From NCBI GenBank assembly GCA_029778535.1, contig JAKOQB010000041.1, positions 62,001-126,000 of the forward strand: a stretch of 64,000 nt of DNA, given 5' to 3'. Source of the DNA: Pseudomonadota bacterium (GTDB taxonomy: Bacteria > Pseudomonadota > Gammaproteobacteria > Burkholderiales > Burkholderiaceae_F). The notes under the pieces were generated by a model that was not told the DNA's origin, did not search any database, and saw only the letters and a program-made list of their open reading frames with translations. A program made the position numbers and the translations under genes. The number at the start of each line of letters is the position of its first letter. The first letter of the stretch is position 1. Below are positions 1-64,000 of this stretch, piece by piece.

Positions 1-396
1 CGCGCCGAACTCGCCGGTGCGGTGCAGGTGCGGATCGACCGCGATCACCGCATCGAACAACGACGCGAGGAACCTGCCGACGATGCGCTGGCTGACCGCC
101 TCGCCGGGATTGAACGCGATGTCCTGCCGCATGTAGCCGAGGTACGGCGCGACCAGCAGCAGCTCGCGCGCGCCCAGCTCGCGCGCGGTGTGCGCGGCAA
201 GCATCAGTTCGACGAGCTTTTCGTTCGGCTGGTGCAGCGAGCGCAGCACCACGACCCGCGGCGGCAGCGCCGGCGGCAGCGTGAGCTTCAGTTCGCCGTC
301 GGGAAAGCGGTGGCGCGCGATCCGCCGCGGCGCGAGGTTCGCGGCCGCTGCGAGTTGCTGCGCGAAGCGTTCCTCGTCATCGAAGTGCAGCAGCAT
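1..396 (-). CDS. prs: Ribose-phosphate pyrophosphokinase, N-terminal part (cut by window edge)
   Basis: Makes PRPP from ribose 5-phosphate and ATP in the cytoplasm. Only the first 132 codons are in the window; the frame runs open through base 1. The ATG (bases 396-394) lies 5 bases beyond the stop of the phosphorylase gene upstream, so the two are probably co-transcribed. The translated part shows the PRPP-synthetase N-domain pattern: HRFPDGE near residue 30, a stretch like VVLRSLHQPNEKLVELML, and APYLGYMRQD, the conserved segment before the flexible loop. It is shorter at the N terminus than housekeeping Prs, so it is probably the second, salvage-linked paralogue that travels with phosphorylase genes. 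The missing C-terminal half prevents a check of the PRPP-binding signature. Confidence 0.85.
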   Translation of the reverse strand, partial: MLLHFDDEERFAQQLAAAANLAPRRIARHRFPDGELKLTLPPALPPRVVVLRSLHQPNEKLVELMLAAHTARELGARELLLVAPYLGYMRQDIAFNPGEAVSQRIVGRFLASLFDAVIAVDPHLHRTGEFGA

Positions 397-401
397 CGAA
401 C

Positions 402-1980
402 TCAGAACTCCACATAACCGTGCGCGATCGGCGCCGGTTCCCCGATCGTGAAGCCGCCGGCGCGGGCGGCCGCGTCGCACGCGAACGTGAGCTCAGCGGC
501 CGTGTCGGCGTAGATCCGGTACAGCGGCTCGCCGCGTTGCACCCGATCGCCCAGCTTCTTCAGCAGATCCACTCCCGCTCCCTTGACCTTCGGCGCGCCG
601 GCCAGCCGCGCGATGCGCGCCATTGTCTCGCAATCGATCGCGGTGACGTGACCTTCGGTCGGCGCTCGCACCGTGTGCGTCAGCCGCGCCAGCGGCGGCA
701 GCTCGGCGGCGCGGCCCTGCGCATCGACGATCGCGTTCATCTTTGCCAGCGCGCGGCCGGAGTCGAGGATGTCGCGCGCGACCGCGAAGCCGTCGCCGCC
801 GCGCACGTCGCGATCGAACTCGAGCACGCGGCCCGCCAGCCGCAGCGCTTTGTTGCGCAGGTCCATCGGCGCGTTCGGGTCGTTGTTGAGCACCTGCAGC
901 ACGTCGCGCGCCTCCAGCGCCGGGCCGATGCCGCGGCCGACCGGCTGGCGGCCATCGGTGATCACCACGTCGAGCATCATGCCGACGTGCCGCGCCACGT
1001 ACTCGAACAGTTTCTTCAGCCGCTGCGCGTCGTCCATGTGCCGCACCTTGGCGGTCGGGCCGAGCGGAATGTCGAGCACGAGGTGCGTCGACCCGGCGGC
1101 GATCTTCTTGCTCAGGATCGACGCCACCATCTGGCCGGGCGAGTCGATCGACAGCGGCCGCTCGACCGAGATCAGCACGTCGTCGGCCGGCGACAGCGCG
1201 GCGCGCCCGCCCCACGCCAGGCAGCCGCGGTGCGCGCGCACGATCTCGCGCATTCGCTCGAACGGCAGGTCGACGCGCGCCAGACACTCCATCGTGTCGG
1301 CGGTGCCGGCGGGCGAGGTGATCGCGCGGCTGGAGGTCTTGGGGATCAGCATGCCGTGCGCAGCGACGATCGGCACCACCAGCATCGAGGTGCGGTTGCC
1401 GGGCAGCCCGCCGATGCAGTGCTTGTCGACCACGGGCTTTTCGTCCCAGTCGAGCTTGCGGCCGACCTCGACCATTGCTTCGGTCAGGTACAGCACCTCG
1501 TCACGGTCCAGCTCGAACTGGTTGGTCGCGACCACGAACGCCGCCAGCTCGATCTTCGAATAGCGGTGGCGCGCGATGTCGCGCACGATCGCGCCGAGCT
1601 CGTCGCGCGTCAGCCGCTCGCCGCCGATCTTGCGCTTCAGCGTCTGCATCGACGGCGGCACCTCGGCGTGCGCGATCGCCACCGGCGCGCCGTCCTCGAT
1701 GCCGAGGTCCGCGAACGCCTCCTCCGAGAGTCCCAGTTCACGTTCGCCAATCAGCCGCGCGTCGTCGACCACGTTGACAACCGCGAGGATCGAGCGGCCA
1801 TGGTCCGGCGTGGAGACTTCGACCTTCGACAGCGCCTGGAAGCCCTCGGCCCGATACACCGGGCAGTCGCGCCGCAGATACGCGACGTTCTCGCGGTAGG
1901 TGTCGATGCCCACGCGGCGCGCGATCAGCGTGGCGCGTTCGTTACCTTGCCGCGCGATGGGGGCGGAAGGTTCGAGGTAC

Positions 1981-2006
<26 letters not shown>
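402..2006 (-). CDS. Thymidine phosphorylase / AMP phosphorylase family protein
   Basis: Phosphorolysis of a nucleoside or nucleoside monophosphate to a free base plus a (phospho)ribose 1-phosphate. The 534 residues are longer than classical DeoA (about 440). An N-terminal extension of about 100 residues matches the archaeal AMP phosphorylase / 'putative thymidine phosphorylase 2' branch. Family motifs are visible: [15 protein letters not shown], then [20 protein letters not shown], the phosphate/substrate-binding signature. The start shown is an ATG 26 bases inside the upstream metallo-hydrolase gene; a second in-frame ATG at 1991-1989 also overlaps it. It sits between a beta-CASP nuclease and a PRPP synthetase, so an AMP-phosphorylase-like salvage role is as plausible as a thymidine role. 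Substrate cannot be read from sequence. Confidence 0.85.
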
Positions 2007-4388
<2,382 letters not shown>

Positions 4389-4391
4389 GGA

Positions 4392-4470
4392 TCCCTCACC
4401 CTCGGCCCCTCTCCCGGACGGACGGGGAGGAAAGCCCAGCTCCCCGCGGGAGAGGGGTGGGGGTGAGGGA
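4392..4470. repeat. Palindromic intergenic repeat (REP/MITE-like)
   Basis: Arms at about 4392-4416 and 4446-4470 are near-perfect inverted copies built on CCCTCACC and CCCTCTCCCG, around a central GGACGGGGAGG/CCCAGCTCCCC loop. The two arms make a strong hairpin. It lies at the 5' edge of the broken copC fragment. The rest of the gap to 4550 shows no gene. Confidence 0.75.
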
Positions 4471-4550
4471 GAAGGCCCAGCGGCTGTCGTAGGCATGGAT
4501 CCTTGTCGCCTTCCATGCGAAGCGGAAATGGACCGTTGCAACATCCGGCG

Positions 4551-5264
4551 TCAGTTCGTCAACAGCAACCGTGCACCGGTGCGGGCGCGGACCCGGATCA
4601 ACGACGTCATCGCGGCGCGAAACGCGCGCGCGAGGCGGGCGAGCGCCAATGCATCGGCCGGGTGTCGCAGCAGTGCGGCGCACAGCGCGCCGGCGCGCGG
4701 CCGGCCGAACTCGTCCAGCGTGCTCGGCAGCCACGGCGGCAGGAGGATTCGGCTGTCATCGGCGACCGCGCGCACGGCGAGAAACGGCGCACCGCATTCG
4801 CGCGCCACGCGGCCCAGCGCCGCGCTTTCCATATCGGCGGCGATCGCGCCGTGGCGTTGTGTGAGGTGCTGCTTCTGCGCGGAATCGACCAGCACCTCGC
4901 CGGTCTCGGCGAGCGGCGCGCGATGAACCTCGATGTCGTGTTGCAAGCCGCGGCATACGCGGTCGTGCCAGGCGGAGTCGGCGGAAAAGACGGTTTCATC
5001 CGCGGCGACGACCGTGGCGGGAACAACCACGCTGCCGGGACGCAGCGCCGGATCGAGCGCGGCCGCGCAGCCCCAACTGAGCAATGCGGTCGCACCGTGC
5101 TCGATCAACTGCCTTCCGGCCGGACGCGCGCGCGCCGGACCGATTCCGGCGAGTACCAGCAGCACGCGATCGTCGATTTCGGTAACGACGCCTTGTTCGA
5201 TGGTCCGCTCGCTCAGGCACGCCAGCTCGGCGTGCATTGCGACGGCAATGCCCAGGACGCTCAC
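4551..5264 (-). CDS. hpnG: Hopanoid-associated phosphorylase / nucleosidase HpnG
   Basis: In hopanoid side-chain synthesis HpnG cleaves adenine from adenosylhopane to give ribosyl- or phosphoribosylhopane. The 237-residue protein belongs to the PNP/MTAN nucleosidase family: a start like VSVLGIAVAMHAELACL, a glycine-rich LSWGCAAALDPALRPG region, and IAADMESAALGRVA, the purine/ribose-binding ME signature. I use the GTG at 5264, which overlaps the stop of the cyclase gene by 4 bases (GTGA). The longer open frame (to 5486) runs antisense to coding sequence. Translational coupling to the cyclase fixes its role in the hopanoid pathway. No hpnH (adenosylhopane synthase) is in this window. Confidence 0.85.
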   Translation of the reverse strand: MSVLGIAVAMHAELACLSERTIEQGVVTEIDDRVLLVLAGIGPARARPAGRQLIEHGATALLSWGCAAALDPALRPGSVVVPATVVAADETVFSADSAWHDRVCRGLQHDIEVHRAPLAETGEVLVDSAQKQHLTQRHGAIAADMESAALGRVARECGAPFLAVRAVADDSRILLPPWLPSTLDEFGRPRAGALCAALLRHPADALALARLARAFRAAMTSLIRVRARTGARLLLTN

Positions 5265-8200
5265 TGCGTGCCAACGATCTTTCGATAGCGGCCCAGGGCC
5301 CAGAGCGGAAAGTACTTGTCGTAGCCGTGATATTTCAGATAGAACACCCGCGGAAACCCGGGCGCCGTGAACCAAGGGCCGGACCACGATCCATCGGCAC
5401 CCTGGGTTTTCATCAGATATTCCGCGCCGCGTGCAAGGTGCGGGCCGTCCGTTTCGCCCGCCGCCATCAATCCCAGCATCGCCCATGCGGTCTGAAACGC
5501 CGTGCTTTCCCGCCCGGTTCCGGCGGTCTCGGGCCGGGCATAGCTGTCGTTGTCCTCACCCCAGCCGCCGTCCGGCCGCTGCATCTGCTTGAGCCACTCG
5601 GCCGCGCGTCGCACCGCCGGGTCCGACGACGGGATGCCGACCTGCTCGAACGCGGCCAGCACCGACCAGGTGCCATAGATGTAGTTCGTGCCCCAGCGGC
5701 CGAACCAGGCGCCGGAGGGTTCCTGCTCGGCGCGCAGATAGCGCAGGCACGCGTCCAGCGCGCGCTCGCAGGCGGCGTCCTGTTCGCCCGCGCGCGCGAG
5801 CAGCACCGCACAGCGCGCGCTGACATCGGCGGTCGGCGGATCGAGCAATGCGCCGTGATCGGCGAACGGAATCGCGTTCAGGGCGTAATGCGTGTTGTCG
5901 GCATCGAAGGCGCCGAAGCCGCCGTTGCGCGACTGCATGCCGCAGATCCACTGGACCGCGCGCCGGATCGATCCGGCGTATTTCGCCTGTCCCGATGCCA
6001 GCATCGCCCAACCGACCGCGCCGGTGTCGTCGATGTCCGGGTAATGGTCGTTCCGAAACTGAAACGGCCAGCCGCCGCCGGCCAGACGCGGGCGCTCCTC
6101 GCGCCAATCACCGGGCTGGTCCAGCAATTGTCGCGCCTGCAGCCAGTCGAGCGCGCGACCGATACTCTGCTCGGCCGGCGCCGCTTCCTGCAGCGCCAGG
6201 CATGCAAGCGCGGTGTCCCAAACCGGGGATTCGCAGGGCTGGCAGTAGGCGCGGTGCTCGTTCACCACGAGCAGCCGGTCGATCGCCTCGCGCGCAGTCT
6301 TGCGCAGCGGATGATCGGCCGGATAGCCGAGGCAATCGAGCGCCTCGTACGCGTTGACCATCGCCGGGAAGATCGCGCCCAGGCCGCCGCTGCCGTTCAG
6401 CCGCTCGACGAACCAGCGCTCGGCCCGCTGCAATCCGAGCCGGCGCAGCCAGCCCGGAATGAACGATTCGACCCGGTGCCCGATGCGGTCGATCATCAGG
6501 AACACCCAGTTCAGCCGCGAGCGCACCGGAAAATAGTTGCGTTCGATTTCCGGCGGCGTGACGAACAGCTCGCGCACATGCACGTCGCGCGGATTGCGTG
6601 CGCGCGGCTTCAGCGTGCACAGAACGGTCAGCGGCACCAGCACCGTGCGCGACCAGTACGAAATCTTGCTCAGGTGAAACGGCGACCAGCGCGGCAGCAG
6701 CAGGATTTCCGACGGGATGAAAGGTACCGCGCGCCAGGGCACCTCGCCGAACAGCGCCAGCGCGAACCGCGTGAACACGTTGGCGCGCGCCGCGCCGCCC
6801 ATCGAAAGAATCAGCTCGCGCGCGCGCCGCATGTGCGCGGCTTCGGTGTCGTCGCCCGCCAGCTTCAACGCGAAGTAGGCCTTGACCGAGCAGCTCACGT
6901 CGGCCGCGCCGCCGTAATACAGCGGCCAGCCGCCGTGCGCGCCCTGGCGCTCGCGCAGATACACCGCGATCTTCGCCTGCAGGACCGGATCGATCTCGTC
7001 CATGTAGTGCATCATCAGCACGTACTCGGCCGGGATCGTGCAGTCGGCCTCCAGTTCGAAGCACCAGTAGCCGTCGGCATGCTGGCGCGCGAGCAAAGAC
7101 CGCCGCGCGCGCGCGATCGCCTCGTCGAGCTGCCGCGCCCTTTCGGGAGAAACCTCCTGCCGCTCGGGCCGCAGCACGTGCGCCTGCGGCGGCGTGAGGA
7201 GCGTGTCGGCCGGTACCGACGGCAGCCCCGACCCGGCCAGCCGGAACAGCAGTTGCAATGCCGGATCGTATCCGGCCGCCATCCGGCTCAACACGACGGT
7301 GGCCCTGACGCTGTGGCGTGAAATCTTGACCTGGTCGCCGCGGCTGAAGTCCGGGCGCCGGTGGATCTTGCGCAGCGTGAGCACTGCCATGCCGAGCGCC
7401 CACAGGCAGAAGTTGCGGATGCCCGTCTCCCGCGCGGGGATCAGCAACGTGTAGCGCAACGCGTTTTCCAGATGCCCATGCGCGATCGCGACGAGGCGCG
7501 CCAGTCCGTGCTCGAAGTCCTCGCCGTACACGCCTGGCGCAAGCCGCTCGAGGTCGACCGCCGTCGTGGCGAACTGGTCGCGCGGCAGCCAGCAGAACCC
7601 GCGCGCACGGTCCTCCCAGATGTCCTTCAGGATATTGGTCATCTGCAGGCCCTGACCGAAGGAAACCGCCAGACGCATCAAAGTGTCGCGCTTCGCCGCG
7701 ATGGCCGGGGAATACTCGCAGAACAGCCGCGTGAGCATTTCGCCGACCACGCCCGCCACGTGATAGCAGTAGCGTCCGAGTTCGGCGAGGTCGTCCAGCC
7801 CGCGCGCGGAACCGCGTTGCTGAAAATGCACCATGCCTCGTCCCATCGTGCTGACGCAGGTGCGCAGCGCCTCCTGCTGCGACGCTGTGAACCGGTGCGT
7901 GATGCCGACCACGCGCGCGGTGTCGCGGACCAGTGCCAGGTCGGTAACGCTGGTGCGCGCCGACAGGCGTTGCGCCAGGCGGTCGGCGAAGTGTTCCGCG
8001 GACTCGTGCCCGCTGATGACGCCGACGAAACGCTCGCACAGGTCGCGCTTCGCGGCGAGATCCAGCTCGGGCTCATCCTCGATCGTGTCGACGATCCGGC
8101 ACAGTAGGTACGCGTTGGCCACGACCCGCGACAGTTCGGGCGGCAGCACCGGTATGGTCAGCGCGAACGTGCGCGACACGCTCTGCAGCATGCACGCCTG

Positions 8201-8347
8201 GAATTCATCGTCGCTGAGTCCGGTCTGCCGCGCCGCCGCGGCAGCGGTGGGACTGAGTGCGGTTTGTACGAGCACTTCAGGGTTCCGTGGATCGTGAGGA
8301 TCGGGCCGTGCTGCGTTCGCTGTCCTCACCGCCCCCACCTCGATCAC
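5261..8347 (-). CDS. Squalene synthase fused to squalene-hopene cyclase
   Basis: One uninterrupted frame of 1028 codons covers two consecutive steps. Residues about 45-350 form a trans-isoprenyl diphosphate synthase of the squalene-synthase type: SVSRTFALTIPVLP, first Asp-rich motif DTIED (87-91), YCYHVAGVVGEML (about 193-205) and second motif DIWED (242-246). About 50 residues of linker follow. Residues about 400-1020 form a squalene-hopene cyclase: DGYWCFELEADCTIPAEY, several QW-type repeats, and the catalytic DIDDT at 771-775 (followed by Gly, where Ala is usual). Together it could turn two farnesyl diphosphates into hopene. Start uncertain: ATG at 8347, or GTG at 8275, which removes 24 residues of no recognisable fold. 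It overlaps hpnG by 4 bp. An assembly artefact is unlikely, because the frame and both domains are intact. Confidence 0.9.
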   Translation of the reverse strand: MIEVGAVRTANAARPDPHDPRNPEVLVQTALSPTAAAAARQTGLSDDEFQACMLQSVSRTFALTIPVLPPELSRVVANAYLLCRIVDTIEDEPELDLAAKRDLCERFVGVISGHESAEHFADRLAQRLSARTSVTDLALVRDTARVVGITHRFTASQQEALRTCVSTMGRGMVHFQQRGSARGLDDLAELGRYCYHVAGVVGEMLTRLFCEYSPAIAAKRDTLMRLAVSFGQGLQMTNILKDIWEDRARGFCWLPRDQFATTAVDLERLAPGVYGEDFEHGLARLVAIAHGHLENALRYTLLIPARETGIRNFCLWALGMAVLTLRKIHRRPDFSRGDQVKISRHSVRATVVLSRMAAGYDPALQLLFRLAGSGLPSVPADTLLTPPQAHVLRPERQEVSPERARQLDEAIARARRSLLARQHADGYWCFELEADCTIPAEYVLMMHYMDEIDPVLQAKIAVYLRERQGAHGGWPLYYGGAADVSCSVKAYFALKLAGDDTEAAHMRRARELILSMGGAARANVFTRFALALFGEVPWRAVPFIPSEILLLPRWSPFHLSKISYWSRTVLVPLTVLCTLKPRARNPRDVHVRELFVTPPEIERNYFPVRSRLNWVFLMIDRIGHRVESFIPGWLRRLGLQRAERWFVERLNGSGGLGAIFPAMVNAYEALDCLGYPADHPLRKTAREAIDRLLVVNEHRAYCQPCESPVWDTALACLALQEAAPAEQSIGRALDWLQARQLLDQPGDWREERPRLAGGGWPFQFRNDHYPDIDDTGAVGWAMLASGQAKYAGSIRRAVQWICGMQSRNGGFGAFDADNTHYALNAIPFADHGALLDPPTADVSARCAVLLARAGEQDAACERALDACLRYLRAEQEPSGAWFGRWGTNYIYGTWSVLAAFEQVGIPSSDPAVRRAAEWLKQMQRPDGGWGEDNDSYARPETAGTGRESTAFQTAWAMLGLMAAGETDGPHLARGAEYLMKTQGADGSWSGPWFTAPGFPRVFYLKYHGYDKYFPLWALGRYRKIVGTQ

Positions 8348-8692
8348 TCACGGGGGCGGGCTCGCAGCGCCGCGGCGAAGCGCCGCTCCGCCGATGTGCG
8401 CAGCCGCCGCTCGACCAGGTTGACCGCGCGCAAATTGTACCGGCGGGCAGCACAGTTCGGGCCACGCCAAGGCCGCGATGGCGTGGCTGCTCGACCAACT
8501 CGGTGACAGGCCCCGGCGCTGATGCGCGGCGGCTCGTCGGCAGAAAACGCGTTGCCTCGACCCCGTGCGGTCGGCCGCGTCGACCTGCTAACGTAACGGG
8601 CACGCACGCGCGCGAATTCAAAATTCATTCGCCCGGCCTGTCTTGCGGGACAGATCATTCGCACCTCAGCCGTACGTCCTTCCCGCCATTCG
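8348..8692. other. Divergent intergenic region, hopanoid operon / Wadjet operon
   Basis: 345 bases with no credible gene separate the divergent hopanoid and jet operons, so both promoters should be here. A TTGACC hexamer lies near 8422. The part nearest jetA is locally AT-rich (AATTCAAAATTCATT, about 8615-8629) and holds a small inverted repeat, CTGTC-N6-GACAG (8638-8653), a possible operator. I see no clear -10 partner and no strong ribosome-binding site before jetA. Confidence 0.4.
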
Positions 8693-10222
8693 ATGTCGCA
8701 CGAGTTTTCCCCGGACGCCCGCAGCGCGCTGTTCCGCCACGTCAGCGCGGACAAGGCGGCGCTATACCGCGCGGTGATGGAAGCGTTCGCCGCCGCCAAG
8801 CGCCAGTTCCGGTTGCACCTGCGGCCCGACGAGGTGTACGCCCTGGCGCAGTGGGAAGGAGCGCCGCCGGCGGCGGAGGAAGTGCAGCAGGCGCTCGCGC
8901 AGCTCGTTGCGTGGGGCAATCTGCGCGCGCAACCGGACACCGCGCGCGTGTCGACGCTGGAGGATTTTTATCGCGCGCGCTTTCTGTACAGCCTGAGCGC
9001 CGGCGGCGAGGCGGTGGAAAGCGCGCTGGAGACCTTTCACAAGGCGCTCGGTCAGCGCGGCGAGCTGCAGTCGGTGGCGCTGGAGGATTTGGCGCAACGC
9101 CTGGCGGCCTTGCGTGCACTCGCCGCCGAGCCGCAGCTCGATGCCGGCAAGGCGCACGGCCTGCTGCGCGATCTGGTGCACGTCTTCAGCGGCCTGGCGG
9201 ACAACGCGCAGGCATTCATGGCGAGTTTGGCGCGCGCGATCGACCTGCAGCGCACCGACGCCGCGCTGCTGATGGCCTACAAGACGCGGCTGATCGATTA
9301 CCTGGAGCGCTTCATCGGCGAACTGGTCACGCGCTCGGCGCGCATCAGTGAGTCGATTGCCGCGCTTGCCGCGCACGCCGAGCGGCTGCTCGCCGCGGTG
9401 GCAGAGCGCGAGGCGCGCGATGCCGCGCCCGATGGCGCGAGCACCGAGGACAGCGCCGTCGTCGAGCGTCTGCGCGCGTGGCGCGAGCGCTGGGCGGGGC
9501 TGGCGGGCTGGTTCGTCGGAACCGATCGGGCGCCGGCGCAGTCCGAACTCCTGCGCAGCCGCGCACGCGGCGCGATTCCGCAATTGCTCGCCGCGATCGC
9601 CGCGCTGAACGAGCGGCGCAGCGGTCGCAGCGATCGCTCGGCCGATTTCCGCGTGCTTGCGCGCTGGTTCGCCGACACCGCCTGCGACGCCGAGGCATCG
9701 CGCCTTGCGCGCGCCGCGTTCGCGTTGCACCCGGCGCGGCATCTGAGCCTGGCGGTGGCCGAGCGCGACGTGCCGGCGACGACTCCGTGGGCTGACGCGC
9801 CTGCCGTCGAAGTGAGCGCGCGGCTGCGCGAACGCGGCGTGCTCGCGCCGCGCGGCACCCCGCCGCGCGTGCGCGACCGCTCGCGCGAACGCGCGCTGCT
9901 CGCCGAGCGCATGCGCCAGGAGCACGCGCAGGTGCAGGCGGCGCGCGCGAAGCTGGTCGGCCGCGGCGCGGCGCGGCTGTCGCAGCTCGCGCAGCTCGAC
10001 CGCCACGAGTTCCGCCTGTTTCTGTCGTTGCTCGGCGAAGCGCTGGCCGCGCAGACGGATCCGGAACGGCCGGTGGAGCGCACCACGGCCGACGGGCTGC
10101 TGCGCGTGCGGCTGGAGCCGCTCGGCGCGGACACGCACGCGCACATCGACAGCGAGCTCGGCCGCTTTGCCGGTCGCGACCACGCGATCCGCATCGGCGC
10201 GGTGGCGGACGAGGCGCGATGA
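8693..10222 (+). CDS. jetA: Wadjet type II anti-plasmid protein JetA (TIGR02677 family)
   Basis: First gene of a four-gene defence operon. In Wadjet complexes JetA is the kleisin-like subunit that bridges the SMC-like JetC ATPase. The 509-residue protein opens with the family's N-terminal winged-helix pattern (ALFRHVSADKAALYRAVMEAF) and continues with LVAWGNLRAQPDTARVSTLE and FYRARFLYSLS, typical of TIGR02677. The rest is largely helical and Arg/Ala-rich. Its end overlaps jetB by 4 bases (ATGA). Length and gene order match type II Wadjet. I see no frameshift. Confidence 0.88.
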   Translation: MSHEFSPDARSALFRHVSADKAALYRAVMEAFAAAKRQFRLHLRPDEVYALAQWEGAPPAAEEVQQALAQLVAWGNLRAQPDTARVSTLEDFYRARFLYSLSAGGEAVESALETFHKALGQRGELQSVALEDLAQRLAALRALAAEPQLDAGKAHGLLRDLVHVFSGLADNAQAFMASLARAIDLQRTDAALLMAYKTRLIDYLERFIGELVTRSARISESIAALAAHAERLLAAVAEREARDAAPDGASTEDSAVVERLRAWRERWAGLAGWFVGTDRAPAQSELLRSRARGAIPQLLAAIAALNERRSGRSDRSADFRVLARWFADTACDAEASRLARAAFALHPARHLSLAVAERDVPATTPWADAPAVEVSARLRERGVLAPRGTPPRVRDRSRERALLAERMRQEHAQVQAARAKLVGRGAARLSQLAQLDRHEFRLFLSLLGEALAAQTDPERPVERTTADGLLRVRLEPLGADTHAHIDSELGRFAGRDHAIRIGAVADEAR

Positions 10223-11433
10223 ACGACATCTTCGCGCGCCAGCAGGAGCAGGAGCGCGAGCAGGCGTTGCGCGCGCTGCTGATGCGGCCGCTGCTGACCG
10301 CCGCCGATCCCGCGTTCGCCCTGGTGCGCCGGCACGCGGAGCATCTGCGCGCGTGGCTGGCGCGCGAGGCCGGTTGGGCGCTGAAGGTCGAGCGCGATTG
10401 CGCGCGGCTGTACAAGACCGCGGCGGATCTTGAGGACCACACGCGCGGCGCGCCCGGCTTCGACCGCCGCCGCTACGTGCTGCTGTGTCTGGTGTGCGCG
10501 GTGCTCGAGCGCGCCGACCCGCAGATCACGCTGAAGACGCTGGGCGAACGCGTGCTGGAGCTGGCGGCCGACCCCGAGCTCGAGGCGCGCGGCTTCGCGT
10601 TTCGCCTGACCTCGATGCACGAGCGCCGCGAGCTGGTCGACGTCTGTCGCTACCTGCTCGCGCTCGGTGTGCTGGCGCGCGTTGCCGGCGAGGAGGAGGG
10701 CTACGTACAGCAGGGCGGCGGCGACGCGCTGTACGACGTCGCGCGGCGCGCGCTGGCGGCGCTGCTTGCCTGCCCGCGCGGCCCGTCGACGCTCGCGCCG
10801 GACGAAGTGCGCGACCCGCCGAGCCGTCTTGCGGCGCTGACCGACGAATACCGCGCCAACGACGCCGAGGGCCGCCGCACCGCGATCCGCCATCGCCTGG
10901 CGCGGCGCCTGCTCGATGACCCGGTCGTCTACCACGATGAACTCTCGCCCGAGGAGCGCGACTACTTCGCCAATCAGCGCGGCGCGATGGCGCAGCGGCT
11001 GCGCGCCGCCACCGGGCTGGAGGCGGAGCTGCGCGCCGAAGGCACGGCGCTGATCGACCCGCATGGGGAGCTGACCGATCGCGCGCTGCCGGCCGAAGGC
11101 ACGCAGGCACACGTGACGCTGCTGGTCGCGCAGTTTCTCGCCGCGCATGCGCGCGAGACCCGGGTAAGCGCGGAAAGCGAGATCGCGGACTTCGTGCGCG
11201 CCGCCGCCCGGCGCTACGGCCGCTACTGGCGCAAGAGCGCGCGCGAGCCGGGCGCGGAAAGCGAGCTGGCGCGCGCCGCGCTCGCGCAGCTCGCGGCGCT
11301 GCGGCTCGTGCGTGAGACCGACCGCGGCGTCGAGGCGCGCCCGGCGCTGCTGCGCTTCGCCTTCAGGGAGGCGCGCACGATCGCCGCGAGCGGCTCGCTG
11401 GCGCTCGACCTTCAGTCCGCTTGCGCTGCATGA
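10219..11433 (+). CDS. jetB: Wadjet type II protein JetB (TIGR02678 family)
   Basis: Second subunit of the Wadjet complex; JetB is a small winged-helix (MukE/KITE-like) partner that dimerises and binds JetA and JetC. The 404 residues include the family pattern RRYVLLCLVCAVLERADPQI, then TLGERVLELAADPELE and an acidic, Arg-rich C-terminal half, as expected for TIGR02678. It starts at an ATG overlapping the jetA stop and ends at a TGA overlapping the jetC ATG, so translation of A, B and C is probably coupled to fix stoichiometry. The assignment rests on motifs and position. Confidence 0.87.
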   Translation: MNDIFARQQEQEREQALRALLMRPLLTAADPAFALVRRHAEHLRAWLAREAGWALKVERDCARLYKTAADLEDHTRGAPGFDRRRYVLLCLVCAVLERADPQITLKTLGERVLELAADPELEARGFAFRLTSMHERRELVDVCRYLLALGVLARVAGEEEGYVQQGGGDALYDVARRALAALLACPRGPSTLAPDEVRDPPSRLAALTDEYRANDAEGRRTAIRHRLARRLLDDPVVYHDELSPEERDYFANQRGAMAQRLRAATGLEAELRAEGTALIDPHGELTDRALPAEGTQAHVTLLVAQFLAAHARETRVSAESEIADFVRAAARRYGRYWRKSAREPGAESELARAALAQLAALRLVRETDRGVEARPALLRFAFREARTIAASGSLALDLQSACAA

Positions 11434-14400
11434 CCGCAGTGGCCGAGCTCGCCGCGTTGCCCGAGCCCGCCAAGCGGCGCTGGCAGCCGCTGCGCGTCGG
11501 ACTGGTCGAGCTTTATCACTACGACTGCGAGGAGTTCTGGTTTCACGACGGGCACCTGCTCTTGCGCGGCAACAACGGCACCGGCAAGTCCAAGGTGTTG
11601 TCGCTGACGCTGCCGTTCCTGCTCGACGGGTATCTCGCGCCGACGCGCGTGGAGCCGGACGGCGACCGCGCCAAGCGCATGGAGTGGAATCTGCTGATGG
11701 GCCGTTACGAGCGGCGCACCGGTTATGCGTGGATCGAGTTCGGCCGCCGCGATGAATCAGGCGCGCCGAGCTACCTGACGCTCGGTTGCGGCATGAGTGC
11801 GGTGGCCGGCCGCGTCCGAATCGACCACTGGCACTTCATCACCGAGCAGCGCATCGGTCAGGACCTGTGGCTGCTGGCACCCGAGCGCAGCGTGCTCGGT
11901 CGCGAGCGACTGGCCGAGCAGCTCGCCGACCGCGGCCAGCTCTTCGACACCGTGACCGACTACCGCCGTGCGGTCGACGAGCGCCTGTTCCGTCTGGGGG
12001 AAGCGCGCTATCGCGCGCTGATGGACACGCTGATCCAGTTGCGCCAACCGCAGCTTTCGCGCCAGCCCGACGAGCACAAGCTGTCGGACGCGCTGACCGA
12101 AGCGCTGGCGCCGCTGCCAGAGGCGGCGCTCGCCGACGTGGCCGAGGCAATGACGCAACTGGACGAGTACCGCGGCGAACTGGATGAGATCGAAGCGCTG
12201 CGCGCGGCGATCGCGCAGTTCGAGCGCCGCTACCGCAGCTATGCGCGCGTGCTGGCGCGGCGGCAGGCGCGCGAGTTGCGGCAGGTGCAGACCGAGTTCG
12301 ACAACGCGCGCCGCGCGCTCAATGACGCGCGGCACGAGCTCGACGGTGCTGCCGCCACGTTGAAAGAGTGCGATGTTCGCCGCGCAGCGTGCGCGCGCCA
12401 GCTCGCGCGCGATCGCGCGGCGCTGGACGAGCTGCGCCGCGATCCGGTGATGCGCGATGCGCAGCGGCTGCAGGAGGCCGAGCGGCTGGCCGCGCAAGGC
12501 GCGCACGACGCCGAACGCGCGCGCCAGCGCGCGGCCGATGCCGAGCAGGCGCGGCGCGCGGAGCACGAACGCGCCGAACGGCGGCGCCGCGACGCGCAGC
12601 AGGCGCAGCAGGCGCGCGCGCAGGCGCACACGGAAGCGCAATCGGCCGCGGCCGAAATCGGTGCGGCGGCGGAACACGAACGCGCCTGCGCTTCGGTGGC
12701 GGCGATGCAGACCGCGTTGCGGGCGATCGTGAAAGCGCGGCGCGAGCAGGTAGCGCAGGTCAGGCAGCGCTTGCGTGCGGTCGAACAGGCCGCGGCTGCG
12801 CGCGACCGCGCGGCGGACAACCGCAATCGCTGCGCCGAGGCCGACGAACTGGCCGCGCAACGCGCAGCGCAGGCCGAGGCGGCGCTCGGACGCGCCGGTC
12901 GCGCGCTGTTGCAAAGTTGGCGCGTCTTCGTCGACTCGCTGCGGCAGCTCGCGCTTGCCGATGCCGGCGCCGCGCTGGAATCGGCCATGAGCTGGATCGA
13001 AACGCTGGCCGGCGACAACCCGCTGCACGCGGCGATCATCGACGCACAGCAGGCGGCGATCGCCCGTCTGGCCGAAGAGGAAGCGCACCTCAAGCAGCGG
13101 CGCGCGGCGCTGCGCGCCGAAGCCGAGCAGTTGTCCGCCGAGCGTGCGCTCCTGCTGCAAGGTCAGGATCCGGTGCCGCCCGCGCCGTATACGCGCGCGC
13201 CGCAGGCGCGCGCAGGCCGGCCCGGTGCGCCGCTGTGGCAGCTCGTCGAATTCGCGCCGCAGGTCGATGACGCGCAGCGCGCGGGCCTGGAGGCGGCGCT
13301 CGAAGCGGCGGGGCTGCTCGACGCCTGGGTGACGCCCGAAGGCGTGGCGCTCGAGGCGGACGCCGCCGATGTGCTGCTGATCCCGCGTGCCGAGTACGCA
13401 GCATCCCTCGCCGGCTGGCTGGTGCCGGCCTCGCAACCGGCGGTCGGGCGCGAGCGCATCGCCCGGCTGCTGGCCTCGGTGGCCTGCGCCGAGGACGATC
13501 CGGCGCAGGTCGAAGCCTGGGTGTCGCCGCAAGGACGGTTCCGCCTCGGGCCCAAGCGCGGCGCCTGGCAGAAACCGGCCGCGCAATACATCGGTTCAGC
13601 CGCACGCGAACAGGCGCGCCGCCGGCGCGTCGCCGAGATCGAAGCCCGCCTGCGCGAGCTGGCCGCCGAGGCCGCCGAAGCCGGACGGCGGCTCGACGCC
13701 GCGGCCCGGCGCCGCAGCGAAGTCAACGCCGAATGCGCGCGCGCGCCCGCCGACGGCGCGCTGCGCGACGCGCACGCGGCCGCTGCCGCCGCGCACGCGC
13801 AGCGGCGCGACACGGCCGAACAAGTGCGCCTAGCCGAAGCCGACCGGGAGGCCGCCGAAGCGCGCTGGCGGCAGGCGCGCGACGCGCTGCTGCGCGATGC
13901 GGACGATCTGCGCCTGCCTGCCGAGGCGCAGGCGCTCGTTGACTTCGACACGCGGCTCGCCGAGTACCGCGAGGCTGCGGACCGTCTGCTGCAGGCGGCG
14001 AGCGACGAAGCGCGCTGCGCGCGCGAACTGGCCGAGCAGCAGCAGCGCGCCGGCGTCGCCGCGGCCGCTGCGGGCGATCTTGGCGCCGAGTCCGCGCGGT
14101 TGCAGCTTGCCGCCGACGCCGTGGCCGCGCGCTACGCGCTGCTCAAGGAAACGATCGGTGCCGCGGTCGAAACCCTGCAGGCGCGGCTGCGCGCGACCGA
14201 GGCGGCGGTGACAGAGGGCGAACGGGGTCTCGAAGAACGCGACGGCGAACTGCGCGCGGCGGTCGAGCGGCGCGCCCGCTGCGAACAGAAGTGCACCGAT
14301 GCGGAAACGACGCTCACCGAGCGGCAGAGTCGTCGCGAAAGCGCCGTCGAGCGGTTCCAGGGCTTCGCTCGCACCGGCCTGCTCGACGCCGCTGCGGCGG

Positions 14401-15500
14401 AACTCGCGCTGCCCGACGTCGCTCCGGCGTGGACCGTCGACCCGGCGCTGCAGCTCGCCCGCCGCGTCGAACAGGCGCTCGCCAATGTCGCCGCCGACGA
14501 CGCCGAACGCGACCGGCTGCAAAGCGAAGTGCAGCGCGACTTCAACCTGCTGCTGCAGGCGATGACCGCGCACAACCAGCAGGCGTATGCGGAGCCGAGC
14601 GACTTCGGCTTCGTCGTGCAGATCGTCTACCGCAATCGGCGCGACCGGCCCGACGCGCTGGCAGCGCGACTGGCGGACGAGATCACGCAGCGGCGCGAAA
14701 TCCTCACCGCGCGCGAGCGCGAGGTGATCGAAAACCATCTGCAGGCCGAAGTCGCCGCCGAGCTGCAGCGGCTGTTGCGCGAAGCCGACGAGCGGCTGCA
14801 GCGGATCAACGACGAACTCGGCCGCCGCGCCACGTCCACCGGCGTCAAGTTCAAGCTCGAGTGGCAGCCGCTGCCCGAGGGCGAAGACGGCGCGCCGGCG
14901 GGTCTCGCCGCGGTGCGCGCGCGGCTGCTGAATCGCGCGCCCGAGGCCTGGTCCGCCGAGGACCGGCGCGCGGTCGGCGACTTTCTGCACAACCGCATCC
15001 GGCAGGAACGCGCGCGTGAAGAAAGCGGCACGCTGCTCGACCACCTGGCGCGCGCGCTCGACTATCGGCGCTGGCACCGTTTCCGCGTTAAGCGCTTTCA
15101 GGACGGCGCGTGGCGCCCGCTGTCCGGCCCGGCCTCCAGCGGCGAACGCGCACTGGGTCTCACCGTGCCGCTGTTCGCCGCCGCCAGCAGCCACTATGCG
15201 AGCGCCGCCTCGCCGTTGGCGCCGCGCCTGGTGTTGCTCGACGAAGCGTTCGCCGGCATCGACGTGGACGCGCGCGCGCATTGCATGGCGCTGATCCGCG
15301 AGTTCGACCTCGACTTCGTGATGACCAGCGAAAGCGAGTGGGGTTGCTACGCGGAGCTGCCGGCGCTGGCGATCTGCAACCTGGTGCGGCGCGAAGGCGT
15401 GGACGCGGTGTACGTGTCGCGCTGGCGCTGGGATGGCGCGTGCCGGCGCGAGCTCACTGACCCGACGCGGCGCTTCCCCGAGGCACTGCTGTCCGCATGA
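11430..15500 (+). CDS. jetC: Wadjet type II SMC-like ATPase JetC (TIGR02680 family)
   Basis: The motor of Wadjet: an SMC/MukB-like ATPase thought to extrude DNA loops on plasmids so that JetD can cleave circular DNA. The 1356 residues show Walker A GNNGTGKS at 47-54 and long Ala/Arg/Glu-rich coiled-coil arms (roughly 260-540 and 740-1010) with a hinge-like globular part between them. Near the C terminus are the signature-like GPASSGERALGL and Walker B RLVLLDEAFAGID (catalytic region around Asp1271). I chose the ATG at 11430 because it overlaps the jetB TGA by 4 bases; an in-frame TTG lies 9 bases upstream. All ATPase motifs are present, so it looks functional. Confidence 0.9.
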   Translation: MTAVAELAALPEPAKRRWQPLRVGLVELYHYDCEEFWFHDGHLLLRGNNGTGKSKVLSLTLPFLLDGYLAPTRVEPDGDRAKRMEWNLLMGRYERRTGYAWIEFGRRDESGAPSYLTLGCGMSAVAGRVRIDHWHFITEQRIGQDLWLLAPERSVLGRERLAEQLADRGQLFDTVTDYRRAVDERLFRLGEARYRALMDTLIQLRQPQLSRQPDEHKLSDALTEALAPLPEAALADVAEAMTQLDEYRGELDEIEALRAAIAQFERRYRSYARVLARRQARELRQVQTEFDNARRALNDARHELDGAAATLKECDVRRAACARQLARDRAALDELRRDPVMRDAQRLQEAERLAAQGAHDAERARQRAADAEQARRAEHERAERRRRDAQQAQQARAQAHTEAQSAAAEIGAAAEHERACASVAAMQTALRAIVKARREQVAQVRQRLRAVEQAAAARDRAADNRNRCAEADELAAQRAAQAEAALGRAGRALLQSWRVFVDSLRQLALADAGAALESAMSWIETLAGDNPLHAAIIDAQQAAIARLAEEEAHLKQRRAALRAEAEQLSAERALLLQGQDPVPPAPYTRAPQARAGRPGAPLWQLVEFAPQVDDAQRAGLEAALEAAGLLDAWVTPEGVALEADAADVLLIPRAEYAASLAGWLVPASQPAVGRERIARLLASVACAEDDPAQVEAWVSPQGRFRLGPKRGAWQKPAAQYIGSAAREQARRRRVAEIEARLRELAAEAAEAGRRLDAAARRRSEVNAECARAPADGALRDAHAAAAAAHAQRRDTAEQVRLAEADREAAEARWRQARDALLRDADDLRLPAEAQALVDFDTRLAEYREAADRLLQAASDEARCARELAEQQQRAGVAAAAAGDLGAESARLQLAADAVAARYALLKETIGAAVETLQARLRATEAAVTEGERGLEERDGELRAAVERRARCEQKCTDAETTLTERQSRRESAVERFQGFARTGLLDAAAAELALPDVAPAWTVDPALQLARRVEQALANVAADDAERDRLQSEVQRDFNLLLQAMTAHNQQAYAEPSDFGFVVQIVYRNRRDRPDALAARLADEITQRREILTAREREVIENHLQAEVAAELQRLLREADERLQRINDELGRRATSTGVKFKLEWQPLPEGEDGAPAGLAAVRARLLNRAPEAWSAEDRRAVGDFLHNRIRQERAREESGTLLDHLARALDYRRWHRFRVKRFQDGAWRPLSGPASSGERALGLTVPLFAAASSHYASAASPLAPRLVLLDEAFAGIDVDARAHCMALIREFDLDFVMTSESEWGCYAELPALAICNLVRREGVDAVYVSRWRWDGACRRELTDPTRRFPEALLSA

Positions 15501-16696
15501 AGGACGAGGCGGGCGAGCGGCTGCAACGTCTGCTCGGCGGCGACGCATTGGCGGCATTGCGCGCGCGGCTGCGCCGCCGCTACGAGCGCGGGCAAACGAG
15601 CGACGCGTTCGTGCTGCAAAGTCTGTCGACCGATGAGCGACGCGCGCTGGAGGGGCTGCTGGGCCGCCCCCTGCGGCAGGCCGCGTCGATGCGGCTCGCG
15701 ATCGACGAACTGGATCGGGCGCTGGCGCGCGCCGGACTGGCCACATCGCTGCGCGCCGCGCTGGAGCGGCTGGACGGCCCGATACGCGAACTGGCGGCCG
15801 AACGCGCCGAGCGCGAAGCGGCATGGCAGGCGGTGTTCACCGAATGCAGCCACGCGCGGCTGCGGCAGCTCGTCGCGCGGTCCGCGGCGCGCGGACTGGT
15901 CAAACGGCTTGCCGCCGGCGATGCGGCGCGCGGCCTCGAACTGCTGCGCGCCGCGCAGGCCGTGCTCGCCAGGCTGCCGCAGCCGGGAGTGCCGCTGGCG
16001 CGGCTGGCGGCCGAGGTGCTCGGCGACGCACACGCCCTCGACGCCGGGCGGCCCGTCGGCACGCTGGTGCTGGCGGCACTGCGCGAGGCCGATGCCGGCG
16101 AACGACCGCGTGAGCGCTGGGCGCGCCGCGGCGTACTCGTCAACGAACTGGTCGCGCCGGTGCTGGTGCTCAACCTGCCGGCGCAGGCCGACACGCCCGG
16201 CGGTGCGCTCGCCGCGCTGGCGGCCGCGCGCGGCGAGCCGCTGCACCTGTCGCTGCGCCTGCTGTTGCGCGCACCGCCGCGCTGGGGCGTTGCCGAGCGC
16301 TGCGTGTTCGTGTGCGAAAACCCGAGCGTCGTGTCGCTGGCGGCCGATCATGTCGGCGCGCGCTGCGCCCCGCTCGTGTGCACCGACGGGATGCCGGCGG
16401 CCGCGCAGCGCACGTTGCTGGCGCAGCTTGCCGCTGCCGGCGCGCGGCTCGCGTATCACGGTGACTTCGACTGGCCGGGCATCGCGATCGGCAATTTCGT
16501 GCTGCGCTCGTTCGGCGCGCGGCCGTGGCGCTTCGGCGCCGCCGATTACGTCGCGCCGCGCGGCCGCCGGCTCGCAGGCGCGCCGGTGGTGGCGCGCTGG
16601 GATGCGGCGCTTTCTGAGAAGCTGTCCGCGTCCGGTTTCGCGCTGGAAGAAGAGGCGGTGGTCGAGTCGCTGCTGGCGGATCTGGCGGCAGGGTGA
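15497..16696 (+). CDS. jetD: Wadjet type II nuclease JetD (TIGR02679 family, Toprim-like)
   Basis: Effector of the system; JetD carries a topoisomerase VI/Spo11-like Toprim fold and nicks or cuts the extruded plasmid. The 399-residue protein has an N-terminal region typical of TIGR02679 (GRPLRQAASMRLAIDELDRAL). The C-terminal Toprim part shows the acidic metal-binding pattern: VCENPSVVSLAA (Glu) and AYHGDFDWPGIAIGN (DxD). Overlapping ATGA with jetC completes an unbroken A-B-C-D operon. Catalytic acids are present, so the whole system appears intact. Confidence 0.88.
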   Translation: MKDEAGERLQRLLGGDALAALRARLRRRYERGQTSDAFVLQSLSTDERRALEGLLGRPLRQAASMRLAIDELDRALARAGLATSLRAALERLDGPIRELAAERAEREAAWQAVFTECSHARLRQLVARSAARGLVKRLAAGDAARGLELLRAAQAVLARLPQPGVPLARLAAEVLGDAHALDAGRPVGTLVLAALREADAGERPRERWARRGVLVNELVAPVLVLNLPAQADTPGGALAALAAARGEPLHLSLRLLLRAPPRWGVAERCVFVCENPSVVSLAADHVGARCAPLVCTDGMPAAAQRTLLAQLAAAGARLAYHGDFDWPGIAIGNFVLRSFGARPWRFGAADYVAPRGRRLAGAPVVARWDAALSEKLSASGFALEEEAVVESLLADLAAG

Positions 16697-17272
16697 GCCG
16701 CGACCTGCCGGCGAATGACGTCGTGAACCGCAACTGACGCGGCCGCGATCACTTGCAATGGGTGGCCAGCGGCGGTTCGTGGCTATGCAACCGGTAGCTG
16801 CGATCCCCGCGAGCGTAGCGCAGGGCCGTGCAGTCGCGCGACCACGGACTCAAGTCGGTCGTGGCCGCGCCGACACGCGGGTGAGCGGCCTGACCTCGAC
16901 GCAGCCCGATCGCGCGCATCCACGCGGCAACGCGCACATAGCCGGCCGATCGGTTCGTGCCGGCGTGACTGCCGCGTTGTCAGGCAGGCGCCGCGCGGTT
17001 CATCGATGCAGGCTCGATCGTGACGGACGAAAGAAATCCCGGATCCGGCGCATTCACCATGCCGATCGTCACGTGCCGGTGACCGACATCGGGCCGGCGC
17101 AGCGGATCGACCCGAAGGTGGTGAGCCTGGGCAAGCGTTCGTTCGAGCCGGTCGCGCGCGAGGCGGTGATCGTGTGAACCCTTCGCAGACCGCGGGCGCG
17201 AGGACGCGAGCGCGTTCGAAGCGTGCTTCCCTTCGGAGTCTTCCATGGTGAGGAGCCGCGGCCTCATTGAAG
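16697..17272. other. 576-base gap between jetD and the unknown operon
   Basis: No gene I would support. Two short open stretches have a faintly protein-like composition: minus strand 16937-16749, ending in RSYRLHSHEPPLATHCK, and plus strand about 17070-17177, ending in RIDPKVVSLGKRSFEPVAR. Neither has a good start and ribosome-binding site, and I recognise neither. They could be the eroded 3' ends of genes lost when the defence genes were inserted or deleted. No hairpin terminator or direct repeat stands out. Confidence 0.4.
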
Positions 17273-18262
17273 CTATGCCGCCTTGAACACTGCGCCGTCC
17301 CACACCCGGTCGAGCGCGTCGCGCAGTACCGATGCGGCGATCTCTGCGCGCGCGAAGCGCTGGTTCAGTTCGTCGCCGAAGCGGCTCGCGCCGGCGATGA
17401 GTCCGGTCACGTTGGTCCAGCGCGACCAGTTGCCGGGGCTGGCGAGCCTGGCCGGTGCAACGATCGGCGCCTGATACCAGCCGGCCGCGTTCAGGATCGG
17501 CGCCAGCGGCAGGTACTTACGGTCGGCGGTCGATTCCGCGCAGGCGTTGGCGTCGCACTTCCACGCTACCCACTTTTGCAGGGGCACGCTGCCGGCGTTC
17601 GGCGCGGTCGCGTCAATCTGGCGCGCGGCGACGAGCAGAGTCGTCGTGCCGTCAAGGCGCGCGACCGCGAGCGCGTCGGCGTCGGGGTCGGCGAGTGCTG
17701 CGGTCGGCATCAAGTCGAGCGTGCGGCCGAGGAACGGCAGCAGGTCCGCGGGCGGCGTGACGCCCGATTGCGCTGGAGGCAATCCCGCTGCGGGGCTGAG
17801 AATCGGCAGCAGGCAGCCGGCGTCGTGGATCGTCTTCAGTGCCGCGTCGAGCGCGGGCGCGAAGTCGTTGCGCACGCGGAACTGCACCGGAATCGTCGGC
17901 TGCGCCGCGCCCGCGGGCCGGTCGTTCGCGCGCAGCACGTCGTACAGCACCGCGCCGGCGGGCACGAAGCCGGGGATCGGGTTCGGCCCGGCCACGCCGA
18001 GGATCGCGGCGAGCGCCTGCGTGCGCATCTCGGTTTCGTTGAGCCGTTCGAGCAGGTTCAGGTAGCCGCCGACCTCGGTGATGTTCTTCGGCGGCGGCAC
18101 GCGCGACGGGAAGACGTCGCCTTCAAGCGCCATGCGCTTGAGCAGCAGGTTCTGCGCCTGCAAGGCTTCCGGCGAAGTCGAGGTGCGCAGGATGTCGGCC
18201 AGCGCATCCAGGACCTTGCTGGCGAGCGTTTCGACGTTGGCGAGCGTGTTGTCGTCGGCCAT
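17273..18262 (-). CDS. Protein of unknown function, partner of the 1133-residue protein
   Basis: I do not recognise this family. It has 329 residues, no signal peptide and no membrane segment. The N-terminal 60 residues look helical (NVETLASKVLDALADILR), followed by a Pro/Gly-rich region (RVPPPKNITEVGGYLNLLERL). A later part, with VAWKCDANACAESTADRKYL, holds its only close cysteine pair. The ATG at 18262 follows an AAAGGA ribosome-binding site about 9 bases upstream. It lies 58 bases downstream of the 1133-residue gene on the same strand, so the two probably form one operon. The VQFRVRNDFAPALDAAL segment hints at a beta-strand core. Function unknown. Confidence 0.75.
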   Translation of the reverse strand: MADDNTLANVETLASKVLDALADILRTSTSPEALQAQNLLLKRMALEGDVFPSRVPPPKNITEVGGYLNLLERLNETEMRTQALAAILGVAGPNPIPGFVPAGAVLYDVLRANDRPAGAAQPTIPVQFRVRNDFAPALDAALKTIHDAGCLLPILSPAAGLPPAQSGVTPPADLLPFLGRTLDLMPTAALADPDADALAVARLDGTTTLLVAARQIDATAPNAGSVPLQKWVAWKCDANACAESTADRKYLPLAPILNAAGWYQAPIVAPARLASPGNWSRWTNVTGLIAGASRFGDELNQRFARAEIAASVLRDALDRVWDGAVFKAA

Positions 18263-18320
18263 GGCGGGAGTCCTTTCGTGAGAGGGTCGATGTCGTCCGT
18301 CTTCGCGTTCGCGACGCCGA

Positions 18321-21300
18321 TCAGCCGCCGTCACCTCCGCCGCCACCGCTGCCGCCGCCGCCGCCGCCGCTACCTCCGCCACCGGCGCCGCCTGCGCCCC
18401 CCGCGGGCACGCCGGCGACCGCCGGCACGATCTTCGCTGCCGCGTCGGCGACCGACTTGACCATGCCCTCGGCGCTCTTCATCGCCTGCAACTGGATGTT
18501 GGTCACGGAATCGATCGCCTCCTTGCGTCCCGCGGCGGCGCTCTGCGTGTCGGCGGAGATCTGCTTCTGCAGCGTCTCCAGACCCGTGATGTTCAGTTCC
18601 TTGGCCAGATCGGGCGCCTTCGCGATCAGCGCCTCGAGCAGCGTGGTCGACGGCGTGGCCGCGGCCGGGCTGTTGATCGAGATGATGCTGCCGGCGGAGC
18701 CGGCGCCACCGCCGACGCCCGAGCCACCCGCGCCCGCCGCACCACCAGTGGTCAGCGGCTGCGCCGGCGTGAACACCGACGGCGCAATCGCCTCGGCCTG
18801 ATCGCTCGGCGAGTCCTGCCAGTTCCAGAAGCGGGTGAGATCGATCTTCTCGGCCGACGCGCACGAACCGAGCACCGCCTCGCCAAGCGTGCCGCGCGCC
18901 GGCAGCGTGACCGAAGAGCGCGGCGGCTGGAACGCCTGCCGGTGGAAGCGCAGCAGCGCGTCCTGGATGTCGCGCGAGGTGATCTTCATCGCCGCCGCCA
19001 CCTGCGGCGGGATCGCAAACGGCATGATCGCCGCGTTGCCGAAGAAGCCGAGCACGCGGTTGGCCACGCAGTTCAGCAGCGGCACCTCCTGGTCGGGGCC
19101 GGTGACGCCGCCGGCCGGCACGCCGATCGTGAAGCGTTCGAGCAGGATCGCGCGCTCCTCGTCCGACAGCGCGGCCCACACCGCCTTCGAATAGAACACG
19201 GTGTTGCGGATCACGTGATGGAACACGGCCTCGATGCGCAGCAGGTCGGCGAACGACAGCACCGGCGCCACGCGCACCGCCGGCATGGACAGCGTGCCCG
19301 GCATCTGGTCGCCGGCCGAGTAGCTGGCGGCCGACAGCAGGTTGACGTTGCCGGGCAGGAGCGCATCGGCGCTGCGGATGATCGGCCCGCCGAGCTCGCG
19401 TTCCAGCTCGGCCGGTGCCAGCGCGATGGTCTGGTTCTGCAGCGCGGTCTGCAGCGCCAGCAGGTCGCCGAGCAGCGTGGCGGCGAAATTCACCGCCGGC
19501 AGCTTCAGCTTGTACGCGAGCGACGTGAAGCGGCGCGACAGATCGAGCCGGGCCACGTCCGAACGCGCGAACCAGTCCGGCAGCGGAATGCTCGCCCGCA
19601 ACGTCGCCTCGGCCGCGTTCAGACGCCGGTCCTTCAGGTGGCCGAGCAGTTCCTGGCGCGAGGCATACTTCTCCGGCGTGAGGTCCACGGTGGTGATCGG
19701 GGCGGGCGCGGTGAGCCTGATCGGCCCCACGCGCGCGCCGGTGCGGCCGATCACCGTGACGAACAGCTCTTCGAACGGCATGAAGGTGCCGGTCAGCGTA
19801 AAGTTGATCGAGTCGGTCGCAAGCGGCGACGATGCCGGCACGATCTCCGGATTGGCGGCGAAGTTGCGCAACTGTTGCATGCCGTACGCGTACTCGGCGT
19901 TGCGCCGTACCAGCGCGCTGATCACGTCGTGATAGCGGATCATCATGGCCCAGCGATTCAGCAGCAGCGCGCGCGCGCCCGGCATGCCGGCGAGCGAGAA
20001 CGGCTGTCCCTCGGGCAGGAACTGGATCAGCTCCAGCGGCACGAAGCACACCAGTTGCACGTCATCGACTTCGGACGTCACGCTGAAGTGGCGCAGCACT
20101 TCCCACCACTGCATCGTCAGCGCATGGCCCTTGTTGTGGTTGGTCACCACCCGCGTGGTCACCTGCGTGCGCTCGGTCGCGGTGGCCACGCGGATGTGGG
20201 TGCGCGCAGCTCTGCGGCTCGCCGCGGCCACGCGTCCGAGGGCAGCGTGCATCTGCTGCGAGGCGCTCGACGCGAAGTCGCGGCTGGTGTTCTGCCAACT
20301 GCTGGTCGAGCCCGACGAAGACGAACTCGAATAGCCGGCCGACACGCCGCCGCCGCCGAAGATCGCGCCGATGATGCCGGTCGAAGCGGTCGCCGCCACG
20401 CTGCCGGTGCGGCTGGACGACTGCATCGAGCTGCCGCCGCGCACCGCCTCGTCGTAGGCGGAGTTGAATACCGCCAGCGCCGACGAATCCTGCGTCTCGC
20501 GGAAGGTCTGGAACTCGTCCTCGCTGAAGGTCTCGATGTCGCGCTCGGTCGCCGTCTGCACGCGCTCCTCGATCGCGATGCGCTGCTGCTCGCCCGGCGC
20601 CAGCGGCAGCGAATACACCAGGTCGCCGAGCGACAGCCCGGCCGGAATCCAGGTCTGCTGCATATGGACGATGTAGCCCAGGCCGAGTGTCGACGCCTTG
20701 GGCAGGAACACCGGGCTCTTCTCGATTCTGTCGTGGAAATCGGTCACGTCGATCGGCCGGTCGATCGGCGTGCGGTTCACCAGCACCAGCTTGCCCAGTC
20801 CCTGCAGGCTTGTGATCGCGTTGGCCGCGCCGGTGGCGTTCCAGAACGAGTCGGCGGCCTGCGGCAGCGCGAACGGCACGTAGTTGCGGTCGCCGACGCG
20901 CAAACGGAACAGCGGAATCCATTGGTTCATCTGCGGCTCGACCAGCCGGATCAGCACCGAGTACTGGAAGCGGTCGATCACGCCGCTGCCCGAGCGGAAA
21001 TAGCGCGCGCAGTCGCCGTCGCCGAGCGTCAACTGCGGCGCCGGCGCGGCGAAATCCTGCGGCCGTTCATCGACCTGCTTCGGGCTCGCGGCGAGGATGT
21101 CGGACTGGATCTGCTTCAACTGCGCGACCACGCTCACCGGCAGCGGCGCCAGCGCCTTGGCCAGCGGCAGCGTGCCGGCGTGGCCATCGACCAGCAGCAC
21201 GCGGTTCAGCGCGATTGACAGCGCGTCGGACGCGCCGCGCACCGTGAGCGTCAATCCGTTGCCCGGCACCGGCACGGTCGGCACGTTCAGGCGAAACGCG

Positions 21301-21722
21301 CCGCGCGCATCGGTGATCGCGTGTGGCTGCGGCCACGCGAGGCTGGCGAGCTTCGGGTCGGCCTTGATCTCGGCCTGCGTGTACTGCGGCGCCTGCGCCT
21401 CGATCGCAAGGCCGGCAGCCGGCGTGCCGTCGGGATTCAGCAGCACGCCGTCGAGCGCGGGCGCGATCGGGTCGGCAACCTTGATCAGGAAGTCGCCGAG
21501 GTCCTTGTGCACCACGTCGAGTGTCTTGAAGACCTGAGTGACCGCGAGCTGCTTCTGTGCGATGACCTCCTTGAGCGCCTCGGGTGGAACATCCAGCTTG
21601 ACCTGGCCGGCCTCCTGCGCGCGCCCGCTGATCGACAGCTTCGCCGCCGACAGCGGCGGCTCGGGCTTCGCCTCGCCCGGCGTGAAGTGCAGTTGTCGAT
21701 TGATCGTCGCGCGCGTCGCCAT
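18321..21722 (-). CDS. Large protein of unknown function (Ser-rich core, Gly-rich tail)
   Basis: 1133 residues, no signal peptide or membrane helix, family not recognised. Regions in order: a helical N terminus (about 40-100); a carboxypeptidase-regulatory-like beta domain with GVLLNPDGTPAAG and ITDARGAFRLNVP (about 112-185); a segment with VYSLPLAPGEQQRIAIEER (about 380-400), which reads like the phage-tail or filament style 'LPLAPGE' proteins scattered through bacteria; a Ser/Gly-rich stretch (about 445-500) ending in a Ser- and Trp-containing loop; a long mixed domain; and a C-terminal tail that is almost pure Gly/Ser (last 35 residues). Transcribed with the 329-residue gene. It may be a structural or surface assembly. 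Its position beside Wadjet raises, but does not show, a defence link. Confidence 0.8.
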   Translation of the reverse strand: MATRATINRQLHFTPGEAKPEPPLSAAKLSISGRAQEAGQVKLDVPPEALKEVIAQKQLAVTQVFKTLDVVHKDLGDFLIKVADPIAPALDGVLLNPDGTPAAGLAIEAQAPQYTQAEIKADPKLASLAWPQPHAITDARGAFRLNVPTVPVPGNGLTLTVRGASDALSIALNRVLLVDGHAGTLPLAKALAPLPVSVVAQLKQIQSDILAASPKQVDERPQDFAAPAPQLTLGDGDCARYFRSGSGVIDRFQYSVLIRLVEPQMNQWIPLFRLRVGDRNYVPFALPQAADSFWNATGAANAITSLQGLGKLVLVNRTPIDRPIDVTDFHDRIEKSPVFLPKASTLGLGYIVHMQQTWIPAGLSLGDLVYSLPLAPGEQQRIAIEERVQTATERDIETFSEDEFQTFRETQDSSALAVFNSAYDEAVRGGSSMQSSSRTGSVAATASTGIIGAIFGGGGVSAGYSSSSSSGSTSSWQNTSRDFASSASQQMHAALGRVAAASRRAARTHIRVATATERTQVTTRVVTNHNKGHALTMQWWEVLRHFSVTSEVDDVQLVCFVPLELIQFLPEGQPFSLAGMPGARALLLNRWAMMIRYHDVISALVRRNAEYAYGMQQLRNFAANPEIVPASSPLATDSINFTLTGTFMPFEELFVTVIGRTGARVGPIRLTAPAPITTVDLTPEKYASRQELLGHLKDRRLNAAEATLRASIPLPDWFARSDVARLDLSRRFTSLAYKLKLPAVNFAATLLGDLLALQTALQNQTIALAPAELERELGGPIIRSADALLPGNVNLLSAASYSAGDQMPGTLSMPAVRVAPVLSFADLLRIEAVFHHVIRNTVFYSKAVWAALSDEERAILLERFTIGVPAGGVTGPDQEVPLLNCVANRVLGFFGNAAIMPFAIPPQVAAAMKITSRDIQDALLRFHRQAFQPPRSSVTLPARGTLGEAVLGSCASAEKIDLTRFWNWQDSPSDQAEAIAPSVFTPAQPLTTGGAAGAGGSGVGGGAGSAGSIISINSPAAATPSTTLLEALIAKAPDLAKELNITGLETLQKQISADTQSAAAGRKEAIDSVTNIQLQAMKSAEGMVKSVADAAAKIVPAVAGVPAGGAGGAGGGGSGGGGGGSGGGGGDGG

Positions 21723-21876
21723 GATTGCGGTCTCCCGTTCTCATCCCCGTGTCGGAGGCGCAATCATCGGCGAGCCGGACCGCGCGCGTGCGTTCGATCA
21801 TCGACTTGCGCGACCCGCCGGCACGCGATCATCGACTCGCGCGACGCCTGACGGCGGTAAGCCAGATAATGGCAAC

Positions 21877-23409
21877 ATGGCATCGATCGTCCTCGCCACC
21901 CTCAACGCCCGCTACGCGCACGCGTCGCTCGGGCTGCGCTATCTGCGCGCGAATCTCGGTGAGTTGCGCGACGACAGCGTGATCGCCGAGTTCGCGCTCG
22001 GCCGGCGCGAGGAGGAGGTGGTCGAGCGATTGCTGGCGCATGCGCCGCGCGTGGTCGGCTTCGGCGTGTACATCTGGAACGTCGAGCAGACGACGCGCAT
22101 CGTCGCGCTGCTCAAGGCGGTCGCGCCGCAGGTGATGGTGGTGGTCGGTGGGCCGGAGGTCAGCCACGAGATCGAGTCGCAGCGCATCTGCGCGCTGGCC
22201 GACTTTGTGGTCACCGGCTGGGGCGACGTGACGTTCGCGAAGCTCGCGCGCGCGCTTCTGCACGGGCCGCGGCCGATCATGAAGGTGCACGCGGGCGAAC
22301 AGCCGCCGCTCGATGCGATCGCGTTGCCCTACCGCGAGTTCAGCGATGACGACCTGCGCCATCGCCACGTCTACGTCGAAGCGTCGCGCGGCTGCCCGTT
22401 CAAGTGCGAGTTCTGCCTGTCTGCCCTGGACAAGACCGCGTGGCCGTTTCCGCTGGCGCCGTTCCTGGATGAAATGGCGCAGCTGTACGCGCGCGGCGCG
22501 CGGCACTTCAAGTTCGTCGATCGCACGTTCAACCTGAAGATCGAGTCGTCGATCGCAACCCTGCGCTTCTTCCTCGAGCGCATCGAAGCAAACGTGGATG
22601 ATCCCCCGTTCGTGCACTTCGAGCTGATTCCCGATCATCTGCCGCAGAAGTTGCGCGAATGGATCGCGCGCTTCCCGCCCGGCGTGCTGCAGTTCGAGAT
22701 CGGCATCCAGACGTGGAACGAAGAGGTACAGAGGCTGATCTCGCGCCGGCAGGACAACGCCGCGGCGGAAGCGAACCTGCGCTGGCTGCGCGCGCACACG
22801 CGCGCGCACCTGCATGTGGATCTCATCGCCGGGCTGCCGGGCGAGGATCTCGAAAGCTTCGCGCGCGGCTTCGACCGGCTGGTGTCTCTGCAGCCGCACG
22901 AGATCCAGCTCGGCATCCTGAAGCGGCTGCGCGGCGCGCCGATCGCGCGCCACACGCAGCCGTTCGGACTGCGCTTCAATCCCGAGCCGCCGTACGACGT
23001 GCTGGCGACCGACCGCATCGACTTCGCGACGATGCAACGGATCGCGCGCTTCGCGAGCTACTGGGAGCGCATCGCCAACTCGGGACGCTTTGCGCGCGCG
23101 CTGCCGCTCGTTCTGGCTGACCTGCCGTTCGCGCGCTTCATGGCGCTCGCGGACTGGCTGTACGCGCGGACCGGCCGCACGCATTCGATCGCCAACGAGG
23201 CGCTGTACGAGCTGCTGCACCGGTGGCTTATCGAGGCGGGCGTTGCACGTACGCATGCGGCCGAGGCGCTCGCCGCCGACTATGTCGCCAGCGGTGCGCG
23301 CGGCAGCCTGTCGTTCGCCGACACCGCGCACGCGCCGCGCGTCGAGCCGCGCGCCGCCGCCGCGCCGCGGCGGCAGCGGCGCCACCTGCGATCGGCTACT
23401 TCATCGTAA
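21877..23409 (+). CDS. B12-binding-domain radical SAM protein (DUF4080 type)
   Basis: A radical S-adenosylmethionine enzyme with an N-terminal cobalamin-binding-like domain (VGFGVYIWNVEQT ... VVVGGPEVSHE, about residues 60-100) and a radical SAM core. The [4Fe-4S] ligands are C173, C177 and C180 in RGCPFKCEFC. Further core motifs are FKFVDRTFNLK and FEIGIQTWNEEVQ. The 510-residue length and the C-terminal DUF4080-like part fit the family. The substrate of this branch is unknown to me; some relatives methylate or rearrange RNA, lipids or cofactors. Start at the ATG in the NARYAHASLGLRYL family start; longer upstream frames have no similarity. Its 3' end overlaps the convergent oxidoreductase gene by 14 bases. 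The last 40 residues are Arg/Ala-rich. Confidence 0.85.
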   Translation: MASIVLATLNARYAHASLGLRYLRANLGELRDDSVIAEFALGRREEEVVERLLAHAPRVVGFGVYIWNVEQTTRIVALLKAVAPQVMVVVGGPEVSHEIESQRICALADFVVTGWGDVTFAKLARALLHGPRPIMKVHAGEQPPLDAIALPYREFSDDDLRHRHVYVEASRGCPFKCEFCLSALDKTAWPFPLAPFLDEMAQLYARGARHFKFVDRTFNLKIESSIATLRFFLERIEANVDDPPFVHFELIPDHLPQKLREWIARFPPGVLQFEIGIQTWNEEVQRLISRRQDNAAAEANLRWLRAHTRAHLHVDLIAGLPGEDLESFARGFDRLVSLQPHEIQLGILKRLRGAPIARHTQPFGLRFNPEPPYDVLATDRIDFATMQRIARFASYWERIANSGRFARALPLVLADLPFARFMALADWLYARTGRTHSIANEALYELLHRWLIEAGVARTHAAEALAADYVASGARGSLSFADTAHAPRVEPRAAAAPRRQRRHLRSATSS

Positions 23410-25099
23410 AGAGCTTGACCAGATCGCCGCGCGACACCACGCCGCGCACCTGGCGCGCCTCATCGGCGACCACCAGGCGCTTGATCCGGTGGCGCGTCAT
23501 CAGCTCGACCGCGCGCTCGAGCGTGTCGGTCTCGTGCACGGTCACCGGGTCGGCAGTCATCAGGTCGTCGACGATCGTTCCCATCGTCTTGCGCGCGCGC
23601 CGCTTGCGCACCACCGTGTCGACCACGTCGCCGAGTTTGGTGTGCGACAAGTCCATCGCGCTCAACAGATCGGCCTCGGTCAGGATGCCGGTCAGGCGCC
23701 CCTCGACGTCGACCACCGGCACGCCGGAGATCTTCTTTGCCAGCATCAGGTTCGCGGCATCGACGACGGAGGATCCCTGATGCACGGTCGCCACCTCGCG
23801 CGTCATCACGTCGGCCACGCGCAGGTCGCGCGCATGGCGGATCTGCGGCGCGGTCGACACGTCCTTGCCCATGAACGACATGTGCGAAGGCAGCAGCGGC
23901 ACGTTCGGCAGCCGCCCCGGCAGCAGCAGGTTCCAATACACCCACTTGAACGCGATCTTGCCCATGTGGTTCATGTAGCTCTCGCGCAGCAGGGAGAAGG
24001 GACCCGCGCCCGGCAGCGGGAACGAGCCTTCGAGCGGCTCGATGTCGTAGTTGAAGTCGAGCAGCATCGCCTTGTGATGCCCGGTCTCGACGAAGCAGTT
24101 GGCGTGGCCGTCGAACGACGCCAGCGGCGGCTTGCCGTCGATTTCGCGCAGCAGGTTCTCGACCACCGTTTCGCCCTCGAAGTGCGCGACCGAGCCGGCC
24201 TTCGACGTGGCGACGTTGGTGTTGTCGCCGAGCGCGTAGATGCGGTCGGCGGCGCGCACGCGCAAGGTGCGCGGATCGGTGTTCAGGTACCCGGCGCCGT
24301 CGCCGAGCCCGGATTCGTCGACCACCGTCGCGCCGAGGTTGGGCGGAATCACCGCCAGCAGGTCGTATTCGAGCGAGCGGCCGTCGAACGAATGCAGCGT
24401 CTTCTTCGCCGCGTCGACCTTGCTGGCGGCGAAGTTCGGCACCACGCGGATGCCCTTGTCGTCGGCGACCTTCGACAGCACGCGATTGGCGTTCGGCTTG
24501 GTGAACGCGCCCGTGTACGGCGTGACCAGCGAAATGTCGATGCGCTCGCGCACGCCCTTCAGGCGAAAGTAGTAGTCGGCGAGGAACGCGAACTCCAGCG
24601 GCGCCACCGGGCACTTGATCGGCATCTCGCAGATGTCGATCACGAGCTTGCCTTCCTCCATCGCCGCGATCGCCGGCTGCATGCCGAGTGCCCCTTCGAG
24701 CGTGTAGAACGTGTGCACGCCGTCGGTGCCGATCACGTTCGCCAGACCCTCGATCTCCTCCGGCGCGACCCTGCAGCCGAGCGCGGAAACCAGAAAGTCG
24801 TACGGGAAATTGCCGCGGTCGGTCTCGATCACGCGCTTCTGATGGTCGATCAGGTTCACGTGCGCGGCGACGAACTTCACTTCCTTCGGCAGCGGCTGCG
24901 CGATGCGTTCGATCACGTCGCTCTCGGCCTCGTAGCCGTACAGCTTGAACGGCAGGAACAGCAGCCCCGGCTGATAGACGTGGACCGACGCGCGGTCGAT
25001 CACGGTGATCGACCAGTTGCGCAGATCGAGCCTGCGCGCCAGCATGTTGGCGGTCAGTGCGCCGGCGGTGCCGGCGCCGAGGATCACGATGTTCTTCAT
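23396..25099 (-). CDS. Sulfide:quinone-oxidoreductase-like flavoprotein fused to a CBS-domain pair
   Basis: Residues 1 to about 430 are a two-dinucleotide-binding-domain flavoprotein: VILGAGTAGALTANML (FAD GxGxxG), a sulfide:quinone reductase-like ICEMPIKCPVAPLEFAF segment with a cysteine at the expected active-site position, and YALGDNTNVATSKAGS for FAD binding. Residues about 445-567 contain two CBS motifs (VADVMTREVATVHQGSSVV; VDDLMTADPVTVHETDTLE), which normally bind adenine nucleotides and regulate the attached enzyme. Likely a membrane-associated electron-transfer enzyme passing electrons from sulfide or a related donor to quinone, tuned by AMP/ATP. The ATG at 25099 gives the canonical N terminus. 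At 567 residues it is about 130 longer than ordinary SQR, entirely because of the CBS pair. Confidence 0.85.
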   Translation of the reverse strand: MKNIVILGAGTAGALTANMLARRLDLRNWSITVIDRASVHVYQPGLLFLPFKLYGYEAESDVIERIAQPLPKEVKFVAAHVNLIDHQKRVIETDRGNFPYDFLVSALGCRVAPEEIEGLANVIGTDGVHTFYTLEGALGMQPAIAAMEEGKLVIDICEMPIKCPVAPLEFAFLADYYFRLKGVRERIDISLVTPYTGAFTKPNANRVLSKVADDKGIRVVPNFAASKVDAAKKTLHSFDGRSLEYDLLAVIPPNLGATVVDESGLGDGAGYLNTDPRTLRVRAADRIYALGDNTNVATSKAGSVAHFEGETVVENLLREIDGKPPLASFDGHANCFVETGHHKAMLLDFNYDIEPLEGSFPLPGAGPFSLLRESYMNHMGKIAFKWVYWNLLLPGRLPNVPLLPSHMSFMGKDVSTAPQIRHARDLRVADVMTREVATVHQGSSVVDAANLMLAKKISGVPVVDVEGRLTGILTEADLLSAMDLSHTKLGDVVDTVVRKRRARKTMGTIVDDLMTADPVTVHETDTLERAVELMTRHRIKRLVVADEARQVRGVVSRGDLVKLFTMK

Positions 25100-25237
25100 C
25101 GCTGCGCTCCCGCAACTTCGTTGCTTGCATGCTCGCAGAGCGCGGGGACGGAGTCTTGATCGCCGGCAAGCGCGGCCGACCGGCAGCGCGTCGAGGGGAT
25201 GATTTCCGACGTGCGGGATTGTCGATAGGCTTGGCGC

Positions 25238-25987
25238 ATGGTCTGGCAACCGCTTCCCACCGTTCCGCTGGATCTGGGCACCGGCATCGCGCCGGCACGC
25301 GCGTACGCGATCGCGCAGGCGCTGACGCGGCGCGTGCTGCCGCTGGTGCGGCTGCTCGACGGCCGCGCTGAACCGCTGGCGACCGCGGCGCTGTTCGCGG
25401 TCGACGGCCGCGTGCTGCTGCTGACCTGCAAGCACGCGCTCGAAGAAGGTGTCGCGGTCGGCGATCTCGGCGTGCCGCTCGGGGCCGACGCGATCTTCTG
25501 GCTGCGCGCAGCAGCGCCGCGCGTGCTCGAGCATCCGGTGCGCGATCTGGCGTGCATCGCGCTGGCCGAGCGCGCGGCGACGCCGCTGCTCGGGCGCTGG
25601 CGCGCCGCGCCGCTGCGCGTCGATCGCGCGCCGTCAGCGGCGCGCACGCTGGCGATCGCCGGCTATCCGTACGCGCAGATGCGGCGCCATGCGCAGGTGA
25701 TGTACGCGCGGCCGCTGGTGTTGTTCACGCGCGGGCAGTCGATCGGCAGCTCGGGCGACCTGCGGCTGCGCTATGGCCGCGTAGCCGCGCGCGTCGACGG
25801 CGTCGAGGTGCACACGCCGCCGCTGGACGGCGTTTCGGGCGCGACCTGCTGGGCGGTGCACGACGAGGACGGCGACCGCTGCGTGCTGCAGCCGATCGCG
25901 GTGCAGATCGCGTTCAAGCACGACGAGTACGCGCGCGCCGAACCGGTGCACGCGGCCGTGCCGCTGATCGAGCGGCTGAGGCACTGA
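25238..25987 (+). CDS. Trypsin-like serine peptidase-fold protein, cytoplasmic
   Basis: The 249-residue protein keeps the order of the chymotrypsin-fold triad: His in LLTCKHALEEG (about residue 69), Asp in VRDLACIALAE (about 106) and Ser in DGVSGATCWAV (about 203), where trypsins have GDSGGP. It has no signal peptide, unlike most S1 peptidases of Gram-negatives, so it would act inside the cell. Such proteins often accompany conflict systems or act as sensors, but this one stands alone: its neighbours are convergent or unrelated. An inactive fold is also possible. Confidence 0.6.
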   Translation: MVWQPLPTVPLDLGTGIAPARAYAIAQALTRRVLPLVRLLDGRAEPLATAALFAVDGRVLLLTCKHALEEGVAVGDLGVPLGADAIFWLRAAAPRVLEHPVRDLACIALAERAATPLLGRWRAAPLRVDRAPSAARTLAIAGYPYAQMRRHAQVMYARPLVLFTRGQSIGSSGDLRLRYGRVAARVDGVEVHTPPLDGVSGATCWAVHDEDGDRCVLQPIAVQIAFKHDEYARAEPVHAAVPLIERLRH

Positions 25988-26007
25988 AAGGCCTGTATGC
26001 GCGTGTC

Positions 26008-26027
26008 ATTCCCGCGCCAGCGGGAAT
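26008..26027. repeat. Short palindromic repeat
   Basis: ATTCCCGC-N4-GCGGGAAT is a perfect 8-bp inverted repeat, followed at 26060-26078 by a related half-copy (TTTCGCGGGAACGACG). It is a REP-like intergenic element common in GC-rich proteobacteria, placed between the convergent 3' ends of the trypsin-like and HNH genes, where it could also end transcription. Confidence 0.7.
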
Positions 26028-26093
26028 CCCGTGGCGTTTCGCGCGGACGGCGCGTTTCGCACTTTCGCGGGAACGACGCTGCGCTGGAAAAGT

Positions 26094-26675
26094 TCAGCCG
26101 TTCGCCCAGCGCGAATGGCGCGGCAGCGTGGCCTGCAGGAACGCCATCTGGTCGGCGAGGATGCGCCGGTTGCTGAGGATGAAGCCCTCATTGCGGCTCA
26201 CGCGGTACGGAACGTACAACAGCGGCATGTGCGCTTCTTCCGGCGTGCGGCTGCCCTTGCGCGTGTTGCACGACCGGCACGCGGTCACGACGTTGGTCCA
26301 GTCGTGCTGCCCGCCGCGCGACACCGGCAGGATGTGTTCGACCGTCAGGTCGCCGTCCGCGAAATGCCCGCCGCAGTAGCCGCAGATCTGCCGGTCGCGC
26401 GCGAACAAGCGGTGCTTGGTCAGTCCGACGTGCGCGTAGCCGAGCGGAATGCGGTGCCGTCCGCGGATCATCACGATCGAGCTGGTGACAAACTCCGAGC
26501 GCTGGCCGGAGGAATCCTGCGTGCCGCCCGTCATCGAGAACAGGTTTTCGCCCAGATCGGTGATCACCTTGCCGGCGGCTCGGTAGCGCGCCGCGCGCGC
26601 CAGGACCGCCCAACGGACCGGCTGGCCGTGGGAGTCGACGATCAGGATACGAGGCCAAGACTCCAAGGCGAACAT
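26094..26675 (-). CDS. HNH endonuclease
   Basis: 193 residues with a C-terminal HNH/beta-beta-alpha metal finger: CGYCGGHFADGDLTVEHILP, then GGQHDWTNVVTACRSCN. The two CxxC pairs hold a structural zinc and the His/Asn/His set the active site. The N-terminal 80 residues are a family-specific wing (PRILIVDSHGQPVRWAV). It resembles the stand-alone HNH proteins widespread in betaproteobacterial chromosomes; their role is not established. The ATG at 26675 starts a canonical N terminus. No methyltransferase partner is adjacent, so there is no sign of a restriction system. Confidence 0.85.
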   Translation of the reverse strand: MFALESWPRILIVDSHGQPVRWAVLARAARYRAAGKVITDLGENLFSMTGGTQDSSGQRSEFVTSSIVMIRGRHRIPLGYAHVGLTKHRLFARDRQICGYCGGHFADGDLTVEHILPVSRGGQHDWTNVVTACRSCNTRKGSRTPEEAHMPLLYVPYRVSRNEGFILSNRRILADQMAFLQATLPRHSRWANG

Positions 26676-26745
26676 GTCGCAAGTTTGCCACGACAGTTCG
26701 CGATTTGCATGAGCCGGCCGGCCTAACCGGTTGGCCGCAAAGGCC

Positions 26746-27054
26746 CTATTCCATCCGCCGCCAGCGCGCGTCGAACCGGGCTTGCGCGCCGGAGGGCAGC
26801 GCCACCATCGCCCGCGGCTCGGTGTCGCCGGCGCGTAGCACGGTCAGGCGGCCGATCTCGCCGGTGTCGGCGTTGCGAACGCAGTCGCCTTCGCGCAGCC
26901 CCAGCGTGGCGAGCTCGCGCAGCAGCGCCAGAACCGCGCGCTCGCGGGCGATCTGGTCGAGCTTGGTCTGCAGCGACAACATGGGCAGCGCGATGTTGCG
27001 GACGAATGCGCGCGGCCGCCATTCGGACTTGCCCGGTGCCGGACGCGACGGCAT
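26746..27054 (-). CDS. Small protein of unknown function
   Basis: 102 codons, cytoplasmic, helical middle (LQTKLDQIARERAVLALLRELATLG) then a small beta-rich end (CVRNADTGEIGRLTVLRAGD). The ATG overlaps the stop of the lipoprotein gene upstream (TGATG), so the two are translationally coupled. I do not recognise the family. A shorter start at an internal Met (MLSLQTK) would leave about 78 residues. Confidence 0.6.
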   Translation of the reverse strand: MPSRPAPGKSEWRPRAFVRNIALPMLSLQTKLDQIARERAVLALLRELATLGLREGDCVRNADTGEIGRLTVLRAGDTEPRAMVALPSGAQARFDARWRRME

Positions 27055-27578
27055 CACTTGTCGCGATCGTTGCCGTCGTTGACAAAGCGCGGGTCGGGGC
27101 CGGACTCGACCTTCCTGACCGTGCCGGTCCTGTCGAAGTAAACCGACATCATGGAGTTCCAGAAGCCGTCCTCCAGGTACGGATACATCCACGCGGTCAG
27201 CCCGGACAGCGTGTAGGTTTGAATCTCCCACGGCGGACCGAACTCGCGCCGGATCGCGGTCGTGTCGTCGTGGCCGATGCGAATCTGCGCGAAGTGCGCG
27301 TCGGAGATTGCTTCCACGACGCGCAACACGCTTGCCTGCGCGTCGACGTCGACCATCCACGTCTGCTGGTTGAACCGGCCGATCGGATACGCGAGCCGCC
27401 GCGCCTGCGGCGGCAACGGCAGCGGATAGACCTCGGCCGGCCGGCCGAACTTGGCGATCACTTCGGCTTCCGGCGTGCCCGGCGCGAGCGCGCTCGGTGT
27501 CGCGCAGCCGGTCAAAGCGAACAGGGCAGCCATCGCGAACGCGCGGGCGGCCGCGCCACGAAATGCATGCATCGGCAT
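27054..27578 (-). CDS. Lipoprotein, BamE/SmpA-like fold
   Basis: 174 residues with a type II signal peptide: FRGAAARAFAMAALFALTGC, lipobox LTGC, so the mature protein starts at that Cys and is anchored to a membrane facing the periplasm. Two repeats of a short motif (APGTPEAEVIAKFGRPAEVY; IRREFGPPWEIQTY) match the two-helix/three-strand unit of SmpA/OmlA-like lipoproteins. The ATG at 27578 gives the complete signal peptide. The partner gene starts in its stop codon. Precise role unknown. Confidence 0.75.
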   Translation of the reverse strand: MPMHAFRGAAARAFAMAALFALTGCATPSALAPGTPEAEVIAKFGRPAEVYPLPLPPQARRLAYPIGRFNQQTWMVDVDAQASVLRVVEAISDAHFAQIRIGHDDTTAIRREFGPPWEIQTYTLSGLTAWMYPYLEDGFWNSMMSVYFDRTGTVRKVESGPDPRFVNDGNDRDK

Positions 27579-27624
27579 ACTGTCGCTCCGTCGAGCTCGA
27601 CGAAAACCCCGGAGGCGGAGAACG

Positions 27625-27897
27625 AAATGGCTTGTTCGCACGATCGTCGGCGTGGTCATGCTGATCATGGCACCGCTGGCGATCGAATTCCGGCTGCCAT
27701 CGCAGTTCCGCGCCGAGCGCTCCATCGTGGTCAACACGCCGGCCGACAAGGTTCATTCCCAACTCGTCGCGCCGGGCGAACGGAAACGCTCGACCGCATG
27801 GAACCAGCGCGACCCGGCAATGAAGATCGAATACGGCGGGCCCGCTTCCGGTGTCGGCGCGCGCTGGACTTGGCAGAGCGAGACCGAGGGCGGGTGA
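27625..27897 (+). pseudogene. SRPBCC (polyketide-cyclase-like) protein fragment
   Basis: The plus strand encodes a membrane-anchored N terminus and the first strands of a START/SRPBCC domain: IEFRLPSQFRAERSIVVNTP, PADKV, WNQRDPAMKIEYGGPASG. Full proteins run to about 170 residues; this one stops at a TGA after about 90 codons. No in-frame ATG precedes the hydrophobic helix (an ATG at 27627 is out of frame), which suggests a frameshift as well as truncation. Confidence 0.55.
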
Positions 27898-27905
27898 TGC
27901 CCGGA

Positions 27906-28091
27906 TCAGTTCTCGGTCTTCTTGCGCGGGTAATTGACCCAGTACACCTGCACGCCGGAATTGCGCGCGGCGCGCTCGACGGCATTGACCTGCGCGCTGT
28001 CGACTTCGTTGCTGGCGGCTCGATCGGGGCCCGGGCTCGCGCATCCGGCGGACAGCACCCCGACCGACAGCATGATCCACAAGCGTTTCAT
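27906..28091 (-). CDS. Small lipoprotein
   Basis: 61 residues: MKRLWIMLSVGVLSAGCASP is a lipoprotein signal peptide with lipobox SAGC, then a short polar tail ending VYWVNYPRKKTEN. A strong GGAGGAC ribosome-binding site lies 3-4 bases before the ATG at 28091. It probably sits in the outer membrane or periplasm. Function unknown; the VxWVNYP motif recurs in small proteobacterial lipoproteins. Confidence 0.7.
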   Translation of the reverse strand: MKRLWIMLSVGVLSAGCASPGPDRAASNEVDSAQVNAVERAARNSGVQVYWVNYPRKKTEN

Positions 28092-28237
28092 GTCGTCCTC
28101 CCGATGATCGGTGCGCATCCGGCCGCGGCTCCAAATCTACGCCGCCGCGCGACACACGCAAGCGGCGCGCGACGTAACCGTCCATTTGCGGAGCGGAACC
28201 GCGCGTCCGCGGCGGCGATGTGCGCGGGCCGCGGCCG

Positions 28238-29434
28238 ATGACGCGCGCGACCGCCGCGCTCGCCGTCACGACCGCGATCCAGATCGCGGTCGCGCTCGCC
28301 GCGCTGACGCTGCCGGCGATCGCGCCGGTCGTGGCGCGCGATCTCGGCGTGCCGACCTCGATGGTCGGCAGCTACCTGTCGGCGCTGTATCTCGGCGCGT
28401 CGGCCGCGGCGCTGGTCGGCGGCGGGCTGGTGCTGCGGCTCGGTGCGATCCGGTTGTCGCAATGGGGGCTTGTGCTGTGTGCGCTGGCGCTGCTGCTCGC
28501 GCTGGCGCCGTCGGTCGTGGCGGTCGTTGCCGCGGCGGTGCTGCTGGGTCTCGGCTACGGGCCGATCACGCCGGCGTCGAGCCACGTGCTCGCGCGCACG
28601 GCCACCGCGCGCAACATGGCGCTGACGCTGTCGATCAAGCAGACCGGCGTGCCGGCCGGCATGGCGTTGGCCGGCATCGTCGTGCCGCCGCTCGCGGTCG
28701 CGTTCGGCTGGCGCGTCGCGGTCGCGTCCGTGGCCGCGCTGTGCGCGGCGGTCGCCTTGGCCGCGCAGCCGCTGCGTTCCGCGCTCGACGCCGATCGCGA
28801 CCGGCGCGCGCGCATCTCGCTCGCGCAACTGGTCGCAGGTCTGCGGCTGGTCGCGACCACGCCGCGGCTGCGCACGGCAGCCGCGGTGTCGTTCATCTAC
28901 TCCGGCATGCAGATGTGCACGACGGGCTTCATCGTCGCGTACCTTGCCGACGAGATCGGCGTGCCGCTGGTTGCCGCCGGGGTCGGCCTGACCGTCGCCA
29001 GCGTCGCCGGCGTGGTGGCGAGGATCGCGTGGGGTGCGGTCGCGGACCGGTGGCTCTCGCCGCACCGGACGCTGGCACTGCTTGGCGCGCTGATGGCGGT
29101 GTTCTCATCGGTCGTCGCGCTGCTCTCCAGCGCGTGGCCGTTCGCGGCGATGTTGATCGTGCTGGCCGCGCTTGGCGCGACCGCGATCGGCTGGAACGGC
29201 GTCTACCTCGCCGAGGTCGCGCGCGTCGCCCCGGCAGGGCAGGCGGGGCTCGCCACCGGCGGGTGCCTGTTCTTCACCTTCGTCGGCGTCGTCGTCTGCC
29301 CGGCGCTGTTTGGCTGGGCGCAGCGCGCCAGCGGCAGCTACGCGGTGAGCTTTGCCGGCGCCGCGGCCGTCTGCGGCGCGGTCGCGCTGTGGCTCGCCGC
29401 CGGAGGTCGCGCCGCCGCGGCGACGGAGCCTTGA
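28238..29434 (+). CDS. MFS transporter
   Basis: About 398 residues with twelve predicted hydrophobic segments and a major-facilitator layout: the loop between helices 2 and 3 reads LVGGGLVLRLG, and a central polar loop lies near residues 180-205. The family's helix 4/5 pattern (LLGLGYGPITPASSHVLAR) resembles the CynX/NimT-type or sugar/organic-anion exporter group. Substrate unknown. The ATG at 28238 is one option; a GTG at 28220 would add 6 residues. It reads away from the small lipoprotein and toward the oxidase, 113 bases before it. Confidence 0.8.
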   Translation: MTRATAALAVTTAIQIAVALAALTLPAIAPVVARDLGVPTSMVGSYLSALYLGASAAALVGGGLVLRLGAIRLSQWGLVLCALALLLALAPSVVAVVAAAVLLGLGYGPITPASSHVLARTATARNMALTLSIKQTGVPAGMALAGIVVPPLAVAFGWRVAVASVAALCAAVALAAQPLRSALDADRDRRARISLAQLVAGLRLVATTPRLRTAAAVSFIYSGMQMCTTGFIVAYLADEIGVPLVAAGVGLTVASVAGVVARIAWGAVADRWLSPHRTLALLGALMAVFSSVVALLSSAWPFAAMLIVLAALGATAIGWNGVYLAEVARVAPAGQAGLATGGCLFFTFVGVVVCPALFGWAQRASGSYAVSFAGAAAVCGAVALWLAAGGRAAAATEP

Positions 29435-29547
29435 GGCCGGCCGGAGTCATGCGCCGCGCTGTGACCGATCGTCGCGCGACGGGAACTGGCGTTCGCCGGA
29501 CCGAACTAACGAGCACCATGGCGAGCGGCGGAAAACTCCGGGGCGTG

Positions 29548-31086
29548 ATGTCGATCGATCGCCGCGTTGCGCTGAAAGCGCTCGCAGCCGCTGGTCTGGT
29601 CCGCTGGCCGGCGGCATTCGCGCAAGCGCCCGCCGATCCCGACCTCGAAATTCGGCTGACGGCGGCGCGCGATCGCGTTCCGATCTGGTCCGGCCCGGCG
29701 ACCGACGTGCTGCGCTTCCGCGCCGAGGTGCTGCGCGGCCGGCGCGATGCAGTGCGGCCATCAGGAAGTTATCTCGGGCCGGTGCTCGACCTGCGGCGCG
29801 GCGAGCGCGTGCGCATCGCCTTCGTCAACCGGACCGGTGAGTCGAGCATCGTTCATTGGCACGGCATGATCGTGCCCGAGCGCGCGGATGGCCATCCGCG
29901 CGTGGCGATCGCGTCCGGCGCCGAGTTCGTCTACGACTTCGAGGTGCGCAATCCCGCGGGCACCTATCTGTATCACCCGCATCCGCACGGACGGACCGGC
30001 GCGCAGGTCTACGCGGGGCTCGCGGGACTGATCGTCGTGCGCGAGCCGGGCGAGGCGGCGCTCGGCCTTCCTTCGGCCGCGGACGAACTGGCCCTCGTGC
30101 TGCAGGACCGCCGCGTCGGCAGCGGCAACCAGCTCGTGTTTCGGCGCACGATGATGGACGATATGACCGGCGTGCTCGGCGACCGCGTGCTCGTCAACGG
30201 CGTGCCGGACGCGCGCTTCGGCGTCGCTCGTCGCCCGTACCGGCTGCGCATCGCCAACGTCTCGAACGCGCGCATCTACAAGCTCGCGTGGTCCGACGAA
30301 CGTCCGTTGCACGTGATCGCGACCGATAGCGGGCTGCTCTCCCGCGCCGAGGGCGTGCAGGTCCGCCCCTACGTGGTCCTGGCGCCGTTCGAGCGCATCG
30401 AGCTACTGGAGGACTTCGGCGCACGGAGTGGCGGCGACGAAGTGGCGCTGATCAGCCGATCGTTCAATAACGGCATGATGGGCGGCATGATGGGCCGCGG
30501 CGGCGCGATGTCGAACAGGATGCGCGGCATGATGGGCGGCGGCTCGATGATGGGCGGCATGATGGGCGGCGGGCAGGGCGAGGAGTTGTTGATCGCGCGT
30601 TTCTCGATCGCGCGCGGTGAAAGGCAACCCGGTGCGGCGCTCCAATTGGCCGAGCCGCAGCCGCCGGCCCGTGCGTCGGGGCACGAGCTGTACACGCGGG
30701 TCTCGTTCAGCCATATGCGCGGAACGCTCAACGGCCGGGTGTTCGACCATCACGACATGACCGCGGTCGCCGACGATGAGCGGCTGCCGGTCGGTGCCGC
30801 GACACTGTGGACGTTCGACAACGACGGGCCGGGAATGATGGCAATGCCGCACCCGATCCACATCCACGGCGTGCGCTTCAGCGTGGTCGAGCGCACTGCA
30901 AGCGCCGCGCCGGCGGACCTGCGCGAGGGGCTGATCGATGTTGGCTACAAAGACACGTTCCTGATCTTTCCCGGCGAGCGCGTGCGCGCGTGGGTCGCGC
31001 CGACCGAGCCGGGGCTCTTCATGTATCACTGCCACAACCTCGAGCACGAAGACGGCGGCATGATGCGCAACTGCCGCTTCGTCTGA
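29548..31086 (+). CDS. Multicopper oxidase (CueO-like), Tat-exported
   Basis: Oxidises Cu(I) or phenols in the periplasm with oxygen as acceptor. The 512-residue protein starts with a twin-arginine-like signal (MSIDRRVALKALAAAGL). Copper ligands are visible: HWHG (103-106), HPHPHG (143-148), HPIHIHG (about 433) and HCHNLEHEDGGMM (about 495-507). A Met-rich insert (NNGMMGGMMGRGGAMSNRM, then more GGMM repeats, about 309-345) matches the CueO loop that recruits Cu(I). All four copper sites appear intact. The frame extends upstream of 29548, but the signal peptide fixes this start. Its stop overlaps the next gene. Confidence 0.88.
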   Translation: MSIDRRVALKALAAAGLVRWPAAFAQAPADPDLEIRLTAARDRVPIWSGPATDVLRFRAEVLRGRRDAVRPSGSYLGPVLDLRRGERVRIAFVNRTGESSIVHWHGMIVPERADGHPRVAIASGAEFVYDFEVRNPAGTYLYHPHPHGRTGAQVYAGLAGLIVVREPGEAALGLPSAADELALVLQDRRVGSGNQLVFRRTMMDDMTGVLGDRVLVNGVPDARFGVARRPYRLRIANVSNARIYKLAWSDERPLHVIATDSGLLSRAEGVQVRPYVVLAPFERIELLEDFGARSGGDEVALISRSFNNGMMGGMMGRGGAMSNRMRGMMGGGSMMGGMMGGGQGEELLIARFSIARGERQPGAALQLAEPQPPARASGHELYTRVSFSHMRGTLNGRVFDHHDMTAVADDERLPVGAATLWTFDNDGPGMMAMPHPIHIHGVRFSVVERTASAAPADLREGLIDVGYKDTFLIFPGERVRAWVAPTEPGLFMYHCHNLEHEDGGMMRNCRFV

Positions 31087-31715
31087 TGCGGGCGATGAAT
31101 CTGTACGACCGCTGGCTGCTGCCGCGGCTGATCGACTTCGCGATGCGCAACCGCGAGGCGACGCGCTACCGCGGCAAGATGGTCCCGGCCGCGCGGGGCC
31201 GGGTGCTGGAGATCGGCGCTGGCTCGGGGCTGAACCTGCCCTTCTACGGCACCGAGGTCACGCGGCTTTTCGCGCTCGATCCGTCGGAGCAATTGCTCGC
31301 GTTGGCGCGCGGCCGGCGCGCACCGGCGGGTTTCCCGGTCGAGTTCCTGCATCGCTCGGCCGAGGAGATCCCGCTCGATCGGGCCACGGTCGATACCGTC
31401 GTCACCACCTGGACGCTGTGCTCGGTGCCGGACGCCGTGCGTGCGCTGCGCGAAGCGAGGCGGGTGCTGAAGCCCGGCGGCACGCTGATCTTCGTCGAGC
31501 ATGGGCTTGCGCCGGATCCGCGCGTGCAGCGCTGGCAGCGCCGCCTCGATCCGTGGTGGTGCCGCTGCGCCGGTGGTTGCCATCTCGATCGCCGCATCGA
31601 CCGGCTGGTTCGGGAGGCCGGCTTCGAAACGCTGCAGCTCGAAACCGGATACGTGAAAGGACCGCGCCCGTTCACGTACACGTACTGCGGCCGCGCGCGC
31701 CGGCCACCGTCCTAA
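31086..31715 (+). CDS. Class I SAM-dependent methyltransferase
   Basis: 209 residues with motif I VLEIGAGSGLNLPFYG, post-I acidic LFALDPSEQ, and motif IV-like VDTVVTTWTLCSVPDAV: a Rossmann-fold methyltransferase of the UbiE/phospholipid methyltransferase type. It is coupled to the oxidase by a TGATG overlap, a pairing that may be circumstantial. Close homologues often methylate small lipophilic molecules or phosphatidylethanolamine. Substrate not readable. Its 3' end overlaps the convergent cytochrome gene by 4 bases. Confidence 0.8.
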   Translation: MRAMNLYDRWLLPRLIDFAMRNREATRYRGKMVPAARGRVLEIGAGSGLNLPFYGTEVTRLFALDPSEQLLALARGRRAPAGFPVEFLHRSAEEIPLDRATVDTVVTTWTLCSVPDAVRALREARRVLKPGGTLIFVEHGLAPDPRVQRWQRRLDPWWCRCAGGCHLDRRIDRLVREAGFETLQLETGYVKGPRPFTYTYCGRARRPPS

Positions 31716-32209
31716 CGATTCGCGCGAAACTGACGTTCCAGCTCCGCGTTCGCGGCCCTGATCTTGTCGGACCAACGGCTGCGTATGTACGCGAGCACGC
31801 TCCAGATCTCCTCGTCGCTCAGGCGTTCGCCGAATGCGGGCATGTCGCTCGCGTAGCCGGCCGGCGCGTACGGCGGCACGAGGCCCTTCTTCGTGATCGC
31901 GAACAGCACGGCCGGCGGGTGATGCCATGTATGGCCGCTGTCGTCGTGCGGCGGCGCCGGCATGCGGCCGTCAGGGCGGCGCGTTTTCCACTCGGGCTGC
32001 CCTTCGAGGTTGGCGCCATGGCAGGTGGCGCAGTGGGCGTCGTAGACACCGCGACCCGCGGCAATGCGGCGCGCGTCATCGAGATCCGGCGTGCCCGTGC
32101 CGGTCGGGCCGCGAAACACCGTCAACCACGCGGTCAGCGCGCCGAGCAGCATGACCGCGGCCACGATCGCCGCCGCGAGCCACGGCCTGCGCGAGGAAAC
32201 GGCTGTCAT
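31712..32209 (-). CDS. Membrane-anchored c-type cytochrome
   Basis: 165 residues: an uncleaved N-terminal membrane helix (WLAAAIVAAVMLLGALTAWLTV) and one haem c site, CATCH, near residue 59, with a distal methionine in SDMPAFGERLSDEEIW. The fold is class I cytochrome c. It ends the long copper-resistance gene series read on the minus strand, 37 bases after the CusF-like gene. It probably passes electrons in the periplasm. Confidence 0.85.
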   Translation of the reverse strand: MTAVSSRRPWLAAAIVAAVMLLGALTAWLTVFRGPTGTGTPDLDDARRIAAGRGVYDAHCATCHGANLEGQPEWKTRRPDGRMPAPPHDDSGHTWHHPPAVLFAITKKGLVPPYAPAGYASDMPAFGERLSDEEIWSVLAYIRSRWSDKIRAANAELERQFRANR

Positions 32210-32246
32210 CGGCGCGGTCGCTGACGGGCTCGGCTTGCCGCGCGCG

Positions 32247-32576
32247 TCACTTCGCCCTTTCGATCCGGGTGACGATCAGGTCGTCGCCCTTCTGCTCGGC
32301 GTCGAACTTCACCTTGTCGCCGACATTCAGGCCCTCGGCCATCTTCGCGTCCTTGAACCTGAAGCTCATCGTCATCGCGCCCATGCCGATGCTCTTGATC
32401 TCGCCGTGCTTCAGCAGCACCGTGCCGCGCGCCTTGTCGATCCGGCGCACTTCGCCGTCGGCGAGCTCGGCCTTCGCCGCCTGCGCGACCGTGGTCATGT
32501 GGCTGGCGTGCTGCGCGAGCGCCGGCAGCGCCGGTGCCAGCAGCGCCGCGGCCAGAACAAAGTGAACTGTCTTCAT
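32247..32576 (-). CDS. cusF: CusF-like periplasmic copper/silver-binding protein
   Basis: 109 residues with a signal peptide (KTVHFVLAAALLAPALPALA) and a CusF OB-fold: GEVRRIDKARGTVLLKHGEI, then GMGAMTMSFRFKD, where Met residues and a His coordinate Cu(I)/Ag(I). CusF delivers metal to CusB/CusA. The usual cation-pi tryptophan is not obvious. The ATG at 32576 follows AGGAGAG. It is downstream of cusA and separated from it by a heptamer repeat, so expression may differ from the pump. Confidence 0.85.
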   Translation of the reverse strand: MKTVHFVLAAALLAPALPALAQHASHMTTVAQAAKAELADGEVRRIDKARGTVLLKHGEIKSIGMGAMTMSFRFKDAKMAEGLNVGDKVKFDAEQKGDDLIVTRIERAK

Positions 32577-32593
32577 CGAAGCCTCTCCTTGGG

Positions 32594-32680
32594 GATTGCG
32601 GATTGCGCGAACAACGAACAACGAACAACGAGCAACGGACAACGGACAACGAACAACGGACAACGGACAACGAACAACGG
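32594..32680. repeat. Tandem heptamer repeats between cusA and cusF
   Basis: Two copies of GATTGCG (32594-32607) are followed, after a short spacer, by ten consecutive heptamers of the form (A/G)CAACG(A/G) at 32611-32680. The spacing is exact and most units are identical. The array fills nearly the whole gap between the cusA stop and the cusF ribosome-binding site. The GATTGCG unit is the reverse complement of the one inside cusB at 37456-37483. Confidence 0.9.
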
Positions 32681-32681
32681 A

Positions 32682-35600
32682 TCACCGATCACGGCTCACG
32701 GCCCTGCCCAGCTTCCACTGCATAACGAGCGCGTAGATCGCGGGGATGACCGCGAGCGTCAAAACGGTCGACGACACCATGCCGCCGACCATGGGCGCGG
32801 CGATTCGCCGCATCACCTCGCTGCCGGCGCCGGTTGACCACATGATCGGAAGCAGCCCGCCCATGATCGCCACCACGGTCATCATCTTTGGCCGCACGCG
32901 TTCGACCGCGCCTTCCATCACGGCCTGGTACAGGTCGGCGACGGTTGCGTCCTTGCGCTCGTATTGGCGTCTCTCGCGGATCTCGCGCCACGCACTGTCG
33001 AGATAGATCAGCATCACGACGCCGGTCTCCGCCGCCACGCCGGCGAGCGCAATGAAGCCGACCGCCACCGCGACGCTCAGGTTGTAGCCGAGCCACCACA
33101 GCAGCCAGATGCCGCCGAGCAGCGCGAACGGCACCGACGCCATCACGATCAGCGTGTCGGTCACGCGGCGGAAGTTCAGGTACAGCAGCACGAAGATGAT
33201 GCCGAGCGTCAGCGGCAACACGATCTTCAGTTTCTCGAGCGCGCGCTGCAGGTACTCGAACTGGCCACTCCACGTGATGTACGTGCCCGGCGGCAGGTTG
33301 ACGTTGTCGCGCACCGCCTGCTGCGCGTCGCGCACATAGCCGCCGATGTCGCGGCCGCGGATGTCGACGAAGATGTACGCCGACAGCAGCGCGTTCTCGG
33401 TGCGGATCTGCGGCGGGCCCTGCGTCAACTGCACGCGCGCGACCTGGCCGAGCGGAATCGTCGCCGGCGGCCGACCCTGCTCCGCCATCAGCGGCACCAG
33501 CACCTCGCGCTCGATCCGCTGCGGATCGGCGCGCGCATCGCGCGGGTAGCGGACGATCACGCCGAAGCGGTTGCGCCCCTCGACGGTGGTCGTGACCATC
33601 TCGCCGCCGAGCGCGGTGGCGACCACGTCCTGCAGCGCGCCGATCGACAGACCATAGCGCGCCAGTTGCGCGCGGTCGGGCACGACGTCGAGGTAGTAGC
33701 CGCCGGTCAGCCGCTCCGCGTACGCGCTGCTGGTGCCCGGCACGTTGCGCACCACGGTCTCGATCTCGCGCGCCACGCGCTCCATCTCCTTCAGGTCCGA
33801 GCCGAACACCTTGATGCCGATCGGCGTGCGGATCCCGGTCGACAGCATGTCGATGCGCGCGCGGATCGGCATCGTCCACGAGTTGGCCACGCCCGGAAAC
33901 TGCAATGCGCGGTCCATCTCGGCGATCAGCTTGTCGATGTTCATGCCGGGCCGCCACTGCGACTCGGTCTTCAGGTTGATCACCGTCTCGAACATCTCCA
34001 TCGGCGCGGGGTCGGTGGCGGTCGCCGCGCGGCCGGCCTTGCCGAACACCGATTCCACCTCGGGGAAGCTCATGATGATCTTGTTCTGCGTCTGCACGAG
34101 TTCCGCCGCCTTGGTCACCGACATGCCGGGCAGCGAGGTCGGCATGTAGAACAGCGTCCCCTCGTTCAGCGTCGGCATGAATTCGGTGCCGAGCCTCAGC
34201 GCCGGCCAGATCGTCGCGGCGCCGACCGCCACCGACAGCGCGATCGTCGCCAGCTTGTTGCGCAGCACCCAGGCGATCACCGGCCGGTACAGCGCGATCA
34301 GCACGCGGTTCACCGGGTTCTTCGACTCCGGCAGGATGCGGCCGCGGATCAGCCAGATCATCAGCAGCGGCACCAGCGTGACCGAGAGCAACGCCGCGCC
34401 CGCCATCGCGAACGTCTTGGTGTACGCGAGCGGCGCGAACAGTCGCCCCTCCTGCGCCTCGAGCGTGAACACCGGCAGGAAGCTCACGGTGATGATCAAG
34501 AGCGAAAAGAACAGCGCCGGCCCCACTTCCTTGCCCGCATCGATGATCGCCAGCGTGCGGTCGCCTTCAGCCGGCAACCGTTCGAGATGCTTGTGCGCGT
34601 TCTCGATCATCACGATCGCCGCGTCGACCATCGCGCCGATCGCAATTGCAATGCCGCCCAGGCTCATGATGTTCGAGTTGATGCCAAGCAGCCGCATGCA
34701 GATGAACGCGATCAGCACGCCGATCGGCAGCATCACGATCGCCACCAGCGCGCTGCGCACGTGCAGCAGGAACAGCACGCACACCAGCGCCACGATCACC
34801 GACTCCTCGAGCAGCGTCGATTTCAACGTGCCGATCGCGCGCTTGATCAGGTCCGAGCGGTCGTACACGGCCCGGATCGTCACGCCGCCGGGCAGCCCGG
34901 CCTTCAGTTCCTCGATCCGCTGCTTGACGTGGTCGATCACGGACAGGGCGTTCTCGCCGAAGCGCGCCACCGCGATGCCCGACACCACTTCGCCTTCGCC
35001 GTTCAGTTCCGTGACGCCGCGCCGCTCGTCCGGACCGAGCTCGACGCGCGCGAGGTCGCGCACGCGCACGGCGGTGCCTTTCTCCGCGCGCACGACCAGG
35101 TCCTCGATGTCGGCCGCGCTGCGCAGATACCCGCGCCCGCGCACCATGTACTCGGTCTCTGCGAGTTCCACCACGCGCCCGCCGACATCGCGGTTCGAGT
35201 CGCGAATCACCTGTGCGACCGTCATCAGCGGGATGTTGTAGGCGCGCAGCTTCACGGGATCGACGATCACCTGGTACTGCTGCACGAAGCCGCCGACCGA
35301 CGCAACCTCGGCGACGCCCTGCGCCTTGGTGAGCTGATAGCGCAGGTACCAGTCCTGCAGCGTGCGCAGTTCCGCCAGCGTGCGGTCCTTCGCCTGCACT
35401 GCATACTGGTACACCCAGCCGACACCGGTCGCGTCCGGCCCGATCTGCGCACTGACGCCCGACGGCAGCCGCGATGCGGCGAAGTTCAGGTACTCCAGGA
35501 CGCGCGAGCGCGCCCAGTAGATGTCGGTGCCGTCCTCGAAGATGACGTAGACGAACGACACGCCGAAGAACGAAAAGCCGCGCACGACCTTCGACTTCGG

Positions 35601-35828
35601 CACCGACAGCATCGCGGTGGTCAGCGGATAGGTGACCTGGTCCTCGACCACCTGCGGCGCCTGCCCCGGATACTCGGTGTAGACGATCACCTGCACGTCC
35701 GACAGGTCCGGCAGCGCATCGAGCGGCGTGCGCACGATCGCCAGCACGCCCGCGAACACGATCGCCAGCGTGGCGAGCGCGATCAGGAACGGATTGCGCG
35801 CCGACCAGGCGATCAGGCGTTCAAGCAT
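32682..35828 (-). CDS. cusA: CusA/CzcA-family heavy-metal RND efflux pump
   Basis: Inner-membrane proton-driven exporter that, with CusB and CusC, moves Cu(I)/Ag(I) from periplasm or cytoplasm out of the cell. The 1048 residues have twelve transmembrane segments and two large periplasmic loops. Diagnostic features: FEDGTDIYWARSRVLEYL near residue 100; the porter-domain stretch LPGMSVTKAAELVQTQNK, with the metal-relay methionine (equivalent to M573 of E. coli CusA) in the PGMS context; further methionines in PMEMFETVINLK. The helix-4 proton-relay segment (IAIGAMVDAAIVMIENAHK) is intact. The Met set favours a monovalent-metal (Cus) rather than Czc type. Preceded by an inverted repeat in the gap after cusB. 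Confidence 0.92.
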   Translation of the reverse strand: MLERLIAWSARNPFLIALATLAIVFAGVLAIVRTPLDALPDLSDVQVIVYTEYPGQAPQVVEDQVTYPLTTAMLSVPKSKVVRGFSFFGVSFVYVIFEDGTDIYWARSRVLEYLNFAASRLPSGVSAQIGPDATGVGWVYQYAVQAKDRTLAELRTLQDWYLRYQLTKAQGVAEVASVGGFVQQYQVIVDPVKLRAYNIPLMTVAQVIRDSNRDVGGRVVELAETEYMVRGRGYLRSAADIEDLVVRAEKGTAVRVRDLARVELGPDERRGVTELNGEGEVVSGIAVARFGENALSVIDHVKQRIEELKAGLPGGVTIRAVYDRSDLIKRAIGTLKSTLLEESVIVALVCVLFLLHVRSALVAIVMLPIGVLIAFICMRLLGINSNIMSLGGIAIAIGAMVDAAIVMIENAHKHLERLPAEGDRTLAIIDAGKEVGPALFFSLLIITVSFLPVFTLEAQEGRLFAPLAYTKTFAMAGAALLSVTLVPLLMIWLIRGRILPESKNPVNRVLIALYRPVIAWVLRNKLATIALSVAVGAATIWPALRLGTEFMPTLNEGTLFYMPTSLPGMSVTKAAELVQTQNKIIMSFPEVESVFGKAGRAATATDPAPMEMFETVINLKTESQWRPGMNIDKLIAEMDRALQFPGVANSWTMPIRARIDMLSTGIRTPIGIKVFGSDLKEMERVAREIETVVRNVPGTSSAYAERLTGGYYLDVVPDRAQLARYGLSIGALQDVVATALGGEMVTTTVEGRNRFGVIVRYPRDARADPQRIEREVLVPLMAEQGRPPATIPLGQVARVQLTQGPPQIRTENALLSAYIFVDIRGRDIGGYVRDAQQAVRDNVNLPPGTYITWSGQFEYLQRALEKLKIVLPLTLGIIFVLLYLNFRRVTDTLIVMASVPFALLGGIWLLWWLGYNLSVAVAVGFIALAGVAAETGVVMLIYLDSAWREIRERRQYERKDATVADLYQAVMEGAVERVRPKMMTVVAIMGGLLPIMWSTGAGSEVMRRIAAPMVGGMVSSTVLTLAVIPAIYALVMQWKLGRAVSRDR

Positions 35829-35851
35829 GCGCGGGACTCCAGGTCAGGTTC

Positions 35852-35924
35852 ACCACAGAGGCACAGAGGCACAGAGGCACATAGAAGAACCTCTTCTTTC
35901 CCTGTGGCTCTGTGCCTCTGTGGT
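35852..35924. repeat. Inverted repeat with 8-bp tandem units, cusB-cusA gap
   Basis: Perfect 17-bp arms at 35852-35868 and 35908-35924 (ACCACAGAGGCACAGAG and its complement). The left side also carries GAGGCACA units in tandem (about 35858-35880). Transcribed, this is a stable hairpin between cusB and cusA and could set their relative mRNA levels. Such CACAGAGGCACAGAG elements recur as scattered repeats in proteobacteria. Confidence 0.85.
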
Positions 35925-35940
35925 TCAAAGCGCCCTTCGT

Positions 35941-37488
35941 TCACTTTCTCGCCTCGATCTTCGTCACCACCCACTCACCCGGCTTGCGCTCGACGAACTC
36001 GAACGCGACCGGCGAGCCGGGCTTGACCGCCTTTGCGATCGCGTCGTTGGCCGGCATGAACTCCATCTGCATCTTCGGCCAGCCAAGGCTTGCGATCGGC
36101 TCGTGCGCGATCGTCAGCGCGCCGCTCGTCGCATCGACGTCGACCAGCGTACCGGTCGCGCTGTGCGCGACCTTGCCGCTCGCGGCCACGGGCGCGGGCG
36201 CGGACAGCGAACCGAGCGCGGCCTTCAGGTTGCTCTCGGCGTCGATCAGGAAGTTGGCGGCGACGACCACGGTCTCGCCTTCCTTCACGCCGTCGAGAAT
36301 CGCGACGTACTCTTCGCCGCGCGTGCCAAGCTTGATCTGGCGCGGCTCGAAGCGGCCGTTGCCAAGGTCGACCAGCACCACTTGGCGGCGGCCGCTGTCG
36401 ATCACCGCCGAGTTCGGCACCGCGAGTACTGCACCTGCCGCCGTCGGCAGCTCGACCTGCGCGTACATCGCGGGCTTCAGCCGCCCGCCGGGGTTGGGCA
36501 GCTCGATGCGGACCTGCGCGGTGCGCATCTCCGCCTTCAGCGTCGGGTAGACGTAAGTGACACGGCCCTTGAACGTCTCGCCCGGATACGCATCGAAGCG
36601 CACCTGCGCCATCTGTCCGACGCGCACGCGGCCGAGGTCCTGCTCGAACACGTCGGCGATCAGCCACACGCTCGACAGGTCGGCGATCTGGTACAGCATC
36701 TCGCCCGGCATGAAACGCATCCCCTGCGTGGCCTTGCGTTCGATCACGATGCCGCCGGCCGGTGCGCGCAGCGTCAGCGCGCGTTTCGGTTCGCCGCCTG
36801 AGGCGAGCCGGGCGATGTCCTCGTCGGTCACGTCCCAGTTGCGCAGGCGCGCGAGCGCGGAATCCGCGAGCCGCTTCATGCCCGCCTGCGTCTGTGCATC
36901 GGCGTTCCTCAGGGTGGCGAGCCCCTGCGCCGCCACCGCGTACTCGCGCTGCGCCGCCAGCAGCTCGGGGCTGTAGGCCTCGAAGAGCGGCGTACCGCGC
37001 GCGACGTACTGGCCCGTCACATTCACGTACAGCCGCTCGATGTAGCCCTCGAACTTCGCGCTGATCGTGTTCAATCGCCGCTCGTCGATCTCCACGCGCC
37101 CGGTCGCGCGCACCACCGCGTCGAGCGTGCGCTTCTCGACCTTCGCGGTGCGCACCCCGAGCCGCTGCACCTTCTCCGTGCTGATCTTGATGCCGGAGCC
37201 GGCGTCCTGATCCTCGCCCTCGTACACGGGGATGTAGTCCATCCCCATCGAGTCCTTCTTCGGCGTCGGCGATGTGTCGGGCAACCCCATCGGGTTGCGG
37301 TAGTACAGGATCTTCTTGCCGCCCTTTTCGGGAATCGCTGCCACGCTCGGCGCCGTCGCCTGATGCGCTCCGCGCGTCCCGAACCAATAGCCCGCGCCCG
37401 CAGTGACCGCCGCGCTTGCGACCACTGCCAGCACCACGCCGGACGCACGCCCCCGCGCAATCCGCAATCCGCAATCCGCAATCCTCAT
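35941..37488 (-). CDS. cusB: CusB-type membrane fusion protein with C-terminal CusF domain
   Basis: Periplasmic adaptor of the CusCBA pump, 515 residues. N-terminal membrane anchor (VVLAVVASAAVTAGAGYWFG), then a heavy-metal-binding YHS-like domain (ILYYRNPMGLPDTSPTPKKD and SMGMDYIPVYEG, about 57-92). The lipoyl/barrel hybrid core follows (RVEIDERRLNTISAKFEGYI ... MRFMPGEMLYQIADLSSVWL). A CusF-like copper-binding domain is fused at the C terminus (about 440-515, PKMQMEFMPAND). The ATG at 37488 follows GGGGGAGGAG and overlaps the cusC stop (ATGA). Its first 12 codons are made of a heptamer repeat. The fused CusF makes it a 'long' CusB, while a separate cusF is also present. Confidence 0.9.
   Translation of the reverse strand: MRIADCGLRIARGRASGVVLAVVASAAVTAGAGYWFGTRGAHQATAPSVAAIPEKGGKKILYYRNPMGLPDTSPTPKKDSMGMDYIPVYEGEDQDAGSGIKISTEKVQRLGVRTAKVEKRTLDAVVRATGRVEIDERRLNTISAKFEGYIERLYVNVTGQYVARGTPLFEAYSPELLAAQREYAVAAQGLATLRNADAQTQAGMKRLADSALARLRNWDVTDEDIARLASGGEPKRALTLRAPAGGIVIERKATQGMRFMPGEMLYQIADLSSVWLIADVFEQDLGRVRVGQMAQVRFDAYPGETFKGRVTYVYPTLKAEMRTAQVRIELPNPGGRLKPAMYAQVELPTAAGAVLAVPNSAVIDSGRRQVVLVDLGNGRFEPRQIKLGTRGEEYVAILDGVKEGETVVVAANFLIDAESNLKAALGSLSAPAPVAASGKVAHSATGTLVDVDATSGALTIAHEPIASLGWPKMQMEFMPANDAIAKAVKPGSPVAFEFVERKPGEWVVTKIEARK
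37456..37483. repeat. Four CGCAATC heptamers inside the cusB start
   Basis: Four perfect tandem heptamers lie within codons 2-11 of cusB, directly after its ATG. Because the unit is 7 bases, any change of one copy would shift the reading frame. The same unit (reverse complement) occurs twice upstream of cusF. Confidence 0.9.
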
Positions 37489-38798
37489 AACTCCTCCCCC
37501 ACCAGCCGCTCGATCTCGGCCTGCTTCATGCGCGCCTCGGCGTGCGTGCGGATCAGCGTCAGCCGCGCCTGGCGAATCTGCCGCTGCGCCTCGAGCACGG
37601 TGGTGAAATCGACCTTGCCGGTTTCGTAGCCGGCGAGCGCGGCCTGCCACGTCACATCGGCCTGCGGCAACAGGCTCGTGCGCGTCAACGTTTCGACGCG
37701 ATGCGCGGCCCGGAAGCCGGCCACGCTTTCGCCGAGCTGCGCCAGCAGGTCGTTCACCTGCGCCTCGCGCCGCGCCTGCGCGGCGGCGAGCATCGACAGC
37801 GCCTCGCGTTCGTCGGCGCGGCGTGCACCCTGCTGCAGCGGGATGTTGATCTCGAACATCAACTCCCACTCGTTGATGCGGTTGCGCATCTGGATCGGCG
37901 CCACGCCGAACGTGAACTCCGGATAGCGGTTGGCGAACACCGCATCCTTGCTTTTCTCGGCGGCGCGGATGCGCGCGGCCTCGGCTTTCAATTGCGGGTT
38001 GCGCGCCAGCACGCGCTCGCGCAGCGCTGCCAGGTCGACGCGCGCGAGCGGCGGCAGCGCGCCGTCGCCGCGCGGTTCCGCCAGCGGCGCGTCGGACGCG
38101 CGCGCCAGCAGGCCGTTGATACGGGCGCGCGTGGCGGCGAGATCGGCTTCCAGCAGCGCGATCTCGCTCATCATCGACGTGCGCTCGACCTGCGCGCGCA
38201 GCGCATCCTGCTGCGGCGCCAGCCCGCCCGCGTAGCGCACCTGCGCCACCGACTCGAGCCGGTCCACCAGTTCGAGGATCGCGCGCGACTGCGCGAGGCT
38301 GTCGGTCGTCTGCTGGTAGCGCGCGTAGGCGGACTTGATCCGCAACGCAAGTTCCGTCCACGTGGCATCGGCGCGGTACGTTGCCTCATCGGCCGCGGCC
38401 TGCGCGGCGTCGCGCTTCGCGTCGCGCTTGCCCCACGACGGGAACGTCTGGCGGAACTGGTAACGCGTGCTGCCCACGCGCCCCGGCAGCAGGTTCGGGC
38501 TCGATGCGCCGCCGTTGTCGATGTCGCGCAGCTCGACCTGGAACATCGGATCGGGCAGCGCGCCCGCGGGCAGCACCCGCTGCGCGGCGGCGTCGGCTTC
38601 AAAGCGCATCGAGCGCAGTTCCGGCTGGTGCGCGGCCGCGTAGTCGAGTAGCCCTTGCAGTGTGGCACCGAGATCGGCCGGCGCCTGCGCGAACGCCGCG
38701 CCGCACGCGAGCGCTGCGCTGACGGCGAACAGCGCGACGCGCGATTTCAGGACAGCCCGCCTTGACGGCGGTGTCGGTCCCGCCCCCGATTCAAACAC
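37485..38798 (-). CDS. cusC: CusC-like outer-membrane efflux channel (TolC family)
   Basis: Outer-membrane exit duct of the copper/silver pump; about 437 residues. A signal peptide (SRVALFAVSAALACGAAFA) is followed by two helical-hairpin repeats typical of the OEP family (SMRFEADAAAQRVLPAGALP; PNLLPGRVGSTRYQFRQTFP). There is no lipobox Cys, unlike E. coli CusC. Start uncertain: no ATG precedes the signal peptide; a GTG at 38798 and a CTG at 38750 are in frame, and an upstream repeat element occupies the 5' end. The stop overlaps cusB by 4 bases, so expression is coupled. Confidence 0.85.
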   Translation of the reverse strand: MFESGAGPTPPSRRAVLKSRVALFAVSAALACGAAFAQAPADLGATLQGLLDYAAAHQPELRSMRFEADAAAQRVLPAGALPDPMFQVELRDIDNGGASSPNLLPGRVGSTRYQFRQTFPSWGKRDAKRDAAQAAADEATYRADATWTELALRIKSAYARYQQTTDSLAQSRAILELVDRLESVAQVRYAGGLAPQQDALRAQVERTSMMSEIALLEADLAATRARINGLLARASDAPLAEPRGDGALPPLARVDLAALRERVLARNPQLKAEAARIRAAEKSKDAVFANRYPEFTFGVAPIQMRNRINEWELMFEINIPLQQGARRADEREALSMLAAAQARREAQVNDLLAQLGESVAGFRAAHRVETLTRTSLLPQADVTWQAALAGYETGKVDFTTVLEAQRQIRQARLTLIRTHAEARMKQAEIERLVGEEL

Positions 38799-38892
38799 GC
38801 GGGGGCAGGCTCCAGCGGGAACCCGGCGACTTTCCGTCGCAAGGCACTGGATCCCCGCGGGAGCCTGCCCTCGACGGCGATCGGGGGCGGGG
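38778..38892. repeat. Nested inverted-repeat element before cusC
   Basis: Outer arms TCCCGCCCCCGAT (38778-38790) and ATCGGGGGCGGGG (38880-38892), with inner arms GGGGGCAGGCTCC (38801-38813) and GGAGCCTGCCC (38860-38870). About 115 bases of nested palindrome, MITE-like. It covers the probable promoter or leader of cusC and may have altered its start. Confidence 0.75.
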
Positions 38893-38932
38893 ATGAAATC
38901 CCACGTCAGTGCGCATGCCATCGATCACACCG

Positions 38933-39403
38933 TCAGTGGTAGCTTGCCCACACGCGCGCGCCGCCGCGGTCGTCGACCAGAAGGACGTCGTACCTGTCCT
39001 TCTGCCCCTTGTATTCGGGGCCGTCCATGCCCGGCGAGCCGATCGGCATCCCCGGCACCGCGAGCCCGAGCGCGGTCGGCTTTTCCCGCAGCAGCCGCTT
39101 GATCTCGCGCGCGGGGATGTGGCCTTCGACCACGTAGCCGCTAACCAGCGCGGTGTGGCACGAACCGTACTTGTTCGGCATGCCGAAGCGCGCGCGGTAG
39201 TTGCGCGCGTCGGCGACATCGGTGGCCTGCACCTTGAAGCCGTTGGCGTCGAGGTGCCGGATCCAGTCCTTGCAGCAGCCGCAGGTCGGGCTCTTGTAGA
39301 CCTCGACGACGGGCAGTGCTTCTTCGGCGCGCGCGATGAGCGGCGCGGCGGCGAGCAGCGCCAGCGTCTGCAGCGCCGTGCGGCGTGAAATGCGGGTGTT
39401 CAT
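38933..39403 (-). CDS. DUF411 metal-binding protein, exported
   Basis: 156 residues with a Tat-like signal (SRRTALQTLALLAAAPLIARA) and the DUF411 core: VVEVYKSPTCGCCKDWIRHL, a thioredoxin-like CxCC site, plus SCHTALV and GYVVEGHIPA. DUF411 proteins are repeatedly found in copper and mercury resistance loci and are thought to bind metal in the periplasm. Cys positions are intact. It reads toward cusC from 135 bases upstream. Confidence 0.85.
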   Translation of the reverse strand: MNTRISRRTALQTLALLAAAPLIARAEEALPVVEVYKSPTCGCCKDWIRHLDANGFKVQATDVADARNYRARFGMPNKYGSCHTALVSGYVVEGHIPAREIKRLLREKPTALGLAVPGMPIGSPGMDGPEYKGQKDRYDVLLVDDRGGARVWASYH

Positions 39404-39486
39404 TCGTTTCTCCTGTGCGACCGCGGCGGGTCGCGAATGTGAACTCGATCGACGTCACGCGGGCGTGCGGCCCGCGGCGAACGAGT

Positions 39487-39864
39487 TCAGGTCAGGGAAA
39501 CGCAGTACAGGATCGTGAAGGGTGGGGCAGTCGCGTGCGCCAGCCCGAGGCTCGACGCGGGCGACTCGACGCGGACCACGTCGGGCGTGCGCGCGACGAT
39601 CAGCGCCGGGGGTGGCGCGGCGAATGCGATCGCGCTGCCGCCGGAGGCCTGCTCGTCGGTGTTGCAGTGCTTGTAGCAGAGCGTGGACGGCGCATCGCTT
39701 TCATCCGCGCAATCGCAGTGATTGGCCGTGGATGCCGCGGCCTGCGACTGTGCCGCGGCGCGGATCGTCGGGCACGCGTGCGCCGCCAGCGACCACTGCG
39801 CAAGCAGCAGCGCGCACAGCACGACCAGGATCGTGCGCAGGCGGAAGGGGCGGCTCAAGTTCAT
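39487..39864 (-). CDS. Exported Cys-rich protein of unknown function
   Basis: 125 residues. A signal peptide (RTILVVLCALLLAQWSLAAHA) is followed by a small domain with seven cysteines, including HCDCADE and LCYKHCNTDEQ, and a Pro/Ala-rich tail. The Cys/His spacing suggests soft-metal binding, which its place inside the copper block supports; I know no named family. Small periplasmic Cys/His-rich proteins often sit in betaproteobacterial cop/cus operons. Confidence 0.7.
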   Translation of the reverse strand: MNLSRPFRLRTILVVLCALLLAQWSLAAHACPTIRAAAQSQAAASTANHCDCADESDAPSTLCYKHCNTDEQASGGSAIAFAAPPPALIVARTPDVVRVESPASSLGLAHATAPPFTILYCVSLT

Positions 39865-39981
39865 TGTGGTCGCGGTACGTGGTTACGATACTCGTTACAC
39901 ACCGTCACGGCGCGCAGGTTAGCGGTGCGCGCGCCGCACGCGTTTGCGCTAGCGCAAGGAGAGTCGTCCTGCCGGCCTCGA

Positions 39982-40329
39982 TCACGGCGCCGGCTTGATT
40001 GCGGTGACGACGAGTCTGCCTTCCGGCGTCTGTTCGGCTGCGAACAGCACCCTGTCGCCGACCTTTACCTCGTCGAGCAGCTTCGGGTCGCGCACGGTGA
40101 ACACCATCGTCATCGGCGGCATGTCGAGGTTCTTGATTTCGCCATGGCGCAGCGTGATCTTGTTGGTGTCCTTCTGGATCCGGCGCACTTCTCCGGTCGC
40201 CATCTCGGACGCGGAGGGCGCGGCCGCGCCGGCGGCGTGGTGCGTGGAGTGCTCGTCGCTCTTGTCTTGCGCGAGCGCCGCGCCGGCGACGAGCCATGAT
40301 GCAAACAGAACGATTGCGAGAGATTTCAT
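39982..40329 (-). CDS. CusF-like copper-binding protein, second copy
   Basis: 115 residues with a signal peptide (KSLAIVLFASWLVAGAALA), a His-rich linker (DEHSTHHAAGAAA) and a CusF fold: GEVRRIQKDTNKITLRHGEI and NLDMPPMTMVFTVRD. Methionines of the Cu(I)/Ag(I) site are present. It shares its layout with the other CusF (32247-32576) and the C-terminal domain of CusB, so three CusF units occur in one block. The ATG at 40329 overlaps the cupredoxin stop by 4 bases (ATGA). Confidence 0.82.
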   Translation of the reverse strand: MKSLAIVLFASWLVAGAALAQDKSDEHSTHHAAGAAAPSASEMATGEVRRIQKDTNKITLRHGEIKNLDMPPMTMVFTVRDPKLLDEVKVGDRVLFAAEQTPEGRLVVTAIKPAP

Positions 40330-40850
40330 AGGGGATTCTCCGGTTTGACGACGATCGTGCCGACCATGCCCTCGCTCAGTTCGTTCCAGGTGTGGCCGGG
40401 AATCAGGCAGGCGAAGCGGAACGTGCCGGGCTGGTCGAACTGCCACACGATCTCGCCGCGCCCGCCCGGCGGCACGTGCGCCATGAACGGCTCGTCGTGC
40501 TCCATTGCGGGGTGCTTCTTCATCAGCTCGGCGTGATCGGCCAGCTCTCTGGTGGTGCCGAGCACGATCTCGTGCATCGCCGCGCCGCGATTGACCGCAA
40601 CGATGCGGATCGTCTCGCCGCGCCGCACCTCGATGGCTTCCGGCAGGAAGTGCAGGTCGTCGGTCATGTCGATCGTGATCGTGCGCGTGACCTTGTCCGC
40701 GTCGCCGCTGCGGCCAAACGCAGTCTGCACCGGCGCGGGATCGATCTTCGCCTTCGGCGGCTTGGCGCCGTGCGGCGCGGGGCCGTGCGCCCAGCCCGGC
40801 GCATGCAGCAGCGAGGCGAACATGCCGAGCGCAAACAGGTGTCGCTTCAT
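40326..40850 (-). CDS. Periplasmic cupredoxin
   Basis: 174 residues. Signal peptide (HLFALGMFASLLHAPGWAHG), then a plastocyanin-like single-domain fold: MTDDLHFLPEAIEVRRGETI, NRGAAMHEIVLGTTRE, and C-terminal copper ligands in TFRFACLIPGHTWNELSEGM (Cys, His, Met). Such cupredoxins carry electrons or copper in the periplasm. The ligand set is complete. It precedes the CusF-like gene (coupled) and follows the multicopper oxidase, so it may be the electron or copper partner of that oxidase. Confidence 0.85.
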   Translation of the reverse strand: MKRHLFALGMFASLLHAPGWAHGPAPHGAKPPKAKIDPAPVQTAFGRSGDADKVTRTITIDMTDDLHFLPEAIEVRRGETIRIVAVNRGAAMHEIVLGTTRELADHAELMKKHPAMEHDEPFMAHVPPGGRGEIVWQFDQPGTFRFACLIPGHTWNELSEGMVGTIVVKPENPL

Positions 40851-40872
40851 TTTCTCTATCCTTCGTCGGATG

Positions 40873-42237
40873 TCAGTGGTTGTGATCGCCGTTGGGCTTG
40901 CGCGCGACCAGCGTGCGCGCATCGGACCGCGGTTGCGCCGCGCGCGCGGCGGGCGGCAGCGCGCCGGTCCATTCGTATGCGACGGTTCCGGGCGGATGCT
41001 TGAACCAGCCCGGGTCCTTGTAGACGCCGCGCGGCAGGTCGTCTCTGACCTTGACCACGCTGAACATGCCGCCCATGCCGATCGGGCCCATCGGCCCGAA
41101 CCCGGTCATCATCGGGATCGTGTTGTCGGGCAGCGGCATTTCCATCTCCTTCATGTCGTACATGCCGCGCTCGCCCATCACCATGTAGTCGGGCACGAGC
41201 TTCATGATCTTGTTGACCACGTCGCGGTGATCGACGCCGATCATCGTGGGCACGTCGTGCCCCATCGCGTTCATCGTGTGGTGCGACTTGTGGCAGTGGA
41301 TCGCCCAGTCGCCGGCATAGATGGCGTCGAACTCGAACGCGCGCATCTGTCCGACCGCCACGTCGATGCTGACCTCGGGCCAGCGCGCCGCCTTCGGCAC
41401 CCAGCCGCCGTCGGTGCACGTGACCTCGAAGTGATAGCCGTGCATGTGGATCGGATGGTTGGTCATCGTGAGATTCCCGAAGCGGATCCGCACGCGCTCG
41501 CCGGTGCGCGCCACGAACGGATCGAGCCCCGGATAGACGCGGCTGTTCCAGCACCACAGGTTGAAGTCGAGCATCGTGTTGACCTTCGGCGTGGCCGCGC
41601 CCGGCTCGATGTCGAACGCGTTGAGCAGGAACACGTAGTCACGGTCGGCCGGCATGAACCTGGGGTTCTTGGGATGCACGATGAACATGCCCATCAGCCC
41701 CATCGCCATCTGCGTCATCTCGTCGGCGTGCGGGTGGTACATGAACGTGCCCGACTTCAGCAGCTCGAATTCGTAAACGAAAGTCTTGCCCTCCTTGATC
41801 GGCGGCTGCGTGAGGCCGCTGACGCCGTCCATGCCGTTGGGCAGCAGCATCCCGTGCCAGTGGATCGACGTCGGCTCGGGCAGCCGGTTGGTGACGAAGA
41901 TGCGCACGCGGTCGCCTTCGACCGCCTCGATCGTCGGCCCCGGCGACTGGCCGTTGTAGCCCCACAGGTGTGCCTTCATGCCGGGCGCGATCTCGCGCAC
42001 CACGGGCTCGGCAACGAGGTGGAACTCCTTCACTCCGTTGTTCATGCGGAAGGGCAGCGTCCAGCCGTTCAACGTCACCACCGGGTTGTACGGCCGGCCC
42101 GCAGAGGGCGAAAGCGGCGGCTGGGTGGCGGCGCTCGACTGCGTGGGTGCTTCGGGCACTGCGGCCTGCGCCGCGCGCGACACCGCAGCCGCGCCGAGCA
42201 GGCCGGCCGCGCGCAGGAAGTTGCGTCGTGGATGCAT
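40873..42237 (-). CDS. Multicopper oxidase, Tat-exported (CopA/laccase type)
   Basis: 454 residues with a Tat-like start (RRNFLRAAGLLGAAAVSRAAQ). Copper sites: HWHG (126-129), HPHADE (168-173), HPIHMHGYHFE (about 262) and HCHKSHHTMNAMGHD (about 314), the last His/Cys-containing motif for T1 and trinuclear copper. The order in the C-terminal half is unusual: the HCH site is followed by a further 130 residues with Met-rich stretches (MYDMKEMEMPLPDN; MMTGFGPMGPIGMGGM) that may bind Cu(I). It differs from the CueO-like oxidase at 29548 in length and motif order, so the two probably do different jobs. Confidence 0.85.
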   Translation of the reverse strand: MHPRRNFLRAAGLLGAAAVSRAAQAAVPEAPTQSSAATQPPLSPSAGRPYNPVVTLNGWTLPFRMNNGVKEFHLVAEPVVREIAPGMKAHLWGYNGQSPGPTIEAVEGDRVRIFVTNRLPEPTSIHWHGMLLPNGMDGVSGLTQPPIKEGKTFVYEFELLKSGTFMYHPHADEMTQMAMGLMGMFIVHPKNPRFMPADRDYVFLLNAFDIEPGAATPKVNTMLDFNLWCWNSRVYPGLDPFVARTGERVRIRFGNLTMTNHPIHMHGYHFEVTCTDGGWVPKAARWPEVSIDVAVGQMRAFEFDAIYAGDWAIHCHKSHHTMNAMGHDVPTMIGVDHRDVVNKIMKLVPDYMVMGERGMYDMKEMEMPLPDNTIPMMTGFGPMGPIGMGGMFSVVKVRDDLPRGVYKDPGWFKHPPGTVAYEWTGALPPAARAAQPRSDARTLVARKPNGDHNH

Positions 42238-42250
42238 CGATGGCTCCGAT

Positions 42251-43657
42251 TCAGTGTGGCGAACCGCTGCCGTCGGCGGCGGCGCGCGGCGCGAGTTCAG
42301 ACCTGCGGGGTGCCGCCTGCGGGCGGCCGATCAAGTCGTTTTGCAGCCGCGCATCGGCAAGCCAGAATTCGCGCTGCGCGTCGATCGCGGCGATCACGCT
42401 GGCGACCTGCTCGCGCGCATCGGCCAGCAGCTCGAACACGCCGACCAGCATGCCGTTGTAGCGCAGCAGGTTCTCGTCGGCGATCGACTGCCGCAGCGGC
42501 ACGATCTCGTCGCGATAGTGGCGCGCGATGTCGTACGCGCTGCGGTAGGCGTGATACGACTCGCGCACCTGCGACTGTGCGTCGAGCATCACCTGGCGCG
42601 TGCGGTTGACCGCGGCCAGATACGTGGAGCGGACCTCGGCGCGCAGCGCATCGCCCGGATCGAACACCGGCAGCGCGAGCTCCACCTCGAAGCCGCGCTG
42701 CAGCGGCAGCCCGGTCTCGCTGTTGCGCTCGACGCCGAGTTCGATCGAGTTCACCACGCTGCGCACGCGTGTCAAGCCGCCGAGCTTCGCCACGTGTTCG
42801 AGCGAACGCCGCGCGGCGGTCACGTCGAGGCGCTGATCGAGCGCGATCTTGACCGTGTCGGCTTCGGGACGCGGCGCGGCGGGCAGATCGGGCAACCGTT
42901 CGGGCAGCGTGAGCTTTCGCGCCCGTTCGGCATCGAGGCCGAGCTGGCGCACCAGCCGTTCGCGCGCGGCCAGCGCCGCGTGCTGAGCACGCGCGAGCTG
43001 CAGGGCCGCATCGGCATAGAACGCCTGCTGCCGGTCGCGCTGCAGCTTGCTGAAGTTGCCGACTCCCTGCATGCGCCGCGCCAGATCGGCGCTCGCGTCG
43101 GCGGCGGTCATCACGTCGCGGTGATAGCGCAGCGCCTGTCCCGCGGCGACCGCCTCGACCCACGCCTTGCGCGCATCGGCGGCAAGCTCGACCACGTCCC
43201 CGATCGCCCTGACCTTGTCCTGTTGAACGCGAGCGTCTGCCATCTGGCTGCGCAGCGGCCAGGTGACGAGGTCGACCAGTTCGAACGACAACATGCGGCT
43301 GATTTCGAGGTCGTCGCCACGGCGCAGCCGTTCGAAGGTGAAGCGCGGATTGACGATCCGTCCCCTTTGCACGGCGGCGGCCAGCGCGGCAGCGTTCTCG
43401 TGCATCAGCGCCTGCGCGGCCGGGCTGTGCGCGAGCGCGATCTTCACCGCGGCGTCGGCCGTCAGCGGTTTGGCGAGCAGCGCGTCGACCGCGGCCGCGG
43501 CGGCGCGGCGTTCATCCTCGGTCGCGATCAGCCGCGGTTCGACGCCGGTCAACTCTTTCGACTTCGACCGCACTTCATCGAGGCTGCGGTCGATCGTCGC
43601 GGTCGCGCAGCCGGCGAGCGCGAGCGGCACGGCCACGCAGAACAGCGCGCGCTTCAT
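42251..43657 (-). CDS. TolC-family outer-membrane lipoprotein
   Basis: 468 residues: lipoprotein signal MKRALFCVAVPLALAGCA (lipobox LAGC), then two OEP hairpin repeats (QGRIVNPRFTFERLRRGD is the kind expected; TRVRSVVNSIELGVERNSET and GFEVELALPVFDPGDALR later). A copper-block outer-membrane channel without an adjacent RND pump; it may serve the CusBA pump too or a soluble copper pathway. It is coupled to the gene upstream by an ATGA overlap and lies 13 bases before the multicopper oxidase. Confidence 0.85.
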   Translation of the reverse strand: MKRALFCVAVPLALAGCATATIDRSLDEVRSKSKELTGVEPRLIATEDERRAAAAAVDALLAKPLTADAAVKIALAHSPAAQALMHENAAALAAAVQRGRIVNPRFTFERLRRGDDLEISRMLSFELVDLVTWPLRSQMADARVQQDKVRAIGDVVELAADARKAWVEAVAAGQALRYHRDVMTAADASADLARRMQGVGNFSKLQRDRQQAFYADAALQLARAQHAALAARERLVRQLGLDAERARKLTLPERLPDLPAAPRPEADTVKIALDQRLDVTAARRSLEHVAKLGGLTRVRSVVNSIELGVERNSETGLPLQRGFEVELALPVFDPGDALRAEVRSTYLAAVNRTRQVMLDAQSQVRESYHAYRSAYDIARHYRDEIVPLRQSIADENLLRYNGMLVGVFELLADAREQVASVIAAIDAQREFWLADARLQNDLIGRPQAAPRRSELAPRAAADGSGSPH

Positions 43658-43947
43658 TTCCGCGCTCCGTGGTGCTCGCCGTGCCCGCTGTCGGCGGGCG
43701 GCTGGCTCGGCTGCACGCGCGCGGGCGGCTTCGTGTTGGCAGGCGGCGCGCCGCGTAGATGCCCGGCGTGGCCGCCGAGGGCTTTCATCTCGTCGTTGGC
43801 GCGCTTCCACTCGACGGGCTCATCGGTGCGCCAGCTTCGATAGCCGTCAAACGCGGAGCGGTACAGCGGTTCGGTTGTGCCGGCCTGCGCGCCCGCGGCG
43901 CCGGCGACGGCGCACAGCACGGCGGCCAGCCAATGGATCTTCTTCAT
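43654..43947 (-). CDS. Small exported protein of the copper operon
   Basis: 97 residues with a signal peptide (KKIHWLAAVLCAVAGAAGAQA), then a YRSAFDGYRSWRTDEPVEWK region and a His-containing tail (GGHAGHLRG; DSGHGEHHGARK). No family name known to me, though short proteins with this FDGYRxWxDEP pattern occur next to TolC and multicopper oxidase genes in betaproteobacteria. The tail could bind copper. Overlaps the TolC gene by 4 bases. Confidence 0.7.
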   Translation of the reverse strand: MKKIHWLAAVLCAVAGAAGAQAGTTEPLYRSAFDGYRSWRTDEPVEWKRANDEMKALGGHAGHLRGAPPANTKPPARVQPSQPPADSGHGEHHGARK

Positions 43948-44030
43948 GGCTTCTCCGATCGGACCCGCGCGTGCGGCGCACGCCGGGCACAAGAATCACG
44001 CCGCGGCCGCGAACGCAGCCGGACGCACTG

Positions 44031-44396
44031 TCAGCGAACGGAGAGGCCGAGCGGGACCGGCGACGGAACGTCGTGAACGACGGAGGAGAAGTGCGGTGGC
44101 GGCGACGCGTTCGGCGTCGACACCGCGCGCTGCGGCTCGATGACCGGCGCTGCGGCCGCGATCGACACCATTCCGAGGTGCGGGCACGCGTGGTCGTGCA
44201 GCGGCGTCGACGGCGCGTCGTTCTGTTGCGCGCAGCCGGCGTGATCGGCGTGCGTCAACGCGGAAAGCGCTTCCTCGCCGGCCGCATGTTCGTGATGCGT
44301 ATGGCCAGGCATTCCGACCAGCGACACCACGCCTGCCGCCACCGCTTTCAGCGGCAACAGCATCACCAGCACGATCAGAAGGGCGCGGCGGAACAT
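44031..44396 (-). CDS. Exported His/Cys-rich protein, first gene of the copper block
   Basis: 121 residues with a hydrophobic N terminus (RRALLIVLVMLLPLKAVAAG) and metal-ligand-rich stretches (GHTHHEHAAGEEALSALTHA; DHAGCAQQND; HDHACPH). Probably periplasmic and able to bind copper, but no recognised domain. An upstream in-frame ATG (44417) would add 7 residues. It heads the minus-strand series down to 31712 and the promoter should lie in 44397-44470. Confidence 0.65.
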   Translation of the reverse strand: MFRRALLIVLVMLLPLKAVAAGVVSLVGMPGHTHHEHAAGEEALSALTHADHAGCAQQNDAPSTPLHDHACPHLGMVSIAAAAPVIEPQRAVSTPNASPPPHFSSVVHDVPSPVPLGLSVR

Positions 44397-44529
44397 GACG
44401 GAGCGGGAGGGTAACACCGTAGTAGACCGGCCGTAAGTCAGCCCGGTTCCTTACCTAATCCCTGCCGACTGCGCGTGTATGACGCGGCGATTTACTGCCG
44501 GTCGTGCAAGGTGTACATCGCGATGGCAT

Positions 44530-44555
44530 GTCGCCCCGGCCTGCGCCGGGGCGAC
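44530..44555. repeat. REP-like palindrome
   Basis: GTCGCCCCGGC-N4-GCCGGGGCGAC is a perfect 11-bp inverted repeat with a 4-base loop, lying in the 580-base region 44397-44978 between the copper block and the LanC-like gene, which otherwise holds only gene fragments. Confidence 0.8.
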
Positions 44556-44589
44556 GAGGTTCCTGTCAGCCCCGTCGAAAGGAGCGCCC

Positions 44590-44682
44590 TTGCCCTCGCA
44601 TCCCGCCCTCACGATCCGCGACCTGCGCGTGCGTGCGGTCCACGTGCAGATGCGCCTGCCGCTGATAAGGTCGCGCTTGTAG
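44590..44682 (+). pseudogene. Enolase-superfamily (mandelate racemase-like) N-terminal fragment
   Basis: On the plus strand, TTG CCC TCG at 44590 begins a peptide whose TIRDLRVRAVHVQMRLPL matches the first strands of mandelate racemase / muconate lactonising enzymes. Similarity stops at about 44665, followed within 6 codons by TAG at 44680. Only about 5 percent of a normal protein (360-390 residues) remains, so it is the stump of a deleted gene. A purine-rich GAAAGGAGCG lies 10 bases before the TTG. Confidence 0.45.
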
Positions 44683-44978
44683 CCGGCGAGCTTCACGCGG
44701 AAATTCTTCAGGGCGGCTGCGATTTCATCGCGGACGCGGGCCTGATCGGCAGTGAGCTGGAGCCCGCCGCACTGTTTCTGCTCCGCCTTCAGCTGTTCGA
44801 CGAACGCAAGCACCCGCGCCTGACGTGATTCGTCAAGCGAGGACGCCGCGGCGATGATGCGATCGATGTTCCCCATACGTCTGCCCCGCAATTCGAAACA
44901 GCGCCAAGTTTGGTGCTCGCAGTTGACGCTCCGAGTTGCTTCGCAGCGCCGGCGTCCGCGATTGCGGCGACGGCCGGA

Positions 44979-46190
44979 TCAGTCGCCGAAGAAGACCTCC
45001 AGCGTCGGAAACGCGCTTTCTCCTCGAATGCAGTCCCACAGATAGATCGCGAATCCCGGATCCCCCGTCCACAGCGAATAGCGCATCTGCCCATAGCGCG
45101 CGGCGTCGGCCTCTGTCTGCGCGATCGCGTGCATCGCGAAGGCGCGAGCGCGCTCGCGCCACGTCGCATCGCCGGTGCGTTGATAGAGCTTCAGGAACGC
45201 GTAGCCGTTGCCGCCGGTGCCGTGGCACAGGTTCGAGCCCTTGGTCAGCGGGCCGGCTTCCCAGATCGCCTCACCGGCCGCGAGCAGCAGTTCGTCGAGC
45301 GCGGTGCCGGGCAGGTCGGCGAGGCAGATGACGAAACCCGGCGCGCCATGGCAGAACTGCATCAGCATCGGAGCCGTCCGGCCGGGCGGCTGGTACAGAG
45401 CCACGCGCCAGTTGGCGCCGCGCCCCTCGCGCGTGGCGGTGCGCTGGACGGTCTGCGCGATGCACAGCTCCCACTCGGCCCACTCGCCCGGCGCCAGCAG
45501 GTGCCTGCCGCGGATCAGCGGCGCGGCGGTGGCCACGAAGCCGTGCACGCCGTCCAGATACGTGCTGGTGCGGCCGTACATGTCCTGCGTCCAGTAGCGG
45601 CATTCGAATTCGGGCGACCACAGCAGTTGCGACGCGAGCTTGCGCGCAGTGGCGCGGAAGAGCTCCGCCCAGCGCGCCTCCCCGGTCCGTTCGTGCAGAA
45701 ACAGCGCGGCGAGCTGCGTGCCCGGCGCACCCCACATCAGCTCGCGCGTCGGGTTGTCGAGATTGGCGGCGATCAGTTCTGCGAGCCGCGCCTTTGTTGC
45801 CTCGGACGGCCGCAGCCACTCGCTGAGCAGCAGCAGACCGGTGTCGCCCATCAGGTACGACGCGTCGTCCGTGCTGCCGCTCGAGCGCAGCCAGTCGCGG
45901 TTCAGCGGCAGCAGCGAATCGACGTAGTCCGCGTAGGAACGGCGGAGCCGCGCCGCACCGGCGGCCTGCAGGTAGTGCAACGCCCACACGACCCCGCTGG
46001 CGCCGAAGTACAGCGGATACAGCGGGCCGGTGTCGCCGCCGTCGGCATCCTTCGGATGAATCGGCCAGTGCGACTGCGCGGAGAAGCGCGCTTCGGTGTC
46101 GCGCACGATGCGCTCGATCGCATCGCGCGCGCGCTGCTCGTCCCAGGCTTCGGCGCGCAGGGGTTCGTGGCGTGCGGCGTCGTACAGCAT
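44979..46190 (-). CDS. LanC-like (lanthionine synthetase C) family protein
   Basis: 403 residues of alpha/alpha-toroid type. Zinc ligands of the LanC family are visible: FCHGAPGF (Cys, His, about 283) and NLCHGTGGNGYAFLKLY (Cys, His, about 330). Repeated GxxG inner-helix motifs occur (YFGASGVVWALHYLQ; YLMGDTGLLLLSEWL; ELMWGAPGTQLAALF). True LanC cyclises lanthipeptides, but no lanA, lanB or exporter gene lies nearby. LanC-like proteins in other contexts join glutathione to dehydroamino acids. Strong GGAGG 8 bases before the ATG at 46190. Confidence 0.82.
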   Translation of the reverse strand: MLYDAARHEPLRAEAWDEQRARDAIERIVRDTEARFSAQSHWPIHPKDADGGDTGPLYPLYFGASGVVWALHYLQAAGAARLRRSYADYVDSLLPLNRDWLRSSGSTDDASYLMGDTGLLLLSEWLRPSEATKARLAELIAANLDNPTRELMWGAPGTQLAALFLHERTGEARWAELFRATARKLASQLLWSPEFECRYWTQDMYGRTSTYLDGVHGFVATAAPLIRGRHLLAPGEWAEWELCIAQTVQRTATREGRGANWRVALYQPPGRTAPMLMQFCHGAPGFVICLADLPGTALDELLLAAGEAIWEAGPLTKGSNLCHGTGGNGYAFLKLYQRTGDATWRERARAFAMHAIAQTEADAARYGQMRYSLWTGDPGFAIYLWDCIRGESAFPTLEVFFGD

Positions 46191-46420
46191 CGATGGGCTC
46201 CTCCAGGCGCGCGTTGTACTCGAACTCGTCCGGGTCGTGTCGTTGTGCGCATCATCGTCGCAACCGAGGTGATCGAGGGGTTCGAGAACGCCTGACCGCA
46301 ATCGGGCAATCGTCACTGCCCGCTCCGCGGCGTATGCTGGTTTCGGCTGCGGCGCCCATGACGTGCTGACGCACAACGGTGGCCGGTCGCATGAAGGCGG
46401 ATCTCGATCGGGAGACGACG

Positions 46421-47227
46421 ATGGCCAAGGTCCGAGCCGGCAGCATCACGATGAACTACGACCAGCAGGGCAGCGGCGAGCCCGTCGTGCTCATCCCCTA
46501 CCTGGCGGCGGACTACGCCTGCTACGCCTTCCAGGTCGCCGATTACGCGAAGCACTTCACCTGCATCTGCATCGACCTGCGCGGGACCGGAGAGCCGGAC
46601 AAACCCGACGGCGCGTACTCGACCGAACTGTTCGCGGACGACGTCGCCGCGCTGATGCAGGCGATCGGCGTGCCGAAAGCGCACATCTTCGGCCTGTCGC
46701 TCGGAGCCGCGACCGGCCTCTGGCTGGCGGCGAAGTATCCGCAGCGGGTGAAGTCGCTGTCACTGCACAGCGGCTGGGCGAAGACCGACGCGTATCTGAA
46801 GACCGTCGTGCAGGGCTGGCAGGTCATGGCCAAGGCGATGAACAGCGTGCCGGAGATGGTCATCCAGGGAATCTTTCCGTGGTGCTTCACGCCGGAGCTG
46901 TATGCGCAGAAGCCGGACACCCTCCAGGCGCTGTGCGATTTCGTCCGCAGCCGGCCAAAGCAGCCGGTCGACGCCTTCCTCCGGGAAGCGGGTGCCGTGA
47001 TCGCGCACGACGCCGACGCGCAGCTCGGCATGATCCGCGCGCCGACACAGATCACGTTCGGTCGCCACGACCTCGTGACTTCGACCCGCTCCGCCGACCG
47101 GCTGAAGAGCGGCATCAGGAATTCCGAGCTTCACATCTTCGAGGATTGCTCGCACGCGCCGTTGTATGAGAACGTGCCGGCATTCAACGAGAAGACGCTC
47201 GCGTTTCTCAGGAAGCACGCGGGCTGA
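46421..47227 (+). CDS. Alpha/beta-fold hydrolase
   Basis: 268 residues with nucleophile elbow GLSLGAATG (Ser near residue 100), oxyanion region VVLIPYLAADYACYA, an acid in FGRHDLVTS and catalytic His in EDCSHAPLYEN. This triad order fits 3-oxoadipate enol-lactonase / esterase-like family members. Substrate unknown. I take the ATG at 46421, with GGGAG 9 bases upstream; ATGs at 46391 and 46379 are in frame but weaker. Stands alone between oppositely oriented neighbours. Confidence 0.82.
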   Translation: MAKVRAGSITMNYDQQGSGEPVVLIPYLAADYACYAFQVADYAKHFTCICIDLRGTGEPDKPDGAYSTELFADDVAALMQAIGVPKAHIFGLSLGAATGLWLAAKYPQRVKSLSLHSGWAKTDAYLKTVVQGWQVMAKAMNSVPEMVIQGIFPWCFTPELYAQKPDTLQALCDFVRSRPKQPVDAFLREAGAVIAHDADAQLGMIRAPTQITFGRHDLVTSTRSADRLKSGIRNSELHIFEDCSHAPLYENVPAFNEKTLAFLRKHAG

Positions 47228-47274
47228 AGCGCCGCGCGGTACGCCGGCTGCGCGTGGCCGCATTCAACGCGCGG

Positions 47275-48264
47275 CTAGCCTTCGGCGAAAGACACCAGGA
47301 TCTTGCCCGCGCGCCCGCCGCGCGCGGCGTGCGCCACCGCTTCCTTGATCCTGCGGATCGGATAGATCGCCTCGACGTCCACCGCGAGCGTGCCGTCGGC
47401 GAGCTTCGCCGCCAACTCGCGGAAGAGTGCCGCGATGCGCTCGGGCGGCGTCTGCATGAACCAGCGCCGCAGCCAGAAGCCGCGCAGGCTCACGTCGCGG
47501 AAGATGGTCTCGCGCGCGTCGACCCGGCACGCCTCGCCGCTGAGCACGCCGTAGTTCACCACCGTGCCGCCATCGTCCACGCAGCGCGCCAGGCGCTGCG
47601 TTGCGCCGCCGCCGACGGCGTCGATGGCGAGCGGCAGCGCGCCTGCGCCGATCTCGGCGCGCACACGCTGGTCGAGATCCGGACCGTCGACAAGCGCCGC
47701 GTCGGCGCCGAAGGCGCGCAGCGGCGCGACCAGCTCGGGCCGGCGCACCACGTTCACGCTTTTCAAGCCGGCCTCGCGCGCGAGTCGGATCAGGCAATGC
47801 CCGACGCCCGAGTTGGCGGCGTTCTGGATCACCCACTGCCCGGGGCGCGGAGCGACGAAATCGCGCAGCATCAGGTAGGCAGTCGGCGGATTCACGCGCA
47901 GCATCGCGAGTTGCCGCGGGTCGACGTGCGGCGGCAGCGCGAACAGCGTCAACGCCTGCGCCTTGACCCGCGCGCGCCAGGTGCCCGGTCCCGGCAGCAA
48001 TACCCGGTCGCCGACCTTCAGGTGGCTCACGCCCGCGCCGACCGCGGCGACGCGACCGACACCCTCGCTGCCCGGGGTGATCGGCAGCTTGGGCGGCACG
48101 GCGCCGTAGTGGCCCTCCAGGTTGAGCACGTCGGCCGGATTGATCGGGAAGAGCTCCGCATCCACGATCGCCTCGCCGGGGCCCGGGTCGCCGGGATCCG
48201 GCTGCTCCACCAGCTCGATCACCTCGTCGGGCCGCCCGAAGGCGGAAACTTGCGCGGCCAGCAT
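47275..48264 (-). CDS. MDR-superfamily oxidoreductase (2-enoyl thioester reductase-like)
   Basis: 329 residues of the medium-chain dehydrogenase/reductase family. N-terminal GroES-like half (PGSEGVGRVAAVGAGVSHL) and Rossmann half (NAANSGVGHCLIRLAREAG). The stretch MLRVNPPTAYLML resembles mitochondrial-type trans-2-enoyl-CoA/ACP reductase (MECR), which needs NADPH and no zinc, and the catalytic-zinc Cys/His residues of alcohol dehydrogenases are absent. Probable role: reducing enoyl thioesters or quinones. It has no operon partners. Confidence 0.8.
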   Translation of the reverse strand: MLAAQVSAFGRPDEVIELVEQPDPGDPGPGEAIVDAELFPINPADVLNLEGHYGAVPPKLPITPGSEGVGRVAAVGAGVSHLKVGDRVLLPGPGTWRARVKAQALTLFALPPHVDPRQLAMLRVNPPTAYLMLRDFVAPRPGQWVIQNAANSGVGHCLIRLAREAGLKSVNVVRRPELVAPLRAFGADAALVDGPDLDQRVRAEIGAGALPLAIDAVGGGATQRLARCVDDGGTVVNYGVLSGEACRVDARETIFRDVSLRGFWLRRWFMQTPPERIAALFRELAAKLADGTLAVDVEAIYPIRRIKEAVAHAARGGRAGKILVSFAEG

Positions 48265-48353
48265 GTCAGGACCCTCCAGGAATCGGTTGCGGCGATGTTC
48301 CCACGAACCGCACGCGGGCGCCCGCGGCCGGCGCGGTGCGACTCAGCGCGCCG

Positions 48354-49760
48354 TCACGCCGCCCGCGGCTCCACGCTCGGTGCCGGAAACGCCAGCACGA
48401 ACCGCGTCTCCCCGCTCGCATCGCTGTCCACCGTCACCGCGCCGTTGTGCAGCTTCATGATCGACTGCACGATCGCCAGCCCCAGCCCGATGCCTTCGCC
48501 GTTGCGGCCGTCGGTGTCGGCGTGCGCGAAGCGGCTGAACAGGCGGTCCTTCACTTCGGGCGGGATCGGTTGGCCGCGGTTGCTGACGGCCAGCGTGGTC
48601 GCCGGCGGGCCGTCCTCGATGCGGATCGAGATCTCGCTGCCGGTCGCGGCATGGCGCACTGCGTTGGAGACGAGGTTGCTGACCGCGCGCTCGACCATCA
48701 ATGGGTCGCCCTCGACGCGGCCGGCACCGGCGATGCTGAGCGCGAGTTCGCGCTCGGCCAGGATCGGCTCGTAGAACTGCTGCATCTTCAGCGCGACCGC
48801 GTGCAGGTCGACCGGCCGCCGGTTCACGCGTGTCTGCGGGCTGTCGGCGCGCGCGATGAACAGCATGTCGCCGACCATGCGCGACAGTCGTTCGAACTCC
48901 TCCATGTTCGATTCAAGTGCGGCACGATAGTCGTCGGCGCTGCGGCTGCGCGACAGCACGACCTGCGTGTGGCCGATCAGGTTGTTGATCGGCGTGCGCA
49001 TCTCGTGCGCCAAGTCCGAGGAAAATTCGTTCAGCCGCGCGAAGGACTCCTGCAGCCGCTGCAGCATGGCGTTGAAAGCGGCTGCGAGCTGGCGCAGCTC
49101 GGCCGGCGCGGCTTCGACCGACAGCCGCTCGCCGAGCTGGTCGGCCGAGATGCGCTTGGCGGTGTCGGCCATCTCGCGCAGCGGCCGCAGCCCGGAGCGG
49201 GCGATACCGTATGCGGCGCCGAGGCCGAGCAGGGCGCTCAGCAGCACCGCCAGCACGATTTCGCGCAAATGGCTCGCCAGCAGGCGGTCGGTCTCCTCGG
49301 TGTTCGATTCGATGAAGACACCGACCGGCGCCCCGGATCGGAGCCGCGCGTGGCTGCCGAGCGCGCGCACCGAGTGCGTGTCGGTCGCGAACGTCCGCGG
49401 CTGCATCGACGCCAGCAGCGCCGCGCGCGCGCTGGCCGGCACGCGCGGATGGCCGGTCGCGAACAGCACGCGCTCGTCGTCGCCGATCACGTACAGCGTG
49501 AGCCGGTCGTGACCGACGACCACGTGCGCCAGCTCGGAATCGCGCTGGCTCACGTCGGCGAACGAGTCGATCCGGCGCACCGCCTCGACCGCCAGCGCGA
49601 TCTTGCCGTGCAGCTCGTCTTCGTCGCGCCTGGTCAGATCGAGCGTCAGCGCGTGATACAGATAGCCGCCGGCGGCGAGCGACAGCACCGCCAGAGCGGC
49701 TGCGAACAGCAGCGCCAGCCGCGCCGTGATCGAATAGCTGCGCGGGTGTTGTCCGGTCAC
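48354..49760 (-). CDS. Heavy-metal sensor histidine kinase (CusS-like)
   Basis: 468 residues: helix 1 ([23 protein letters not shown]), a periplasmic sensor of about 120 residues, helix 2 ([20 protein letters not shown]) and HAMP. The H box is [23 protein letters not shown]-binding boxes follow ([43 protein letters not shown]). Layout matches CusS/CopS/CzcS sensors of periplasmic copper, silver or related ions. The GTG start overlaps the regulator's stop (GTGA), so the pair is coupled. The frame continues upstream past the GTG but only as antisense of the regulator. Confidence 0.87.
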
Positions 49761-50437
49761 GTCGGCGGCGAGCGTTCTTCGAGCACGTAGCCGACGCCGC
49801 GGATGGTGTGGATCAGCTTGTGGTCGAACGGATCGTCGACCTTGGCGCGCAGCCTTTTCACCGCCACTTCGACCACGTTGGTGTCGCTGTCGAAGTTCAT
49901 GTCCCACACCTGCTCGGCGATGAAGGTGCGCGACAGCACCTCGCCCGCGCGCCGCATGAAGAGCGCCAGCAGCGTGAACTCCTTGGCGGTCAGGTCGATG
50001 CGGCCGCCGGCGCGGAATGCGCGGTGACGCGGCAGGTCGAGTTCGAGGTCGGCGACCTTGAACACCTCGGGCTCGACTGACTTCCCTCGGCGCAGGATCG
50101 TGCGCACGCGCGCCAGCAACTCGGAGAACGCGAACGGCTTGACCAGGTAGTCGTCGGCGCCGAGTTCGAGGCCCCTGACGCGATCCTCGACCTTGTCGCG
50201 CGCGGTCAGGAACAGCACCGGCGTGTCCTTCTGCCGGCGCAGGTCCGCGAGCACCTGCCAGCCGTCGAGCCTCGGGAGGCCCACGTCGAGGATCACGAGC
50301 TGGTAGTCGCCGGTGGTGGCGTAGAACTTGCCGTCGACGCCGTCGCGCACCACGTCGACCACGAAGCCGTTCTCGGTCAGCCCGCGCTTCAGATAATCGC
50401 CGGTCTTCGGCTCGTCTTCGACCACCAGGATTCGCAT
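49757..50437 (-). CDS. OmpR/PhoB-family response regulator (CusR/CopR-like)
   Basis: 226 residues. Receiver: [20 protein letters not shown], acidic pocket, phospho-acceptor Asp in [14 protein letters not shown], Lys in [19 protein letters not shown]-binding winged helix: [16 protein letters not shown] and [16 protein letters not shown]. Start at the ATG (50437) that gives the canonical MRILVVEDE. The divergent gap 50438-50644 contains two sites resembling CopR boxes, consistent with autoregulation and with control of the Met-rich gene opposite. Confidence 0.9.
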
Positions 50438-50508
50438 CGGATGCTCCGCGCATCGCTGCACACAAATGTAGCGTAAGCGCCGCGCATGTCGCCGCGTGCC
50501 GCGTGCGG

Positions 50509-50570
50509 ATTACATTTTTGTCAGCCTTCTCGTTCGCCTTGCGCTGGCGCAAATATGACAAGGCTGTAAT
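50509..50570. promoter_or_regulatory. Pair of CopR/CusR-box-like sites in a divergent promoter region
   Basis: CTGACA-N5-GTAAT, the consensus I know for Pseudomonas CopR boxes, appears perfectly on the minus strand at 50509-50524 (CTGACAAAAATGTAAT). A second copy with one mismatch, aTGACA-N5-GTAAT, lies on the plus strand at 50555-50570. The two point in opposite directions, as expected for one regulator controlling its own operon and the gene at 50645. Confidence 0.6.
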
Positions 50571-50644
50571 CCGGCTGTCAGCGCCGTTTCGGGCGGCCGG
50601 CCGATACTGGGTTTCGTAACCGCGATCACCCGACGGAGAAAACG

Positions 50645-51031
50645 ATGAAACGCACATTTCTTGCTGCAGCTGCCGCGCTCACGCTGGCCGGCCCGATGCT
50701 CGTCCTCGCCGCGCCCGACGAAGCGCAGAAGCAGTTGCTGCAGCGATCGATCGAAGCGCGGCGCAAGCTCGAAGCGGCACAAGGCGCGCAGGGAGCGGAG
50801 CGCAACAAGCTGATGCAGGAACACCTGGCGCTGATGGACCCGATGATGAAGCAGATGAACTCCGCGCGCCCGGGCCCCAACGCGTCGCCGCAGCAGATGC
50901 GCGAATGGATCAACGAACACATGAAGGTGATGGACGAGATGCTGAAGCAGATGATGCAGGGCGAACGAATGATGATGATGATGACGGCGTCGGACGGCAG
51001 CGCGAAGGCGATGATGAAGTCCGGCCGCTAG
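50645..51031 (+). CDS. Met-rich periplasmic protein
   Basis: 128 residues with a signal peptide (KRTFLAAAAALTLAGPMLVLA) and a helical, strongly Met-rich body (LMDPMMKQMNSARPG; HMKVMDEMLKQMMQGERMMM). Met-rich stretches of this type bind Cu(I)/Ag(I) through thioether sulphur. It is divergent from the CusRS-like operon and next to the CopR-like boxes, so it is probably a member of the copper stress response. GGAGAAAACG upstream serves as ribosome-binding site. Confidence 0.75.
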   Translation: MKRTFLAAAAALTLAGPMLVLAAPDEAQKQLLQRSIEARRKLEAAQGAQGAERNKLMQEHLALMDPMMKQMNSARPGPNASPQQMREWINEHMKVMDEMLKQMMQGERMMMMMTASDGSAKAMMKSGR

Positions 51032-51053
51032 TGCGCCGACGCGTGTCGCCGTG

Positions 51054-51164
51054 TTGACTTAACGCAAGAAGCCGGAACCCCGGGGCGCGCCGCCTCGAAC
51101 CATGGTCGAGACGGCGGGTCGAAGTTCCGCGACCGCACGAATTGCGCGGTCCGTATTAAGTCAA
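51054..51164. promoter_or_regulatory. Large inverted-repeat leader between two metal-stress genes
   Basis: TTGACTTAA (51054-51062) and TTAAGTCAA (51156-51164) are perfect 9-bp inverted copies about 93 bases apart. They enclose a smaller palindromic element (CTCGAACCATGGTCGAG region, about 51094-51110). The right copy ends just before the AAAGGAG ribosome-binding site of the next gene. In mRNA this could fold and hide that site, or the halves could bind a dimeric regulator. I see no match to known riboswitches. Confidence 0.45.
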
Positions 51165-51175
51165 AGGAGCAACAG

Positions 51176-51766
51176 ATGAACTGGAAGAAATCCGCCGTTG
51201 TTGCAGCGGCTGCACTGGCAATTGCCGGAGCGACAACCTACGCGCAGCAGACGCAGGCGCCGCAGCCGCCACAGCCGCCGATGATGGGACAGGGCATGAT
51301 GGGTGGCCAGGGTCCTGGCTATGGGCCCGGCTCGCGCTGGCATCGGGACGATGACGACGACTCGGGCTGGGGAATGATGCACGGCCGCGGCGGCTGGGGC
51401 ATGGGCCCCGGAATGATGGGCGGCATGGGCATGGGCATGATGGGCGGCATGGGCATGATGGGGCTCGGTCTGGGCCCGATCAACCGGCTCGACCTGAACG
51501 ACACCCAGCGCCAGCAGGTGCTGAAGATCGAGGACGACCTGCGGCGCAAGGATTGGGACCTGATGGGCAAGATGCAGGACGAGATGGTCAAGTTGCGCGA
51601 TTCGATGTGGTTCGGCAAGCGCGATCGCGCCGCGATCCTGGCCGCCTATAAGCGGATGTCCGACCTGCGCCTGCAGATGCTCGAGAATTCGCTCGACGCG
51701 CGCGACAAGGCCGAGGCGTTGCTGACCCCGCAGCAGCGTGAGCAGTTGCGGCGCTACGCCTGGTAG
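51176..51766 (+). CDS. Spy/CpxP-like periplasmic protein, Met/Gly-rich
   Basis: 196 residues: signal peptide (WKKSAVVAAAALAIAGATTYA), then a Gln/Pro linker and a Gly/Met-rich stretch with many GMM/GGM steps, then a helical C-terminal domain like Spy/CpxP (INRLDLNDTQRQQVLKIEDD, RDKAEALLTPQQREQLRRYA). Spy-type proteins protect or refold periplasmic proteins in envelope or copper stress, and the Met-rich part may bind copper. AAAGGAG ribosome-binding site 9 bases upstream. Confidence 0.75.
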   Translation: MNWKKSAVVAAAALAIAGATTYAQQTQAPQPPQPPMMGQGMMGGQGPGYGPGSRWHRDDDDDSGWGMMHGRGGWGMGPGMMGGMGMGMMGGMGMMGLGLGPINRLDLNDTQRQQVLKIEDDLRRKDWDLMGKMQDEMVKLRDSMWFGKRDRAAILAAYKRMSDLRLQMLENSLDARDKAEALLTPQQREQLRRYAW

Positions 51767-51772
51767 CGCTCG

Positions 51773-52018
51773 GTGGCCGAGATGATGAACGGCTACGGCT
51801 ACGGCTACGGCATGGGCGGTTGGTTCGGCATGGGACTGTGGTGGATTGTTATCGTCGTGCTGGTGGTTGCCGCGGTCGTGTTCGTGTTCCGACGCGCGGG
51901 CGACGGCAAACCGTCCGCGCCACCCGAGTCCGCGCGCGACGCGCTCGACAAACGCTACGCGCGTGGCGAAATCGGCCGCGACGAGTACGAGCAGAAGAAG
52001 CGCGATCTCGCGGCTTGA
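51773..52018 (+). CDS. Small membrane protein with SHOCT domain
   Basis: 81 residues. Gly/Tyr-rich start (NGYGYGYGMGGWFGMGLW), one transmembrane helix (IVIVVLVVAAVVFVF), then a C-terminal SHOCT-like motif (DALDKRYARGEIGRDEYEQK). These short proteins recur in bacterial genomes with unsettled function, often near redox or metal genes. Start shown is a GTG (51773); the ATG at 51782 would give 78 residues. Seven bases after the preceding gene. Confidence 0.75.
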   Translation: MAEMMNGYGYGYGMGGWFGMGLWWIVIVVLVVAAVVFVFRRAGDGKPSAPPESARDALDKRYARGEIGRDEYEQKKRDLAA

Positions 52019-52030
52019 CGCGCCGGCCGA

Positions 52031-52259
52031 CTAGCCGCCGGCGGTCACGATCGAATCGATGATCGGGCAGGTCGGCCGCCGCGCCGAATGCTCGCACGCG
52101 TGGATCAGATGCTCGAGTGTGGCCACCATCCGCTGCAGGTCGTCCAGCCGGCCGCGGATCTGCGCGAGACGTTGCGCGGCAATGCGGCGGATCGAGCGGC
52201 GGTCGGTGCCGTCCTGCAGCAGCCGCCAGCGCGCCGACGGTCATGCTCGGCTCCGTCAT
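52031..52259 (-). pseudogene. MerR-family regulator with internal deletion
   Basis: The 5' end still encodes SMTVGALAAAAG, the first helix of MerR/CueR-type regulators. In another frame the 3' end encodes LLQDGTDRRSIRRIAAQRLA, then QIRGRLDDLQRMVATLEHLI and HACEHSARRPTCPIIDSIV, the typical coiled-coil C terminus with two metal-ligand cysteines. The intervening DNA-binding wing and hinge, about 70 residues, are gone. GGCTGCTGCAGGA occurs once at the junction and fits both flanking sequences, consistent with deletion between short direct repeats. As it stands the frame shifts at the junction, so no complete regulator can be made. Confidence 0.7.
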
Positions 52260-52275
52260 CTCGGGTCTCCCGGGC

Positions 52276-52307
52276 TTGACTCCGTACTCGGGTACGGAAT
52301 CTAGGCT
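52276..52307 (+). promoter_or_regulatory. MerR-type operator/promoter before the P-type ATPase
   Basis: TTGACT (52276-52281) and TAGGCT (52302-52307) are -35/-10-like hexamers separated by about 20 bases, the stretched spacing of MerR-family promoters. Between them is the dyad GTAC-TCGG-GTAC, exactly GTAC-N4-GTAC, inside CCGTAC/GTACGG arms like the mer operator. It lies 33 bases before the ATPase ATG and directly upstream of the broken merR-type gene. Confidence 0.75.
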
Positions 52308-52339
52308 GCGACCGCACCTCAACGAACGGGAGCAGGTCC

Positions 52340-54616
<2,277 letters not shown>

Positions 54617-55150
54617 TCACTTCGGCGCCAGCGTCGCGCTGAACTCGACGCGCACCTCGGCGCCGAGCCAGCGCGTTTCGGCCCACTCGCCGGTGCCGAT
54701 GCCGTAGTCGAGCCGGTTCAGAGAGAACGATCCGGCGAGCGCGGGGCGGCCGCCGGCGAGGTCGAGCTGGAACGGCACATCCGCGGCGCGCCGCGTGCCC
54801 TTGATCTCGAGCGTGCCGTGCGCCTGCTGCCGGCCGCGCTGCGGCTCGCCGGCGCTGCCGGTGAACGTGATGCGCGGATAGGCTGCGGCGTCGAAGAAGT
54901 CCTTGCCCCTGATCGACGCGTCGATCTCCGGCAATCCGGTGTCGACCGAAGCGGGATCGAGCCACACGTCGATGCGAGTGACCTTGCCCTGTTCCAGGCA
55001 CAGCTCGCCGCCGAAGCGGCGGAAGGTACCGCGAAACGGCGCGCCGGTCTGCTTCGCCTCGAAGCGCACGCTGCCGCCATCGACGCGGTAGCACTCGGCC
55101 GCCGCCGCCAGCGGCGCGAGCGCGAGCAGCAGCGCCATCAGCCGCGACAT
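54617..55150 (-). CDS. yceI: YceI-family periplasmic protein
   Basis: 177 residues with a signal peptide (SRLMALLLALAPLAAAAEC) and the YceI lipocalin-like barrel: VRFEAKQTGAPFRGTFRRFG, ITRIDVWLDP-like strand, ADVPFQLDLAGGR, DYGIGTGEW. YceI proteins bind isoprenoid quinones or lipids in the periplasm and often pair with cytochrome b561. Coupled to the b561 gene by a TGATG overlap. Confidence 0.88.
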   Translation of the reverse strand: MSRLMALLLALAPLAAAAECYRVDGGSVRFEAKQTGAPFRGTFRRFGGELCLEQGKVTRIDVWLDPASVDTGLPEIDASIRGKDFFDAAAYPRITFTGSAGEPQRGRQQAHGTLEIKGTRRAADVPFQLDLAGGRPALAGSFSLNRLDYGIGTGEWAETRWLGAEVRVEFSATLAPK

Positions 55151-55713
55151 CAGCGCTTGCTCCCCGATGGCCACGGCAGCATCCGCTGCAGCACGCGATC
55201 GCGCAGCACGAACGCGTGTCGCAGCGCGGCGCCGACGTGCGCGACGATCAGCAGCGCGAGCAGCGCGACGAGTCCGAGGTGCAGCGCCTTGAACACTGCG
55301 GCGAGCGCGCGGTCGGGCTCGACCAGATCGGGCACGACGAAGAGGCCGAACCAGTCGACGGACAGTCCCGCGGCCGAGGCATAGAGCCAGCCCGCCAGCG
55401 GGGCCATGATGAGCAGTACGTACATCGTTCGATGCGTCACGAGCGCCACACGCTGCTCCCAGTTCGGCATCGACTTCGGCAGCGCGGGCGGCGGATGCAG
55501 CCAGCGCCAGCCGAGCCGCAGCAGCATCAGCGCGAGGATCGCCAGTCCGAGCGACTTGTGGCGCGACAGCCATTGCAGCCGCGCGAGGCTGACCGGCAGA
55601 TTCGCCGCGTACACGCCGAGCGCAAACTGCGCGAACACGAGCGCGGCGACCAGCCAATGCAGCGCTCGCGCCACCGCGCCGTATGCTTGGGTCGAATCGG
55701 GGAACCGCGCCAT
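55150..55713 (-). CDS. Cytochrome b561-family protein
   Basis: 187 residues with four transmembrane helices and haem-ligand histidines of the bacterial b561 type (ALHWLVAALVFAQFALGVYA; SRHKSLGLAILALMLLRLGW; THRTMYVLLIMAPLAGWLYA; LHLGLVALLALLIVAHVGA). Transfers electrons between quinol and periplasmic acceptors; usually found beside YceI. The ATG at 55713 is used; a longer frame adds an unlikely N terminus. Confidence 0.88.
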   Translation of the reverse strand: MARFPDSTQAYGAVARALHWLVAALVFAQFALGVYAANLPVSLARLQWLSRHKSLGLAILALMLLRLGWRWLHPPPALPKSMPNWEQRVALVTHRTMYVLLIMAPLAGWLYASAAGLSVDWFGLFVVPDLVEPDRALAAVFKALHLGLVALLALLIVAHVGAALRHAFVLRDRVLQRMLPWPSGSKR

Positions 55714-55734
55714 GGCACAACTGTCCGTATCCGG

Positions 55735-56454
55735 ATGTTCGCGGCACACTTGAAGACACGCGCGCTCGCGCCTTTATTCCCACTTCTCGCGCTGGCGGGC
55801 TGTCAGACGCTGCCGCCGCCGACCGACAGCGCGGTGCTGCCCGAAACCGTGCGCGCGCCGGCGGTGCTGCCCGCGCAGTCGCCACGCTACCTCGTCGATC
55901 CCGCGGCGTCCGAGGTGCGGATCCTCGTTTTCCGCGATGGGCCGCTGGCGCGCTTCGGCCACAATCACGCGATCGTCGGCCGCGTGCAGGGCGAAATCCG
56001 CGCCGGCGGCTCTGCGGCTGCAAACGGCTTCCGGCTCGAGATCCCGGTCGAATCGTTCACCGTCGATCCGGCGGCGGCGCGCGCTGAGGAGGGCGAGGAT
56101 TTCGCCGCCGATGTCTCGCCGCAGGCGCGCAACGCCACCCGCGACAACATGCTCGGACCCGACGTGCTCGACGCCGCGGCGCATCCGCGGATCGCCATCG
56201 ATTCGGTCGCGCTGACCGGACCGGACTGGAACCCGACGGTCACCGCGCGCGTACGGCTGCGCGGCGCCGTGCGCGACGTGCGCTTCCCGGCCGCCGTGTT
56301 CCGCAACGGCGACGTGCTGACCGTGATCGCCGCGTTGCGCCTGCGGCAGAGCGACTTCGGCGTCAAGCCGTTTTCGGCGCTCAACGGCGGACTGCTGGTG
56401 CGCGACGCGATCGATCTGCGCCTGCGCGTCGTCGCTCGGCGCGCTGCGCCATGA
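55735..56454 (+). CDS. YceI-domain lipoprotein
   Basis: 239 residues: lipoprotein signal (PLFPLLALAGC, lipobox LAGC), a Pro-rich linker, then a YceI-like barrel (VDPAASEVRILVFRDGPLAR, FGHNHAIVGRVQGEI, ESFTVDPAAARAEEGEDFAA, VRFPAAVFRNGD). FGHNH is the conserved start of this YceI branch. It stands divergently to the b561/yceI pair, 21 bases from the b561 ATG, so all three probably share a control region. Confidence 0.82.
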   Translation: MFAAHLKTRALAPLFPLLALAGCQTLPPPTDSAVLPETVRAPAVLPAQSPRYLVDPAASEVRILVFRDGPLARFGHNHAIVGRVQGEIRAGGSAAANGFRLEIPVESFTVDPAAARAEEGEDFAADVSPQARNATRDNMLGPDVLDAAAHPRIAIDSVALTGPDWNPTVTARVRLRGAVRDVRFPAAVFRNGDVLTVIAALRLRQSDFGVKPFSALNGGLLVRDAIDLRLRVVARRAAP

Positions 56455-56924
56455 CGCCTCTGCTGCGCGCGCAACCCGCGTTCGACTGGCTGCACGCGGC
56501 GCGGCACTACTTCGCGGTGCTGCTGGTGGCGCATCCGATCTGGGAAATCGCGCAGTTGCCGCTGTACACGATCTGGAAAGGCGGAACGCTGCCGCAGATG
56601 GCGTTCGCGGTCGCGCACTGCACCGCCGGCGATCTGCTGATCGGCATGAGCGCGCTCGCGCTCGCGGTGATCGTCGTCGGCAATCCGGGCTGGCCGCAAC
56701 GTCATTTCGCACGCGTGGCGCTCGCCACCGTCGCGATCGGCGTCGCGTACACGATCTACAGCGAGTGGCTGAACGTCGACGTGCGCGGCGCGTGGGCGTA
56801 TGCGCCGGCGATGCCGCGGCTGCCCTGGCTCGGCACCGGGCTCGCGCCGTTCGCGCAGTGGCTGGCGGTGCCGGTGCTGGCGTTCTGGCGGCTGGCCAGG
56901 CTGCGCCGCGCGGTTTCACGCTGA
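56451..56924 (+). CDS. Membrane protein of unknown function
   Basis: 157 residues with about four hydrophobic segments (YFAVLLVAHPIWEIAQLPLY; LLIGMSALALAVIVVG; RVALATVAIGVAYTIYSEWL; a C-terminal one near LAPFAQWLAVPVLAFW). The WEIAQLPLY and YSEWLN motifs recur in small proteobacterial membrane proteins without assigned role. It overlaps the YceI lipoprotein gene by 4 bases (ATGA), so a functional link with quinone/lipid binding is possible. Confidence 0.65.
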   Translation: MTPLLRAQPAFDWLHAARHYFAVLLVAHPIWEIAQLPLYTIWKGGTLPQMAFAVAHCTAGDLLIGMSALALAVIVVGNPGWPQRHFARVALATVAIGVAYTIYSEWLNVDVRGAWAYAPAMPRLPWLGTGLAPFAQWLAVPVLAFWRLARLRRAVSR

Positions 56925-57133
56925 CGATTCGGCTGCGTTCGCGCGTGTCGCGGATCACGCCGCAGCGGCTTGCGCGGCCGCCGGAGCATCGGCGCGCGAC
57001 GGCACTTCCAGCAGAGTGGCACGCCGTCGGTGACACGCGCTGAAACACGCCGAAACCCGTCGGCACGCGCAGGCAATCACGCGGCAATCGTCGGCCGCGA
57101 AGATGCGCGCAACGGTTCAAGCAGAGTCGAGCG

Positions 57134-57601
57134 ATGCATGTCACAAAGCGGCGCAGTGCACTGAAGGCCGCCGTGCTCGTGGCCCTGCTGATGCTGAATG
57201 CGGTGGCGCGGGCCGAAAACGCCTCTCCTCCCCCCCTCCCGGGCGCTGCGCCCGCTGCCACCGCCTCAGGCAACAAGGCCGAGAAGCCGGTCGAGCCCCC
57301 GCAGAAACCGCGCGCGCGCATGCGCTACGGCGCCGGTTACGAAGCGCGCAAGGTGCGCGGCGAACTGGACGAGCCGCGCGATGCGCGAACGGCGTCCAGC
57401 GATGACGCGGCCGGCCGCGGCGGTGTTGCTGTGGCCGCTGGAGCCGGCGGTGGCGCAGGTGGCGGCGGCGGTGCTGGAGGCGGCGGTGCCGGCGGCGGCG
57501 GTGGCGGCGGTGCAGGAGGCGGCGGTGGAGGTGGAGGTGGAGGTGGAGGCGGCGGTGGCGGTGGCGGAGGAGGCGGCGGTGGTGGTGGCGGTGGCCGATG
57601 A
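57134..57601 (+). CDS. Exported protein with extreme Gly-rich tail
   Basis: 155 residues: signal peptide (RRSALKAAVLVALLMLNAVARA), a polar middle (EKPVEPPQKPRARMRYGAGY) and a C-terminal tail of about 55 residues that is almost all glycine. No domain known. The Gly-rich DNA is GGC/GGT/GGA-rich, which also produces the spurious Pro- or His-rich frames on the other strand. First of three low-complexity exported proteins. The 209 bases before it hold nothing recognisable. Confidence 0.6.
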   Translation: MHVTKRRSALKAAVLVALLMLNAVARAENASPPPLPGAAPAATASGNKAEKPVEPPQKPRARMRYGAGYEARKVRGELDEPRDARTASSDDAAGRGGVAVAAGAGGGAGGGGGAGGGGAGGGGGGGAGGGGGGGGGGGGGGGGGGGGGGGGGGGR

Positions 57602-57712
57602 CGCGCGTCGATGCCGGAGCCGAGGCGAAATGGATTGAACCGACGGGCACACGTCAAGCGAGCGGTTCTGCTCGCAAGCCCGCGACGGATTCTTGACTGA
57701 AGGAGCGAAACC

Positions 57713-58141
57713 ATGAAAGCACGAAGCAAACTCTTGACGGCCCTGCTCGCATCGGTCGTCACCGCGATGGCGGCCGGCGGTCTCGCGCAGGCGCAGGATC
57801 GCGATCAGGCCCGCGACCAGACGCGCGATCGAACCCGCGACCGGATTCACCAGCAGACGCCGCAGCCGGCGACGCAGGCACGGCAGCAGACTCAGCAACA
57901 AACCAAGCAGCAGACGCAGCAGCAGACGCAGTCGCGGCAGCAGGCCAGCCCGGCAACTGCAACGGGCGTTCAGCAACAGACGCGCGAGCGCACGCAGCAG
58001 CAGACGCAGGAGCAGTCGCGTGCGTCAACCCAGTCGCAGTCGCAGGCCGGACCGGGACCCGGTTCGTCCGGCAGCGGTGGCGCGGGCGGCGGTGGCGGCA
58101 GCGGCGGCGGAGGTGGTGGCGGAGCGGGCGGCAGCCGCTGA
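57713..58141 (+). CDS. Exported Gln-rich, Gly-tailed protein
   Basis: 142 residues: signal peptide (LLTALLASVVTAMAAGGLAQA), then a Gln/Arg/Thr-rich low-complexity body (RQQTQQQTKQQTQQQTQSRQ) and a Gly-rich end. No family recognised. A GGAGCG ribosome-binding site lies before the ATG. It follows the Gly-rich protein by 111 bases, and a hairpin (58161-58186) follows it. Confidence 0.6.
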   Translation: MKARSKLLTALLASVVTAMAAGGLAQAQDRDQARDQTRDRTRDRIHQQTPQPATQARQQTQQQTKQQTQQQTQSRQQASPATATGVQQQTRERTQQQTQEQSRASTQSQSQAGPGPGSSGSGGAGGGGGSGGGGGGGAGGSR

Positions 58142-58160
58142 TCCCGACGAATAGAAAAGT

Positions 58161-58186
58161 GCCCGCCGGCCGATGCGTCGGCGGGC
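58161..58186. terminator. Hairpin after the Gln-rich gene
   Basis: GCCCGCCG (58161-58168) and CGGCGGGC (58179-58186) form a perfect 8-bp stem with a 10-base loop, 20 bases after the stop. No clear U tract, so a terminator or a processing site. Confidence 0.55.
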
Positions 58187-58221
58187 GGCCAACCGATGAC
58201 AGTTCAACCCAGGAGTCGAAG

Positions 58222-58602
58222 ATGAATCCCACGAAATTACTTCCATCGCTGCTCGTCGCGGCGTGCGCAGTCGCCGCGCCCGTCGCCGGCGCGGCCGATC
58301 AGCAGCGGCAGCAGGAGCAGACGCAGGCGCATGAGCGAATTTACGGCAGCGATCTGATGACGCCGCAGGAGCGCAACGAGTACCGCGCGCAGATGCGCGC
58401 GCTGAAGACGCAAGAGGAGCGCGAGCAGTTCCGCAAGGAACACCACGAGAAGATGAAAGCGCGCGCTAAGGAGCGCGGCGTGCAGTTGCCCGACGAACCG
58501 CCGGCGCAGGGCCGCGGCATGGGTCCGCGCTACGGCGATGCGCCGGGCGCCGGCATGGGTCCGCGCACGGGCGCGCCGGGCGGCGGCGCGGGCAAGAAGT
58601 GA
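58222..58602 (+). CDS. Small exported protein of unknown function
   Basis: 126 residues with a signal peptide (LLPSLLVAACAVAAPVAGAA), a charged helical segment (LMTPQERNEYRAQMRALKTQ, EEREQFRKEHHEKMKARAKE) and a Gly-rich tail. The TPQERNEYR...REQFRxEHHxxM pattern recurs in betaproteobacterial periplasmic proteins but has no assigned function. AGGAG precedes the ATG at 58222 by 8 bases. Confidence 0.7.
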   Translation: MNPTKLLPSLLVAACAVAAPVAGAADQQRQQEQTQAHERIYGSDLMTPQERNEYRAQMRALKTQEEREQFRKEHHEKMKARAKERGVQLPDEPPAQGRGMGPRYGDAPGAGMGPRTGAPGGGAGKK

Positions 58603-58618
58603 TCGCAATTGAGTGAGA

Positions 58619-58639
58619 GGCCTCGAAGCGCTCGAGGCC
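58619..58639. terminator. Hairpin before the DUF5666 gene
   Basis: GGCCTCGA-N5-TCGAGGCC (58619-58639) is a perfect 8-bp stem 17 bases after the preceding stop. Possible terminator or attenuator; no long T run follows. Confidence 0.55.
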
Positions 58640-58667
58640 GCCGTTCCGCTTCGGCAGGAGCACAACC

Positions 58668-60152
58668 ATGAACGCAGCAATTCTCAGAAACACATTGGCG
58701 GTCATCGCGTTGCCGCTGCTCGCCGCGTGCGGCGGCGGTGGTGACGATGCGACGGCGCCGGCGGCCACCGAGGCGACCGTGATCGGACCGATCACCGGCT
58801 TCGGCAGCGTGGTGGTCAACGGCATCAAGTTCGACGACAGCCAGGCCGCCGTCACGATGGACGACGCGGTGCAGACGCGCGACCGACTGCGCCTGGGCAT
58901 GGTGGTCCAGGTGCAGGGCCAGGTGCGCAGCGACGGGACCGGCGTGGCCAACCGCATCCAGTTCAACGACTGCGTGGAGGGCCCGATCACCGCGATGAAC
59001 CAGGTGCAGAACACGCTGACGGTGCTCGGGCAGACGGTGCAGGTCGACGACGGCACCGTGTTCGACGGCGTTACGCTGCGCGACATGAACGCTTTCGCGA
59101 TCGGAGATCTGGTCGAGGTCAGTTGCCTGCAGGACCGGACCCAGACTCAGGCGCAACTGCGCGCCACGCGCATCGAGCGCAAGGGCACGTTCGTCGACGG
59201 CGCGACCGAAGTCGAAGTCAAGGGCACGGTCGCCAACCTGAACCTCGCGCAGGGCACCTGCACGATCGACGGGTTGACGGTCAATTTCGCCGGCATTCCG
59301 CCGGCGGATCGGCCGGCCGGGCTCGCCAACGGCATGACCGTCGAAGCCTCCGGGCGTCACTTTGCCAACGGCATTCTGCAGGCGGACCGGCTGCGCGACC
59401 GCGATCGCGATCGCATCCACGTGCCCGACGGCAACCTGATGGAGATCGAGGGCTACGTGTCCGAGTTCGTTTCGCTCGCCAGCTTCAGGGTCGACGGCTC
59501 GACGGTGAACGCGGCCAACGCGGTGATCCGCAACGGCACCGCGGCCGACGTGCGCAACGGCGTGAAGGTCGAGGCCGAAGGCACGATGAGCAACGGCGTG
59601 CTGGTCGCGCAGGTGCTGATTCTCAAGCTGCAGACCAACGTGCGCGTCGAGGCCGGCCTGCAGGCCAGGGACACGACAGCGGGCAGCGTCACACTGCTCG
59701 GCCGCGCGATCAAGGTCGCGGGCGACACCATTCTGATCGACCGCCTCGGCCACTCGAATCAGCCGCAGGTCGTCACGCTGGCCGCATTGAACGCCGGCGA
59801 CCGGCTCGAAGTGATGGCCGTGCGCGATGCGGCGGGCAGCCTGACCGCCACACGCATCGAGCGCACCGAGGCCGATCCGCTGGTCGTGGTCAAGGGCGTG
59901 GCCGACGCGAAAACGCCGATCACGCAGCTGACGCTGGCCGGCTTCACCGTCGACACCGGCGCCAACACCCGCTACCGCGACGCCGCCGGCAATCTGATCG
60001 ACGGCGCGAGCTTCTACAGCCTGGTGCAGGTGCCACCCTCGGCGCCGAGCATGGTCCATGCCCGCGGCGTGGTCGCCACGCTGGCGACCAATGTCGTCGA
60101 TGCGACCCGCAGCACCAGCACGATCGGCGAACTGGAGATCGGCGACGACTGA
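58668..60152 (+). CDS. DUF5666-repeat lipoprotein
   Basis: 494 residues: lipoprotein signal MNAAILRNTLAVIALPLLAAC, lipobox LAAC, then several repeats of a small beta-barrel (DUF5666), each with the pattern V.G.V..... NG..V.V.G (for example ITGFGSVVVNGIKFDDSQA; ADVRNGVKVEAEGTMSNGVL; TRIERTEADPLVVVKGVAD). About six units. Cell-surface or periplasmic; DUF5666 role unknown. Ends just before a bidirectional hairpin. Confidence 0.82.
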   Translation: MNAAILRNTLAVIALPLLAACGGGGDDATAPAATEATVIGPITGFGSVVVNGIKFDDSQAAVTMDDAVQTRDRLRLGMVVQVQGQVRSDGTGVANRIQFNDCVEGPITAMNQVQNTLTVLGQTVQVDDGTVFDGVTLRDMNAFAIGDLVEVSCLQDRTQTQAQLRATRIERKGTFVDGATEVEVKGTVANLNLAQGTCTIDGLTVNFAGIPPADRPAGLANGMTVEASGRHFANGILQADRLRDRDRDRIHVPDGNLMEIEGYVSEFVSLASFRVDGSTVNAANAVIRNGTAADVRNGVKVEAEGTMSNGVLVAQVLILKLQTNVRVEAGLQARDTTAGSVTLLGRAIKVAGDTILIDRLGHSNQPQVVTLAALNAGDRLEVMAVRDAAGSLTATRIERTEADPLVVVKGVADAKTPITQLTLAGFTVDTGANTRYRDAAGNLIDGASFYSLVQVPPSAPSMVHARGVVATLATNVVDATRSTSTIGELEIGDD

Positions 60153-60176
60153 ACGCGCCGCCGACCGGGTGTCCCG

Positions 60177-60197
60177 GGGCCGCGTTCTGCGCGGCCC
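60177..60197. terminator. Intrinsic-terminator-like hairpin, convergent
   Basis: GGGCCGCG (60177-60184), loop TTCTG, CGCGGCCC (60190-60197), then TTGTCATT. Lies between the convergent ends of the DUF5666 gene (60152) and the sensor kinase gene (60227), so it can serve both. Confidence 0.7.
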
Positions 60198-60226
60198 TTG
60201 TCATTGTCGACGCGCGAGCGCACGGG

Positions 60227-61585
60227 TCACGCCGGAGCACGTGCTGCCGCCGGCACTTCGAGCCACGCCGCCAGTCCGCCGCCGGCGCGCGCTTCGAGCG
60301 CGACGCGCCAGCCGTTGGCGCTGGCGAGCTGGTGCACGATCGCCAGCCCCAGCCCGAAGCCGCCCGTGGCGCGGCTGCGCGAGCCTTCGACGCGGTGAAA
60401 CGGCCGGAACACCGCGTCGAGCTGGTCGGCCGGAATCGAAGGCCCGCGATCGAGCACGCCGATGCGCACGCGCGGCGTTGCATCGGACTGTGCGGCCGGC
60501 TGCGCGACCAGTTCGATCGGCCCCGGCGCGTAGCGCAGCGCGTTGCCGATCAGGTTGTCGAGCGCGCGCGCCAGCATGCCGGGCGCGGCGTGCGCGCGCA
60601 GCGATCGGTCGCAGCGGATCGACAGCGCAGCGCCCGCGGCGGCGGCCGCCGCGGCGTGCAACTGTGCCCGTTCCTGCAGCCAGTCGCACAATGCGATTTC
60701 CTGCGCCGGCTCGGTGGCGATGCCGCGCGCGATCTCCAGCAGCTGCGCGAGCAGGCGGTTCATCTGCTCGATGTCGTCTTCCATCCGCCGCAGCAACGCC
60801 GGGTCGGGCGCGAGCTCGAGCATCTCCAGCGCCAGCCGCATGCGCGCCAGCGGCGTGCGCAGGTCGTGCGAGATGCCGGCGAACAGCGTGGTGCGCGCGT
60901 CGTTCAGCTCGCGCAGTCGCAGCGCCATGCGGTTGAAATGGCGCGCCAGATCCGTGATCTCGCGCGGCCCGTGCTCCGGCAGCAGCTCGGGCCGGCCTCC
61001 CTGCGCCAGTTTCGCCGCGGCCTGCTCGAAGCGCGAAATCGGCTGCGCGATCCAGCGCGCGAGCCACCACGCGAGCGCGCCGACCAGCAGCGCACCGCCG
61101 AGCGCGGCCAGTCCCAGCGCGACCAACGGGTTGGTCTGCAGCCGCGCGACCGCGAAGCCGACGCCGATCGAGCGGCCGCCCGATTCGATCGCGGTCCACA
61201 GCCAGCGGCTGCCGTCGGGCCCCGCTTCCGCGACGAAGAATGCTTCGCGGCCGAGGCGCCGCTCGAACGCGCGCTCGACGAAGTAGACGTAGAAGCCGTG
61301 CCGCAGCCCGGTGTCGATCGGCGGCGCCATGTCCGGACGCAGCGCGATGTGGTAGTTGCGCGCGAGCTCTTCCTCGAACACCGGGCGCGTGGCCGGCGGC
61401 AGCTCGACCCAGGTTTCCGCCGACATCACGAGCAGGCCGACGAAATCGTCGGCCGCGCGCCGCGACAGCGGCAGCAGCACGAACATCAGCGCCGCCGCGA
61501 CGGTGACGAGCTCGATCGCGATGAACAGCGCCGCCAGCCAGCGCGCGTACTGCGCCGCCAGCGCGCGCGGCCGCTCGTGCGTCAC
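60227..61585 (-). CDS. EnvZ-like sensor histidine kinase
   Basis: 452 residues: helix 1 (LFIAIELVTVAAALMFVLLP), a periplasmic domain of about 110 residues, helix 2 (VALGLAALGGALLVGALAWW), HAMP (IAQPISRFEQAAAKL), H box FAGISHDLRTPLARMRL, N box LDNLIGNALRYAP, G boxes (DRGPSIPADQLDAVF; GFGLGLAIVHQL). The HDLRTPLARMR form is the EnvZ/RstB type. Starts at a GTG overlapping the regulator stop (GTGA). Stimulus unknown. Confidence 0.87.
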   Translation of the reverse strand: MTHERPRALAAQYARWLAALFIAIELVTVAAALMFVLLPLSRRAADDFVGLLVMSAETWVELPPATRPVFEEELARNYHIALRPDMAPPIDTGLRHGFYVYFVERAFERRLGREAFFVAEAGPDGSRWLWTAIESGGRSIGVGFAVARLQTNPLVALGLAALGGALLVGALAWWLARWIAQPISRFEQAAAKLAQGGRPELLPEHGPREITDLARHFNRMALRLRELNDARTTLFAGISHDLRTPLARMRLALEMLELAPDPALLRRMEDDIEQMNRLLAQLLEIARGIATEPAQEIALCDWLQERAQLHAAAAAAAGAALSIRCDRSLRAHAAPGMLARALDNLIGNALRYAPGPIELVAQPAAQSDATPRVRIGVLDRGPSIPADQLDAVFRPFHRVEGSRSRATGGFGLGLAIVHQLASANGWRVALEARAGGGLAAWLEVPAAARAPA

Positions 61586-62307
61586 GCCGCCTCGCCGCGC
61601 GGGTTGAACAGGTAGCCTTCGCCGCGCACGGTGCGGATGAACGCCGGCCGCCCCGGATCGGTCTCGATCTTGCGGCGCAGCCGGGTCACGCGCACGTCGA
61701 TGCTGCGATCGAAGGCGTCGCGCGTGTAGCCCTTCAGGCGCTCGATCAGATCGTCGCGCGACAGCACGCGGTTCGGATGTTCGACGAACACGCGCAGCAA
61801 CTGGAATTCGGCCGTGGTCAGCGGCACCTCGGCATCGCCGCGCGTCAGGCGGAATCCGGCCACGTCGAGCGCGAACGGGCCGAAGCGATGCAGCGGTGGC
61901 GGCGCGTCGGCCGTTTCCTGCACGGTCGCGGCGCGCGCGCGCCGCAGCAGCGCACGCAGCCGCGCCAGCAGTTCGCGCGGGCTGAACGGCTTGGCCAGAT
62001 AGTCGTCGGCGCCGACCTCGAGTCCGACCACGCGGTCGACTTCCTCGCCGCGCGCGGACAGCATCACGATCGGCACGTCGGACGTGCGGCGCAGTTCGCG
62101 CGCCAGCGACAGCCCGTCCTCGCCCGGCAGCATCAGGTCAAGCACGATCGCGTCGGGCGCGCGCTCGGCGATGCGCGCGCGCATCTCGCCGCCGTCGGCC
62201 GCCTCGACGACATCGAAGCCGTTGGCGGCCAGAAAGCTCTTCAGCAGTCCGCGCAGGTCTGGATCGTCGTCGACGACTAGGATTCGCGTTGCCGTGGTTG
62301 TCTGCAT
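61582..62307 (-). CDS. OmpR-family response regulator
   Basis: 241 residues. Receiver domain: RILVVDDDPDLRGLLKSFL, phospho-acceptor Asp in IVLDLMLPGEDGLSL, Lys in DDYLAKPFSPRELLAR. Winged helix: PLTTAEFQLLRVFVEHPNR, RSIDVRVTRLRRKIETD. Closest in layout to OmpR rather than to the CusR-like regulator of this window. Head of the pair; the gap to 62472 holds divergent promoters for it and the next gene. Confidence 0.88.
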   Translation of the reverse strand: MQTTTATRILVVDDDPDLRGLLKSFLAANGFDVVEAADGGEMRARIAERAPDAIVLDLMLPGEDGLSLARELRRTSDVPIVMLSARGEEVDRVVGLEVGADDYLAKPFSPRELLARLRALLRRARAATVQETADAPPPLHRFGPFALDVAGFRLTRGDAEVPLTTAEFQLLRVFVEHPNRVLSRDDLIERLKGYTRDAFDRSIDVRVTRLRRKIETDPGRPAFIRTVRGEGYLFNPRGEAA

Positions 62308-62472
62308 TTGAGGTCAGTCTAGCGGCCGGTCGCGACCGGTTCTTGCGTTCGTGCAGCTTGCCAATCGGTAACGCCGGCGTCAGCGCGGGGTGGGTGCGCC
62401 GCGCACACACTCGCAACCGTGCAAGTCAGACGCTGCACACAACCCTGACGACAAGACTCGATGGAGGTTTTC

Positions 62473-62826
62473 ATGTCAACGCGCAAACTGTTCCTTGCCC
62501 TTGCATTTGCCGGCGCCGCCCCGCTGTCCGCGATGGCGGGTGTCGATTTCGTCAACGTCGGCGGCGAATTGGGCTACACGCTGCAGCAGGTGCCGACGAC
62601 CGGCCTGACGCGCACCGAGAAGGTCGCGCAGGACCGGGCCCAGGCCGCGGCCGAGGCCGCGCAGTTGTCCGGCTGGCGCCGCGTCAACGGCGAGCCCGGC
62701 TGGATCTACGAAGGGCACAAGTACGCACGGGTCAACGGTGAGTTCGCTTGCGTCGACGGCATCGACCACGGTGTGCAGGCGAGCCTTGCGCCGCTCGCGG
62801 ATCCGACGCTATACCGCGGGGTGTAG
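62473..62826 (+). CDS. Small exported protein (DUF4148-like)
   Basis: 117 residues: signal peptide (TRKLFLALAFAGAAPLSAMA), a GELGYTLQQVPTTGLTRTEK segment like short betaproteobacterial DUF4148 proteins, and a C-terminal half with SGWRRVNGEPGWIYEGHKYA. GGAGG lies 8 bases before the ATG at 62473; an in-frame ATG at 62461 is less likely. Divergent from the OmpR-like pair. Role unknown. Confidence 0.65.
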   Translation: MSTRKLFLALAFAGAAPLSAMAGVDFVNVGGELGYTLQQVPTTGLTRTEKVAQDRAQAAAEAAQLSGWRRVNGEPGWIYEGHKYARVNGEFACVDGIDHGVQASLAPLADPTLYRGV

Positions 62827-62906
62827 CGACATGCTCGACGCGGGTGGAGGACGCGGAGGCCGGGCGCCGGTACGATTCGCGCTCCGGCCTTGAACGCTGC
62901 GCCCAC

Positions 62907-63272
62907 GTGTCAATCCCGCTCGACCCGCTCGGACTTTTGGCCCCGCGCATCGCGCTCGCGATGCTGGCGGGGTTGCTGCCGTTGCGCGCGCTGGCCGGGC
63001 CGCTCGACCTGCACATCGCGGCGGACAAGTTCGATGAGCATTGCGTGAAGCTCGCCGCGGGCGAGGTGATCAGCTATCGCTTCAAGAGCAGCGCGCCGCT
63101 GGATTTCAACATCCATCACCACCGCGGCAACGAAGTGCTGTATCCGGTCAGGCACGCGCAGGTGCGCAAGCTGGCCGGCACCTTCCGCGCGCCGGCGGGC
63201 GACGACTACTGCCTGATGTGGGAGAACAAGGGCGCGCAGGCGGTCACGGTGCGCGGCATCACCGAGCCGTAA
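62907..63272 (+). CDS. Exported protein of unknown function
   Basis: 121 residues starting at a GTG, with a signal peptide (IALAMLAGLLPLRALAG) and a beta-rich domain (EHCVKLAAGEVISYRFKSSA; DFNIHHHRGNEVLYPVRHAQ; YCLMWENKGAQAVTVRGI). The pattern resembles small cupredoxin- or Hsp20-like secreted proteins but no ligand set is complete. A longer frame upstream (from 62748) has no similarity. Eight bases before the CYTH gene. Confidence 0.6.
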   Translation: MSIPLDPLGLLAPRIALAMLAGLLPLRALAGPLDLHIAADKFDEHCVKLAAGEVISYRFKSSAPLDFNIHHHRGNEVLYPVRHAQVRKLAGTFRAPAGDDYCLMWENKGAQAVTVRGITEP

Positions 63273-63279
63273 GCGCGCG

Positions 63280-64000
63280 ATGAGCGGGCCGCGGGAAACG
63301 GAACTGAAGCTCGCGGTCGATGCGGCGGACGTGGCGCGGCTGCGGCAGCGGCTGCGGCGCTTCGGCCGGCCGAAGGTCGAGCGGCTCGAGACCGTCTACT
63401 ACGACAGCGCCGATTTCGCGTTGGCAAAGCAGGGCATCGCGCTGCGCGTGCGCCGCGCCGGCGGGCGCTGGCTGCAGACACTGAAGACGCTCGGCGCGCC
63501 GACCGCGCTCGCGCGCCGCGGCGAATGGGAGATGCCGGCGCCGCGCGGCCGGCTCGATCTGGCGCGCTTTGCCGGCACGCCGCTGCCGGCGCTGCTGCGC
63601 GCGCAGCCGGCGCTCGCGATCGCGCCGCGCTTTCGCACGCGCTTCACGCGCGCGCTGTGGACCAGTGCCGATCGCGCGATCGAGATCGCGCTCGACCGGG
63701 GCGAGATCGTCGCCGGCGATCGCTCGGCGCCGATCTGCGAGCTGGAACTGGAGCTGAAGGCGGGCGCTGCGGCCGCGCTGTGGCCGCTCGCGCTCGAGCT
63801 CGCCGGCTCGGGCAGATCGGCGCTGGCGCTCGCGCCGTACGGCGACTCGAAGGCCTCGCGCGGCGTCGCGCTCGCGTTGGGCCGATCGGCGCAGCCGGTG
63901 AAGGCGAACGCAAAGGCGTTTGCGGCGGCGCTCGCGAACTGCGACACGGCGGGCGCGGCGCTGCGTTCGGTGATCGGCACCGGCACCTCGATCCTGCTCG
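63280..64000 (+). CDS. CYTH-domain inorganic triphosphatase (cut by window end)
   Basis: 240 codons inside the window, still open at base 64000. The start MSGPRETELKLAVDA carries the ExExK signature (ETELK) of CYTH triphosphatases, with following strands ETVYYDSADFALAKQGIALR and RVRRAGGRWLQTLKTL. The segment after about residue 200 may begin a CHAD domain, as in YgiF. Hydrolyses tripolyphosphate or similar in the cytoplasm. The ATG at 63280 lies 8 bases after the preceding stop. The C terminus is unseen. Confidence 0.8.
   Translation, partial: MSGPRETELKLAVDAADVARLRQRLRRFGRPKVERLETVYYDSADFALAKQGIALRVRRAGGRWLQTLKTLGAPTALARRGEWEMPAPRGRLDLARFAGTPLPALLRAQPALAIAPRFRTRFTRALWTSADRAIEIALDRGEIVAGDRSAPICELELELKAGAAAALWPLALELAGSGRSALALAPYGDSKASRGVALALGRSAQPVKANAKAFAAALANCDTAGAALRSVIGTGTSILL

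Follow-up and report, generated by a model that had tools for sequence, protein, structure and literature searches.

A squalene synthase and a hopene cyclase in one frame

The window analysed here, a stretch of 64,000 nucleotides, carries on its minus strand a single frame that joins a squalene synthase to a squalene-hopene cyclase (sqs-shc fusion; Table 1). No stop interrupts the frame, whose product has 1028 amino acids; the actual start codon may lie downstream of the annotated GTG, because residues 1-40 are poorly modelled. A first-pass annotation had proposed both enzymes in one polypeptide and located the frame correctly, leaving out the strand, which is minus. The open 1028-codon frame, the Pfam domains of both enzymes and the intact motifs confirm that the fusion is real.

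Table 1 Features of the window. Residues are those of the fusion product.
Feature	Coordinates	Strand	Residues	Remarks
AMP/thymidine phosphorylase	402-2006	-		type named after archaea
beta-CASP nuclease	1981-3645	-		resembles archaeal aCPSF1
hpnG-like phosphorylase	4551-5249	-		next gene of operon; TIGR03468 183.7 bits (cut-off 187.1)
sqs-shc fusion ORF	5261-8347	-		1028 codons; GTG start at 8347, stop ending at 5261
SQHop_cyclase_C	5279-6229	-	707-1023	Pfam 426 bits
DIDDTG, catalytic acid motif	6020-6037	-	771-776	DIDDT at 771-775
SQHop_cyclase_N	6257-7117	-	411-697	Pfam 421 bits
Linker	7133-7213	-	about 379-405	~27 residues, ~11 predicted disordered
SQS_PSY, squalene synthase domain	7316-8185	-	55-344	Pfam 187 bits
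DIWED, second Asp-rich motif	7610-7624	-	242-246	
YCYHVAG	7751-7771	-	193-199	
DTIED, first Asp-rich motif	8075-8089	-	87-91	D, E, D invariant in 107 relatives
Wadjet type II set, complete	8693-16696	+		G+C 0.74 (0.69 in rest)
JetA2	8693-10222	+		
JetB2	10219-11433	+		
JetC2	11421-15500	+		
JetD2	15497-16696	+		
Copper efflux/detoxification block	32682-42237	-		
CusB-CusF fusion protein	35941-38361	-		within copper block

The cyclase part scores 826.6 bits with the squalene-hopene cyclase model TIGR01507, well above its curated equivalog cut-off of 431.1. The synthase part belongs to the PF00494 superfamily (187 bits; Pfam gathering score 26), with two Asp-rich motifs and an all-helical fold that runs on past SQS_PSY to about residue 378. 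Its best-scoring specific model is that of single-enzyme squalene synthases, TIGR01559, at 116 bits under a cut-off of 286.75; unfused bacterial relatives also stay below this cut-off (117-122 bits), which places this bacterial branch of synthases outside the reach of the model. The scores with HpnD (75 against 279 bits) and HpnC (54.5 against 250 bits) are likewise under the cut-offs.

Catalytic columns, DxDD included, are invariant across 107 relatives. The G that ends DIDDTG had been suspected of altering catalysis, a suspicion that the relatives dispel: this position varies among them (A in 62, S in 35, P in 6 and G in 4), next to an invariant DxDD. The fusion deviates at 1 of 84 near-invariant synthase columns and at 3 of 164 cyclase columns, within the range of its relatives, and thus gives no sign of decay. 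An AlphaFold2 model built from a 51-row alignment (mean pLDDT 87.7, pTM 0.65) has both domains well folded, with disorder at residues 1-18 and 30-40 and in the linker at 387-397 (pLDDT <50). In Foldseek comparisons, the alpha-alpha barrel of the cyclase domain matches 1sqc (TM 0.93, 39% identity), and the synthase domain matches human squalene synthase (TM about 0.77, normalised by target). With its linker disordered and a pTM of only 0.65, the model does not place the two active sites in a fixed relation to each other.

Integrity of the frame

The host genome is a single draft metagenome-assembled genome (MAG) of 240 contigs with an estimated contamination of 7.59%, and one wrong base in place of a stop codon would suffice to create such a frame. 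An assembly or consensus error could thus have deleted the stop of what are, in the real organism, adjacent separate genes like those of the nearest relative, G089, in which a TGATG stop/start overlap couples the two. We give this explanation little credence. The coding composition continues unbroken through the linker, third-position GC being 0.87 in the synthase, 0.86 in the linker and 0.86 in the cyclase, and the junction keeps no remnant of the TGATG site. Both alternative frames are free of stops around the junction, the next ones falling at residues 444 and 747; no single-base indel error would therefore restore two normal genes, which makes an indel artefact, too, unlikely. The same fused architecture is moreover stable in ten species of another family (f212), and its presence in 12 other genomes shows that the frame in this assembly is more than a chance reading.

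Distribution and repeated origin

Among 108 non-redundant loci with adjacent synthase and cyclase genes, the two are separate in 95 and fused in 13, the window included; the remaining fusions belong to ten f212 species and to two isolated species (G860 and G882) of a further gammaproteobacterial family, f232. The architecture is therefore not the one-off that it had seemed. Within f212, a gammaproteobacterial family represented by two genera, it is fixed, occurring in 10 of 10 searched species that have the cyclase, whereas congeners of the two fused f232 species keep separate genes, as does the nearest relative of the window, G089, of the same order (66% identity in the synthase and 71% in the cyclase). 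Recurrent as it is, the fusion is rare in surveys by cyclase domain: it was found in 1 of 35 cyclase-bearing genomes of the order sample (that of the window) and in 2 of 55 of the class sample (the window and one other), and no additional fusion appeared among 49 cyclase-bearing genomes of the phylum sample. The first-pass annotation had taken two separate proteins, or HpnCDE plus Shc, as the normal state; relatives have not HpnCDE plus Shc alone but very often a tandem single-enzyme squalene synthase gene beside shc.

Several candidate fusions were rejected. The long cyclase frames of G337, G680, G774, G092, G007 and G1193 either owe their length to spurious upstream extension in GC-rich DNA or have the synthase out of frame, and in Cupriavidus megaplasmid matches that span residues 186-1025 the cyclase frame is only about 669 amino acids long. 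Three more frames of the host genome (G000:C105 and C166; L005-L007) match the cyclase C-terminal domain weakly (27-36 bits) and are not canonical hopene cyclases. A different architecture, in which a UbiH-like FAD monooxygenase is fused to an oxidosqualene-cyclase-like domain, occurs in two gammaproteobacterial families (L194, 1591-5157, plus strand; L195, 301-4299, minus strand); with TIGR03463 the cyclase-like domain scores 733 and 680 bits (cut-off 851), and the two genes are possible squalene epoxidase-cyclase fusions.

In a tree of the two domains, the window pairs with unfused G089 (support 98-99) and the fused locus of G882 (L204) with unfused L202 (support 99), the f212 fusions form a clade of their own (support 100), and the fused locus of G860 (L206) lies near unfused L205. 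This tree demands four state changes, as does another built under a different model, and the AU test rejects a topology that constrains all fused rows together (p-AU 1.27e-34). A single ancestral fusion with later splits is thus ruled out; the fusion arose independently at least four times, in four lineages. The ancestral arrangement was an sqs-shc-hpnG operon in which the stop codon or codons between adjacent sqs and shc were lost. Both genes already lie in one frame in 36 of the 95 separate pairs; such pairs would fuse once they had lost the intervening stop codon or codons. In close pairs of f212 fusions, pN/pS is 0.05-0.16 for the domains and 0.34-0.71 for the linker, which points to strong purifying selection on the domains and a looser linker, the pattern expected of a spacer that is tolerated within a protein in use.

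Genomic context of the fusion

With few exceptions, whether the two genes are fused or separate, hpnG lies 3' of the cyclase, and it does so in every fused lineage. Elsewhere in the host genome, a remnant hpnCDE cluster (5573-7416 of L198, G000:C58) is flanked by radA and the trigger factor gene tig, a position shared with relatives G017 and G006; we take the neighbour to be radA from the conserved neighbouring frame and background knowledge. HpnD is intact and above its cut-off, HpnC has an internal deletion of about 70 residues, and of HpnE the first third is left, matching only residues 2-167 of the 482-residue frame of a relative. A complete HpnCDE pathway is therefore absent, HpnC and HpnE being deletion remnants; the fusion is the only complete squalene-to-hopene route seen in the host genome and, because these two are wrecked, probably the only one in the organism.

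HpnH was not found in the host genome (best score 28.6 bits) and is above cut-off in 13 of 13 comparison genomes. With HpnH unfound, hpnG looks orphaned; the host organism may make C30 hopanoids only, or the MAG may simply be missing HpnH. The HpnCDE remnants and the missing HpnH would also suit fusion by drift, the fused gene being a passenger of a pathway under dismantlement (hpnC, hpnE and hpnH gone). This seems improbable to us, given that the 1028-codon frame has stayed open with its near-invariant columns kept, that HpnH is not needed for C30 hopene or diplopterol, and that the fusion genomes of f212, G860 and G882 retain HpnH.

In G089, hpnH lies immediately upstream of the synthase gene and is divergent; the corresponding place in the window is occupied by the Wadjet jetABCD set. 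Further observations concern the rest of the window. The AMP/thymidine phosphorylase scores 615 bits with TIGR02645, above cut-off, and 503 bits with the AMP phosphorylase model TIGR03327 (cut-off 535), and it adjoins the beta-CASP nuclease (257 bits with the aCPSF1 model; cut-off 580). The copper block comprises an AcrB/CusA-type transporter, the CusB-CusF fusion protein, an outer membrane channel and a multicopper oxidase.

A putative bifunctional enzyme from farnesyl diphosphate to hopene

Taken together, the domains, motifs and folds, the operon ancestry and the repeated independent fusion make it likely that the protein is a genuine bifunctional enzyme leading from farnesyl diphosphate to hopene or hopanol, and it is from these that we infer both catalytic activities. 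The formation of squalene from two farnesyl diphosphates is the established chemistry of the synthase family. The N-terminal domain would thus turn two farnesyl diphosphates into presqualene diphosphate and, using NADPH, into squalene, which the DxDD motif of the C-terminal domain would protonate to set off polycyclisation to hopene or hopanol, a membrane lipid that resembles cholesterol. A gammaproteobacterial single-enzyme squalene synthase has been characterised (Ohtake 2014, as cited in PMC5462960).

The main biochemical rival to full synthesis from farnesyl diphosphate to squalene is a synthase domain that only converts presqualene diphosphate, supplied by a separate HpnD, to squalene, without carrying out both half-reactions. 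HpnD is indeed intact beside the remnants of HpnC and HpnE, a state paralleling the report on acidobacteria that have kept hpnD, lost hpnC and hpnE and possess a squalene synthase gene, for which the same division of labour was proposed (PMC5462960). Against this, the first half-reaction depends on the two Asp-rich motifs and on YxYxVAG, all of which are intact and invariant, and HpnD is perhaps retained for another role or at an early stage of decay; we consider dependence on HpnD quite unlikely.

How squalene, being insoluble in water, passes from synthase to cyclase is a natural question. One likely benefit would be the fixed 1:1 production of both enzymes. Squalene-hopene cyclases are monotopic membrane proteins. 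Joined to one of them, the synthase would be kept at the membrane, and a second likely benefit would be the local delivery of insoluble squalene. Strict channelling through a tunnel, direct passage from one active site to the next as initially suggested, is not implied; the predicted flexibility of the linker lends channelling no direct support and argues against a fixed tunnel. More tentatively, and with considerably less confidence than in bifunctionality itself, the fusions of at least four origins might form an undescribed, convergent class of bifunctional synthase-cyclases in which a soluble synthase is brought to a membrane cyclase and squalene passes on without equilibrating with the bilayer.

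The fusion might, on the other hand, serve co-expression only, if the polypeptide were cleaved at the linker or if an internal GTG start also yielded free cyclase. The linker is disordered and weakly constrained, and translation of a free cyclase could in principle begin within it, at the in-frame GTG of residue 391 (position 7177). The linkers of the other fusions, however, share no conserved start codon, and the recurrence of fusion suggests that the joined state brings some advantage or is at any rate tolerated. We regard co-expression alone as unlikely, though less so than dependence on HpnD.

With at least four independent origins and matched unfused sister genes, the natural fusions provide ready-made constructs for testing whether proximity matters, and they may serve as building blocks in producing triterpenes. 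Genes of this kind could receive a wrong name from searches in which squalene synthase and cyclase are expected to be separate proteins.

Comparison with known systems

A full-text literature search returned no description of a natural squalene synthase-hopene cyclase fusion, in agreement with the first-pass annotation, which knew of none; the search covered open-access papers only and is thus not proof of novelty. The closest known arrangement is the tandem sqs-shc(-hpnG) operon of gammaproteobacteria and Burkholderiales (for example, Methylocaldum sp. 14B, Methylotetracoccus oryzae and Dyella psychrodurans), which has the same domains, order and hpnG neighbour, with identities to the fusion of about 48-66% (synthase) and 50-71% (cyclase), but keeps a stop between its two genes where the fusion encodes one polypeptide. 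The HpnCDE plus Shc route of Zymomonas and Rhodopseudomonas likewise supplies squalene to the same cyclase, but by three enzymes via hydroxysqualene, and the synthase domain of the fusion is far under the HpnC and HpnD cut-offs.

Natural fusions of consecutive squalene-pathway enzymes include the fused HpnCD of subdivision-2 acidobacteria (PMC5462960), which, unlike the fusion described here, unites two proteins of the head-to-head synthase fold without a cyclase. Fungal chimeric prenyltransferase-terpene cyclases include the triterpene synthases TvTS and MpMS (PMC9177416). As proposed here, these are single proteins in which one domain builds the chain and another closes the rings, with a triterpene product, but they use a head-to-tail prenyltransferase and a class I cyclase, involve no squalene and have different folds. 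The fungal phytoene synthase/lycopene cyclases (carRP, carRA, crtYB and al-2) are also bifunctional (PMC3153474). They join a head-to-head prenyl synthase to a terpene cyclase of the same pathway, as in the fusion, and differ in their C40 carotenoid substrates, an unrelated cyclase family, the desaturation steps in between and their eukaryotic hosts. Their domain order is opposite to that of the sqs-shc fusion. The principle of fusing pathway neighbours thus has precedents, and it is the repeated origin of the sqs-shc fusion that is the interesting part.
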